A stretch of DNA of 64,000 nucleotides from assembly GCF_000165425.1 (NCBI RefSeq), contig NW_001798956.1, forward strand, positions 511,399 through 575,398, in the 5' to 3' direction. The position numbers and the translations under genes are program-made. Of this stretch, positions 1 through 64,000 are shown piece by piece. The DNA comes from Paramecium tetraurelia. Its lineage: Eukaryota; Ciliophora; Oligohymenophorea; Peniculida; Parameciidae. Numbering within the stretch: position 1 is the first letter of the stretch; every line of letters begins with the position of its first letter. The notes beneath the pieces are model-generated. The model was not told the DNA's origin and made no database searches. It saw only the letters and a program-made list of their open reading frames with translations.

Positions 1-597
1 CAGCAAATGTTCTCTCGTAATGTTCTTGTCGAAGCTTTGTGTTCAATTTGCCTACATACTACTCCTATGATCTTCTTTGGTAGATTAATTGTTCAGAACG
101 GTTACGAGTAGAACTTTATATCATATTTAATTTAATAATTTTCTTTAAGACAAGAACTATTCACTCAGGTTGAGCAATTCACCCAATAATCAAATTTTGA
201 CACTATTCTCTCCTATCTTTATATAAAATTGGGCTAATGTGATTTTTTATTACTACTTATAATCAAAAGTTAAAGTTAGAATAACATTACCAATTTGTAG
301 AACTCAGTAACCGTATCTTCTCTAATACTTTATCATCTTATAATGAATGCTATAAAGCTATTTTTATCTCCTCATCAAAGTCTGAGACTATCATTTTAAT
401 TGCAATCTCTTCCTTCAATCTCTTTCATTAGCTAGAATATTCTATTTATGGATTCTGTCCCCTACAAACACTTGTGCTCAATTATTAAACATCTCAATTT
501 TTATGCATTAATCTTATCTAATTCATTATTATTTGCTAACGTAAGATTATCATTTTTATTTTCCACAGAAATAGACTTTTCCTGTTAAATAGGCTGA
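1..597 (+). CDS. 3' end of an unidentified gene (partial, exon structure unresolved)
   Basis: Long stretches are open when TAA and TAG are read as Gln, and the gene ends at TGA 595-597. The last intron is probably 541-568 (28 nt, GTAAG...CAG). Splicing it joins the third reading frame (residues ending FIIICQ) to the final exon IDFSCQIG. Upstream, more than one frame is open, so at least one further short intron is needed between about 110 and 310. I do not recognise the product; no catalytic motif is visible. It begins outside the window. Confidence is moderate that this is coding and low for the exact exons. Confidence 0.5.
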
Positions 598-713
598 AAT
601 CTTAAGCATTCTTTTCATCTTACAAACTTTAATTATAAAGCAAAATTTAAGAGGTTCACTTAATTTACTTATTTCTTTTAAATTACTAAAAGTATTAATT
701 ACTATTTAAAATA

Positions 714-1201
714 ATGAATTAAGACTTAGATCAGAAGTCAATAGTATGAAAAGATTATCATAATAATAGGATTAAATAATAGACAAAAAGTTAGCTATTA
801 TGGAGGCTGAATATGAGCTGTTTAAGAAATACGACAATCCAAATTACAAAGGAGCTGACTATCCAATTGATTAAATTAATAATTAAAGCAATGATAATCA
901 ATAAAAAGAAAATGATGATGAAGAACAAGATCAAGGTAAAGATAAGGATGAAAACATGAATTTAGACGAAGATGATGAATTTTAAGAATATCAAGGCTAT
1001 GAAAAAATGGAAGAGAATTCTGATAAAGAAGAAGAAGATGATATAAATTATGATCAAGTAGAGCATGTCGATCCATTTGCTAAACCTTTAGATGTAGATT
1101 TAATTAAGAAATGCATGGCAGAAATCCATATGCCCACTCCTGCATGGGCTTAAAATTTATAAGGATGGGAATAAAGATTGAGTTAAATGAAATAGTTATG
1201 A
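714..1201 (+). CDS. small acidic hypothetical protein (153 aa)
   Basis: Start ATG at 714 (MNQDLDQKSI), one 26-nt intron at 744-769, stop TGA 1199-1201. The spliced exons give exactly 154 codons. The N-terminal third is helical (KKLAIMEAEYELFKKYDNPN). A very acidic Glu/Asp/Gln middle follows, and the C-terminus looks ordered and proline/tryptophan-containing (DVDLIKKCMAEIHMPTPAWA). The contrast between a low-complexity acidic linker and a compact C-terminal motif suggests a short binding module, but I do not recognise the family. The next gene is convergent, only about 25 nt away. Confidence 0.7.
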
Positions 1202-1225
1202 TAAGTTTTTAGAAAAACAAAAAAA

Positions 1226-3689
1226 TCAGTAACCAATAGTTGCTAATGTTACTAGCAATGTAGCACATGTTTCAGCCTTATTTTCATCCAAATCAAGATT
1301 ATCCAAAATAGCCATTTTTATATGCTACTTTCCCAAATCTTCTTAATGAGAACACAGTTTTGCTAGTTTATATAATTATTCAAAATGTTATCCTAATTTT
1401 ATTTCTAGTTTATCTCTCAAAATTCTAGAACCACTCTGGTTTCCTCGTTGAGGTTCTGGTTAGGATTTTGAAGTATTCACAATTTAGATTTATTCTGAGT
1501 TGCCTTACATCCAAGTATTTACTTGCTTTTTGGGATGTAAGGTATCGGTATTTTCTCTAAAATCTTCGCTTGAATCTTCTGAGTATATTCTAGATCCTTC
1601 AGAATCGTTATCTCCTTATGTTGGAGGCTCCTCTATTTTTTTAGGTTGTTCTGACTAAATATAATAGAATCTATATAATTACAAGCACATTCTTCAATTC
1701 ATTTATCATCTCTTTCATATCCTCTTCACTGTTTCTTTTTTTAATTACTTATGGTTTTTTTTAGAACGGATCCTTATATATGATTTTATAGATTTTTTTT
1801 TTATTTTTTTCTTCATCTGTTTTTGAAGTAGATGTCTTACTTGGTTGTTTGGTAGGTTTTTTCTAAGTAACATCAAATACTTAAAGCTAATTTTAGAAGT
1901 CAAATGCAGCAGTATCAACAGTTTGTTTGTTATTTTAAATTTATTATTATTCTTCTGAAGTTTAAAAGTCACTAATGGTAGTTTTGTCTAATAATTTCTA
2001 TTCTGGAGTTTCTGATATTTTTTCCAATTATTGTTATTATTAAAATACTAATTAATGCTATTAAGTTGTAATTATTTCTTCAGATATCTTCCTCTCTCTC
2101 TGTTTCTTAATAAATTATTCCAATAATTTAGGCTTGGCGTGAACTCTATATATCGGTTTGATAACTTCTTCTTCAGATTTTTATCCTAATTTTATTTTTT
2201 AGATTTAATCCAATTTAGATAATCCCTTAATATTTTTAATGTGAGGCTTATCTAAGACATTTTAAAAAAACTTAGGACTTCCTTATTCGCTATTTTTGGT
2301 CCCTTCTTCCAATATCTGATCAGAACCTTAAAAAGAATCAGGACTTTCTTTAGTTACAAATCTAGAGTTTTTTTATTTATGTGCAATTCCCAAATCTGGT
2401 GTTGATGGTTGAATTCGCTAACTAGGTAGCTAATATAATTATTATCGACTCGTTTGTTGTCTTGAAATTGGAGGTCTTTCAGGCTTTGATAGTTTAATTT
2501 CTGGTAATTTCCTAAGGTCAGTGTTTTTTCTTTATTTTTATTAACAGATAGGAGGACTTTTGATGCCAGGTAATTATTATTATTATTATTATTGTTATTG
2601 TTATTGTTATTGTTATTATGTTTAGTTTCTACTTTTTGGAGTCTATTCCGTTTGATCTACTTTAAGATCTTAATCATCTATTAATGGTATAGTGGTATCC
2701 GTTAATTGAATCTATTGATTATGTAAAATGGTATGATCAAATTCGCTTCTCTTCATGGTTTCAGATAGAAAGTTCTTTATTCTATTTGTGATGATTGGCA
2801 TTTTTAATATCTAATGGACATCTGGTCTTTTCTCAGGATTCACTGTCAGAAGTTAATTCACAAGGCTACCTTTGATTAATAATGAGTGTTGATTTACGTT
2901 CTCAATTATGACGAATAGTTATTTGAGATAGCTTAATACTGCCCACGAACTATTTTTAATGCTAGTGATGCTAACGAGTCTGCATTGAACGGAGGAGTTT
3001 TAGCACACATCTAAGATATAATTCTCTTGAATACTTCGTATAATATGACTCCCAAAGACCAAACATCACCTTTAAAACTATAAGGTTTGTTTTCTAGCAA
3101 TTCTGGAGCCAAATAATATGGAGTACCGACCATTGTATGTGCTTTGTCACGAGTGTTATCTAGCAATCTTGCAATTCCAAAATCTCCCAACCTTATCCTC
3201 ATATCCTTTGTAAGGAACATGTTTTATGTTTTAATATCTCGGTGAATGACTTTACGATCATGACAATGTTTGATTGCTAAACACATTTAAGTAAACCAAT
3301 CTAAAATTCTGGATTCTGGGATAGAACCTTCATAATTTTTAATCAATTGTGCCAGATCTCCTCCTATTTTGAATCAATTAATTATTATTTATACCCTCAG
3401 CATAATCCATTACAATACATAATTTCCCTTTGACAGTTTTGTAAACCTCTCTAAAGTTGATGATGTTGGGATGCTTTAGTTGAGCCATGATTCTAAACTC
3501 TTAATAGGTTTCCTAATCGTTTTAAATTCTCTTTACTTTTTTTTCCTCCTCACTTAAATACCTCATATCCATCTGCTTAATTACGCAAAGAGAATGATCT
3601 TTCAAGGACTCACACAAGTAGGCTTTCCCAAACGATCCTTATCCCAGCAAGCGAATTCTCTTGTAAACATCTGATTCTTTAGGTCTCAT
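1226..3689 (-). CDS. NEK-type Ser/Thr protein kinase (790 aa)
   Basis: The CDS is complement(1226..1654, 1683..2865, 2898..3363, 3395..3689), exactly 791 codons. The kinase domain starts almost at the N-terminus. The glycine loop is [11 protein letters not shown], the catalytic Lys lies in VIKQMDM, and the hinge is IVMDYAEG followed by GDLAQL as in NIMA kinases. The catalytic loop is HRDIKTQN, followed by GDFGIAR, then GTPYYLAPE and [11 protein letters not shown]. The helix region ends near residue 270 with [12 protein letters not shown]. The remaining ~500 residues are low complexity: a poly-Q run (2571-2618), Ser/Pro/Lys-rich linkers and a more ordered C-terminal stretch (CSHQEDLGKQHIKMAIL...). 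Paramecium has many NEK paralogues, often tied to cilia and the cortex; which one this is cannot be told here. Confidence 0.9.
2571..2618 (-). repeat. poly-Q tract written with TAA and CAA codons
   Basis: On the minus strand, in the NEK kinase frame, this microsatellite-like tract alternates TAA and CAA. It therefore encodes an uninterrupted glutamine run only under the ciliate code. It sits in the disordered region after the kinase domain. Confidence 0.85.
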
Positions 3690-3833
3690 TTAATAAATTA
3701 ACTTAATATTTGATCGATAAGTTACACGACAATAATATGTAGCGAACAAAAAAATACATATACATCTATTATACTATACAAAGCGATTGGTTTATAATTG
3801 CAAATTATTAATATTAAGAATTCATTATTTTTT

Positions 3834-4533
3834 ATGTCTGGATCTATTACAAATTTTAGTTCGAATATACATTAAGTGCCTATTAAGGATTTGTTTAGCA
3901 ACTATCCAGACAATCAAAGTGAAGAATAGGAATAGAAAATCATTGAATAATTAACCTCTTAGCCTATTTATGTTAATTAGTAATTTGTAAAGGATTGGAT
4001 AGTTTTCACAAAAGATTTACTCAGAAAGTAACAGGAGGCACAGTAGGCAGAGACAAATTTATAAAATTTACAGATATTGTATCTGTAGGCTAAGGGTGAG
4101 CTAAAGGTAATTAATATATAAAATAATCAAGAGAAAAGAAATGTTTGGCAGTGCGACAACAGCCGAATTGTTAATGAGTTAAAATTTCAAGGAAAAATTA
4201 ATCACAGATAAACTCAAAAGCATATAGGAGTAGCTCTAAAAGAAAAAAGACGATGTTCCTAATTTGATATATGTAGATATTTTCGCCGCTAAAATTGAGA
4301 GTTAAGACATCTTAATATAAGCTAAAGAATTACTGGAATAATTAGAATAGTACAATACGGATTTATTAAATCGATCATAAGATCAAGAACTAAGTTTTCA
4401 ATTATTATCAACCGGTTCCTAAAACTTTTCAGATGAATAAACTTGGAGAATGAATTAGCAACAGCAGTAAAATTAAAGAGAAAACACAAACCCTGATTTG
4501 GGATCATAGAATGATTATACTATACAATCATGA
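3834..4533 (+). CDS. coiled-coil hypothetical protein (224 aa)
   Basis: Start ATG 3834 (MSGSITNFSS), one 25-nt intron at 4107-4131, stop TGA 4531-4533. The exons sum to 225 codons. The protein is mostly helical with Gln/Glu/Lys heptads (DWIVFTKDLLRKQQEAQQAE, KLKSIQEQLQKK). It has one more hydrophobic segment (LIYVDIFAAKIESQDILIQ) and a polar Gln/Asn-rich tail. The architecture resembles a structural coiled-coil subunit such as those in nucleoporin or centrosomal complexes, but I cannot assign it. It lies between the divergently transcribed NEK kinase and the convergent SEC24 gene. Confidence 0.75.
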
Positions 4534-4565
4534 ATTTAATTATTTATCTAATATATAAGATTATC

Positions 4566-7291
4566 TCACACACCTCCTTTATTTTAGATAGCTCCATGCA
4601 ATTCACAAAGATAGTCAGCATATGATTTTTCAAGTTGCTATTCGTCCTCAACCAATTTTGATTGTACTAAAGAAGCCTATGGAGAACTACCCATATGTTA
4701 TTATAAAATACTTCTAGCGAACAACTCTTACAGGAACATAAGTGCCACCTCTGATCTACTGTAATGATTCGATGATATTTTAGACTTTGGTGCTGTAATC
4801 AGTCTCAATTTTTGTAAATAATTCTATCGAGTTTAGTTCTGCAAAAGAGTTCACTCCAAATAGCTAATATTTGATGATTAAATTACATTCTATAATAATT
4901 ATTAATCTGCATTCTATCCGACATAAATATATATGAATTAGCTTGTATCTAAGAGGTAAATTCCGTCTGATTTTATTTTATCGATTGTGGTGGCAATATT
5001 GTGTGGCAATGCTGTCTTTTCTTCGTCAGTCATAGTACCCACATAATATTTGTCAGCCACAAGTTAATTATTAATGTCATGAATTGGGAACAGTTTAGGA
5101 TAAAAGAAATTATTTAGAAAATGCATTGATTGAGTCAAAACTAAATGAATTTCAAAGATTCTATTATCTATTCTCACATTTCCGTATTTCAGTAGATCAC
5201 GCTTTGATAGAGTTTATAAATAAAGAGGTAAGATTTTAATGGCTTCTGGTAAAATCAGCTATCCTGAAGGACTATTGCTCGAGCACTAAATTAAATATGA
5301 ATAATACATATTTTCGATAAGCATGTAAGATATTGACAACTGACTCGAATAGAGTTTGTCTAATTTGTTTAATCGGTTGAACCATGATGTTTGGTAGATT
5401 CTTCCTGCTTAGTAAGGTAGCAATGCAATCGACATCTCCAGTTTTGAAAATGTTGTGCCATGCATTGTTTCCACTGTTTTTATTAACAACTTACAATTGT
5501 AAATTGAACACTCGAATCACTCTCTGTCCTTATTAATTAGTGAATAATAATGCATATTAGATATAGGCTTCAGGATCCAATATCTTTTCCTCTTACTTCA
5601 ACATAATAGCAATGGATTGATCTGAATTTAGAGTAGACAATTCCAAATCTCTAACAGATATTTTTCCACCTCCAGTATAATAATCAAACAATATAATTCC
5701 TGGAGAAGTTCTGACAGTCATGATGAGATCATAAGCATAAGACCTTGTAAGGTTCCTATATAATGCATAATGTAATTCTGTTCCATTAATTTATTAGTTG
5801 TAATGAGGGTAAAAATAAATGCTGCCCCCAGTTAAATTTGAAACTGGAGAGACAGTAGCTAATTCAAAATTTTCATCGTTCGCTACAAATAAGTCAACTG
5901 AGATGTGATTCCTGAGACATGTTTGTCCTAACTTCACATAAGCTTGATCGTTAGGTTAATAAAACAACTTCTCTTAATCAGTACCGAATAATTTAGTGTC
6001 AGTTGGTTTTTATGGTAGTTTGCCTATTCCATATCTCGGTGCTGAACATCCAAAATACAATATACGTCCACTTCTGGGTTACATCAATTAGACTGCATTT
6101 GATAACACTGTTCCAACAGAAACAAGTTAATTTGCCTATTGAGTAATGGTTTCCCCAAACTTACTGAGCTTCTCTAACATATAATCAATTTTATCTCTGT
6201 CATTCTCTATGTTTAAGAATAGCTTCTCTGGTGGAAGTGGCACATTAGCTTCATCAATTTCACTAACTACTATTATTTAAGGTTCTCCAGTTAAGGTTTT
6301 AGGAATGTTATAAAATTAAATTTTTGAATCAAATGTTATAAATGCAACGTCTGTTTTATCTGGATATGGAATGGTATCCAAAATTGATTGAAGAGAGGAA
6401 ATCACTTAGGAGTACAAACCCTTAGCCACTGATATTTGAGTCAACTCTATACAGAACAATATCAAAGTGTTCTTAATCTCCTTTTTTATATAACTAGTAG
6501 GGGCTATAGATTTCATAACAACCTTTATTTAACTCATCTCTTTAAAATTTATCACCTCTTTAGTTTCCCTAACCCAACACACAATAATAATCAGGTGGCA
6601 CCTAATTCTTCATTTTACAAATGTTGCACACATAGATATTACCTCCTTAACCAAATTAAAAGTAAGGACTAACATATGCTTTACATCTCTAGCAACGCAA
6701 TGGTTCACTCGTAAATTCTACTTAAGGCAATTCTGATTCAAAAAGAGATGGTTCCATTAGTGGCTAAACAACGATACCAAATGGAATCTCTGTTTATTGT
6801 AGAATAGAGGGCTCATTTCCTATTGCATATACTGAACTTCTCATATATCTAGGACCGCAATTTCCTTCATCAAAAGTCTAATAAAATTGATGCACAGAAG
6901 GAGGGTGATATAAAGGGGCAGGAGCTGTTGAGAACCTCTTATAAATATTAATAAATACTATTAATACAGGATAGATTCCTCTGACTTTACATATGGTCTA
7001 GGAATCTAATCAACATCTATTTTTGATGGTTTTCGCTACTACTCTACCTATTATTGGGGAAATATTTATTAAGGTTAATGTGGTTGTTATTGTTGGTATT
7101 ATTATTGACCTGCATGTTATTATTATTATGCATTGTATTATTATTAATGATTATCTTGTTATGGCTATTAGTATGCATTTGCTTATCTTTATTGCACAGG
7201 AGGCTATTATATAGGTTATTCAGGTTCTCGATTGATTGGCTATTACTATTGAGTTCTTCTTAAATGAGGTGGCAGATCTACGTTCTTCCAT
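4566..7291 (-). CDS. SEC24: COPII coat subunit SEC24 (one frameshift, 5' end uncertain)
   Basis: SEC24 packages cargo into COPII vesicles at ER exit sites together with SEC23. Seen in order: a Gln/Pro/Tyr-rich N-terminus; IPRPYV; the zinc finger (CQRC ... CNIC); VPPDYYC and RDELNKGCYEIY; the trunk domain; the beta-sandwich; the helical segment (YLQTLSKRDLLKYGN); the gelsolin-like segment (IYLLDTSQFIYIYVGQ, LFGVNSF); and the end (LVEDE, ADYLCELHGAIQNKGG). Introns are at 4687-4711, 4864-4886, 5286-5307 and 6936-6958. The frame changes by one base at the T6 run 6482-6487 (A6 on the coding strand). With five A residues the conserved sequence reads through and the codon count is exact. The start is unresolved: ATG 7291 is in a different frame from the Q-rich exon. 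Stop is TGA 4566-4568. Confidence 0.92.
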
Positions 7292-7348
7292 TATTGAACA
7301 CGTAAAATTATTAATTAAATTTAATTATTTCATAAGTTATTTATAAGC

Positions 7349-10300
7349 TCATTCTTTGAATTCTTCTGATTTCTACTTTGAAACTTTAGCAGAATTAATA
7401 GCTAAAACAATTACAATATATATATACATAATGTCTTTTAGCCTTACTTATCATAGTCTCGATGTTATTTTGGATCATATGGCCATTTCTCTATAAGTTC
7501 TAATGGATTTTCTAGATAACTTCCTTAACCAAAATTGACTTTCAATCCATAAATTTTACCCTAAATGATAAAATCTATATAATACCCAAAATGAAGGATG
7601 ACCAATGTCATTGATGATATGTAAATAGAATTCATTAGGTATGATATGTTGTACAGAAAGCTCTTTTTTCTTGAGGTCCTTCTGGCAATAAAACGTATGC
7701 CCCCTTGCATGACCTTTTTCGTATCCAAAGTAAACAAATGTCCATTGGTTTTTTATTAATTCAAATGAATGGGAAACTGGTTCAAATAAAGGATCCTTTA
7801 TAGTGTATGTACTGGCCAACAATTCATCAGTTTTTGTAAAAACAGCAAGTGTGCGATCTCCTATGAATTTTTCATCCCCTGCTATATCTTGACTATTAGT
7901 AGTTAATCTCACTAATCCTCTAAAATCATTTTCCATTTCAGGTAATAAAACAGCTGTTTGATACCAAAAACCAAAGCTATATGAATGAACCTAAGACCTA
8001 TCAGCGAATTCATAATTGAGTTTATCCTTTTTAGTATCCATATCCTCCCAATTGGTTGTATCCATCATAGAAACAGGCCATACAAAATCATCAGCTTGTT
8101 GTGGAAAAACAGGTAGTGAGCGATGTAATTTATGTATCATCTCAACTACTTTTTGTGAGTCATTGATGAAGCTACCAGAACCTAAGAAAATCCTTGGATC
8201 AAAATACCAGCCATGAAATGCTTTGTAACCGAATTCACTTGCTCCCAATACAAAATGTGCATATCCAGTCAACACCTAATGGGTGACATCTAAAGTGAGA
8301 TGAGCTGCCTTCTATTGTTCTTTAAACAATATCATTCCATAGAACTATTTATTTTTATATGCAGCATAAACATAGGTCCATTCTCCTTCAATGTTCTCAT
8401 ATGGCAATTAACCATCAACAGCATTTGCTGGTTTAGATGCATCATAAGTACTGAACTCATAATTTCCATAAGTAAGAAATGCTGATAAAACTCTATTTCC
8501 TAATTCACTCTTATCTTAGTATTATCTTTTATTTGAGAACCTAAATATTGTATGCACATCCGATCTGTCAATTAATGTGGTAGGGAATGCAATCAGCCAT
8601 CTTGTCCAGACACCTACAGCATATTCATCAACAGATTCTGTCTCTTCTGTAAAGGTTACTTCTAATTTTTCAGGGGTTTGGATAATGTGACTCTCTTTTT
8701 CAGACCATAGATGTTTTTGATTGATCTGAATGTGTCTAAAGTTAGGTAAATGGTCTTAATATCCTTTCTTTAAAACATCCACAAATGCACCTTATCCATA
8801 TTAAGCAACCCATTTTTAAAGATCACCTTGGAATTTTCTTGAATGTGGATCCTTCCCAACATAAATACCAATGAAATGAGGCACAAAATGCTAGACTCCA
8901 TTAAAAATGACTGGTTTGTCTTCTGCAAATAGATGCAACAATGTGTGAATCTGACCTGCATCTTCATTATAAGCCATATAAATATACGACCAAGCCTTTT
9001 TTGATTCAATAAGTTCAACCTTTTCCTCCAGGAATTTCGCCTCATTCCAATCTTTAAGTCCTTTAAGAGTGTAGGTACTCAATTTAATTGTATCACCTGC
9101 ACATATCTAAGCATGTAATGCTCGATCTCCTTATAATTTACGATCATTCAAATGCTCTTTATCATTATTAGTTATTCTAAACAATATTTAACAATTAGAG
9201 TTTATCTCTCCTTCTTTTTTTACTTAAGTTTCTGAGATCTTAAACCAACCAGATATAGCATATTCACCCACTCCACTCCAAGTGTCTCCAGTGCTTTCAC
9301 TACCTTCATTATTGTCCCCTTCTCCAATCAACTATTATTAACCATGTTTCTGTTTGTGAATGTATTCTACTGTCAATTCTTAAGGCAAGGCAAAACTAGA
9401 GTCAATTGATTTTAATAGTTCTTCGCCGTCATTTATAAATGATCCAACTCCAAAATGAGCAGCTATTTATGTCAATAAACCTTAGAATGGAGATATTTCA
9501 TTTTCTCCTCCTAAAATCAAATTTACATAATCTCCAAGTGGTTTATGCAATAATTTCTCATTTGTAGCATACTTAATCTCCTCACCATTGAAAACAAAAT
9601 AATTCGCTTACTACAACTACCTCTTATAACCAACATAGATGTAGTGCCATTTACCTTCTAGGTTTGAATAGGGTATAGTGCTGATTTCATTTGGAGCATC
9701 ATCATTTAAATCATACGTACCAAATAAATAATTATCTAGAATAACATAAGCACTCAAAACCCTGTCTCCAATTGCAATTCTACCACTATCTCTTTCATCA
9801 TTATATGTGAGTCTGAAAATTTACATCTCTGTTGGAGTATGCCACTATCTCTCTGGCCAAGCTTATAAATATCTTGCCCATAAACCAACTGAGTATTCTT
9901 AAACGCTCTCTATTTATCTGTCTGGTTCAGCAAATGTAATTTTCTATCCCAATTTATCAGGGTCACTTGATACCAATGTTATTGTATCATCTGCTTCCCA
10001 ATCAAATTTACTATCAGAACTAAATAATTTTGGTGCTGCCAAATAAACTGAAAGAGTATGAAAATTGTCTTCTCTATAACTGCCATCCCCTATATTTAAA
10101 ATAACTTAGGCAAGTCTACTATCAAAGGGTTTGATCAAAGCATCCCTTGTTAAAAATAACCAATAGTTAGATGAAACTGCATGCAAAGCAACTTCTAATC
10201 CTTAATGCTCTTCTTCATCAGCCTATAAATAATAACTAACTTTCTCATTATGCTTTGAATATCCAAAGTACACAAAAGTCCATACCTCCAATTACTATGA

Positions 10301-13300
10301 TGGAATCTAAGCTTCATATGAATTTGATAAAGAAAATGGGTTTAAACTGTAAGTACTGAACTCTATGCCATCTGTATGAAATAGAGCCAAAGTCCTATCT
10401 CCTATTTTTTATGCATCTGCTAAGCTGTCAGGATTGGTGGATGTGAATCTATATATCAATTATTGTGTTTTGACTGACTATTTGAACCATCTAAACCACA
10501 ATTAGATGCTGTACTCTCTAGCCTCTTCATTTATATGGGTGATATGGTGTTCTTCTTCGATTGTAGCAACATCATGCTTTCCTATCAAAACTTCATAATT
10601 CTTTGTTGGTGATAGAGTATCTGGAATAGTGTCCTTATTTTTTATCCTTTGTAACAAACCTTATTTCGAGTCAACATAAGATCCAGGTCCCAAATTGAAA
10701 CGAATTGTTGTGATTTGACCATTGAATGTTGAATAATATTTTCCTGCATTACCTATAATTAATTACAAATAATCGTTTAATAATGAATGCATAACATCCA
10801 TCTAAATTCCAGAAGTAATTTATTTAAAATTGGAGAATGCCATTGCATGTCCTTGCGTTTATGAGATACGTTTATAACTGAAATAGAGATAGGTCCATTC
10901 ACTTTCAGATTCAATTTAATAGGGAATATCTCCTGCAACATTATTTGATTTTGTAATGACATCATATGTTGCAAAATGATATGAGGACTTTCCTAATAAA
11001 ATTAAAAGCACTCTGTCTCCTGGGGCATCAAAATCTTTGTAATCTCTATTAGTTGTTAATCTGCTCAATCCCATTAATTGTGGTCTGCTGTAAATTGTAT
11101 TTTTATTTGAGAAGTATTAAAATTTAACCCAATAACCATAACCATATTCACTGACACCATGTAAATGTAATTTATCACTTTGTTCAAATTCAATCTTTAA
11201 GGGAACATCTTTATTTTGGGATGAACACTCTAAGATAGTTTCTTCATTATGCGCTTCTTAACCAGCTTATTATAATTTGATGTGATCTGTTCCACTAATG
11301 AATCCAAAATGAACTTTGATATTTTCATTTTCATCAAAGCCACCTTCTCTAAAAGCGCCGTCTCCAACGTTAATCACCCATGTCTTAATTTAACCTATAA
11401 ATTTGGAGAATTATTGTTTCTCTTAAATTAATACTGAAAACACAGCTAAGTAAAAATGATTTACTTCTTCTTATCTGAATTCACTCTCTGTAAATGTGTA
11501 CTTCAAATACCCATATGTTTTTCTTAATGATTGAGAAAATCCATAATAAATATAAGTCCATTGATCTGCATATTCACCATATTATTCATCATGAGCAGCC
11601 AATTTATACTCTTCTTCATTTTGATTGTAAGTAATGAAAGTAAAGGCTTGATCTCCCCTTGTAATTTGTAAAGTTTCCTCATTTTTGCCATCCAAATCAT
11701 CTATTCTTTTTTAAGCCATAGTAATAAGATGAGCAATTTTTCCGGTTTTTAAAGGCCCATTCCATTTAACCCATCCTGATAATGCATATTCTTCAGCTCC
11801 TTGATACTTTTCGAATTCGAATTAGATTGGTTCTTCTTTAATTTATTGAGGAGCGCCAACTAATTACAATGTTTGTCTTGAAATTGGATGGATATAAGCA
11901 CTTTCTGGAAGAGAATTTTGAGTATATAATTTCAAAATATCAGTTGTTGAAATAAACGACCCTGGTCCAAAGGAGAAAGTAATCCTAGCCATTTCACCAT
12001 TGAATAATGGAGCAGCAGTTTTGCCAATTACGAATTCTACATATTCAAATAAAAAGTCATGATATGTATCAAAGCTGATTTCCTCTACTTCCCCATCAAC
12101 TCCATTTTGAACATATCCCTTGGCTAATCCTTTATCTACATGTCTCTTGTATCCAAAGTAAACATAATGCCAGCGACCTTCCAATACTGTGAATGGAAGT
12201 TCTTCCTTCTCTTCTAAGGTTTAAAATTCGTAAGAATCGGTTGTTAGTGCTATAGACAAAGTTGTATCCTTCGGCGTAGTTGGTCTGTTAGCATTTAATC
12301 TCACAAGTTTTCCATTAACCGAATCAATCACATACCCTTAAGTTCCCAATCTGGCTATATTATGGATTGGAGCTCTTTTATTCAAATATTTGGGCAATGT
12401 GCTCAACCATCTAGTCCACATTCCGAATGCATATTCACTTTATCCATTAATCTTCATGCCTTCATCATTGTGAATTATAATCTTATCAACAACATTTTCA
12501 GCAGAATCATATTGAACATATCTCGCAGAGGTTATGTCTCCACCAACATATGTCACAGGTTTACCCACTTAATAAACTGCCATTACTCCATCTCCATAGT
12601 TGAATGTCATTCCAAAGTCTAGTCCTTCTCTGTATGCTCCAGTTCCCAAATAAATACCAACATATCCAATCTTACCATTAAATGGAGATATCACATCATC
12701 GCCACCAAGAGTAACCATTAAATTATTTACTAATTTATGTTAGATCCCTTTAAATTAAATTTCTCCTACTTGTCCTGGCTTGATAAGAGCACCATATGCT
12801 CTACCACCATCATTATCATAGCCAAAGTATACGTAAGTCCAAATAAACTCTTAACTTTCAACTGTCTTTGATAAATATGATTATCCTTTTGCTTTACTTC
12901 CTTTAATTGTGTAAGTGTTAAAATAAATGGCACATTTTGCTCCTCCTCCGAAAGTATGATGCAATTCTAATGCTCTATCTCCTAAAACTCCTTTTCCTGG
13001 AGCTTTATTCTTGTTTGATCTTAAATTAACTATTTAAAATGTATTAGGTTCATCTACTTTAAGATCATCGATCCATCTAAACCATAATCCGACAGCATAT
13101 TCTTCAATAATTAATTATGATTCTTGTGGATCAAAATGGAATGACTCGCCCTATTCATTTCCATTGAAAGATTTTGGTTTCGTCAATATATTCTCATCAA
13201 TAACTGCAGGAACATTCTAAGGTGGATTACTCAAAGTCTTAAGCACTTCATCTAATGCATCATCCCCATCAATAAATGCTGGAGCATCAATATCATAAAA

Positions 13301-15546
13301 TATATTAGCAAATTAACCATTTAATCCATAATAATTCATGTGTTTACCTCCAAATATCATTTTTATATAAGAAGGAGGAATGTGAGTTGCATCAATTTCA
13401 ACTCTGTAAATTCCATTCCCTTCTCCATAGCTAGCAACATATCCTACAGCCTTTCTTAAAGGACTGCTATACGAGAACATCACAAAATACCACATTCCAT
13501 CCATATTCTCATCTAATACTACAGCCTTATCCTTAGTTTTTACCTTGTCACTTGTATCATAAGTACTGAACACGAATGAATTATCAAATAAAAAAATAGC
13601 TAAGGCTCTATCCCCATAAAATGAAAAATCATCAAATTCCTCATTAATAGTCATTCTTGAAAGGAAATAATACTCTCCCTCTTCTCTAGCATGCTCCTTA
13701 GTGCCATGCTCGCAATATCTCACCCAATATCCAAAACCATATTCAGATGAATCCTATAATAATGCTCTATCATTAAATTCAAACTATTCCGTAGCTTCTC
13801 CATCGAATTAAGAATCCTAATATTTTGTATTTACCGCAACAATTTTTCTTTCTTAAACCCTCCCTATATTAGCTTTATGTTTTGGTGGTTGAAAGGCAGT
13901 TGGTTCATTTACATCAATGTCTTCTCTTAATGATTATATTTTGAATGATCTCTCATCCTCAATTTATTATTATCTTAACTTCTTAGGGTCTTCTGGTTCT
14001 GTTTCTACTTCTTATTGCTTTTTACTACTTTCAGAAGTTTTCTACACTTTTGTAGATTAAATGGAATCAAACTTTTCTTCAACCTCAGTCTCTCCCTCTT
14101 GACTACTGTCAGAGTTTCTCTAAACTTTTGTAGATTAAATTGTATCAACTTTTTCTTCAACTTGAGTTTCTTCTTCTAATGGCTTATCACTACTATCAGA
14201 TGTTCTCTAGACTTTTGTAGATTATATTGAATTAACGTTTTCTTCAACCTGAATATCTCCATCGTCTGATTGATTTTATAATGGCTTATCACTACTATCA
14301 GAGTTTCTCTAGACCTTTGTAGATTAAACTGAGTTAAAATTTTCTTCAACATGAATTTCCTCTTCTTCTGATTGATTTTTTACTTCTAGTGGCTTATTAC
14401 TATTTTCAAAGGTTCTCTACACTTTTGAGGATTAAATTGAATTAAATTTTTCTTCAACTTAGGTTTCTCCTTCTCCTTAATTATTATTATCATTTGAAAT
14501 AATGTCATCGGACGAATGATATTCTTAATTATCTAAATCTTCGACTTTGAAAACTTTTACTGCTTATACGACATTTTCAGTTTCAGTTTCGGTTTTTTAA
14601 GACTCGGAATTTTAATTTTCATGATTATTCAAGTTATCCTCATCAGAATTCTTAACTTTTCCATCAATCTCATGCCCCAAAGCTATATATCTTTTGTTTC
14701 CTTTAGTTTCCTATTTTATATCATTAGACACATCCTTATTTAGTTGATCCTTTTATTTTTCCCGAATCAAATGATATGTTTCATGATCAATGTCATCAAT
14801 TAATGATTCTAAATCCTCTTCTTCAAAATAATAATATATTGTTTCTCCTGGCATTTCATCATAGTAAATAATGTCCTCTTCCGAATCAGGTTCATCTTCA
14901 AAAATTCTTCTTACCTTTTTGATGTCCTATTAGCAGAATCTCCTTAACGTTTTAAGTTATGTAACTTTTTATCTCAAATTTACAGTTCTCTGAACGTATT
15001 AACACTGATTCAAATATTGATATATTTGCTCCTAAGTCTATCTCAAATGAGCAATAATTTAATTTGCCAATTATATTTTCTCCTCATTTGCTACTATATA
15101 TTTTCATTATACTTTATGTAGCATTCAATTAGCCAACATATTCAAGAGCATCTTCAACTCTGCAGGCCGCCCACTTATTTTGAATAAAAATATTCTAAAG
15201 AGACTATTCAATTTTTTATTTTATTTCCACCAACATAGTTTAATGAATTACAGACATTGTCCCTTTCGCTTTCTCAACTATATTTATGATTGTATTGATT
15301 ATCGCTAAATCTTTTATCAATTATTCTCGATTATCAATAATATCTATCCATCTCTCTAATTCAGCAATGATGAAATCGAAATTAGCATGGCAACTCAAGC
15401 GAGAAACATCTATATTATATGCTTCATTGTAAGTCAGCCCTATCTAATTGTGCAAAAATACCTCGAGTTCGGAGCTCTGATGCTTCTAATTTCGAAGAAA
15501 TGGCTACAACGATCAATAGAATGAAAGTTATAAAGGTTTTCTTCAT
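7349..15546 (-). CDS. giant secreted protein: signal peptide, coiled coil, acidic repeats, ~10 LamG/ConA-like repeats
   Basis: Start ATG 15546 opens a clear signal peptide (MKKTFITFILLIVVAISS). Resolved introns are 15440-15461, 15094-15112 (only 19 nt), 7561-7585 and 7402-7427; others are likely. A helical region follows, then a long acidic segment containing five degenerate repeats of the type VEEKFDSIQSTKVQ..SDSS (about 14.03-14.48 kb). About ten copies of a ~210-residue beta-rich repeat follow, each with a GDRALAIFL-like core strand, W.YVYFGY, and FGPGS motifs. These are typical of concanavalin-A/LamG-like jelly-roll domains. The W..YFGY strand recurs near 7.73, 8.36, 8.98, 9.62, 10.26, 10.88, 11.54, 12.15, 12.82 and 13.47 kb. 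Stop is TGA 7349-7351. Total is roughly 2,690 residues, probably a surface or granule-content protein; the function is inferred. Confidence 0.8.
7600..13760 (-). repeat. ten tandem ~640-nt repeats encoding LamG/ConA-like domains
   Basis: Within the giant secreted gene a codon pattern meaning W-x-Y-V/I-Y-F-G-Y recurs about every 610-670 nt, ten times. It is flanked by a GDR(A/T)LAVF strand and an N-terminal FG(P/A)GSF motif. The copies are strongly diverged at nucleotide level, so the array is old, unlike the blocks at 22-28 kb. Confidence 0.75.
14030..14480 (-). repeat. five degenerate acidic repeats (STKVQ / SDSS motif)
   Basis: The motif SIQSTKVQR(N/T)SDSS recurs five times on the minus strand at spacings of roughly 67-105 nt, separated by Glu-rich linkers. 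It forms the disordered acidic stalk between the coiled coil and the LamG-like repeats of the secreted giant. The high Ser/Thr/Glu content suggests phosphorylation or calcium binding, which is inference. Confidence 0.75.
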
Positions 15547-16476
15547 TTTAGAAAAAATATAAAATATATACCGTTTTTATTGGTATTAAATTTCATACTA
15601 CTCCAACCCTTAAATTCAGTTTCCCTTTCAACTATGAAAATTGCTGATTTTCGATTGAAATCTGATCACTTACTGTTTAATTTTAATAACGTCTTATGAA
15701 TTACAAACTTTAATTTCAGCATCATCATTAAAACTATAATGCGAAACTTTATCATAACTAATTTCTTAGTTGAAATGAAACAGAATTCTAATCAACAAAA
15801 TATTTGTATTAGTTATGGTTTAATTATTATACATCTAATAAATATCTTATTTGATTAATCTAGAGGTTAAATTTTCTTGTAGATTTAATGATTAAAATTT
15901 ATTTTGATTGGGAAAAATGTTAAAAATCAGCTTCTTAATTGCTTTGTTCAACTAAAATGATCTGATTTTACCCTTAAATTCTGTTTATCATCCAAAGATT
16001 TATTATAAGAATGTAAACCAAATATTTCTCATTTCTTAATTGCCATTGGCTTTGCATATAATTAATAATTTATTACTTTTAATTATTTATCAAGTAACCC
16101 TCTAGTTCTAAAAATAAAGCTAAATACAGCTTTTAGGAAAATATAATCCATTGAATATAATTAGTATTTGAATGAATTACTGTAAATTGATCCTCAAATT
16201 GTTGAACAATTTTTGAATAACTGAATATTTTAATATTTTATTTCAGAACATTGAAGGGAGCTTGAGAATAATATACACTCTTTTTTGATGATTAGTTAGA
16301 TTGATATTTTGATTTATGCTCAACAATTAAGCTTTCTGCCTTAATTAATTTTCATATTAAAAGATAAGAACTCCTAAAAATCTATGAATTTAGTTAGGCT
16401 TCTTTATTTTATTTTGATTTATGTTTATAATGAGTAAAATTAAAATAGTAAATAATATTTATAATTCTAATTAATT
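15547..16476. other. long AT-rich intergenic region
   Basis: This 0.9-kb stretch separates two genes that point away from each other, so it holds two promoters. TGA triplets are frequent in all plus frames and TCA in all minus frames, and no start-to-stop path supported by short introns was found. A loosely similar phrase (CTTAAATTC.GTTT) occurs near 15.61 and 15.97 kb, but the match is too weak to call a repeat. I see nothing else. Confidence 0.6.
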
Positions 16477-18045
16477 ATGTCATTCAAGAACACGTAGTAG
16501 TATAAAGATTAAAAGTTTACTAACCATCTCAACGATTGCGAAGCCATTTCAGAGATAAAGGTGAAGTTAGAGAATGTACCTGAAAATCCAGCTTAATTAG
16601 ATGATTAAGCAGCTGAACTCATAGAATCACAATCTTAAATAAAATTTTTTCTAGAAGAGCTTGATAATAAGCAATAGGATGAATTCTAATAGGAAATAAA
16701 AGATGATGAAGCTGAAGAATATGAGCCAATTCTTAATACTTAAACATAGGTTGATTAGAAATTGATATATTAACAATAACAACAATAAAAATAAAAGCAA
16801 ATCGAGACATTTCAATAGGTCAAAGAAAAATTATAAAGCAGGCAGACAGAGCCTCTCCCATCTGACAATAAATTAAATCAAGATATAATTTAAGATGATA
16901 TTGACATTTCTCAGAGTAAATTATGCAAAAGTTTGTTAAAGAACATAAATGACTAAGGAAATAATGAAGATACTGAGCTAATAGCTTAGCTTTATAGTGA
17001 ACTAAATGAAATGAGACAAAGAAATAAAGAAATGCAGATATAAAAAGACTTCTATTAATCTGAACTGAAAAGAGTGTAAGAGCAATATTAGAAAGATCTG
17101 AATAAATAGAAATAGATTTTTGAAAATGAAATAGCATCACTAAAAGCACAAATAAATTTAGCTAAAAAGGTAACAAAACAGGAGACATAAAATTTAACTA
17201 CAGTAACATTTTAAGAAAGATAAGTAATTTTAAAGGATTTAATGAATAAAATAAAAGATTAATAAGATAAAGTATAAGAAGGGCATTCGAATTTTAATGA
17301 AAAGCCTATTAATCACACGAAGCAAAATAATGAACCAATTTTAAATCCATAAACATAAAATTAAAAAGTACTTTAAGTTGTGGATTTAGAACATGAAAAA
17401 TTAAAAGACGTTGATAAGGCTTTGTAAAAGGAAGAACTATAGTAAGCGGACAAGAAAAAAAAAAATGCAAAATAACAGGAATCACCATAAAAATAAAAAA
17501 TTGCTGTCGAAAAATAAGTCAACCCACCTCCACCTAAAAAGTCTACAAAACAAGTTAGAAATACTAATCCTGAAATCAAATAAGATCAATAAAAATTAGC
17601 CCCATAAATGAAAGCAGAAAAATAAAACGAATCAAATAGAGATGCAATACTTAATAAACAGACCGCTGAAAACCCTGATGATTTTTTCAATCGTTTATCA
17701 AATCAAAGTTAATAAATAGGATAAGATTAATAGGTTGTTTTTTAAAATTAAAAAAATCAAATAAATCAAACAAAAGAAGATCACAAAGAAGAAAATTTAA
17801 ATTAGGCTGAACTTGAAACTTCTGAGAAGTAAAAAAAACAAGAGATTTTATAAAATCCTATCGATGACAATTTATTAAGTAATGAAAAGAACTCCTAATT
17901 GGCTCAATAGGATCCATTCTCTCAAAATCATAGCTAAATACAGAATCAAAATTCTGTAAAGGCATAAAAACAGATTCCCAAATAAAGGAGAATAAATCAG
18001 GGAGGCAATAGCATATAGAATGTTCCAAGTTCCTTGTTTGATTGA
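16477..18045 (+). CDS. Gln/Lys/Glu-rich coiled-coil protein (522 aa)
   Basis: A single uninterrupted reading frame from ATG 16477 (MSFKNTQQYKDQ) to TGA 18043-18045, 523 codons with no intron. TAA and TAG make up a large share of the codons, giving many Gln residues. The middle (roughly residues 165-240) is a strong coiled coil (ELNEMRQRNKEMQ, KRVQEQYQKDLNKQ). The flanks are disordered and rich in Lys, Asn and Gln, with a basic proline patch (VNPPPPKKSTKQ). It may be a cytoskeletal or cortical scaffold protein; no family was recognised. Confidence 0.75.
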
Positions 18046-18366
18046 ATCGAACATTATGAGTTTAATTATATATTAAAATATGATAAATAAATATAAATCA
18101 TACAATCAGTAATATTAATTTGAATGAGATTTTTCATAGAGCATCAATTTTCTTAAAACATTAATTAATAGAGTTTTAAGTCTCGACATTGAAATTTTGA
18201 AAGAATACATGTCTTATTTTTTCCCAAATTGTCCATAGATAAATTTTAAGAAGAATTGTTTTGGAAACAGTTTTAATTGAAATTCTAATTAGTTGAGTTC
18301 AAACGAATTCTAAAGGCAGAATATCAAATATTGATTGATTGATTAATAATAATAAATTTATCAGTA
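18046..18366. other. spacer between convergent genes, no gene seen
   Basis: This very AT-rich stretch lies between the stop codons of the plus-strand coiled-coil gene and the minus-strand RCC1-repeat giant. One plus-strand frame stays open for about 45 codons (around 18.15-18.29 kb) but lacks a sensible start and has no continuation, so I do not call it. Confidence 0.5.
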
Positions 18367-21300
18367 TCAATCCCAAATGAAGTTATTTAAAATTTAAAGA
18401 TTCTTATTTATTGAAATAATGTAGAAATTGATATTAATGTAAAAAATATTAATCACTTTTTTGATTTTTGAGAGTATGATCCCATTTTTTTAAATTATTA
18501 TGATATAATTTCTTTTTTTTAGGCAGCTAATTAATTGCTTGAATTTTAAATAGAACTTTATGATGCATTTTAACTTTAATTAACCTGAATTATTTAATAA
18601 TATTTACTGAAGGAACTTCTTATTATCTATTACTCTTTTGAGTGCTTTAGCTAGTGTTTTAACCACTTTTTTTTTTATCATCGCTTTGGTAGGAAAATTT
18701 TTGTTAAGCAGCACTAATTATTATTTTTATTTTTACTATTTCTATTAGGGTTAAGGACTAACTACAGTTTTGATGGTTGAGCTACGGGAATTCGATCCCC
18801 TAACTAATTATTAAGATTGAGGAAGTGAAGAAATAATAATGGAAGTAGATGGAGCTTATGTAGCTCTAACTGGTTAACCAGATTTGATTTAATTTTAAGA
18901 TAATTGTTATTGTTCTTTTTATGGAGTACTAGTGAATGAGTTTCTAAAATTGAGTTATTTTGGTAATATTTATGATTGAGATTTAACTAATGTCCTTGAT
19001 CCTTTTTCGTCAGGACTTAATTCTATAGGCTCAGCTTGTTGACCTTATTCTGGAATATGTTCCATTGCTTGAATTTTATTCTCAGTGAGCATTTAATTAT
19101 ATTTTATGATGTCATCCTCATTGAATTCTATGAAGGTTTTTAGCCTATGTTCATTGAGAGAAGCTAATCCACACCTCGTTCCAAATTTTTTTATTAATCG
19201 AATTGCCTTTGAGAATCTCTCATATTATTAACTAGTAAATATATATATTTTTTACTTTATATAGCAAAGTTCATCAAACCCTATTTTAGCATTAACTAAA
19301 ATCATTTTTTAAAGAAGTCTTTTTATGATTTTAATGCCCACAACGAAGTTAGAACTCATATTGTAATCTTAGTCTGAGAAAGGACTGGATGAACTTCTAT
19401 TGTTTTTGTCAGAACCAACCCTATTTCGCAGGATATCTTATTGGGATTATTTTTTACTATGATCCTTTCTTTCCAATTACTTTAAAAACATTTTATCTGT
19501 TTCAGATATATCAGAAATATTTGTTCTATTAATTATTGCTTGATCATCCATAAATTATTCATGTAATTATTGTTAAGCTTTATTTGTTCCTTGATTTTTA
19601 TTATATTATTCGTTAACATTCATTAAAGATTTAGATTTAGTTATTTATGTTTACTCTATAGCTTAAATTAGTGATAGTTATGAGGAGCTTGATTTACTTT
19701 TCTTAAGATTTGGTTCTTAATATTTTGGGATTTTTAATTAAACATTTGGGTTATCATTTGATTATATTATTTTTACATAATTTCCTTCTCTATTTTTACT
19801 AAAATCACAATTTTTATAAAATGCCAAAGATCGATTAGAGACTTTAATTCTACGAACTAAAGTTTGATCTTAGCCGAGCTGTTCCTTCAAATCTTCTCCA
19901 AAGAGTAATTCTTCGTCTTTATAGTTTTTTCTTGTAATTATTATTTTTTATTTGTTACCTTTTCCTTCTTTTACTACCTCCTCAATCATTTAGAAAGATT
20001 CATTCTTGCTTAAAATTCTTTGCCAAATGTTGCTGCTCTTTTCACACCAACCTTTTTTCATTAAATCTGATGGGGAATTTGACTCAGCAAGTTGTCTACT
20101 TAAAATTATAATATCCTCTTCCTACTCATATAAATCATCTCCAATCTCTGGATCTTATTTTGCTTCATTTGTTTTTCTTTGTAAGCGACGCTCTACCTTT
20201 TTTGTTTAAGGATTCAATATCAAAATTTCTTCCTCTATAGCCTTTAATTATTGTTGCTTTCTTTTTTCACTAGAACTAGCAAGAAACTTATCTGTTCTGG
20301 ATCCATCAAAATCCGGAACCCTTATACCTTAGCTATTCAACTCTTCATTAGATCGATATTATGAGTCTCTTTACTCCTAGCTGTCCTCATCAATTTAATA
20401 CATTTATCTCTTTATATTTATGTTTGCATGCTATTTAAAATATTCCTTTGGAGCATCAGTAACCTTTTTCCAACTTTATAAACTATCTATCTAAAATTAA
20501 TTTATAACCTTTCTTTATCTGATAATAAAACCATTAGGTTATTTTTCATTTAAGTTTTTTCCAATCTATACTTCTGTAATGTTAACCTATTTTTAAATAG
20601 CAAACAATTCTGTTTAACCTGATTTTTAATTTGCTACTTCCACAATTTCTTCTACAAATTAGTATGGGTTATAATCTAAATCAAGATTAGTAACAATCCT
20701 TCGACTTATTATTTGATTACCATCAGAATCCTATTCTTTTAACCTTTTTCCAATTTATCTATTTACATTGTAAGGAAACTTTAATTAAATTATTTCCATT
20801 TCATTAGTCTTAGGATTTAATATTTAATGTTCTTCTTCAAAATATTAAGAATCTTAATTAATTAATTATTTGGATAATGCTGAATTGCCAGTAGATTAAT
20901 CTCCAACTTTTTTTAGGATTCCTTAATCATCTTTAACCCATCCTTCTTATTTAAGAGCAGTTAAGGTTTAGTTATTTTAAATAACTTTTCTTGATAAAAC
21001 AAAACCTCCATCAGTTCTATTAATTTTGCTTTCACCATTTATAAAGGGTCTTCTTTCAACAATTAGCTTTTATTATCCATCCTTGTCAGTTAAAAGCACT
21101 TCTTCTTCTATATACTACTCTGGCTCCTATACTGATAGTTACTTCACTAAAGTTCCATTTTTTTATTTAATCCATCCTGTAGTAGAATTATTGTCAACTA
21201 TTTTTCTTGACAAAATTGTATTTCCTAAAGGATCTACTTCTTATATTGAGTCTCCCATAACAAGATTGTCTTAGATTTACCTTCTTAGAAATTTTCTTTC

Positions 21301-24300
21301 TAGTTAACCTGTTTCCTTATTAAAACTTAAAATTTCTTCTTCAATATATTTGGAAGGCTCAGATGAAGCTATCACTTTTTCCATCAATCCTTCTTTGTTA
21401 GTTATCCATCCTTCTTTTTTTTTTGTTTCTGAAGAGATATTGTTTGAAACAATTTTTCTAGAAACTACTCTATAGCCTTATTATTATTCATCTATTTCAT
21501 CACCAAATTAGGTTTTGTTATCCTCGATATAGGGTTTTCTTATTAACTTTCTCTCTTGTTTCCCAGTATTTTAGTTGACAATTAAAATTTCCTCTTCAAT
21601 GAATTATTTTGGTTCAGAAAGGCTTACTAATCTAGTAAGCCTGCCTTATTCAAACTTCCATCCTTCTTTTTATTATTATTTAATTGAAGATATATTATCA
21701 ATTATTTTTCTTGATAAAATTTATTTCCCTTCCTTATCGATTTCAGTTAGATTGTCTCCAGTTTTTAAATTTTATGAATTTGGTGACAATGGCCTTCTTA
21801 TCAATGTTCTTTCAAGTTGTTAAGTTTATGGATTCATGACTAAAATTTCTTCTTCAATATATTTAGTTGGTTCTGTTTCACATATTATTTACTCTAAATT
21901 TCCATCTTTTTTCTGTTGCCATCCTTATTAGTTTAAATCATCAGATGAAAATTAATTTTATATAATCCTTCTAGAAATAACTCTTTCACCATCCTTTCCT
22001 TACTCATTTAAACAATCTCCATAATTAACTTATTCGTTAATTTAATATACTGGTTTCCTTACTAATTTACGCTCTTGTTTGCCTGTTTTTGGATTGATTA
22101 TTATTACTTCTTCTTCAACAGAATTATTCAGGTTCCTCTTATGAAATAATTTTTTCAAGAGTACCATTTTATCCTTTTTGCCAATCTATTTGGACTTAAC
22201 TAATAGATTAAGAATTATCGACTATTTTCCTCGATAAAATTCTATTTCCATCTTTATCAACTTCATTTAAATTATTCCCCATTTATGAATTTTCTTTTGT
22301 CAAAGGTCTCCTTACTAATTTTCTCTGTAATCCATTTTCTCCATAACAAAGTACTTCTTCTTCGACATATCTTGTTGGTTCACTTTATGCTAGTTATATT
22401 TCCATTTGACCTTATTTTTGTTACCAATCTTTCATTTAATCCAAAGATTATTCATTTGAAATTATCCTTCTTGCAACTACTTTTCTATTACCATCACCTT
22501 CTTATAGGTTTTCTCCTATTTCGCCAATGTCTGATTGAGTCAAAGGTCTTCGGATTAATTTCCTTTCTTATTTCTAAGTTTTGGGATTTATTATGATAAT
22601 CTCTTCTTCTATATATGCTTCAGGTTCTTACTATGAAACTACCTTTTCTAAATAACCATTATTCGACTAAACCCAGGTTGAGTCCATTACTTTATTATTT
22701 TATACAATCTTTCTTGAGACAACTTTATTTCCATTTTAGTCTTTCTCTATAACTGCTCCAGTTTATAATTTGTTATCTTAAGGTAAGTAAGGTCTTCTTA
22801 CTAGTTTTCTTTATACATTTCCATCTTCGCCTTAAACTAATATTTCTTCTTCCACATATTTTACAGGTTCAGATTAAAATCTAATTTCCATATTTCCATC
22901 ACTATTTTTAACCCAACCTTGCTATTTCAAAGCCTGATTTGATTAATCATTTTAGACAATTTTTCTTGAAATTATTTATTTACCATTTCCTAAATTTTCT
23001 TCTAAATTCTACCCAAATTACAAAATATCTAGTTCTTCGTTATTCAGTGGTTTTCTGATAATTTTTCTCTCTAATTTTCCTGTCTTTGGGTTGATTTGAA
23101 TGATTTCCTCCTCGATAAATTATTCTGGTTCTTCAGAATTTAAAATGATCTCTTCTTATTTCCCAACATTCTACCATTATTGTTTGTTTGCTTTAGGTTA
23201 AAGATTAGACTCTATTTTACGTGAAAGCACTTTATTTCCATTCTTATCCACTTCATTTAACTAATCGCCTTCTTGAATCTTTCCTCCCAAATAAGGCTTT
23301 CTCACTAATTTTCTTTCCATCATTCCTGTTTTATTGTTAAATTATAAAACTTCTTCAGTAATATATTGAGAAGGTTCAACTCCTAAAGATTATTCGTAAT
23401 TTCCATCATTATTTTTTCTCCAGTTCGAAGAAGCTAGAGACAAATCGTTATCAACTATCTTTCTAGAAACTACATAACAACCATCACCTAAATCCTCCAA
23501 AAGTTCTTCTCCTTCTTATATATTCCCATCATCGTCCAAAGGTCTTCGTATAATTTTCCTTTCCTACTTTCCTCCTTATCTCATAATAATAACTTCTTCT
23601 TCAATAAATTAAGTTGGTTCTTAAATGGATAAGGTTTTCTCAAAATACCCTTAATTGTTTTTCCATCCTTCCTTCTCAGCTTACTATGTTGAAGTCGTAT
23701 TTTCAATAACTCTTCTTGCAAGAATCTTATTTCCATTTTAATCAGTTTCTTATATATTATTTCCCACATTCTAACCAGGTTAATACTATTTTCTGACTAA
23801 TTTTCTTTCCATGTTTCCAGTTTCTTCATTCATTACTAAAACTTCCTCCTCAATAAATTTAGCTGGTTCATTTTGAACTATGAGTTTTTCTAACTATCCG
23901 GTTTTTTAATTTTTCTTCCATTCACTTAAAGAGGTGTCATTTTAAACAATTCTACGAGACACTACCTTTTGGTTATTGCCTATTGATTCATTTAATTAAT
24001 CTCCAATTTCTTCTTCATTTTCATAAGGTCTTCTAACTAATTTACGCTCTTGTTTGCCTGTTTTTGGATTGATTATTATTATTTCTTCTTCAACAAATTG
24101 TTCAGGTTCCTCTTATGAAATAATTTTTTCAAGAGTACCATTTTATCCTTTTTGCCAATCTTTTTGGATTTAACTAATAGATTAAGAATTATCGACTATT
24201 TTCCTAGATAAAATTCTATTTCCATCTTTATCAACTTCATTTAAATTATTCCCCATTTATGAATTTTCTTTTGTCAAAGGTCTCCTTACTAATTTTCTCT

Positions 24301-27300
24301 GTAATCCATTTTCTCCATAACAAAGTACTTCTTCTTCGACATATCTTGTTGGTTCACTTTATGCTAGTTATATTTCCATTTGTCCTTATTTTTGTTACCA
24401 ATCTTTCATTTAATCCAAAGATTATTCATTTGAAATTATCCTTCTTGCAACTACTTTTCTATTAGCATCACCTTCTTGTAAATTTTCTCCTATTTCGCCA
24501 ATGTCTGATTGAGTCAAAGGTCTTCTGATTAATTTCCTTTCTTATTTCTAAGTTTTGGGATTTATATATGATAATCTCTTCTTCAATATATGCTTCAGGT
24601 TCTTACTATGAAACTACCTTTTCTAAATAACCATTATTCGATTAAACCCAGGTTGAGTCCATTACTTTATTATTTTATACAATCTTTCTTGAGACAACTT
24701 TATTTCCATTTTAGTCTTTCTCTATAACTGCTCCAGTTTATAATTTGTTATCTTAAGGTAAGTAAGGTCTTCTTACTAGTTTTCTTTATACATTTCCATC
24801 TTCGCCTTAAACTAATATTTCTTCTTCCACATATTTTACAGGTTCAGGTTAAAATCTAATTTCCATATTTCCATCACTATTTTTAACCCAACCTTGCTAT
24901 TTCAAAGCCTGATTTGATTAATCATTTTAGACAATTTTTCTTGAAATTATTTATTTACCATTTCCTAAATTTTCTTCTAAATTCTACCCAAATTACAAAT
25001 TATCTAGTTCTTCGTTATTCAGTGGTTTTCTGATAATTTTTCTCTCTAATTTTCCTGTCTTTGGGTTGATTTGAATGATTTCTTCCTCGATAAATTATTC
25101 TGGTTCTTCAGAATTTAAAATGATCTCTTCTTATTTCCCAACATTCTACCATTATTGTTTGTTTGCTTTAGGTTAAAGATTAGACTCTATTTTACGTGAA
25201 AGCACTTTATTTCCATTCTTATCCACTTCATTTAACTAATCGCCTTCTTGAATCTTTCCTCCCAAATAAGGCTTTCTCACTAATTTTCTTTCCATCATTC
25301 CTGTTTTATTGTTAAATTATAAAACTTCTTCAGTAATATATTGAGAAGGTTCAACTCCTAAAGATTATTCGTAATTTCCATCATTATTTTTTCTCCAGTT
25401 CGAAGAAGCTAGAGACAAATCGTTATCAACTATCTTTCTAGAAACTACATAACAACCATCACCTAAATCCTCCAAAAGTTCTTCTCCTTCTTATATATTC
25501 CCATCATCGTCCAAAGGTCTTCTTATAATTTTCCTTTCCTACTTTCCTCCTTATCTCATGATAATAACTTCTTCTTCAATAAATTAAGTTGGTTCTTAAA
25601 TGGATAAGGTTTTCTCAAAATATCCTTAATTGTTTTTCCATCCTTCCTTCTCAGCTTACTATGTTGAAGTTGTATTTTCAATAACTCTTCTTGCAAGAAT
25701 CTTATTTCCATTTTAATCAGTTTCTTATATATTATTTCCTACATTCTAACCAGGTTAATACTATTTTCTGACTAATTTTCTTTCCATGTTTCCAGTTTCT
25801 TCATTCATTACTAAAACTTCCTCCTCAATAAATTTAGCTGGTTCATTTTGAACTATGAGTTTTTCTAACTATCCGGTTTTTTAATTTTTCTTCCATTCAC
25901 TTAAAGAGGTGTCATTTTAAACAATTCGACGAGACACTACCTTTTAGTTATTGCCTATTGATTCATTTAATTAATCTCCAATTTCTTCTTCATTTTCATA
26001 AGGTCGTCTAACTAATTTACGTTCTTGTTTGCCTGTTTTTGGATTGATTATTATTACTTCTTCTTCAACAAATTGTTCAGGTTCCTCTTAAGAAATAATT
26101 TTTTCAAGAGTACCATTTTATCTTTTTTGCCAATCTTTTTGGATTTAACTAATAGATTAAGAATTATCGACTATTTTCCTAGATAAAATTCTATTTCCAT
26201 CTTTATCAACTTCATTTAAATTATTCCCCATTTATGAATTTTCTTTTGTCAAAGTTCTCCTTACTAATTTTCTCTGTAATCCATTTTCTCCATAACAAAG
26301 TACTTCTTCTTCGACATATCTTGTTGGTTCACTTTATGCTAGTTATATTTCCATTTGACCTTATTTTTGTTACCAATCTTTCATTTAATCCAAAGATTAT
26401 TCATTTGAAATTATCCTTCTTGCAACTACTTTTCTATTAGCATCACCTTCTTGTAAATTTTCTCCTATTTCGCCAATGTCTGATTGAGTCAAAGGTCTTC
26501 TGATTAATTTCCTTTCTTATTTCTAAGTTTTGGGATTTATTATGATAATCTCTTCTTCAATATATGCTTCAGGTTCTTACTATGAAACTACCTTTTCTAA
26601 ATAACCATTATTCGATTAAACCCAGGTTGAGTCCATTACTTTATTATTTTATACAATCTTTCTTGAGACAACTTTATTTCCATTTTAGTCTTTCTCTATA
26701 ACTGCTCCAGTTTATAATTTGTTATCTTAAGGTAAGTAAGGTCTTCTTACTAGTTTTCTTTATACATTTCCATCTTCACCTTAAACTAATATTTCTTCTT
26801 CCACATATTTTACAGGTTCAGGTTAAAATCTAATTTCCATATTTCCATCACTATTTTTAACCCAACCTTGCTATTTCAAAGCCTGATTTGATTAATCATT
26901 TTAGACAATTTTTCTTGAAATTATTTATTTACCATTTCCTAAATTTTCTTCTAAATTCTACCCAAATTACAAATTATCTAGTTCTTCGTTATTCAGTGGT
27001 TTTCTGATAATTTTTCTCTCTAATTTTCCTGTCTTTGGGTTGATTTGAATGATTTCCTCCTCGATAAATTATTCTGGTTCTTCAGAATTTAAAATGATCT
27101 CTTCTTATTTCCCAACATTCTACCATTATTGTTTGGTTGCTTTAGGTTAAAGATTGGACTCTATTTTACGTGAAAGTACTTTATTTCCATTCTTATCCAC
27201 ATCATTTAACTAATCGCCTTCTTGAATCTTTCCTCCCAAATAAGGCTTTCTCACTAATTTTCTTTCCATCATTCCTGTTTTATTGTTAAATTATAAAACT

Positions 27301-30300
27301 TCTTCAGTAATATATTGAGAAGGTTCAACTCCTAAAGATTATTCGTAATTTCCATCATTATTTTTTCTCCAGTTCGAAGAAGCTAGAGACAAATCGTTAT
27401 CAACTATCTTTCTAGAAACTACATAACAACCATCACCTAAATCCTCCAAAAGTTCTTCTCCTTCTTATATATTCCCATCATCGTCCAAAGGTCTTCGTAT
27501 AATTTTCCTTTCCTACTTTCCTCCTTATCATCGATAATAATAACTTCTTCTTCAATAAATTAAGTTGGTTCTTAAATGGATAAGGTTTTCTCAAAATATC
27601 CTTAATTGTTTTTCCATCCTTCCTTCTCAGCTTACTATGTTGAAGTCGTATTTTCAATAACTCTTCTTGCAAGAATCTTATTTCCATTTTAATCAGTTTC
27701 TTATATATTATTTCCCACATTCTAACCAGGTTAATACTATTTTCTGACTAATTTTCTTTCAATCTTTCCTGTTTCTTCATTCATTACTAAAACTTCCTCC
27801 TCAATAAATTTAGCTGGTTCATTTTGAACTATGAGTTTTTCTAACTATCCGGTTTTTTTTAATTTTTCTTCCATTCACTTAAAGAGGTGTCATTTTAAAC
27901 TATTCGACGAGACACTACCTTTTAGTTATTGCCTATTGATTCATTTAATTAATCTCCAATTTCTTCTTCATTTTCATAAGGTCGTCTAACTAATTTACGC
28001 TCTTGTTTGCCTGTTTTTGGATTGATTATTATTACTTCTTCTTCAACAAATTGTTCAGGTTCTTCTTATGAAATAATTTTTTCATACATTGTACCATTTT
28101 TTTTCCAATTTTATAAAGAAAACCTACTATCTATAATTTTCCTTGACAATACATAGTTGCCATTGTTATCTTTTTCTCTTAAATTATTCCCAACCTTTCC
28201 CTTGCATTATTCAATTGGCCTTCTTACCAATTTTCTAATCATATTTCCATTTTTACCCTTTATTAGTACTTCCTCTTCTACATATTATGTTGACTCTGCT
28301 TAAGAAATTTATAATTCATAATTGCCCTCTGGATTCTTCTGCCATTCTTTACCTTATTACCTTTTTTCATTCTTTTCTATAATTCTTCTTGCAACTACTT
28401 TTACACCAAGATTGCTATCTTCATCCAATTCTTCACTTATCTCTTGCAATTAATCATCAAAGAATGGCCTTCTAACTAATTTTCTCTCCTACTTTTTTGT
28501 TACCTAATTATAAATTATGATCTCCTCTTCTACAAATTAATCTGGCTCTGATTCTGATAATTTTTTTTATAAAAATCCTTCTTAGGTCAATAACCATCCG
28601 TCCTGTAACATTATTTTTTAAGATGGAGAATTATCTAATATTTTTCTAGAAAGTACTTTTACTCCTTTCTAGCTATACTCTTTATCCAGCTCTTTGGCTT
28701 TTTCTTTTTCTATGTATGGTTTTCGTATTAAAATTTTTTCTAATTTGCCAGTATCCTTATTAAGTCTTAATATTTCTTCTTGTACAAATTTTCCTAGAGT
28801 TTCACTTTAATCTTTGTTTACCTCTACCTGCTTTTATATACTTTAAAATGGATCATTTTTTTCTCTGGTTTTTTAACTGCATTCCATTTGATGAATTTAT
28901 AATTATTCAATACCAAGATTTCTTTCCAGCCTTTGCATGTTTTAAAAGGACCAGCCATCTGCTTTCATTTGAGTTAGAGATTCATTGTTCTCAACAAGTC
29001 TTCTGCTTTCAACAATATCGCCATTCTATTATTCTTCATTAATGCCTTCCCCCATGGTAAGAATTTCTGGTGTTTTTCTTATTTATTTTCGTAAAATGCA
29101 ATTTCCCTAAAAAATCTTTATGTCTTCTTCTAAATATTAAATAGGTTCGTTTACAGAAATAATTTTTTTATATTTATTGTTACTTGTTAGTTCCCAGCTT
29201 TAATCAATTATCCCATTAATAACTCGACTTGCAATTAAAATTTAATCTTTGCCTCTTACTGTATATAAATTTTCATCATTTACATATGTTGAGGAGTCCA
29301 AAATGATTACTTCTCTTATTAAAACTCTATCCTACTTCTGTCTATTTCTAAATAAAATTTCTTCTTCAAAGAATTTTGTAGTTTCATCAAACTTTTATAT
29401 TGCTGGAGAATTTAGGATAGGAGAGGCATTCAATATATTTTTAGAGTATTTTTTTTGTCCTACTATTCTGCTTTAACCATAATTGATTTCTTTATCTTGA
29501 GTTCCAGTTTCTCCAACTGATAAATCATCGGCAATGCTTTATCTTCTTTTAGAAATTGCATCCTCAAATACTTCCTCTGATTAATTCGATTATCGTTTTA
29601 AACCTTCTAGTTAAGATCTAACTGTCTCCACTTATTTATTAAGTTCTTAATCATATCTTCTTTCTTTATGAATAAATTCTTAAATTTTTTCTTTTTCTTA
29701 ACTATTAGCTCTGGGGTTTATCTCCTTTATCATTTATTTTATGTCCTATGCAGAGTTGCTTCTATTTGAGTATACTCTTTCCCTAAATTCAAATGCAATT
29801 TACGGGTAGTTGTACATAGAATTGATAGTAATTTGAATGTCCTAGATTAAAAGTCTCATCAAATTTGCTTTTTTAACAGGGGATTTTGTTCTACTTTCAG
29901 AATAGTTTACAAAAGAACGGGCTAAAGGTTGCTGCATATTTGGAGTACGAGATAAATATGATTTTGGGAGAACTGCAGATTGCTTTAAGGGTGTCATTGC
30001 TGATTTATGAGATTTTAAAACTATTGGCTAAGGAGAATAATATATTCTAGATTTTTATAAGGGTATTGCAATTTTATTTGGAGTGTGATTTATTTAATGA
30101 TTAATAATCGAGAGTTTTAATTAAGTCTCTTATTAATGTACTTCAGATATTGAGTATTATTATTAATAAACTTGAATTGAACTTGATATTCCTTTTTTTT
30201 ATGTCCCATCAAGAAAACGTGACTTATCAACAACAAAGCCTTAAATTGAGTTTAATGTAAATTTTAAAATATTTTGAGGTAAAATAGCAGAATGCATAGC

Positions 30301-31270
30301 TTTTTCTGCATTATCATATCGTATTTATTCATAAAGAGCCTTCATTTCGATTTACTCATTTTAATAAAGATTTGCTTTATCTATTTTTATAAATTGTTAT
30401 AATTCTGTTAAACAAAATAAGTGTGTATCATTTTAAGTAACATTATGAATTTTTAATCGAATATCCAGCTTTTTAATTAATAGTTCACTTAATACCAATA
30501 GATATATTTCATTTTTATCTAAATAATTAGGTTAATTATATACTTGTGAGCAAAAATGAATATTGATCGTTAGGCAAAATTTCAGAAATAACTAGGTGTT
30601 CATTTGTAAATTATCTGAATTTTTAAAGCACCCATTTCTAATTGCTATAAAAACTTTATTTAAAAGAATCCGATAGTAAAAATATGTTTGAAGATCCTAA
30701 ATTTTAAGTACATTGTAAAAAATACCATCAATAAGTAAAATGTAATCCCTTCCAGCGCAAATTTTATTAATTTTTATCTATAAGCTGTTTACAATTTATG
30801 GTATTTCTGAATTTCCAATTGGTGTTTGTCCCCATGTCCACAATTTTCCTGAATAATCTAGACCGCATGCAAGATGAGTGGAAAGAGACACCTATTTAAA
30901 ATCTGTAGCAATTCTACTAGGAATAGGTAAAAAGTATATCTTTGAAATTCCAAGAGTGCCATAATGATTCTTATCGTCTCCAAAAGAATACACCTACCCA
31001 GAATATGAAAGTGCTAATGTCACATTTTTGTTTGTTGTGATGTACTTAATTTTTTCATTCTTGAATGGTAGTTAATAAAAGGAAAGCTCATAGCTGATAT
31101 AATATAGGCACCCTGTTTCAGAAAGTATCTAAAATGAATTTAAGGAAAACCCTTTACAAATTTATCTCACCTTACCGAACTATCCTAACACATTGAATGG
31201 TTTATAAGTATTCTAATTTTTAAAGAAAGCTTACCTGCTCATCATCATAGATATACAATATATCATTCAT
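18367..31270 (-). CDS. giant RCC1-headed repeat protein (~38 units of 82 aa; frame broken in the amplified core)
   Basis: Start ATG 31270 (MNDILYIYDDEQ), intron 31213-31234, then an RCC1-type propeller head (YSGQVYSFGDDKNHYGTLG, ACGLDYSGKLWTWGQTPIG). A helical part (about 30.1-30.7 kb) and a Ser/Pro-rich linker with two or three coiled coils (EKEKIQEFIHKERRYDQEL) follow. Then come ~38 repeats of about 82 residues with consensus EP..YVEEEIL...TGK.ERKLVR(R/K)P, GN.VLSRKIV.N and W....G.LEK. The C-terminal section (18.8-20.0 kb) is disordered and Ser/Lys/Asn-rich. An intron at 18714-18736 is likely; without it the frame ends at TGA 18678. Four one- or two-base indels inside the three tandem blocks break the frame, although their sum (+6) is a multiple of three. 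Length would be about 4,200-4,300 residues. No known function for the repeat. Confidence 0.75.
22071..24045 (-). repeat. macro-repeat copy 1 (1,975 bp; eight 82-aa units)
   Basis: First of three head-to-tail, nearly identical blocks; sites 1,975 bp apart match base for base with only scattered substitutions. It differs from the other copies by an extra base near 22118 that changes the frame. It encodes eight units of about 247 nt each. Confidence 0.9.
24046..26020 (-). repeat. macro-repeat copy 2 (1,975 bp)
   Basis: Second tandem block. By eye it differs from copy 1 at roughly one site per hundred. An extra base near 24568 (a TATATA stretch where the other copies read TATTA) shifts its frame. 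Confidence 0.9.
26021..27998 (-). repeat. macro-repeat copy 3 (1,978 bp)
   Basis: Third tandem block. It carries two extra T residues in a homopolymer near 27852-27859 and a two-base difference near 27530, relative to copies 1 and 2. Downstream in plus coordinates a ~70-bp fragment of the unit start continues to about 28070 before sequence becomes unit-specific, marking the edge of the amplification. Confidence 0.9.
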
Positions 31271-31376
31271 TTTTTAATTAATATAAAGTTATAATGACAA
31301 AATTGAAAGTCCCTGCAAATGATCTTGATTATATAAACTCAAGACAATATTAGTCTTATAAAATCTTTAGTGAACT

Positions 31377-31658
31377 TCATTTTGAGGATTTCGAAGGGTC
31401 AGTGGCATCAAAATTAATTTCTTGCACAGAGTTTACATGCATAGAGATTTGATTAGAGTTTTGAGAGCTTTACTTATATGTTGGTTCATTTGAAAAATAA
31501 TGATAATCATTACCAGCTTATTGAGAATTTTAAATAAGAGCATCATAAAAGTCAAATTTTAGAACATACATATTTAGTAAATCATGAGGAGATACTCGTA
31601 AAGATATTTTTTGTGATGATAATTCGTTGATTATTGCATTTATATAGAGAGCATCCAT
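31377..31658 (-). CDS. small hypothetical protein (93 aa)
   Basis: ATG 31658 to TGA 31377-31379, 94 codons, no intron. It starts MDALYINAIINELSSQ, has a helical N-terminal half, and turns into a Ser/Asn/Gln-rich tail ending DPSKSSK. It sits about 107 nt upstream of the RCC1-repeat giant on the same strand. It could be an independent gene or an alternative 5' exon of the giant. A TGA and no convincing intron separate the two, so I list it separately. Family not recognised. Confidence 0.5.
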
Positions 31659-32721
31659 CTTCGTGAAATAAAATCATAAAAGTAATTTGCTTAATCGATG
31701 CTAATCTATAAAATTTTTTGAAGCCTATAAATTTAAGCATATTCTAAGAATTTGAAGTAAGAAGTTCAATTTAAAGTATACAGAAGGTATCGATATATTA
31801 AAAAGAATAGCGAGTGATTTTAAATAGTATAAAATTAAAAAATTAGAATAATAAATTAAAAAAGTGCTTAGGTTGTTAAAAAAATTTCGACATAACCATT
31901 TTATTACATTATTAAGATAAATTATGGTATTAAAAAAATATGATTTTATAATATAGATGAATTTTTTTTGGAAACCTAATTGAATAAAACAGTATATATA
32001 ATATTAGACGATTTTAGGATTGTTTAATTCCTTTGATAATATGACAAAAAAGTTGTTTATTTTGGAATTTAAGAAAAAAATTCACAATCTTGAATTCTGT
32101 TTGTGTATTTTTAATTTAGAATGATAAGGCTTATAGTATGCCAGGGGAAAACAAATATTATTTTTTAGCAATATCTTATTTTTTTCAAATTGAACATAAA
32201 ACCTTACTTTTTGATTCCATGATAACCAAACACTCTCAATTACTTTAGTCATTCCTAAAATAGAAAAATTAATTTTTTTCTTTTTCTTCAAAAAGAAACA
32301 TAAAATTACTTTAAGCATAACCTTTAGGATTAATTGAATTAATTTTATTTCTTTATTATTCTTTATTGTTGAACTAATTCTATTAACTTTATGTAATTTT
32401 GTACCTAGAATTGTAAATTAGTAGGAAAAAGGATTATTTGAATTCATATTAAAATTTACAATATGAAACATGAAATAAATTTAATTAACAAATTATCAAT
32501 AAATTTTAGAAAATTAATCTTTTTTTTGTCTAAAATTATTACCATTTACTAAAAGGATATTTCAACCAAATCCATATTATCCAAACCTTAAAAATTCTTG
32601 CTTCTAAATTTAATATTGGAAATAGTTGAAAAAAAAATCCAGACAGTCAAAAAAAATTGCTTGTAGTTTCATATAAGAAAATAATGTAAAATGATGTGAT
32701 ATTTATATTTATTTATTATTT
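31659..32721. other. 1-kb AT-rich region without a convincing gene
   Basis: A minus-strand ORF of 78 codons (32082-32318, ATG to TGA) lies here. Its product is Lys/Phe/Ile-rich with no recognisable motif, its base composition matches the surrounding spacer, and it has no intron or neighbour support, so I do not call it. The rest shows frequent TGA/TCA in all frames. It is flanked on the left by the 5' end of the 93-aa gene and on the right by the 3' end of the AMPK beta gene. Confidence 0.5.
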
Positions 32722-33629
32722 TCAAACTACAAATAATTACTGTTTGTTCTCTTAATATTTATGAGTGTAAAATTTAATTGTAGTATGTTTGGCCTTGAAT
32801 CTATGAGTTAAGGCATATACGTTAAAGGGACTATTTTTGTTTGTAGTTACACAAGCCAAATGATTTAAATTTACATGAGGTGGAGGGGACAATGAATTGA
32901 CATTGCTAAAAATTTAAATAAGGTGATCAAATATTTCTTGTTATGATATTTAAGGTTTAGCATCCTCAAGTTCCATTTAGCCTTATGGTCTAATGTCTTT
33001 ATTCCACATATTATTTAATCTTTTCTCTTTTTCCTGATGAATATAAATACTTTTACCTCTATATAATAATACTTTAGCAAATGAGGAGGCACTAGGGGGG
33101 CTTTATCATTAAAATTAAATTCTTAAATCACTTACTTTTGATTCTATATAATGGAATCATTAGGGGATTTCTCTGGCTTAAATTATTAACTTGATTCCAT
33201 TAATTCTTTAGCTTTATTTTCAACTTTAGTGGTATCTATCACATTATTAATATTCCGTGCTCATCAGCAGTTGTAGGATCATCTGGTGAGAATCGCCAAT
33301 CTCCATCTACAATAAACTTATAATGATGGATTCCTTTTGGTAAAGGTATCACTATGCTAAATTCTCCTCCTTTATCTCTTTATAATTAGTGAGTTGTCTT
33401 CCATTAGGAGAATGTGCCTGCCACAAATACCTTCTGTCCACCAAAATTCCATTTAAATTAAGTATTAACAAATTCTTGTTATGTTTATTCAATATCCTTG
33501 ATACTTTTAGCTGATTTGTCGCTCATTGATCTATATTAAGTACTGCTAATACCCTCCAGAGTTCATATAGTTAATGGCGTGTTCGTGCCTCTATGTTTCT
33601 GTAACTAATTTACTACTTTGAGATCCCAT
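32722..33629 (-). CDS. AMP-activated protein kinase beta subunit (one missing base)
   Basis: The beta subunit is the scaffold of the AMPK/SNF1 trimer. Start ATG 33629 (MGSQSSK, a likely N-myristoylation signal), introns 33531-33552 and 33034-33056, stop TGA 32722-32724. A glycogen-binding CBM48 domain is visible (WNFGGQKVFVAGTFSQWK, GIHHYKFIVDGDWRFSPDDP). The C-terminal alpha/gamma-binding domain follows (VPPHLLKYYYIE ... SPPPHVNLNHLACV ... YALTHRFKAKHTTIKFYT). The exons sum to one base short of 288 codons. The frame breaks at 33253-33254, where conserved ADEHGN-INNVID needs one more A on the coding strand. About 287 residues if read through. Confidence 0.92.
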
Positions 33630-33639
33630 TAAAAAAAAT

Positions 33640-34500
33640 TAATTATAAATCAAAATCTTCTTCCAATCCTCATTTTTGAGTGTAGAGAAATCTTCATTTG
33701 TTAATTTCCATTAAACTAAAATATATTAAGCAATCAATACTACATCAATACAGTATTCATCTTATTTTTGAAGAATCCTTTCTAAATCGAAATCTGAAAT
33801 TGCTGGTTCAAAATCATCCCCATCATTCTCAGTGTTCGATAAAGACTTTCCATATTCCTTTCTTCACTTTATCAAAAATTAATCAAAAGTTTAGCTAAAA
33901 TTAATATACTGCGATATAAGAAAGCTAAATATCTATTTAATAACGATTGCAATCCTATAAATAATATAAATTTATTGTAAACTAGATAATTTCCTAATAA
34001 CAATAAATAGCATTCCAATTTGGTTTAATAAATATTTCCCATTATTTTTGTATTAGGCGATAACCTTATAAAGTATTATTTAGTGTTTGAACTAAATTTT
34101 CAAAATGCCAATTATCAATCTTAGATGCAAAAACTGAGGATTTGAAAATCAATAATATTTTCAATAAATAGTTATAATTGATTCATTTATGGCAGACTTT
34201 ATCAGTTTTTCCTTGATACATTTTACAATACTCCTTTAGGAGAGGTAATGATTGAAATTTTGATTTTATGTTGTCGAAAAATTTATTATTATTTTATTCA
34301 ATATAAGTCTATAAATTAAACATTTACAGGTCCATCAATACAATTGAGAGAGAATAATTCAAAAGATTACAGATTAATGAGACTCTAGTAATTTGTTGCT
34401 ATATGCTTTTAACAATCAAATTTATCTATATTAGTTTTTTTAAATAGGGACAACTTTGATTTGTTGATTTGAGTAGTAATATAAGTTCAATTTGAAATTA
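33640..34500 (-). other. probable coding region, gene structure unresolved
   Basis: Minus-strand segments here look protein-coding. One near 34.2-34.45 kb gives helices such as FFDNIKSKFQSLPLLKEYC and a Cys/Lys tail. Another (33.9-34.18 kb) contains DNWHFENLVQTLNN. A third, just upstream of the AMPK beta start, reads DDFEPAISDFDLERILQ and ends near 33.66 kb after a possible 28-nt intron. They do not join into one start-to-stop gene with introns I can justify, because an in-frame TGA interrupts them. One or two small genes, possibly also carrying sequence errors, is my best reading. Confidence 0.35.
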
Positions 34501-34557
34501 TTTGAATCAATTGAAAATGTTATTGCATATTTATAAAATGTTTTTGTTTTTCTTATT

Positions 34558-35022
34558 TCAAATCAATTCAACAGAGTCTAATATGACTTTGCTTTCCTTA
34601 TTTGCCACACTAAGGAAAAGACTTAAATCACTAACATATGCTTTTGCCATTCTTGAGACATCCTTTTGAATTACAATGTAGCCTTTATTTAAGAAAATGA
34701 TTTACTTTAAGTTGGTATATTATTTTCTACATATTCGACTGCTTATCTTCCTTTCAAAGTTCTGCTTAAAGCTTGTTTTGCGCAATACCAATTGATATCA
34801 TGAATTTCTGCTCCAGCTAAATTCATAGCCCAAGTTTATTTGTTTTCTTTTTCTTAATCAAATTTTACATCTAACAGGATATGCCTTAAAAATTCTTTAA
34901 TAGTATGGGACTGGCCATTATGATGTTGACATCACTCTATCTACAATAGGTCTTTCATGGATAGGACCCCATAAAGCTCCAGAGAAACGTGCCACTGATT
35001 TACTATGAGCTAGACGAATCAT
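34558..35022 (-). CDS. hypothetical protein, possibly mitochondrial (139 aa)
   Basis: Start ATG 35022 (MIRLAHSKSVARFSGALWG), introns 34847-34868 and 34683-34705, stop TGA 34558-34560. The exons give exactly 140 codons. The N-terminus is short, basic and lacks acidic residues until about residue 22, as in mitochondrial presequences. It contains the distinctive strings WGPIHERPIVDR and QWPVPYYQRIFK, and a helical C-terminus (ALSRTLKGRQAVEYVE). It resembles a small accessory subunit of an inner-membrane complex; that is inference from composition, not a family match. Confidence 0.7.
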
Positions 35023-35720
35023 TTAATTATTAATATAATTAATTATATTTTTTTCTATTTTCAAATCCCACTCATCTAAATATTTATCATATTTGCTATC
35101 TTATCATTTGATTCCTCAAATTTAAATTAAAGAATGTGAGAATAAAATATCAAAGAAGAACTTATACTATTATTATATTAATTGTCAAGTTGTAACATGT
35201 AATCAAAACATTAAGTAATTAAAATCGAATGGCTAAATATAGTTTTTATCTTTCTATAGAAAAAAATAATTTAATTTAATTTTCTAGTGAACTAAACTAT
35301 GGCATCAAGATCTAACTTTATCCATTAAAATTGAGTTAGAGAATTGTTTTAATTAAATATTTGATAAGTCCCTATACTATTAATCTTGTTATTTAATTTA
35401 TTCTTAAGAAATTTACTATCTTTGAGCTTAAAAGAATAATAAATAAAAAAAGAAAGATTATAAACTCGTAAGTCAGTGATATAAGAAAATGGAATATATT
35501 ATTTATCACTATATTATATTATATACCATTTAATTCACTGGTTCTAATTTGGGATTGATATTTAATATTAATGTTTGAATGTTTATAATTTTTTTTATTA
35601 TAACCAAAGAATAGTTGTTCTAATGTTTTAAACAAAGAAGTCGAATATAAAATTTACTATTGATAAGCAATTCTATGCATCCATCTAAAAAAATGTAACT
35701 GAAAATAAACCTGTTTAAGT
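35023..35720. other. AT-rich divergent intergenic region
   Basis: This 0.7-kb region lies between the start codons of a minus-strand and a plus-strand gene, so it contains both promoters. A plus frame beginning MHPSKKMQLK just upstream of 35721 runs into the next gene in another frame and is probably leader sequence. No RNA gene or repeat was seen. Confidence 0.5.
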
Positions 35721-36307
35721 ATGTCCCTCTAAGTTTCCTGCGAAGAGTTAACAAGTATAGATTATAATTATGAATAGATAGATAAAACCGCAAATCCAAA
35801 GCTAAGGACAAAGCAATCAGAACCTATTTTAAAATAAATTCCATCACTCATTAATCAAAGAAAAATAAGCGATAATTAACAACTTCCAAATTCTGCAGAA
35901 TAGACAAAATGTTATGATGGCAATTCTTAGCTGATATAATAATTAATCTAAGAAAATATGAAACTAAAAAAATAAAACTTAGCCAAAGATTCAATCATTA
36001 ATTAATTGATAACAAATAATGACACATAAAAAGTTAATTTGTGTAGAGCAAGCACATCCCAGACTGAAAGAAATGCCCATAAATTGCTTAAGCAGTAGAA
36101 CAAGTAAAAAGATAACAAATATTTAGTCAGAAGACTGCGCGTAAGAGTATGGAAGAGCTATCCTCATTAGGATTTACATTTTGTAATACAGAGCAAAAAA
36201 ATTATTAAAAAGAATGTGAATAATTCTCTATTAAATCTTCAAAAAGTCCTGTTAAATTTCCAAAAGAATTTTAGATAATACCAAATCAAAAGAAGTTTTT
36301 TGTGTGA
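35721..36307 (+). CDS. coiled-coil hypothetical protein (187 aa)
   Basis: ATG 35721 (MSLQVSCEELTSIDYNYE), one 23-nt intron 36104-36126, stop TGA 36305-36307, 188 codons. It has a polar Gln/Lys-rich N-terminal half, a short coiled coil around LIQQLIQENMKLKKQ, and a Ser/Lys/Phe-rich C-terminus (KSMEELSSLGFTFC, SPVKFPKEF). Not recognised. The MORN-repeat gene starts 74 nt downstream on the same strand. Confidence 0.7.
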
Positions 36308-36381
36308 GTTTTTGTTAAGATTGGTTTCAATTAAGAGTAGTTAATAAAAATAAAATATTATATATAAAATTAAAATATTAG

Positions 36382-37604
36382 ATGGGCTCGTGTTGTGCAA
36401 ATACTACATAAGAAAAAGAATCTTTTACTGCTATTCCAGCTCCAATCTAAATAAGCAATGAAAATTTAGAAGTTAAAGAAACAACAAAAATAAAGGAGTC
36501 TAATGAAACTCCAAGTTCACCCATAAGATCAGAAAAAATCGATGTATAAATTGAAATTAAAATATAGCACAGGAAGAGAATTATGGAAGCATTAAGAGTT
36601 ATCGAGGAGTGTTGATTGAAAACACTAATGTATATATGCATTCTTTTAATAGTATAGATATTTGATGAACAATCCTCGCTTGCTCTGACTATATATAATT
36701 CTTTAGGTATTTATGTTAAAAAAATAAAGGTCCATTTCCATTTCCAATAATTAAAGATCAGACTCTTACTTATGCTGGTCCAGTTCAAATTGATGCAGGG
36801 TATTTCTAAAATAGATATTAGATCAATTTATCAGGGATAATGGTTAGATGGAAAAAGACATGGATTTGGAAAATACTTACATCCTTATGGATCAATTTAT
36901 GAAGGGGAATGGTATAACGATTAATAGTAAGGATATGGGAGAATTGTGCTTCCTAACGGGGATTAGTAAAATAATCAGTGTATAAAATAAGTTATGAAGG
37001 CTAATGGAAGAACGATAAGGCATGGGGAACCGGAAAATATGTTACGATAGATGGAACTACATATAATGGGGAATGGGTGGATGATAAATAACATGGAGTA
37101 AATAATGATATTCATAATGAGAAAGGAGTAGAAGAATGGAAAAATGGCTAAAGGTATGAGGGAGACTATTTAAATGGCTAAAAAACTGGATATGGCCTAT
37201 TTTTTTGGCCTGATGGTTCCAAATATGAAGGAGGTTTGCTTGATGGAATGCCTCATGGAGATGGTGAATACACATGGAAAGATGGAAAAAAGGTATATTG
37301 AGTATTCAAATTAGTATAAAGGGGAGTGGATGTTTAATCAAATGCATGGTTATGGAATTTATATTTGGCCTGATGGAAAAATATACAAAGGAAATGTAAT
37401 TTAAGGTTGCTACTATTTTAGTTTGAAAAAGATTAAAGAGAAGGAAATGGGGAATTGGATTGGTCGGATGGTAGAGTTTATAAAGGCAACTGGAAAAATG
37501 GTAAATAACATGGAGAAGGAGAATTTATTTATAAAAATAAAATCCGAAAAGGAGTTTGGTAAAATGGGCAGCCAGTAAAATGGAGTCATAGTGAATTATT
37601 ATGA
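36382..37604 (+). CDS. MORN-repeat protein with acylation-type N-terminus (348 aa)
   Basis: Start ATG 36382, stop TGA 37602-37604. Seven introns (36544-36572, 36630-36657, 36707-36729, 36800-36821, 36966-36991, 37293-37314, 37396-37421) leave exactly 349 codons. The N-terminus MGSCCANTTQE has Gly2 and two cysteines, as in dually myristoylated and palmitoylated proteins. After a ~90-residue variable part come about eight MORN repeats, e.g. YQGQWLDGKRHGFGKY, YEGEWYNDQQQGYGR and YKGNWKNGKQHGEGEF. MORN arrays bind membranes or scaffold complexes; in ciliates they are common at the cortex and in radial-spoke proteins. The acyl anchor suggests plasma or alveolar membrane localisation (inference). 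Confidence 0.9.
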
Positions 37605-37713
37605 ATATAATGAATACTATAATATTTTAATGTATTCTTTCTCAATGTACGAGAAATTGCAAGTTTTTGAAGAATATTTTGATGAGATATATATATGATT
37701 ACTAATGTATATT

Positions 37714-38906
37714 TCATAATGTTCCAATATATACATTAACGTTGTAATTCAATTATTGTTAATCCATGGGCATTTTGATTTTAGCTGAGACAGAAAATGC
37801 AAACTGTATTTTTGTGGCATCCTTAATAATTAAAATGGCTTCAAACTTTTAATATTGTTAAACATCGCTTTCTATGTTGTCATTATTGAATGTAAAGTTG
37901 GGTGAGGGTAGATTCTTCACTGTTAATAATTTATATTATTCCAATATCTACTAATCAAGAGGTTAAAAGGAGTATTCCATGGCATTTTTAGTTTTATTAA
38001 ACATTTAAATCACTACTGACAATTCTGTTTTCTCCTTGTTCACATAAGATACTTTACCCACTTACAAATAAGGGGCATGATCATAGTGTAAGTTTTAAAC
38101 ACTATAAGCAAACTTTTTTGAGTTTTTTTCTGGCTGTAATGTAAAAATTAATTTTTAACATTTTCTGCATTTTCTATTTTTTCTGCTTAACAATCCTAAA
38201 GGTATCGGCAATAAAGTTGAAGATTATTATGATGGATTAAAGTCTTACAATTCGACTTATTTGTTATTTAAGTCTAAGTTATACCTTTATAGAACAACCT
38301 TTAGGTTTTTTTCTTTAGTCATCTTATCTATGTCTGCATTACTATAGTGAATTAAAGCTTCACTTTTTGTCCATGATTATGTTAATGATTTTAAGACATG
38401 TTTATTTTTTTATTGTTTCTTGATTAGGAAATTATTATTCTCTATACTTTTAATACGATTATATTGATCTTAGAAGTCCTTATACTCAGCTTCATATTCT
38501 TGTTTATAAGCATTATTAATTTTTGTGTAAACCTATTGAAAATTAGGATCAGTGACTCCAATTGTTCTGGTTGTATAAAAACAATATGAACAAGTGAATC
38601 CATAATTCTTCTCAGTGTCTATTTGTCTACGCAATACATTTTTGCAAACAGGACATTCAAAACAAGAACTACAATTAACAGTCAGATTGGATGTTTCGCT
38701 TGTAATTTGAACATCTCCACAATTTCTACAATAATAGCAAAATATTTCATTTGATGTACAATATCTACACATACTGTTTTGGCATCTAAGATGAACAAAT
38801 AATAATACGATAGACAACAATACATTTCCTCTTATAGAAACTCCCTTCCACATTCACATTGAATTAGAATTAGGGGTAATTTGGCTATCTTTTTGAATTA
38901 AAACAT
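37714..38906 (-). CDS. DCTN4: dynactin subunit p62 (DCTN4 family, 389 aa)
   Basis: ATG 38906, one 23-nt intron 38786-38808, stop TGA 37714-37716, 390 codons. The N-terminus carries the cysteine-rich zinc motifs of p62: QCECGREF, CQNSMCRYCTSNEIFCYYCRN (shown only in part), CFECPVCKN and FTCSYCFYTTRTIGVTDPNF. A second zinc pair, SRKNRKCRKCQKLIF, lies near residue 230, as in DCTN4. Beta-rich sequence follows to the end (YNVNVYIGTL). p62 sits on the pointed end of the Arp1 filament of dynactin and helps recruit dynein cargo. The assignment rests on cysteine spacing and the TIGVTD-type segment. Confidence 0.8.
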
Positions 38907-38940
38907 TTTTATGAAATATTTATTTATTTGTTTATTAATA

Positions 38941-40064
38941 TCAAACCTTAATGTTTGAGAAATCTACGCTTTAAACAAGAGCTAAAGCTTATTCACTGAC
39001 TCCCAATTCTCTTGTGAATTCATTTTTAGTGTTGGTGTAGATGTCAGTCTCTTCAGCATAAGTGTTATTTTCCAATTCTAATTCGGCAGTGTATTATTTT
39101 TGATCGGCAGCTCTTTAGTCTCTAAATTCAACCATGGAATCGATTTTTTCTATTATAATAGATGTCATATTTACCATTGGTAGCAGTCAAATCAACGGTT
39201 GCTCTGTCAATTTATCTTCCGAATTCAGAGAACTCATCATCCAATTATTCAAGATAAGCTTCATGATCAATAACATCTTAAGCTTCTTGGGCTGTTAACT
39301 CATTGATTTAATCAACGACTGCATTTCTAAAATCATTAAGAGCATCAACGATAGATTTCAAAACATCTTGATTTGAAAAGTTTTAATTTGATGCTAAACT
39401 TATGAGTGCCTTGATCATTGGTGCCATTCTAGATCTTGATCTCAATTTATTTTCGATGTTTTTCAATGTATTTTAGAATCTCTTAATTTGGAGTAATGAT
39501 GGATTGGTCAAGGAAGCCAAAAGACTAAGAGCATCGTCAACTGAAGAAGTAGCATCATTCAATTCAGCAACTTAAGCTTCGAATGCATCATGCTCTTATC
39601 CTCTAACTAGGATAGCTTCATCATAGAGCTTTCTGTTTTCCTCTTAATATCCAATAACGGTATCAATTTTGCTTTAGATTTGACTTCTTCTTGGATAAAG
39701 TAAGTTGTCAAGAGTGTCTTATGTGTTGTTGACGTCTAAGAATATAATTTTGCTTAATACCTATAACAGCATCTTGAATGTCTTGTTCAAGACTAACAAC
39801 TAAGGCATTGTGTTCGTTTGTTCTCACTTGGAAATTGAATTCAAGTGTCTCTAATTCCTCCTCTAAGTCATTGATGAGTTCTTCGATAGCATCAATCAAT
39901 TCTTAAACTGGACCTCCTGCCATTGAGTGTAACTCAACCAAATGAAGTAGTGCACTTCCATATGTACTCTTTGCTAATTCAGCTTGGATTTTAGCCATGT
40001 TTCTTTCTTAAACTCTAGCTGTAAAGGCTACAGCAATAAGGGCAATCAGTATTATGGATTTCAT
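38941..40064 (-). CDS. trichocyst matrix protein (T protein, 357 aa)
   Basis: ATG 40064, introns 39736-39760 and 39150-39174 (both 25 nt), stop TGA 38941-38943, 358 codons. The signal peptide is MKSIILIALIAVAFTARV, almost the classic start of Paramecium T-protein precursors. The rest is two coiled-coil segments rich in Glu, Asp, Ala and Leu (ELINDLEEELETLEFN, LDDEFSEFGRQI). These are typical of matrix proteins that are cleaved and crystallise inside trichocysts, then expand on calcium-triggered exocytosis. This gene is the strongest genus marker in the window. Confidence 0.93.
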
Positions 40065-40117
40065 GAATTAATATTAATTAAATAAAAACGACTTTGCCTA
40101 ATTATCAATATCATAAA

Positions 40118-41314
40118 TCAATCACTAAATAATTCTGGTGTTTCTGGTGCTAGACAATCAGAATTCCAACATGTACTAACTCGTTTTGAAACATTTTCAA
40201 CCTTTTTACTTCTCGCATCTTCATAAAAGAAGTTTTGTTTGCTAACTTCTTACTGCAACTGTCTCTACTGTCTAAATTCATTTTCTCGCTTCACTCTCAT
40301 GAATAAAACAAAATTACCTTATATTTATGATTTAATCCTTCTTTTATAGTTCTTGTTGTCAAAGATGGACGTCGCATGAGGCTGTTTGTAATTATATCTT
40401 TGGAAGTTTGCTAGAATTTGCTAATTGGATTGGATTATTCATTTGATTTATTTATCATTAATGATTAGGTTCTTACTATTGTTTTTGAAGTCTACTAAGT
40501 CTAAGGAACTACTTAAGATATTTATTATGATATTTATTAGGATAATTGCTAAGACATATATTAAGAATCTTTTAAAGATTCTTTCTTCGAAATTTCATCA
40601 TCTTTAAATTGTTGAAATTTTCTTCGTTTTTCTGCAGATACTTTTTAAGTTTGTTTCTATTCCTCAAGATATCCAATACATTTTTACATATTTTTGCCTT
40701 TAAAAAATTTATTTAGGTAAGTTATGAATTAATTGTTCTTACTTTTACAATTTTATATTATGCATAAAAAGAAACTATCAGGTTTCATCTCATAGACTTA
40801 AGATTAAGTTTAAAGTAATAAGAATATCTTAATGAGATCACCTCCATACTTCTATTTGTAATCTACATTTTAGATTTCGAAATATTTTTTGCACTCAAAT
40901 TAGACTAAAATACATTACAATCTTAAAAGTGTTTATAATAAATACAAGTCAATCTAGAGATCTATTTTATAAATACTTAGTTTAAGTTAGAAAATGCCCA
41001 TGCTTAAAAATAGATAATTTCATTTTTTCTCAAATGACATGATTGAATTTCTTTAAAATCTATAATGTAGTCATCTGAAATTATTTTAGGATATAACATA
41101 AATCCGTCTTAAGTTTTTAATTTTATTGCCAAAGCCACAGCCAAATTTTTTAGTTCACAAAAATACTCTATAATTGATTTAATTCTCTCTTGCCTACCTT
41201 AAAATATACAATCTACTTATCAAGGTTATTTGCTCTTTCTGCTAATAAATCTAGTTGAGTATGAAGATAGTTAGGAAATGTTTCTAAGAGATAATTTTTA
41301 TTGTTAATACTCAT
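40118..41314 (-). CDS. hypothetical protein with helical core and disordered tail (373 aa)
   Basis: ATG 41314 (MSINNKNYLLETFPNYLH), introns 41194-41216, 40954-40976 and 40289-40317, stop TGA 40118-40120, exactly 374 codons. The first ~215 residues are all-helical (ERIKSIIEYFCELKNLAVAL, DLYLLQTLLRLQCILVQFE). After a charged linker the tail is rich in Gln, Ser and Thr (SQQLSQQISQQISQ) and ends with a short ordered piece containing STCWNSDCLAPETPELFSD. No family recognised. It lies 54 nt upstream of the trichocyst matrix gene on the same strand. Confidence 0.75.
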
Positions 41315-41669
41315 TATTTATAATAATAATCTCAAATTTTCACTACAATCCATAAATTGTAGCTGTTTTATAATTTCAACCTCAACCTTATTCGAATAGG
41401 AAGACACAAAGAAGTTCAAAAAGCGATATTATTAAGAGAAGAGAAGATTTATCGTACAACACTTTAGCAATCAAAAAATCCTTGTTTTTATCTAAAATAT
41501 GAGTAACCTTTAAATTGTGCTACTCTTTTGAAATATAAATCAAGATGCTTTATTTGAAGCTAAACGTGTATTAATATAATCATTTATACTTGATTATAAG
41601 ATCACAATATTATTTTCTACAATTTTAGCATAATCTATAGATCTCGTTTATTTATATTATAATAATTTT
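41315..41669. other. spacer with a weak 7-bp hairpin
   Basis: This AT-rich spacer lies between two minus-strand genes. A perfect inverted repeat CTACAAT/ATTGTAG with a six-base loop lies at 41343-41362, just upstream of the helical hypothetical gene. A hairpin this short is expected by chance in such AT-rich DNA. No gene seen. Confidence 0.4.
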
Positions 41670-42355
41670 TCATTTTTAGATTTCTTTCTCTTTTCCTTAT
41701 TTTACAACTTTTTAATCCTACTTATCTTTATTTTCATCCTTATTTTATTCATCCTTTGTTGCCACCTCATCAATCAATTTTTAGACTTTCATTATAGGTT
41801 TTTTGGTCACTACCGTAATTTGGAATGTTGTATAATCTTGTAATTCTGGACTGTAAAAGTTTTCTATTTATAATGTGAATTATCCATAAGTAGTAATTTT
41901 GTTAACCATAGACAACATATGATTTTTTGTGATCTATTGTAAATATGCATAATACTTGCAATTTGAACCTTTATTGAACTTCCTCGATAATTAATTTGTC
42001 ATCTATTGGGTCTTTAAGAAGACTTGGATTCGAAAATTTAGGAGGCCTAACAAATTCTAAATGGATTCCTGCAATTTTTTGTTAAAACAACTTGATATCC
42101 TTTCTTCTCTAGATTTTATTTTCTAACTTCTCTTCATCAAGATCGGGTAATAATCTATGATTGAAAATTGAATTCAAAGTACCTTCTTCTATATCCTGGC
42201 AGATTCTAATATGCCATGGCCATTGGAAAGAGATATTTCTCAAAAAATCCAGGTTTTACAATGCGTATTTCTCCTTAAAATCCTTGTACGCAATCTTTTA
42301 AAAAAAATATTTCCATTCTCTATTTTGAGAAGAAGTATTGTAAACCTCTTTTCAT
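41670..42355 (-). CDS. mitochondrial large-subunit ribosomal protein bL9m (211 aa)
   Basis: ATG 42355, introns 42155-42182 and 41934-41955, stop TGA 41670-41672, 212 codons. After a short basic presequence (MKRGLQYFFSKQR) comes the bL9 signature. MEIFFLKDCVQGFQGEIRI corresponds to bacterial MEVILLKDV.GLG..GD, and VKPGFFEKYLFPMAMA corresponds to V..GYARNFLIP..LA. A helix (EEKLENKIQRRKDIKLF) and the C-terminal globular part follow, then a Lys/Asp/Gln-rich extension. bL9 binds 23S rRNA near the L1 stalk; here it would act in the mitoribosome. Confidence 0.75.
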
Positions 42356-42400
42356 TAAATTTAATTACAGTATATTATTTATTGGATATTAATTTAAATT

Positions 42401-43942
42401 ATGGAAGGTATCATAACTTAATTTGGCATATTATTTCTACTGGCGGCTCTCTTCATTTTTGATGGGCTATTCAAATTAGTGCCATTATATGCAATCATAG
42501 CCGAAGTCTATTCATTATATTTGGATAGCTAAAAGAGAACACCTCAATAAAAAGAGTTGCTTAAAAATTAAAAATTGACTTGGCAAGAATTGAAAAAACA
42601 CGACAACTAATCCTCAGCCTATGTGGCAATCAAAGGAAAAGTATATGATGTTACCTCATTTTTGAACAGCCATCCTGGAGGAAGAGAATTTTTATTGTTG
42701 AATTGTGGAAGAGATGCTACTCTTGCATTTCAATCATACCATCCCTTTTCTGATAAACCTGAGAAATTACTCGAGAAATATTTGATTGGAGATCTTTTGA
42801 CGACTGAGTGGCCAACTTTCAAGCCAGACTCTGGATTTTATAAGGAATGCACAGAGAGAGTTAAGAAATATTTTTAGTCTAAAGGGATAAATCCTAAAAC
42901 TCCAACTCCAGGACTTGTCAGAGCAATCCCATTGTGGACTTGTTTCTTCTATACATTTTATTTAACATTTGTAAGTGATTCACTTGGCTTGACTAAAAGA
43001 ATTTTAATAGGCACCATTTTTGGTATTTTATAAGCATTAAATACTTTACATTTAATGCATGATGCATCTCATGGGGCTGCTGGAAATAATGAAAAATGGT
43101 GGTGGTTCTTTGGTAGACTTACCTTAGATTATATATCTGGATCATCTATGGTGGCTTGGTAGAATTAACATGTCGTTGGACATCATTAATACACAAATAT
43201 TATGGGATCAGATCCAGATATCCCTTAATTGAAAGAAGGAGATGTTAGAAGACTAGTCAAGGAATAAATTTGGAGTGCTATGTATAAATATTAACATTTG
43301 TACATGCCTTTTCTATATGGTTTATTATCACTTAGATCAAGATATTATGATGTTTTTGAAATATTTTTAAAGGAAACTGACGGTCCTGTTAAAGTTAATC
43401 CAATCTCTTTATAGGACAAGTTACGATAAGCCAGCAGTAAACTACTATGGCTATTTTGGAGATACTATTTGCCTGTTTAAGTTTTTGGAATGAGTTAATG
43501 CTAATTTTGGTTCCTTTTCATTTATGTGGAATTCATAACTGGATATTGGTTGGCTATTAATTTCTAGGTTTCTCATGTGTCTGATGAAGCTGAATTCTTC
43601 TATAATAATATGGATAAGGCAGTCAAAAATGGTACAAATGAACAATGGCCAATTGAATGGGCTGTTCTATAAATTAAGAGTTCAGTGGATTATAGTCATG
43701 GTAATTGGTTTATGACTTACCTATGTGGAGCCTTGAATTATTAAGTCGTTCATCATCTATATCCAGGAGTGAGTCAATACTTATATCCAGAAATAGCTCC
43801 TATTATTTTAGAGGTTTGTAAAAAATATAATCTTAAATATAACCTCCTTCCTGGATTCAAGGAAGCATGGAATGGTCATTTTAATCATTTAAAAAACATG
43901 GGTAAACAAAATAAATTTGTTGGTTTTGCCAAAATGGAATGA
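42401..43942 (+). CDS. cytochrome b5-fused front-end fatty acid desaturase (513 aa)
   Basis: One continuous frame, ATG 42401 to TGA 43940-43942, 514 codons, no intron. A hydrophobic N-terminus is followed by a cytochrome b5 domain with the heme motif HPGGREF (about residue 89). The membrane desaturase then shows all three histidine boxes: HDASHG, QHVVGHH and the front-end type QVVHHLYP, where Gln replaces the first His. This is the layout of delta-5/delta-6 desaturases that insert a double bond between an existing one and the carboxyl end of an acyl chain, using b5 for electrons in the ER. The substrate position cannot be told from sequence. Its start lies 45 nt from the start of the divergent bL9m gene. 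Confidence 0.93.
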
Positions 43943-44242
43943 TTAATTCTATTTTAAAAAATAACAAAATTATTATATCGTTTAATTATACAATCTTATA
44001 TTAATAATATTATATAAGTAAATATTATTATTATTATTAAAGATTAACATTATATTTTACATTTAAAGTCTTGAAAAATACTTGAATATAAGTATAAATT
44101 AAGAATCTATTCATTCTTATTGATTTGGTTACGAAATTGTAAATAAGAATGGAAATAACATTCGTTTATGAATATAAACACTCATTAGAATAATGAATGT
44201 AGACTGTTAAAATACTTTAAATAAATTTTATTTAACAATTAA
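43943..44242. other. AT-rich spacer between convergent genes
   Basis: About 300 nt lie between the stops of the desaturase and the MFS transporter. It is AT-rich with an ATT-repeat run near 44.02-44.04 kb. No gene or terminator motif is recognisable. Confidence 0.5.
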
Positions 44243-45687
44243 TCATTAGATCAAATTTTCATTTTCATCTCTAACTTTTGATGTTTGGTTCTACCATAAA
44301 GCATCAATTTCTTTATCATTTAAGTTTTTGGTTTCTTTTATAAATATCATAAAATAAACTGTTGCCACTCCCATCATGATTCCAAAGTAATAAAATGTAT
44401 AGCACATTCCAAATGAATCTCTTATGACAGGGAATAAGAATGTGATTGTAATATTGAATGACCATTAAAAGATGAGGGCTATAGTTAGGTAAATTCCAGA
44501 GAGAATTTCAGGTGTATAAAGAGGAATAATTGCTCCAAAAGTATTGAAGAAGACCCCAAAATATAAATAAATAGCGATTACTATGTAGACGACAACAACG
44601 GATTTTAATGTTGTATCATTATATTCTGAATTATCATTAATAGCCGAACTAATACCAGTACTGATTAAAACAGCAGCGAGAATTCCTGTTCCTATAATTA
44701 GGGGCATTCTTCTTCCATATTTTTAAGTCAATTAAGCACCTGTTGAATAAAAGATGAATTTGATAATACTCATTCCTATTGTCAATATTTATGCCACTGT
44801 TATCGTAGTAACTTACTAAAATATCTTAGTGGAATAGGAAATAATAGGAGTAATACCTGAATTAGAATAAAATATGTTAATCATAATTCCTAAAAATACT
44901 CTTGCATTAGGTAATGTTTTTTCTACATTCCTTTTGTTTACTAAATTTTCAAGATCTTATTTTAATTTTGATACATCCTCATCTTGATATAGATGTCCCA
45001 GAAATTCTTCTGCTGCCTAAGCTAATTTAAATACTAGCATATACCATTGCCTGACTATATTGAAAATATTGGAGATTCAAAGGGAAAATAAAATTTCAAT
45101 AAGAGACTCCTAGTGATACAGATAATTATAGGAGGCAAAAGATAAAATCTCCAGTAACTCATATCAACAGATGTCTATCCTTTGACATCTCTGAAACCCA
45201 AAGCCATAAACGATTATACAATTGTTCCTAGAGACAATCTACATATATTTAATATATACAAGACTAAGTTTTGCCCTCCCAAGACTCCATAAATTTGAGT
45301 AGGAATGATTTCTTTCAAAAACATTGGTGTCACTAAAGTTGTCAATCCACTACCAATTCCAGCAATCACTCGAAAAAATATAAAGGTATTATAGTTCTAA
45401 ATGTTTAATCCTGCAGTCCCAATAATCAGTAGTAAATCAATCAAATATAGCATTAGTCTTCTTGAAGTTGTTTTGACTATTAAAATTCCAATTACACATC
45501 CAACCAATCCACCAAAATTAAAGGAAGTCATCATCGCTCCCTCTTTAAATGATGAGTCTATATCAATCCATATTCTGATATGGTCTAAGGGACCATTGAT
45601 TATATAAGAATTATAAGCAAAACTAAATGTTGCTAGTGCAACACTATATGTCATAAGTAAACATTGTTAAAATGATTTATATGACAT
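44243..45687 (-). CDS. sugar-porter-like MFS transporter (about 470 aa)
   Basis: Start ATG 45687 (MSYKSF), intron 45022-45044; a further 21-nt stretch near 45.25 kb could also be an in-frame intron. Stop is TGA 44243-44245. Without the optional intron there are 474 codons. About twelve hydrophobic helices are visible. Sugar-porter features are the signature after TM2 (TTSRRLMLYLIDLLLIIGTA), a RVIAGIGSG helix, PTQIYG before TM5, FESPIF at the start of the central loop, QKYGRRMPLIIG, and the C-terminal FIKETKNLNDKEID that matches the PETKG..LEE element. It probably imports a hexose or polyol; the substrate is unknown. Confidence 0.85.
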
Positions 45688-46403
45688 TATATTATTAATT
45701 ATATTATTCACTTTACACTGTCACTATAATATACGCCATCCTAAATCCATTTAGCAACATAATTCCTAAAAGTAGTTCTAATACAAAGTTGGTACTCAAT
45801 AATAAAGTCCAGATATTTTATCATTATATAATCAATAAATTTAATACATATATGGACTACTTTTTAGGAAATGTTACATAAATATTTAAAACCATCTTAT
45901 TCTAGTAAGATTAACAATAGATTTTAGGGAATCATTCTAGTAAACCTTCATAAATTAGTTTTTTTCATAATTTCCATATTTTCCACCAAAAAGCACAATA
46001 TGGATTTATAATAGGTTTTTAGATATTAGCTTAATTTCAAAGCTTGATTTCTATGTTAAATTCACCTAAAAGGCTTGTCTCCATAAAAATAGTGATTAAA
46101 ATAGGGTTTCCCTTAATAAGGACTACCTCAATCTAAATCAAAAATTTAAGGTAAATTGCAGAAAAAAAGATCGTAAATTTATTTAATCTAAAATTATCAA
46201 TTTTTGTTGTCAATAAAAATCAAAAAGATTAATCAGAAAACAACTTTGTATCAGTTTTAAAAAGAGTTTTTAGATTAGGAAAGATTTTGTAAATAAGAAA
46301 AAGAGAGTTCATTTTATGCTGGTGTAGTTAGATTGCTGATTTTTCTTTACTCCGAATAATCTAAAATTTATAAAAAGAGTTATATATATATAATTATTAA
46401 ATT
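45688..46403. other. AT-rich divergent intergenic region
   Basis: This 0.7-kb region lies between the start codons of the MFS transporter and the DHHC gene, so it carries both promoters. A minus-strand frame of about 30 codons beginning MNSLFLIYKIFPN ends quickly in TGA and is not supported. No RNA gene or repeat was found. Confidence 0.5.
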
Positions 46404-47535
46404 ATGAAAGTTAGAAGTGGTTGTTCCTAATATCCAAGTCTCTTACAAATATTCATCATAGTCTTTTATGTCTTAAACACTGTGATGACGTATATACATA
46501 TTATGATTCTCGAAGAACATGTAATATTATTATGTATTTAGACTGCACATTACATAATTTTCTCCATTTTGCTTTCAATTTCAGGTTATTTTTGTATAAA
46601 AACCACTATTTGTGATCCCACTGATAGTTATGTGATTTAATAATAAAAAAGTAGAGGGTATTTAGATTATTTAGCCTTTAGTACACCTTTTGATTACGAA
46701 GAACATCAACTCAACTAATTTTGTGAACTTTGCATAGCATATGTGAAGGAGACCACAAAACATTGTAAATAATGTAACAGGTAATTAACAACTACTATTA
46801 GATGTTGCGAAGACTTTGACCATCATTGTAGATGGATCAATAATTGTGTGGGAGGAAAAAATTATAAATAATTTATAGGAATGATCGTCTTTACGTTTAT
46901 CATCCTAATTTATTCAATTATTGTGAATGGCAGAGTGATAAGTTAATACAACAAATAGGAACTAGAAACCTTAACTGTAAATTTTCACTTTATGAAAGAT
47001 CTATTCTAAATATAAAAGGTCCCTACTAATAATCACCATAGTGTTGTTAGTTCTGGAAACAATTGCTTCACTGCTTCTCCTCTAATTAATAGTTTTTCAC
47101 ATATATCTTTGGAAAAAAGGTATTTCAACTTATGAATATATAATATAAAGGAGAAGTAAATAAGTTTAACCTTCCAATTTCTCAGAATTCAATATTATCA
47201 ATAATCAAGAGAGCAAAATGGATATTATTAAAAATAATCGAGAACAAGAAGAGCAATCAGTCGTGTTTAGAAAAGATAAGGAAAAACAGGCAAGCTAAAT
47301 TTATACGAATTCCGAATTGATGAAAAAGGATGAATCGCTTTGTTCTTCAAAGAAAAATAGTTAATCTATATTGTAAAAGCGAAAACTCACACAAGGAGAC
47401 AGTGACGATTCTCAAAAGGAAGGCGTTATCAATTTCTTTTCTTAACGAATCTAATCGAATGTAGATCTTAGATTACAAAGTCGCTAAATGAATACCATTG
47501 ATGTTAAAACACCTGAGATAACCCAATTTTAATGA
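46404..47535 (+). CDS. DHHC-type palmitoyltransferase (369 aa)
   Basis: ATG 46404, intron 46977-46998 (22 nt), stop TGA 47533-47535, 370 codons. Two N-terminal transmembrane helices precede the cysteine-rich domain FCELCIAYVKETTKHCKQC...CCEDFDHHCRWINNCVGGKNY. It holds the catalytic Asp-His-His-Cys. A TM helix follows (FIGMIVFTFIILIYSI), then another (VLLVLETIASLLLLQ) and the conserved TTxE-like ISTYEYI. The cytosolic tail is charged and Ser/Gln-rich. These enzymes attach palmitate to cysteines of membrane proteins. The MORN protein in this window, with its MGSCC start, is the kind of substrate such enzymes modify, but no link is shown. Confidence 0.93.
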
Positions 47536-47586
47536 ATGAATTACTTAAGTATAAATAATTAACAAAATTATTTTGGAAATAATTGA

Positions 47587-48550
47587 TCAAAATCTTTTCT
47601 CTATTAATGCTTGCTACCGCCAACTTTCGCTGAATTCATTCATTTAAGCCATAAATTCATCTTGGTAACCTTTAAGGACTTTGTTTTTAATAGGCTTTAG
47701 ATTGAGAGATAGACCTTTTTTATAAATTGGTTAATTTAACGTTGAAGGATCGACTAGTAATAAATTTACATGTTTACCAAATGGAAAGGAATCCTCTTCA
47801 GAACTATACTTAATCTGTTCATCGTATACTGCTTCATTCAAATCATGTTTAACTTTACAAGTCTCCACATTATCCTAAAATTATATCTATTTTTATAATC
47901 CAATAATTTTTTATTAATCTTTTTTTTTTAATCTCAAAGTATTTAAAATATGTTAAAAGTCTTCGCTCCTGGTTCTGTGTTATAATTGAATTGGACATTT
48001 TTATTTTTGTAATTCTTAATTTTTAGTTTCCAACTCTTAAATTAGATTTAGAACATGCTAGGATAGAGTATCAATATCAGATTGAATTTTGTTTGCCAAC
48101 AGTAAAAAACTTTTTTTTAATTCAGAAAAGAGAACTATTTTTAGGGGCTGTTCTCGTTGTTCCATTCTATCAAGAATTTGTAGAAATGAAGAGAAAGTGA
48201 ATTCGTTGTAATTGGCACATTCATTTGCTAAACTAGACTCAAGTACTTTACTTTAATGAGTAATACTCTTACATATTTTTCAAATCTTAAAAGCTTGAAG
48301 CATCTTCGCATGTGTTATATTAACGAATTCTTTTGGCTATTTTTTCTTTGATAGTCGAGACCACACTATTTTGATTAGGCGAATGCAATCCTTAACACAC
48401 AGAACTCACCAACCTCTAGTGTAATTGAGAGTAATGGTAGTTATTGGTTTTGGTAATTGATAGATTAGGACTGGAACGATGCAAGTTCTTCTACGATTAT
48501 CTCTGTATTTTACTAATAATCTAATCCAAATGAGATGTCTTATTATTCAT
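47587..48550 (-). CDS. coiled-coil hypothetical protein (314 aa)
   Basis: ATG 48550 (MNNKTSHLDQIISKIQ), one intron 48233-48251 (19 nt, among the shortest seen here), stop TGA 47587-47589, 315 codons. The N-terminus is Ser/Asn/Gln-rich. A long coiled coil runs roughly from residue 120 to 230 (DIDTLSQHVLNLIQELETKN). The C-terminal part is more ordered (FGKHVNLLLVDPSTLNQPIYKK). Not recognised; it could be a basal body or cortical component. Its start codon is only 10 nt from that of the divergent cyclophilin gene. Confidence 0.75.
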
Positions 48551-48560
48551 TAATTTAATT
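48551..48560. promoter_or_regulatory. 10-nt divergent intergenic gap
   Basis: The start codons of the minus-strand coiled-coil gene (48550) and the plus-strand cyclophilin-SYF2 gene (48561) are separated only by TAATTTAATT. Core promoter elements of at least one gene must lie inside the coding sequence of the other, unless one start is misassigned. Confidence 0.6.
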
Positions 48561-50029
48561 ATGAGCAGATATCCATAAGTCTTTTTAGATTTTCAAATAG
48601 GTACTTAAGCAGCAGGGAGAGTTATCTTTGAATTGTTCAATGATGTGACACCAAAGACAGCTGAAAACTTCAGAGGACTCTGTACTGGCGAATATGGTAA
48701 TGTGGGTATGGCAAAAAAAACTAAAAAATTACATTATTTGAATACAAACGTGTTTAGGATAGCAGACAACATGTTGATTCAAGGAGGAGACATTATAAAC
48801 AATGATGGAACTGGGGTATAATAATTTAAAATTTTAGGGTGCTTCAATATATAGTTAAACATTCGTAGACGAGAATTTTTCAAGAAGACATGCCTGTGCA
48901 GGTTTGTTGTCTATGGCAAACAGAGGAAGGAATACAAATAATTCTCAGTTTTTCATTACTCTAAAGCCATGTCCCCATTTGGATGGAAAACATGTGGTAT
49001 TTGGATAGGTGATTGACGGCATAGAAGTAATCAAAAGAGTAGGTCAGGTGCCAGTTGATATGTAGGATAGACCAAGAATTCCAGTTATTATAATTAATTG
49101 CGGTGAGGTCTCAGAATCTAAAAATTGGTTGATTTGTGATCCTTTTAAAAAGGAGATTATGGATGAAATTCATAGAGATAGATTAAAGGCATTATATGGA
49201 TAAGAATATCTGGATGAGTTGGATAAGGAGGAAGAATAAAAACTATAGGCCTTGAATCCTGAAAAGTTTAAGTAATAAAGTCTAGAAAATGAGGAGGAAA
49301 GCAATAAGTAATTGTTGGTCGAATAGTTACTATAGAAAACAACAGAAGACTAGGAATAAGAAGATGATTCATAAGAAAATTTGGACTAATTTGAAGGCAA
49401 AAAATTTATGACGTAGAAGCATAAAGATAGGTATTTTGAATTAAAAAAGAAAATCCAACAATCTAAAGTATTAAATGACAAGGCAGTTTTGAATGAGGAA
49501 AGGTAAAATACTGATGCTTAATATGATAAAAATCTAAGAAAAGGAAAATATCTTTAGAAAAAGGAGGCGGAAAAATAAGAACTTCAATTCAAATAAATAG
49601 ATGAGGACAAGGATTACTTGAATAGAATGACAGTTAAACATGATGAGGAATAAGAGAAAAAAAAGGAGTATTTCGGGTGGGATGTATTTAATGAGGATGC
49701 TGTGTATAATGCTTATAAAAAAAGATGCACCACTTTGGCCAAGAATGAAGGAAAGTATAAGCAATAAATGGGTATTTAATTTTCATTAATCGTTAGAAAG
49801 CAATTAGGAATTTGTGCCTACGAATGAAGCTTTGGAGAGACTGAGTTCTGATATCACAAAATAATAGGATAGGAGAAAAGAGTTCTCAAGGAGAAGAAGA
49901 TTCAATGAAGATCAACCAGTGACTTACATCAATGAGAGAAATAGGATCTTCAATAAGAAGTTAGAGAGATTCTTTGGAGATTATGCTGCAGACATCAAAG
50001 CTAATTTAGAAAGAGGAACTGCATCTTGA
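48561..50029 (+). CDS. cyclophilin (PPIase) - SYF2 fusion protein (473 aa)
   Basis: ATG 48561, introns 48816-48837 and 49772-49796, stop TGA 50027-50029, 474 codons. Residues 1-185 are a cyclophilin: [79 protein letters not shown]. The catalytic Arg of the usual FHR is present as FRI. A long charged linker follows. The C-terminal ~150 residues match SYF2: [18 protein letters not shown], then [30 protein letters not shown] and [13 protein letters not shown]2 is a Prp19-associated spliceosome factor, and cyclophilins also bind spliceosomes, so the fusion suggests one spliceosomal polypeptide combining both. Confidence 0.93.
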
Positions 50030-50084
50030 TAAAATTATATATTTTATTATACCATTAAGGGTCAAAAATTAAATAAATATCAAA

Positions 50085-51830
50085 ATGCAATCAACATCTT
50101 AAAGGAATCTCTTGCTGACTAGTCCTACTAAGTATCAAAATCCTATGAAATTCAATCAAACTCCAGACGACACAGGGAAGCAGAAACAATACTTCATCAA
50201 AGACAAGGAAGCCATGTTTGAGGAAATTCAAACTCTGAAACAAAGCAAAAACCAATTGTTCATCAACATAAAGAAGCTTCAAGCTCAGGTGCAATATTAC
50301 AAGAAGGAGGCTATGTACAAGGAAGAGAGCAGTCCCCTTAAAAGTTCATCCAGATTCAAACAATTGTATTAGGAGAGAATCGCTATTCTAGAGGTTAATA
50401 TAAATAAAATTCTAAGGAAGAAAATTCTAAATTGCATCAACAATTAGAGGAAATATAAGCTTTTGTGAGTTCGCTCAAAAATCCATTAAGTCAAACTAAT
50501 TTAGAACTCTTTAGTTTACAACTATAAAACGATAACCAACAACTGACCACATTGTTGGAGGACAAAGAAAATGAAAACCAGGAACTTAAGGTATTAGCAA
50601 TAATTATACTTAGAAAGCCAACAACAAATTAACGATCAAATGTAATGCCTTATAGATCCAACAAAATAAACTTAAAGCACTTAATAATTAATTATTATTA
50701 GAGATTAACGAATTGAAGAAAAAATAACATCAATATGAAAGTAGGATTTCCTAAAAAGATATTCCTAGAGTCGATGAAAAATTTTAAATTGAATTTGAGC
50801 AAACGAAATTAGAAATTAGAAAATTCTAACAATAGTTAAAACAACAAGAACAATCATTTACTAATCAATTACAATTAGAACACGAGAAGATAGAGAAATT
50901 AGAAAAAAGAAACAAAGAACTTTAAAAAACTGTTTCACTTCTTGAAAACAAATATGAACAAGAAAAAGTCAACTATCAACAATTATAATAATCGTAGAAG
51001 TTCATCAGGAGGACTGTGATTCTCAAAACAATTTAACCTGAAGAACCAGAAAAATATATTGAATAAGAAACAAAAATTAGAAAATTGGGTTCAGTCGAAA
51101 AAAGTGAAATTTTACATGTTGCCAAGAAAATTAAATTAAACCTAATAGCTTAATAAGTCTCATTAAAAAAAGTAGAAGAATACCTTCTTACTAATGAGAT
51201 TCTTACTTTATAATAATTAGAGGAGAATTTGAGTTGTCACATCTTTGGATTAGTTGAAGAAGAGGAGATTTCATAGTTAGCTGCATATTTGGCAGATCTT
51301 GAGAATGATGAAGTTGAAACTACAGCTCTAAGAGTTAAAAGTATATTTAAGAATTTAATGGAAAATTATACTATTTTGACCAATAATGAATTGTCAGCCA
51401 TCAATCAGAGCATTGCATTAAAACGAACTTAAATTAATGAATATTTAACAAAGAAACATCCTCAGATATTTTCAATTGGATCCATAAGTATTGATGTAAG
51501 ATTATTAATTAATACATTAAGCAATATTTGGATTCATTACAGAATCTAGAAATTTAATTTAACAAAAATGAAATCGACCATTTAGTAGCATTAATCACAA
51601 AGTACAATAGATCACCTAGAGTCTTATTGCAATAAATTTATGCTCCTTTCTACATTTGTAATGAACCCATTTCTGATGATGAGGAATCGACCTTTAATTA
51701 ACCTGTTGCATAATTGCATAATCCTATGTAATTGTCAGAAGATGAAGAATAAATGAGTGCTTTAGACATTAAAATGTGCAATTCACAGGAGTTAAGAAAG
51801 AAGAGTCATACTGAACTCCCTTAATTTTGA
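50085..51830 (+). CDS. long coiled-coil protein (557 aa)
   Basis: ATG 50085, introns 50394-50416, 50591-50613 and 51496-51521, stop TGA 51828-51830, exactly 558 codons. An N-terminal polar segment (SPTKYQNPMKFNQTPDD) precedes about 250 residues of near-continuous coiled coil (KQKQYFIKDKEAMFEEIQ, EQTKLEIRKFQQQLKQQEQ). A helical, acidic domain follows (LAAYLADLENDEVETTALRV, HLVALITKYNRSPRVLLQQI). The Ser/Asp/Glu-rich end contains EPISDDEESTF. Likely cytoskeletal or ciliary; no family assigned. It begins 55 nt after the cyclophilin-SYF2 stop. Confidence 0.75.
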
Positions 51831-51847
51831 TTTTTTATATATTTATA

Positions 51848-53708
51848 ATGGAAAATCGTTTAGAAAAAAATGTCAACAAATTGATTGAACGATACAAAAA
51901 AACTAGTCAGTAAATCGACTAGATGATCCAACCAGAGCAAATCGTTTCTCAACCAATTACTCTGTATCAGACTAGATCTCGACAAAGCAGAACCAATTTC
52001 AATGATGAGTAAATTCTAATCTTTACAGAATAGGGACAGTTCTTCAAGGGAAAAGAAGAATCATTCTATTGAACAGATTAGTAGACTAAGGGAAACCTTA
52101 AATGCTAAAGAATTGCAAGAAAAGGAAAAATAAGAAAGATTGAGAATTTTGAATAAAGAATTAAAAGTAAGAATCCTTTCTATAATTTAGATGACTCTTA
52201 AGGATTACATGCAAGCAAACAAGGATTTGGAAGTTAAAGTCAATCAAAGAGAAAAGCACATTAAATAATTAGAATTTGAATTAAAATCTATTTAAGATTC
52301 TTTTTCCAAAGTAGAAAATAATGTTAGGGAGAATAGATAAAAGTGTGAAGGTCAAGAAAAACTGATTGAGGAATTATAATAATAATGTCATGTTTCTCAT
52401 CAAAAATTGAAAGGGAAGAAAGATAAAATATAATTGTTAAAAGAATAGTTAAAATAATAAGAAGCGCAATTCGATGAGCAAGGCTAAAATTTTGGGAAAG
52501 AATTAGAACGAGTGTAAAGACTTTGTGAGGATTTTTCAACTGAAATGTATTTATTAATTTAATAGTCGTTAGTAAAAATTAAGAGGCTTAAAATAGGGAA
52601 TTGGAAGAGGAAAAAGTACAAATACTAGATGAAATCTAATAAAAAGAGGCATAAATTAGATATTTTGATTAGCTTTTGTAAGATTTTCAATTCAGGGATG
52701 AAGATAACTTAAAATAAATAGACTTTTTAAATTAAGATTTGCAATATTAAAAAGCTTAAACTTAATAATATATCATAAAATTTGAAGAATGCCAAGCCAA
52801 ATTACAATAAGTAACTGAAAATACATAAACAACAATATTAAATAATGAGTAAGAATCTAAAAAATAATAAGACCAATTTTAAGATATAATATTTAAAAAA
52901 AAAAAAAAAATCAATGAACAAAAACATAAGATTGAGTAACTCTAATAAAATATCTCTGATTTATAAAGAAAAGTAGACAATGATGACAAAAATAGATAAA
53001 TCCAAGAATATGATCTCAAAAAGTTGTAATAAATTAATAATGAACTCAAACAGATTAATGATTAACAAACATAAAAATTATACAATAATGAAGAGAAAAT
53101 TTAATAATTACTTTTAGAATTATCAGAATAAAAACAAATTAATTCAAATTTAATAAGCCAAAATAAATAAATGGAATAAAAATCTGACTAAGCTGAAATA
53201 ATTATTGAACAAGTAATATTATTTTATTATCATTAGCTTAAAGACGACATACAAAACTTATCAGATTCACTTATTTAAGTCTAAAATTACAATAGAAATC
53301 TTGAATAGGAACATCTTGATTGTAAATTATAGCATGAAAAATAAATGGATGAAATAGAGAAGAAAATTGATAATTTAGTTGAATCTGCTGCAAATGCTAA
53401 AGATGAACTTAAAGAATCTAAATAGAGAGAGAATGAACTTAAGTAGAAATTAAAGTAGTAGGAACTAGAGACAGATAAGTAATAACAAAAGTGTCAGAAA
53501 TACAAATTGCAATTAGAAAGTCTAAGACAAACTATAAAGAATGTAAGTAGATTTTATATTTTAGTTGGAAGATAAATTTAAATAGTATGATTGCTAGGCA
53601 TAATAAATTTAAATTTAATCTCAAAAATAAGAAGAAATGTAGAATTAATAAAAATTAAAAGTTTTAGAAGATATTTAATCATTAATCAAATTACATAGAA
53701 AAATATGA
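51848..53708 (+). CDS. long coiled-coil protein (579 aa)
   Basis: ATG 51848, five introns (52009-52033, 52167-52190, 52547-52572, 53213-53236, 53543-53564), stop TGA 53706-53708, 580 codons. Apart from a ~70-residue N-terminal segment (MENRLEKNVNKLIERYKK) it is an almost unbroken coiled coil of Gln, Lys, Glu and Leu (RLRETLNAKELQEKEKQER, KKIDNLVESAANAKDELK). It starts only 17 nt after the stop of the preceding coiled-coil gene, on the same strand, so the two may be an old duplicate pair or simply densely packed. In most of this gene a second frame is also open for long stretches, a by-product of reassigned stops. Confidence 0.75.
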
Positions 53709-53932
53709 TTATGAATATTAATATATATTAAACAAAAGTTCGTAAGCTTATTATATTAAATTAAACTGTATTTTATTTGTAAACATTACAATTTGACTTT
53801 CATTTTGATACTATATCAGACTTTAGATTATTAATCTGTCTTTTATGTACAATTAAAATTTTATACTAACATTACAGAATAAATCTTGGAATTTATTTTA
53901 TGATTAAATAATATTAAAATTACAAAAAGAAA

Positions 53933-54812
53933 ATGAACCCTTAGGATCATTAAAATCAGTTTATGCAAACCAACAGACCTCTATAAATTTTCCCTCAATG
54001 CATGAATCCCTGGTCTTATTAATATCCTCATGGTTACTCTCCATACTATTAACATCAGCAACTAATGTTTTATAGGTAGTTTATCCCTGCCGCTGTACCT
54101 GAAATGTAGCATACTCAAAAGCAGTAATAACAAAGGGTAGTTATCACAATTTCGAGTGATGAAGAGAAAGCGCCTAAAAAAACTTAGGAACAGCCTCCAA
54201 AACCTGTTATAGAAGCACCTCCTCAACCAAAAAAGCAGCCTAAGATCTTGGATTTGGATTAGTTGGAAAGTTAAGGAAAGGTGTATGATTACGAATCTTC
54301 TGACTCCCCTCAACTTCCAAGAAGAGTTTCAAAAAGTTTAAATTTTTAGAAGACAATGCGACAAATGCATTATGAATCATTCTAATCACCCAAGCAAAAG
54401 AAGAGGCCAATTAAAAATCGTAAGGAACCTACTCGCATTCAACCAAAGTTAGCGAAACAAGTTCAAATAGGAAGATAGCGCCAACTGATCGAATTCCCTC
54501 AATCAAGTGTAAAAACGCGTTTAATCAGGGTTTACACTAAAAATGAAGAGAAATGTACTTGATATCATATATTTGAGACAGTTTAGAAACTACTCAATAT
54601 TCTGTTATAGAATTTTCCAAATGCAAATGACGAAGACGTAGTAAGGATACTTAACTTTACTGGTAAATCCTACGAAAAAGCAATCAACTTTGTTTAGGAG
54701 AATGGGTTCCTAGTGTAATATTTGATCGAAAGTAAGAATAATTTAAAAATCATTTTTAGCATATTAGAATAATGTCTTATCTAGTGAAGAAGAATCAACA
54801 AATAAAAAGTGA
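53933..54812 (+). CDS. Pro/Gln-rich protein with C-terminal CUE/UBA-like domain (274 aa)
   Basis: ATG 53933, introns 54555-54581 and 54732-54759, stop TGA 54810-54812, 275 codons. The N-terminus is Tyr/Pro/Gln-rich (MNPQDHQNQFMQTNRPLQ), with a repeated-proline section around KPVIEAPPQPKKQPK. A basic region follows (KQKKRPIKNRKEPTRIQ). The last ~60 residues form a three-helix pattern, LLNILLQNFPNANDEDVVRI plus SYEKAINFV, very like CUE/UBA ubiquitin-binding domains (FP.....V...L...G..EKAI). Protein ends SSEEESTNKK. Function inferred only from that module. Confidence 0.65.
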
Positions 54813-55177
54813 ATTTGAAAATATTAGATTAATATATATTTTAGTAGTTTTTAAATCCAATTTTTAAAATTGATATGTTCCATAATTTATTATTTAAATT
54901 AATTTATTGCGTCATTCACATACATTCTATATAACTAACTAATTACTATCTGCATTTTTAGTAAACTCTAACAGGATTTTCTACAGCATCTGTCTTCTTA
55001 TTTAACAAACATAGATTAGATGTACCTAATTTTAATTAAAAAATTAATAATTATACCAAAAAAGAACATTCTTTAATTCAAACAATATTAATATTTTTTA
55101 AAAAGATATGTTTATTTAAACATAAATTACTGGTTTATTATATCATGGTAAAAAATTTCAAATTATTAATTTACCCA
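54813..55177. other. AT-rich spacer between convergent genes
   Basis: About 365 nt lie between the stops of the CUE-like gene and the Trm1-like gene. It shows high AT content and scattered TGA/TCA in all frames. No feature recognised. Confidence 0.5.
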
Positions 55178-56604
55178 TCAATGCTTATCTTATCCTTTAG
55201 CCTTTAACTACTTCGGAAGTGATTATAATCTCATTTCTTCGTCATACACTATTCTTTATGCTTATTCAAGATTTTGCAAACTTAAGGGTTAGGTTGGAAA
55301 GGATGCCACATATGGAGAAGGTATTTGAGTTGTTTCAATCATCTAATATTAAAAATCTAAATTACAAATTGATGGACTTTGCCCATTAAAATATTCCAAG
55401 GCATATTGGTATAGATAGTTGGTATATTATGATATGGAGATTTGGCTAAAAAATATCCTTCATTATTTCCTAAAGCTTCATAAAAGAAAGAAGATTTATT
55501 ATATTTCATATATTTAGTAATACAGAAAGGATAGCAGTCAGCAGGAATTTTGTATATTTATTCTATCATTCTTTCTAAGAATCCCCAATTAGTGTATTTT
55601 TTTATTTTCAAACACTTCTTTAAAACTTCTTTGTTTTGATCTAAATTTTAAATATACAAAGGACCCATTCCTATGAAGTTACACTGATTAGATTATTCAC
55701 AATCATTTGTAAATCGACCACAAGTGGAACAATATGCGTGATATTGATTTAATTATTTTTTACCATTTCTGACTGCTACACATAAAGTTAGATGTCCTAC
55801 TTAATTTGCAGTTGCTAATGTACAGATGGGTTCAATATGCTTTCCAAGATCATGTGCTACTTATTCGAATTTAGCAAGAGTTCCTTAAATAATAGTTTCA
55901 GAATTGGAAAATATGTCATTATGAAATAAATTGAGTTACTATTTAGTTTGTTTTCCAATCTATTTATTATTAGGAATGAATTATTAAATTGTATAGATCA
56001 ATAATCCACCATCAGTTATTGCCTTGAGAGCAGGCACTAACAATCCAAATGGTTTACGAAAGATATCTTCAATTTCAATCAAATCGAATTGCTTTCCTGA
56101 TAGAAATTCATATTTATCCATTTATACTACTTGTTGAGATTAAAGCCCATTCAGATTTAAAATGTAATTTGTGAAGTCTATAAAGTTTCTTTTGCTATCA
56201 CAAGCCACTGGATCGTAACTTAAATCCTAGATGTATCTAACCAAACGAGCAGTAGCTTAGTTACCTATTATAGCAGTTTTAGGTTTAGTTGAACCGAAAT
56301 AAGCTTCTGCCAAAATAAGATGCAAATCTCTATTAATTTTCATATTGATGCTATAAGGATAGTACATATCAGTTGAAATAGAGGGATCAAAAATTGATTA
56401 TGGATTAAGGTAATGATATTTCATATTTTCCTCGAGGGACTCATAAATATGAATTTTATTTTTGTTCTTCTCAAAAAACTCATTAGTGTAGAATTCTCGG
56501 GGAGGTGAATCAAATTGAATTAAATTTAAGTTTGGTTAATGTATTTTAATCATATTAGAATTAGCTTTTGTTTTGAGGATATTTTGGAGAAGAGTAGTTT
56601 TCAT
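55178..56604 (-). CDS. Trm1-like tRNA (guanine-N2) dimethyltransferase (467 aa)
   Basis: ATG 56604, one intron 55343-55365, stop TGA 55178-55180, 468 codons. Trm1 makes N2,N2-dimethylguanosine at position 26 of tRNA. Supporting features in order are KYHYLNPQ...MKINRDLHLIL (compare FYNP..EFNRDLS), KTAIIGNQATARLVRYI, an SAM-site Asp region DLIEIEDIFRKPFGLLVPAL followed by ITDGGLLIYT, and a cysteine pair YHAYCSTCGRF. MGPLYIQNLDQNKEVLKKCL then resembles the GGP.W...L.D..FV element. The usual D-P-F-G is replaced by R-K-P-F-G, so the catalytic motif is atypical. Its ATG overlaps the TGA of the preceding gene. Confidence 0.6.
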
Positions 56605-56906
56605 AAATATTTGATATTTAATTACGATTATTTTATTAAGTGTAAAATCTCATTCTTCTTATAACCAGAACAATTGGCTCTTTTTCTGTGGATGGGCATA
56701 ACTGGATCTGTGACTTAGACATTATTGAACTTAAATTCTCGGATTCTGTAACTTAGAGGTGTTTCTTTTGATCTGTTAGTAATGAAATCTTGAGATTGAT
56801 TTCTTTCAAGTTACTTCATTTTTAATTTTGGTAATTTGAGGGTATCTTTTTTGAATTAGATGGTGTATCTGAATTCATCATTTAACTAAGAAATCGATAT
56901 GATCAT
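56601..56906 (-). CDS. small basic hypothetical protein (101 aa)
   Basis: ATG 56906 (MIISISQLNDEFRYTIQFKK) to TGA 56601-56603, 102 codons without intron. Beta-like start, then Lys/Arg/Asn-rich sequence (KQLERNQSQDF, RANCSGYKKNEIL). Not recognised. Its stop overlaps the start of the Trm1-like gene (ATGA), and it begins 28 nt after the stop of the upstream gene on the same strand. Confidence 0.55.
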
Positions 56907-56934
56907 TTTATTTTTTATTATAAAATAAAAAAAA

Positions 56935-57641
56935 TCATTTCTTTTTTGAGAGTATTTATTGTTCCCAATTTAATGGAAGTGTTGGTAACTATTTCTCTGT
57001 ATCAGGCAATCCAGTAATGGCCTTTTCTAGTCTTCTTTCGAAATCCATAATTTCATCCAGGCCTAAATCTTCGCATTAACTGTATTATAACCAGTACCTC
57101 ATTAAATCAGAATGAGTTTTAATTTAGATAGTTTACTCTTAGTAAACCAGATCGCAACAATATTCTATCTTATTGTTTTTACTATTTTGGTGAGTTGTTA
57201 TTTTACTTTGCTTTGATTAAATTAACTAATTTCTCAACTCCCTCGCTTTCATAGTTATCCTTGATAGTCATTATCGTATCGTAAATTTTAGAATCGTAGA
57301 GTATTCTAGAGATGAAATTCTATTTATGATATTCACTCCAATTAAAGTTCAAAGAGAATTTCTTATAATTATTAAACTCTTTTCCAGCTGCACAAAACTA
57401 TTGCAAGTATCTATTCAATTATTCAACATAATAATGACACTACTCTTCACTATCACATTGATATAACTACATTTACTAGTGAACTTTCTTAATACAATAT
57501 CATTAATAATACTTGTAAATACAGATTCATAAATTTGTTCATGTGATTAGAAATGGTTGATTGATTTGCTCCATCTAAGATTTAGCTGTTCGTTTAGTAG
57601 CCCTCTCCCTTGAAATATATATTATTGAAAGTTTCTTCCAT
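56935..57641 (-). CDS. hypothetical protein (218 aa)
   Basis: ATG 57641 (MEETFNNIYFKGEGYQ), introns 57488-57512 and 57182-57206 (25 nt each), stop TGA 56935-56937, exactly 219 codons. It is mostly helical with many aromatic residues (YQCDSEEQCHYYVEQLNRYL, NWSEYHKQNFISRILY) and ends with LDEIMDFERRLEKAI, then LPLNWEQQILSKKK. No family recognised. First of three closely packed minus-strand genes. Confidence 0.7.
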
Positions 57642-58188
57642 TAATAATATATAATCAAATTAAAAACATATGTGATCATCATATGCTCAATTAATTAGAA
57701 TATTAAAATGAATAAGATATTAATAAATAGACGCAGAAGTGCATTACGTAAGGATTCAATTTATGTTATAAATTCAAAAAATGGAATTGAAACTTTCATT
57801 TTGTGAATATAATAGAATTATTGATACAGTTTTATAAATATGAAAAAAAAATGAGATATATACACTTATTTAAAGAAATTAAGGGTACTTACAATAAAAG
57901 ACTGATTCTAGTAACTTGAATTGAAATTGAATTTTAATAAATCTTGAAAATATAAATATTAATAGCACTTAAATCAATTTGTGAAGAAATAATAGTGGAA
58001 AAGAATTAAATAGCAATGAGATATGTGATATACGTTTTGAATTTTCATAATATTAGATTAACTACTTGTAATTTTATGAAAATATATTGCAAAATGAATT
58101 AGAATAAAAAGAAATTCCTTTTTTAATTTAATTTATTATCTGGAATTTAAATGAGACTTGACAATGTAATTTAAATATTTTATTATAC
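57642..58188. other. AT-rich region, no supported gene
   Basis: It lies between the stop of the SLC44-like gene and the start of the 218-aa gene, both on the minus strand. A 32-codon plus ORF starting near 57709 (MNKILINRRRSALRKDSIY) has no extension through a plausible intron and was not called. An A-run lies near 57.84 kb. Nothing else seen. Confidence 0.5.
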
Positions 58189-59922
58189 TCACTTTTATTA
58201 TTATTTATTTTACTTGTATATCAGTTCTTCTTTTTCAATCAAGATGATTGACTTGTAATATTTCATTAATTAATCATCATCTTAATTACCTTCTATTAAT
58301 CCAAATGTTAGGAACCCTTTCATAATCTATGCACTAATCACATAGCTTAAGTCACAACACAAGGGAATCATTAGCGCAATAGTTGAGAAACCACAACCGA
58401 AGAGTGAATTAACTAGTCCAATCATACATCCAATTGACCATCCAGAATACTTAAGAATAGATTCAGCTTATTAGTCTATTATAATAATTTTTATGATTTA
58501 TACATAATAAATAAACAATTTCCAAATCTTAAATGTTTAAAGCATCGATGCTCTCTTATAATTGATATGAAGCTATAGGTTAATTATTCACTTGATTTTG
58601 AGTCAAGTAAAATACTTAACGACCAAGTGACAGTGAAGTTAATAAAGATAAATCGTTCTCCCATTTATGAGCGACCGCAGGCTTTTTAATTAAATACATG
58701 AATTTAATCCCTAGGTTTTTTGGTGAATTAATTATTTGCTTAAAAGCCAATAAAGAGATTGTTCCAAAAGCTTCTAATGAATTTCTAATTTACATTAAAA
58801 TAGTTACTTTAAAATTTATAAACTTTGCTCTTTCTCCCATAACAATTGCTGTAATGTAAAAATGTATATGAAATAATCAGTGTACAATCTTAATATTTTG
58901 GATGCATAAACAAAAAGGCAAAATACAATAACTGCTAAGATGATTCCTAAAACGGATGTTTAATATTAACTATAAGCAGGTTAAGTTGAGTCTATTGAAC
59001 CATTGCTTAATGCTGCACTACGATTATATAATAATACTTACGTAATTGAATAATACATTAAGAAGAAGTTGATAACTACGAGAATTTGAATTACAGAGTT
59101 ATATCTTAATGTATATTGTCCAAGCTTCTTTCTTATTGTCAAAGAGATGTAACTTTTCAGTCTATATCCTTCCTTATCATTTTAATGATAACATTGTGTT
59201 ATAAGAGATCCTATAAATACTTTGATTAAAATCAATAGCATTATTGTATAGGTTGACTTAAGATTGAAAGCTTCTACTAAGATTCCAATAGATTAATAAT
59301 TCAACTATCTAGACTCTCCTGTTCTTTCTAATTTGTCCATATCATGAAAGTTCGACAAACGATATGCCATTACAATCGATAGCCACAATAAACCATATGG
59401 GTAAAAGTTAGTTAAGAATGAAATCATAAGAGATAAGTATTATCTGACCATTCTCTAGCCTATATACAATATTGAGAGTAAAAAGAATAGTCCAGTTATT
59501 AAAAATTCACAGTTTGATATCAAAGATTACGTAAAGTTGTTAAGTTTAGGTGTTTTCAAAGCAGGCATAACTTATGTTAATTAATTATACAAAGTAGGCA
59601 AGCAAGCATTATTGTCTAATTATATGATAATATATATAACATTCATCTGTGTTTAAAATATTCCCTGAGCAATTATCACATTGCAACTTTGTATCTCCTG
59701 TTTTTGGACATTCGTCTAAGCAAAGGGTTTTTGAAATATCTTTTAGATCAGGAAAATATATTAATTCACACTACTCTAAATATAGTCTGTAAATATACTT
59801 CCATCGCTCATTGGTTAGTTTATGGGACCATAACCAATGATGTTCGCGATTCCAAATATGGTTACATAAATGACTAGAGCTGCAATTGAAAATCCAAAGC
59901 AAGGTTTATCAGTTAATACCAT
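58189..59922 (-). CDS. choline-transporter-like protein, SLC44/CTL family (~552 aa, one apparent frameshift)
   Basis: ATG 59922 (MVLTDKPCFGFSIAAL), introns 59776-59798, 59616-59640 and 58476-58503, stop TGA 58189-58191. CTL features: a TM1 start followed by DGKQCELIYFPDLKDISKTL and the conserved cysteine-rich loop CLDECPKTGDTKLQCDNCSG; multiple TM helices (FLITGLFFLLSILYI, LGIILAVIVFCLFVYASKIL); and the C-terminal signature with AIVMGERAKFINF, SLEAFGTISLLAFKQII and IGCMIGLVNSLFGCGFST. Exon lengths sum to one base short of a multiple of three. The break is near 58846-58856, where IYIFTL must connect to AIVMGE. The family moves choline or thiamine-type cations across membranes. Confidence 0.8.
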
Positions 59923-60181
59923 TAGTATTTAAATTTTATATATAAAATATTTGTATTTGTTTATTTCAACCTTTTTATTGTAAAACAATGGATTTTGAAA
60001 TTATTTCTCCTAAATAGAAAAATATTTGAATTTAACATTATTTATTTAGATTTATGACAAAAAGTAGAAGATCAATAAAATATATCTTTTGATAAATAAC
60101 AATTGTCAAAAGAATTTAAAATTTCAGAAAGATAATAAATAAATTATTTAGATATGAAATAAATTACTAAATAAGATTTTT

Positions 60182-63100
60182 TCACATATATAGTACTTAA
60201 TTTTCTATTTTCAGTAGATATGTTAGAGTTTTATAAAAGCTATCCTCATTATACAATGCTTTAGGTGGTAGCAAATACACAAATTGCCTAATACCCCACA
60301 ACTTTTTTGTTACATATTAATGTATAAACCAAATCTAAGCTAAATTTATCAAAATTATGAAAAGGTAAAAGATTATAGAAATGGTTAATTTAACATTATT
60401 GCTATCAATTATTCCCTGTTCTACTGTTTATCGAACTGTGTCTACAAAATCATTTACTGCATCTATCATAAAGCTTTCAGATAACATATGATTCAATTGA
60501 AGCATTTAAGATGCAGATCCACTAATTTAATAAAGATCTATATTCTCTCTCAAAATCTAAAATAACTCTTAAGATGGCAATAATAATCCTTATTTCAGTT
60601 CTCCATTGTTAACTGTGACGCAGATATCTGGTTCATTGACGACTAAACACACATTGCTTGAAAATAGAATCTTTAATTCTTCTGAAACCGTTCCTTCTGA
60701 ATAAAGAATCTCTCCAAGAATGCTATTTGCTATCGTATAACTTTCATTAGTATATATAAAAAACTAAGCTGGATCTTCAGGATCAATAAAGGCTCTCTCA
60801 ACCAAATATTTATTACTTTGCAAAATGAAATTAGTTAAGCATGCTTCTGATAAGCTTTCTGTAAAAGTAATGCATTTTTAATAAATTGCCAATTTAGACT
60901 CTAAGTCTTAAATTTAAGATTTATCATTCATTCTAATAAGTAACAGAGTAATCAATGTTATAGTAAAGGAGATTAAATGAATTGTGAAAGTAAATTATCG
61001 TTTTAAATTCAACTATCCCTATACTTTAATAAACTTCTTGTTGTTATTATTATTACTATTATTGTGAGCATTAGAAGTTCCACTCAAATAGTTATTATTT
61101 TGTTTTTCTTCTTCCTCAGAATGGAATTTATCTCTTAAGGAGAAATGGTATTCATAAAGATCAAAATGCTAATTGATATATTATATATAAGTACATCTTA
61201 ATTAATTAATAACAATTAATTCACATGATTCAATTCGCTTGCAATTGCAGAATGCGAGATTTACTCTGAGCATCTTATGTATTTTTTACATAATTAGATA
61301 TATGAAAATTATAAGAGAAATGCTATACAGAAATAGACTACATACACAGCAATGAAACTAAAGGTAACATAGTCAATAATGTTATCTTGAGACCCTAAAA
61401 TTGAATAAATTTCATCAGTAAATCTAGTATTCAGTAGGGAATATGCATCTTTATATTTACTATACGATCTCAATAAATATAAGATTGACTTTAAAAATTG
61501 AAAACTATCAGCAAAATCGGTGATATGTAATGATCTTATCATATAGATTAACTAAAACAGAGCAGTCCATCCCTTGACTGTTTTGTCTACATTTTCAAAA
61601 ATATCCAATTATTCTAATTCTATTGTCGAAAATACTTCTCTAATAATTGAATTTTCTGAATACTCATCCATTTTAGTAGAAAATATTTCTATATTTCGAT
61701 CCAAGACTGTTTACAACTGCCCAAGTAAGGTAGCATTATATTCATAATACATACCATATTTTGATAGATTCTAGTCCAATTGAACGTATTAAATCATAGT
61801 CATGGATCCTTACAATGTTGCTCTGCTATAAGCAGTCATCGTAAATGCTTATAATATATATATGTTGCTTCTCATATTACTTTACCAATTAGCATAGAGT
61901 ATTGTACTTGCAGTTGTAAATCCTAGAATGGCAGTTAAAGAAAAGACATTGATGAAAAGGAGTGCATAAAGCAATTTAGGTTTAGTATTCATTTCAGAGA
62001 ACTTACGATAAAAATGAGATTTAACAAGAATCCTTTAGATTTCGCTTTGTTTCGACGAATTACTGCTGATACTATTGATATAGATTTATTTATGAGGTTA
62101 TTCTGGTGATTCAATATCCTTTTCACTTGAATCCTACTTCGATATCATATCATGATGATCACTGCATAAGAATTCCTGTTATTTTAAGGGTTGATTTTCT
62201 TATTCAACTGGGATCATTTAACTACGCAAAGTTATTGGATCTGGCTGAGAAGTGAATTGAGGAATCTCGTTATCTCCTGCACCAGGCATGATGTAATCCT
62301 TTAACTTGATACCTTCAAATTCAGAACTATATTCATCTAATGACTTTGATAATGGGGATTCATCAGAACAAACTGCTCCTAATTTATATGGGGATCTGAT
62401 TTTTAAAACATACACTTTAAAAACCATCCTATTCACTAGAGAGTAAGACATTTACACTTCCAAATCCAATTGAAATTTCGTCTCTTTGTCTAATATCATC
62501 TCAATGGAATCTTAGGAAACAGTGAAATGTTAAACCAATTTATTTGCTGTTGTTAATGTTCCAGATATACCATTTTCCTTTTAATACTCCTCCAAGTAAT
62601 GTTGCAATTAGGCTTCTAATGAATTAAAATTGGGTATAAATTAATTAATAGATTTACCTAATAATTTTGAGGGATTACTCATTTCAAAACATTCTAAAGC
62701 ATTATTAGTAATTCCCTCTATGTTTTATTTGGAATCCAAAAGAATAAATCCACTTAATCCATCCTATCTAATTCCTTACTTGATTTCCTTCATGAAACAA
62801 AAGGAGGGGAGAACATTTGATGAAAAATTAAAACTGATATCAATAAAGATTTCCAAATAACTCAAAACTCCTGGAGTTGCATTCTATGTTAATAAAGGTA
62901 AAGGTTATCTAAAAATCATAGGCCTATTTGTTATTACAAACATCTCCACCATCTCATCATGTGCCTTGATGAGACTAGGATAACAAAGTTGATCTAATGA
63001 TTTCACTTGTTATCGAAATTCTTCCTAAGTATAACCTACAAAAGAAGGAAAATTCTTTGAGAAATTAATGATTTCACCTCTCTTCATATGCGATTAAGTT

Positions 63101-64000
63101 AGATTAAGCAACATATATCCAACCTTATATGATTACTCCTCAGTTTTATAATAAAAAGATGGGTACTCAAAAAATTTGCTTTCCCTTGTATTGATTAAAT
63201 TGCATAGTTTTATAAATTGATCATAATTATTTGTAACTTCGAGACAATAAAGCATGTAGCAATACAAAGAGGTTCTTCCTGGTGAATATAAATTAAAATA
63301 TTCTAATTCTTTCTAGATCTTACAATTTTGTGTGTTTAATTGCAAATATAATTCTTCGAGTGACTCATAACTATGAGTTTCATCATTTAATTTTATGAGA
63401 AACTGTTTTTTGTGCTATAAATTGGCAAACACTAATTTCAACAAGCGATCCCTCTCCAATTCTGTGTACCTGTAATCTTCATATTTCAATGTCAACTCTA
63501 TTGATTGTCTAGTGATATCTTCTTTGAATCTATGTAGAATTTGATATTTCGAATAACTCTTCAGTAGCTCAAAAGCTAATCTCTGCTACAAAGAACTTCC
63601 CTTCTCCAATAAATGTTTTAAATCAAGTATTTACAATTAAGCCTAATAGCACTCATCAGAATTGCATAAAAACACTAAGATCTATATCAAATAGATAATA
63701 TTAGGATGTGCCTTACGTATTTCAGTTTAGAAGACTAACTTCGAGTAATCTCTTAGATATCTCATAATCAATTCAACATAAAATTGAATATTGAGTATTT
63801 TGAAATCATCATACATTCTCATTTCCTTAACTATCTCATATTTTTCTATTATCTTTCTCTTTTCCCCTTTTAAACCTCTGCAAAAACAATATTGATTATT
63901 ACAATTTTCAGTGTGAGTCCTCAACAATATGATACACACCATAAGAATCTTAGACCTCTCATTCTTTAACTCCACTCCAGAATTTCTGGTTAATACTCCA
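60182..64000 (-). CDS. large PAS/TmcB-like multi-pass membrane protein (5' end outside window)
   Basis: Minus-strand coding runs in from the right edge and ends at TGA 60182-60184. Seen in order: a helical N-terminal region with a cysteine patch (RTHTENCNNQYCFCRG); TPR-like helices (ECYQAQLQILDLKHLLEKG); and a PAS-like fold (SGFILLDSKQNIEGITNNAL..FEMSNPSKLLGKSI, shown in part). An acidic Ser/Pro loop follows, then TM segments (KLLYALLFINVFSLTAILGF, VTFSFIAVYVVYFCIAFLL) flanking an extracytosolic domain. The array ends at the terminal TM SIIFYLFIILINLAQIWFI followed by LLPPKALYN. This layout is typical of the expanded ciliate PAS-S-box/TmcB-like receptor family. At least one intron (about 61.19 kb) is needed. 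Ligand and partners unknown. Confidence 0.75.

Follow-up and report, generated by a model that had tools for sequence, protein, structure and literature searches.

A Paramecium gene for a predicted giant protein with an RCC1-like head and 38 units of an unnamed, probably β-rich repeat

A predicted gene in the 64,000-nucleotide stretch of Paramecium tetraurelia DNA analysed here (the window) encodes a protein of ~4,230 residues that runs from a divergent RCC1-like head through a linker of ~300 residues and 38 repeat units to a tail. We read it, with a probability of about 0.55, as a working ciliate gene whose product is a long cytosolic rod or tether, titin-like and docked by its head. That the product is long, serves in structure or tethering and carries an undescribed repeat had already been suggested by the initial annotation; the repeat indeed has no convincing relative among the families and sequences searched, is modelled confidently as mostly β and appears to be under purifying selection, whereas the cytoskeletal or tethering role belongs, with the cytosolic location, head docking and mechanical function, to what we infer.

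The window is read with translation table 6, a ciliate code, under which it holds 62 closed open reading frames of at least 200 residues, against none of even 150 residues under table 11. Within the predicted gene model (Table 1), the start first assigned at 31270 is a good one; the end had been placed at 18367, and the predicted stop instead ends at 18453. The RCC1 part had also been described as in frame with the rest, but the raw reading frames pass through five predicted tiny introns. Two paralogous loci share the plan: C149, and a duplicate split over two contig ends (C84 and C188). C84 likewise encodes the N-terminus MNDILYIYDDEQ, which resembles MDEIIYFYDEEE of C149, and the C-terminal QFKKMGS of the window gene is similar to QFKRMGS in C149. 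A query with the tail found matches in the genome at C3, C188 and C149 only.

Table 1. Features of the predicted gene, in window positions
Feature	Position	Strand	Details
Whole predicted gene	18453..31270	−	ATG at 31270, TGA ending at 18453
RCC1-like head	30300..31270	−	~300 residues once spliced; lower boundary approximate
Predicted intron 1	31213..31234	−	22 nt, GTA...TAG; matched in position by a 22-nt candidate in C84
Predicted intron 2	30697..30725	−	29 nt; C84 counterpart 29 nt; splicing raises PF00415 score
Predicted intron 3	30519..30543	−	25 nt; C84 counterpart 26 nt
Linker	29386..30300	−	~300 residues, Q-, I-, S- and K-rich; dN/dS 0.115 versus C84
Repeat array	19756..29385	−	38 units of ~82 residues, with a few spacers; profile matches, unit alignment A1
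Homogenised zone	22100..28050	−	near-identical ~1,975-bp blocks, 8 units per block; two complete, two partial; limits approximate
Frame switches 1 and 2	27530..27862	−	close to 27860 and 27532; both differ in length from the other blocks by two bases
Three-unit stretch for fold prediction	25353..26084	−	mostly β; pLDDT 90.2, pTM 0.77
Frame switch 3	24566..24567	−	one-base length difference
Frame switch 4	22115..22140	−	near 22130, edge of homogenised zone
C-terminal tail	18453..19755	−	after last counted unit; contains predicted introns 4 and 5
Predicted intron 4	18714..18736	−	23 nt, in tail; C188 candidates for introns 4 and 5: 24 and 25 nt
Predicted intron 5	18585..18607	−	23 nt, in tail; C188 candidates for introns 4 and 5: 24 and 25 nt

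That the head is of RCC1 type, as first noted, is borne out by Pfam: once spliced it exceeds the cut-offs of both PF00415 (26.9 bits, curated cut-off 21.7) and PF13540 (27.1 bits, cut-off 22), compared with 21.4 and 23.5 bits unspliced. It also matches an RPGR structure (E = 1.3e-8) and WD40_RLD (E = 4.5e-12, yet at 46 bits below the cut-off of 150). Measured against a complete seven-bladed propeller, RCC1 is recognised over residues 63–182 only, ~120 of the ~300 residues of the head, the remainder being divergent. RCC1 folds are as a rule cytosolic or nuclear. PF00415 is common in this genome (127 of 150 sequences scored, from 197 candidates, matched), and since the fold is so widespread and its roles are many, the head by itself leaves the function unfixed.

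The repeat array was counted with an 84-position profile made from C149 units and run against 944 six-frame segments of the window, each of at least 40 residues. Thirty-eight matches at E < 0.001 were obtained, all on the minus strand and all within the array, in agreement with the ~38 copies of an ~82-residue repeat first proposed; there were none among the segments outside the array or in 180 shuffled sequences, and the window pieces gave one extra marginal match (E = 0.13). The C149 array, the source of the profile, has 48. In C149, where alternation was tested (42 of the 48 units), units fall into two alternating types, A and B: mean identity is 0.41–0.44 between units at even distances and 0.37–0.38 at odd distances (distances 1–24), an even/odd difference reached by none of 5,000 shuffles. 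The window units are probably arranged in alternating A/B pairs as well. Alignment A1 holds 66 rows, 24 of the 38 window units (near-identical block copies, units straddling a frame switch and some diverged units were omitted) and 42 of the 48 from C149 (omitting one short unit, one across the locus border and the four diverged last units).

The repeat had been assigned to no named family, and the Pfam, NCBIfam and PDB-sequence searches likewise gave no convincing match. When four of the window's five frame pieces, and the C149 frame in two parts, were searched, all Pfam matches outside the head were sub-threshold: DUF1214 was strongest (E = 0.00012, 23 bits versus a cut-off of 25), and it was rejected along with DUF6651 (21.6 versus 27 bits) and DpaA_N (20.8 versus 29.2). 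The major vault protein repeat, Vault_2, reached 17.3 bits (cut-off 23.6) in one of the four window pieces and is absent from the 23 families touched when the 66 units were searched singly (E ≤ 0.1). Each of these 23 was matched by at most two units, and they were rejected as chance; the best E value, 0.00093, was that of one unit against ArsC. An NCBIfam match to a cytochrome b6f iron-sulfur subunit (E = 4.6e-7, though its 29 bits fall far below the cut-off of 250) and the single PDB-sequence match of the A1 profile, a viral membrane protein (E = 0.24), were rejected. In phmmer searches of the PDB, the best E value was 0.12, both for a single window piece and for the longer of the two C149 parts. 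Scans sensitive to close relatives only, two of viral contigs and one of prokaryotic genome contigs, returned no relative, and a search of open-licence articles, in the text it covered, did not turn up this repeat.

Fold prediction of the units, which the initial annotation had proposed, gave confident, mostly β models for two paralogs (pLDDT ~90). AlphaFold2 was supplied with alignments of the protein's own repeats plus one paralog (48 and 23 rows); the models span three to four units, and that of the second paralog (pLDDT 90.1, pTM 0.74) places the main strands in the same order as that of the window gene. Each modelled unit has four main strands, the models as a whole include a few helices of four to six residues, none longer, and strand four passes almost directly, via a Glu-Pro kink, into strand one of the next unit. 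The pTM values of 0.77 and 0.74 over three to four units suggest, but do not establish, a defined unit-to-unit orientation; the geometry and length of a complete rod are guesses from the models. Foldseek searches of the PDB with the two models yielded 680 and 945 hits at E ≤ 10, none of them reaching E ≤ 0.001; against BFVD there were 468 hits at E ≤ 10, again none at E ≤ 0.001. The top PDB matches (ciliary doublet entries, GFP and avidin; best 50 of each model) have TM-scores of ~0.1 and rmsd values of ~20–40 and are meaningless. The unit is an unnamed repeat domain, confidently modelled and unmatched in Foldseek by any solved structure at E ≤ 0.001.

How such a protein might work can be sketched from its plan. 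The N-terminal head would dock onto a partner at one site and be followed by the linker; the 38 β-sheet units would stack end to end, strand four leading into the next unit's strand one; and the conserved C-terminal region would bind at the opposite end. The product would then likely be a strut, spacer or elastic tether of the cell cortex, its reach set by the number of units. Ciliate cortices keep precise spacings across long distances, and few long rulers or springs of the cortex are known besides helical centrin scaffolds; a giant β-rod that is conserved and has a head resembling an anchor would be a direct candidate for one. Titin and other giant tandem β-domain proteins are similar in being very long consecutive chains of β-sheet domains, a build that would serve as filament or spring. 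The units here differ in having ~82 residues, four main strands and A/B alternation, and neither Ig nor FnIII domains are among the Pfam matches of the window gene and C149, nor is there a Foldseek PDB match at E ≤ 0.001. More speculatively, the unit may found a new β-repeat superfamily, a continuous β-ribbon rod repeating every two units (A/B). It would be a ciliate titin counterpart of new fold, its length adjusted as eight-unit blocks are exchanged unequally, spanning a set distance from the RCC1-docked site to a second cortical site. We hold this wider proposal only tentatively. RCC1-like domains are also reported for Nd6p of Paramecium, a protein reportedly involved in exocytosis. By plan alone, the window protein resembles TgRCC1-2 of Toxoplasma (215 kDa, with two coiled coils; PMC12918799, a preprint), in which N-terminal RCC1 repeats precede a long non-RCC1 part. 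TgRCC1-2 is described as required if cortical microtubules are to be anchored properly, which gives an alveolate precedent for a cortical anchor headed by RCC1; the description consulted mentions no β-repeat array.

Alternatively, the array could be a calcium-driven contraction scaffold, each unit or A/B pair binding a protein of centrin or spasmin type, so that a rise in calcium shortens the whole, in the manner of giant scaffolds in the contractile fibres of ciliates. One tryptophan per unit is kept in at least 90% of the 66 A1 rows, and tryptophan often anchors such partners. Sfi1-type sites are single long helices, however, whereas the unit models are mostly β with no helix above six residues, and no centrin-scaffold family is among the Pfam matches. 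Sfi1 repeats are also short, in contrast to the ~82-residue, mostly β units predicted here. Ciliates are described as having giant scaffolds for centrin or spasmin, with binding repeats in large number (PMC12661445, PMC5483020), and the Sfi1-type scaffold of the infraciliary lattice, as outlined in PMC5483020, shares with our protein a repeat design and the same kind of cell; overall we regard a contraction scaffold as unlikely.

Rather unlikely, too, is a membrane-skeleton protein of the epiplasm, an epiplastin (alveolin, articulin or epiplasmin) with unusually regular repeats. The features given for epiplastins in PMC6212826 include a head/medial/tail plan, long medial β strands, charged strands and an alveolate host, all with counterparts here. 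That source also gives medial domains of β-strand and coil without helix, averaging 25% valine, 0.4% glycine and 2% leucine and enriched in acid–base dyads. The C149 array has 7.3% valine, 6.0% glycine and 7.6% leucine, and the window array pieces (2,222 residues) 6.5% valine and 6.7% glycine; dyads are below composition expectation rather than enriched (3.3 and 3.6 per 100 residues versus 5.6 and 5.1 expected, for C149 and the window pieces). The proteins here instead carry a true ~82-residue repeat with Gly, Asn and Trp, and the inner-membrane-complex family (IMCp) is absent from their Pfam matches.

Tandem β units that run on from one to the next, as modelled here, may be like bacterial rope-like surface proteins in outline. 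An extracellular or surface adhesive rod of this kind is nevertheless very unlikely: the N-terminus does not, by eye, resemble a signal peptide, the head is of a fold usually cytosolic or nuclear, and no PDB structure was matched by Foldseek at E ≤ 0.001.

It is more improbable still that the locus encodes no functional giant protein, being either a pseudogene in decay or an artefact of assembly. The array had been taken as a single frame, but as assembled the window copy has four small frame switches, and the C84 duplicate has several. All four in the window lie inside or at the edge of the near-identical ~1,975-bp blocks, the sequence hardest to assemble, and are probably assembly errors; C149 has none, being open over 4,658 codons that begin at the head's end, take in the linker and the full set of 48 units and reach the tail. 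Programmed frameshifting was dropped because the window switches are confined to these blocks or their edge and are lacking in C149. The retention of Paramecium eliminated sequences was likewise dropped, as the three measured length differences are only one or two bases. Comparison with the C84/C188 duplicate gave dN/dS of 0.067–0.157 in seven stretches covering head, linker, array and tail, with low values on either side of the switches and within the blocks. Constraint is uneven, given that the first units, the fastest stretch measured, are 68% identical to the duplicate and that a comparison between two C84 blocks gives dN/dS of 0.275 (few changes). The low dN/dS against the duplicate indicates a working gene under purifying selection.

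Separate genes for the head and the array, a case raised by the initial annotation and by raw reading frames that change within the head, are most unlikely, since those changes are explained by candidate introns of 22–29 nt whose positions agree between the window gene and the C84 duplicate, and C149 holds the end of the head, the linker and the array in its one open frame. The eight-unit blocks appear to be undergoing homogenisation, so the length of the gene may differ between strains.

An 84-position profile, built from units of the paralogous 48-unit locus on contig C149, matches the window 38 times at E<0.001 among 944 six-frame segments, all inside the array of the giant gene, and gives no match in 180 shuffled sequences, in agreement with the roughly 38 copies of the initial annotation; C149 itself holds 48 units plus one marginal, a count partly by construction because the profile was made from them. 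The consensus is EPxxYIEEEILxxNxxTGxxERKLIRRP...GxxLxExxxxGxxVxSRxIVxNxxS...W...GxxEKxI, with unit residues E8, E9, R22, R26, R52 and W64 kept in at least 90% of 66 aligned rows. The unit has no convincing match in Pfam or NCBIfam, no relative among PDB sequences (best E 0.12, 0.24 and 0.12) and none, at close range, in viral and prokaryotic contigs; across these searches the claim of a repeat outside any known named family stands. The repeat is real, conserved between duplicates and unnamed within the libraries searched, and the initial observation holds in substance.

Units of C149 (42 of the 48 taken in, at the one locus tested) have a mean pairwise identity of 0.41–0.44 at even versus 0.37–0.38 at odd distances (distances 1–24), a difference reached by 0 of 5,000 label shuffles. 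Differences between the two unit types are largest at columns 32, 47 and 58 and, around the turn of the first hairpin, at 16, 19 and 20. AlphaFold2 models of three window units (pLDDT 90.2, pTM 0.77; 48 alignment rows, to which C149 contributed 37 of its 39 and the window 11 out of a possible 18) and of four C149 units (pLDDT 90.1, pTM 0.74; 23 rows) both predict that each unit folds as a long hairpin followed by a third strand, then a Trp-bearing loop, in some units a short helix, and a fourth strand; this last strand leads through Glu-Pro into the first strand of the next unit. Foldseek against the PDB returned nothing at E≤0.001 among 680 and 945 matches at E≤10 (50 best of each listed). 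If each unit spans a guessed 3–4 nm, array length would come to some 115–150 nm.

Read with three stop codons, the window yields no closed ORF of at least 150 aa; with TAA and TAG taken as Gln, 62 reach 200 aa or more. The giant gene has five predicted GT...AG introns of 22–29 nt (three in the head, two in the tail), and candidates of similar length lie at matching places on C84 and C188, the contigs carrying its duplicate. Over 95% of Paramecium introns are 20–34 nt, and the aurelia species originated in whole-genome duplications, according to PMC11334263; the ciliate code, candidate introns and duplicated syntenic block fit Paramecium. Introns 2 and 3 total 54 nt, so the raw head ORF looks uninterrupted; its RCC1 part had been described as continuing in frame, and RCC1 is indeed recognized in the predicted spliced head, but the raw continuity spans predicted introns and about 70 residues of the unspliced ORF are wrong. 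After removal of the predicted introns PF00415 scores 26.9 bits instead of 21.4 (cut-off 21.7), and RPGR, the best match in the PDB, reaches E=1.3e-8 instead of 1.8e-5, a gain partly owing to the shorter query. The annotated extent, 18367–31270, keeps its start, supported by the N-terminus MNDILYIYDDEQ, which is encoded at C84 too and resembles MDEIIYFYDEEE at C149; its other end moves to the predicted stop.

Features of the window, with strand and remarks
Feature	Position	Strand	Remark
Giant gene	ATG at 31270, predicted stop ending 18453	−	ORF reading with predicted introns
MORN-repeat protein	36616–37698	+	Upstream of giant gene
Dynactin p62-like protein	37714–38853	−	Upstream of giant gene
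Fatty-acid desaturase with cytochrome b5	42338–43942	+	Ordinary neighbour
DHHC palmitoyltransferase	45627–47135	+	Ordinary neighbour
Sec23/Sec24-like gene	5197–6582	−	Ordinary neighbour
2,531-codon open frame (genetic code table 6)	7475–15070	−	

The array had been read as one continuous frame. At C149 the frame is open over 4,658 codons; the window's array, as assembled, switches frame four times. All four switches lie inside or at the edge of a zone from ~28.05 to 22.1 kb made of near-identical eight-unit blocks spaced 1,969–1,975 bp apart, and C84 has repeated frame changes in the corresponding units before the contig end cuts the gene off; we infer that the switches are assembly errors. 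dS is 0.027 between stretches of two window blocks (250 codons) and 0.078 between two C84 blocks (158 codons), against 0.63 between C84 and window block units (318 codons), so blocks are homogenized within each gene. As window blocks hold eight units, an A/B alternation would stay in phase. Blocks at 22100–28050 are almost identical, and unit number may differ among strains or be miscounted in assembly.

Across 69.07 Mb (231 contigs), units occur at three loci: the window contig, C149, and C84 plus C188 (at least 96 matches); the tail query matches these and nowhere else in the genome. The head query has six matches: the window contig, C84, two in C149, and weakly C25 (E=8.8e-5) and C216 (E=6.9e-4), which coincide with RCC1 repeats and where no unit was found. 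The giant gene's downstream neighbour has its best non-self match at C188:426645–427040 (50% over 127 residues; weaker at C69, C177 and C149) and its upstream neighbour matches C84:19536–20673, so the C188 end and C84 start are most simply one locus bearing the duplicate. Contigs C188 (end at 434853) and C84 (start at 1) look as if they belong side by side on a single chromosome, the break lying within the duplicate's array.

Against this duplicate, dN/dS (Nei–Gojobori; dS 0.5–1.3, near saturation in places) is 0.116 for the head exon, 0.115 for the linker, 0.157 for the first units, 0.076 for block units, 0.089 and 0.068 for the last units and following part, and 0.067 for the tail; between blocks of the same gene it is 0.127 and 0.275, on few changes.

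Tethering, a putative and unproven function, is the most economical reading. The RCC1 head suggests docking but does not point to a site, since RCC1 domains abound in the genome (127 PF00415 matches among the 150 scored of 197 candidates). A precedent for such a head on a large cortical protein of an alveolate is TgRCC1-2, whose depletion disrupts anchoring of cortical microtubules, as described in a preprint (PMC12918799). Epiplastin identity is unlikely, the array departing in composition and acid–base dyads from the criteria in PMC6212826.

Among the neighbours, the dynactin p62-like gene has a close copy on C84, in the duplicated block. The 2,531-codon open frame has no Pfam match at E≤0.001; it contains a 102-bp tandem repeat (14173–14474) encoding an acidic ~34-residue repeat, and its segment 13720–14622 has partial matches in C188, C69, C177 and C149.
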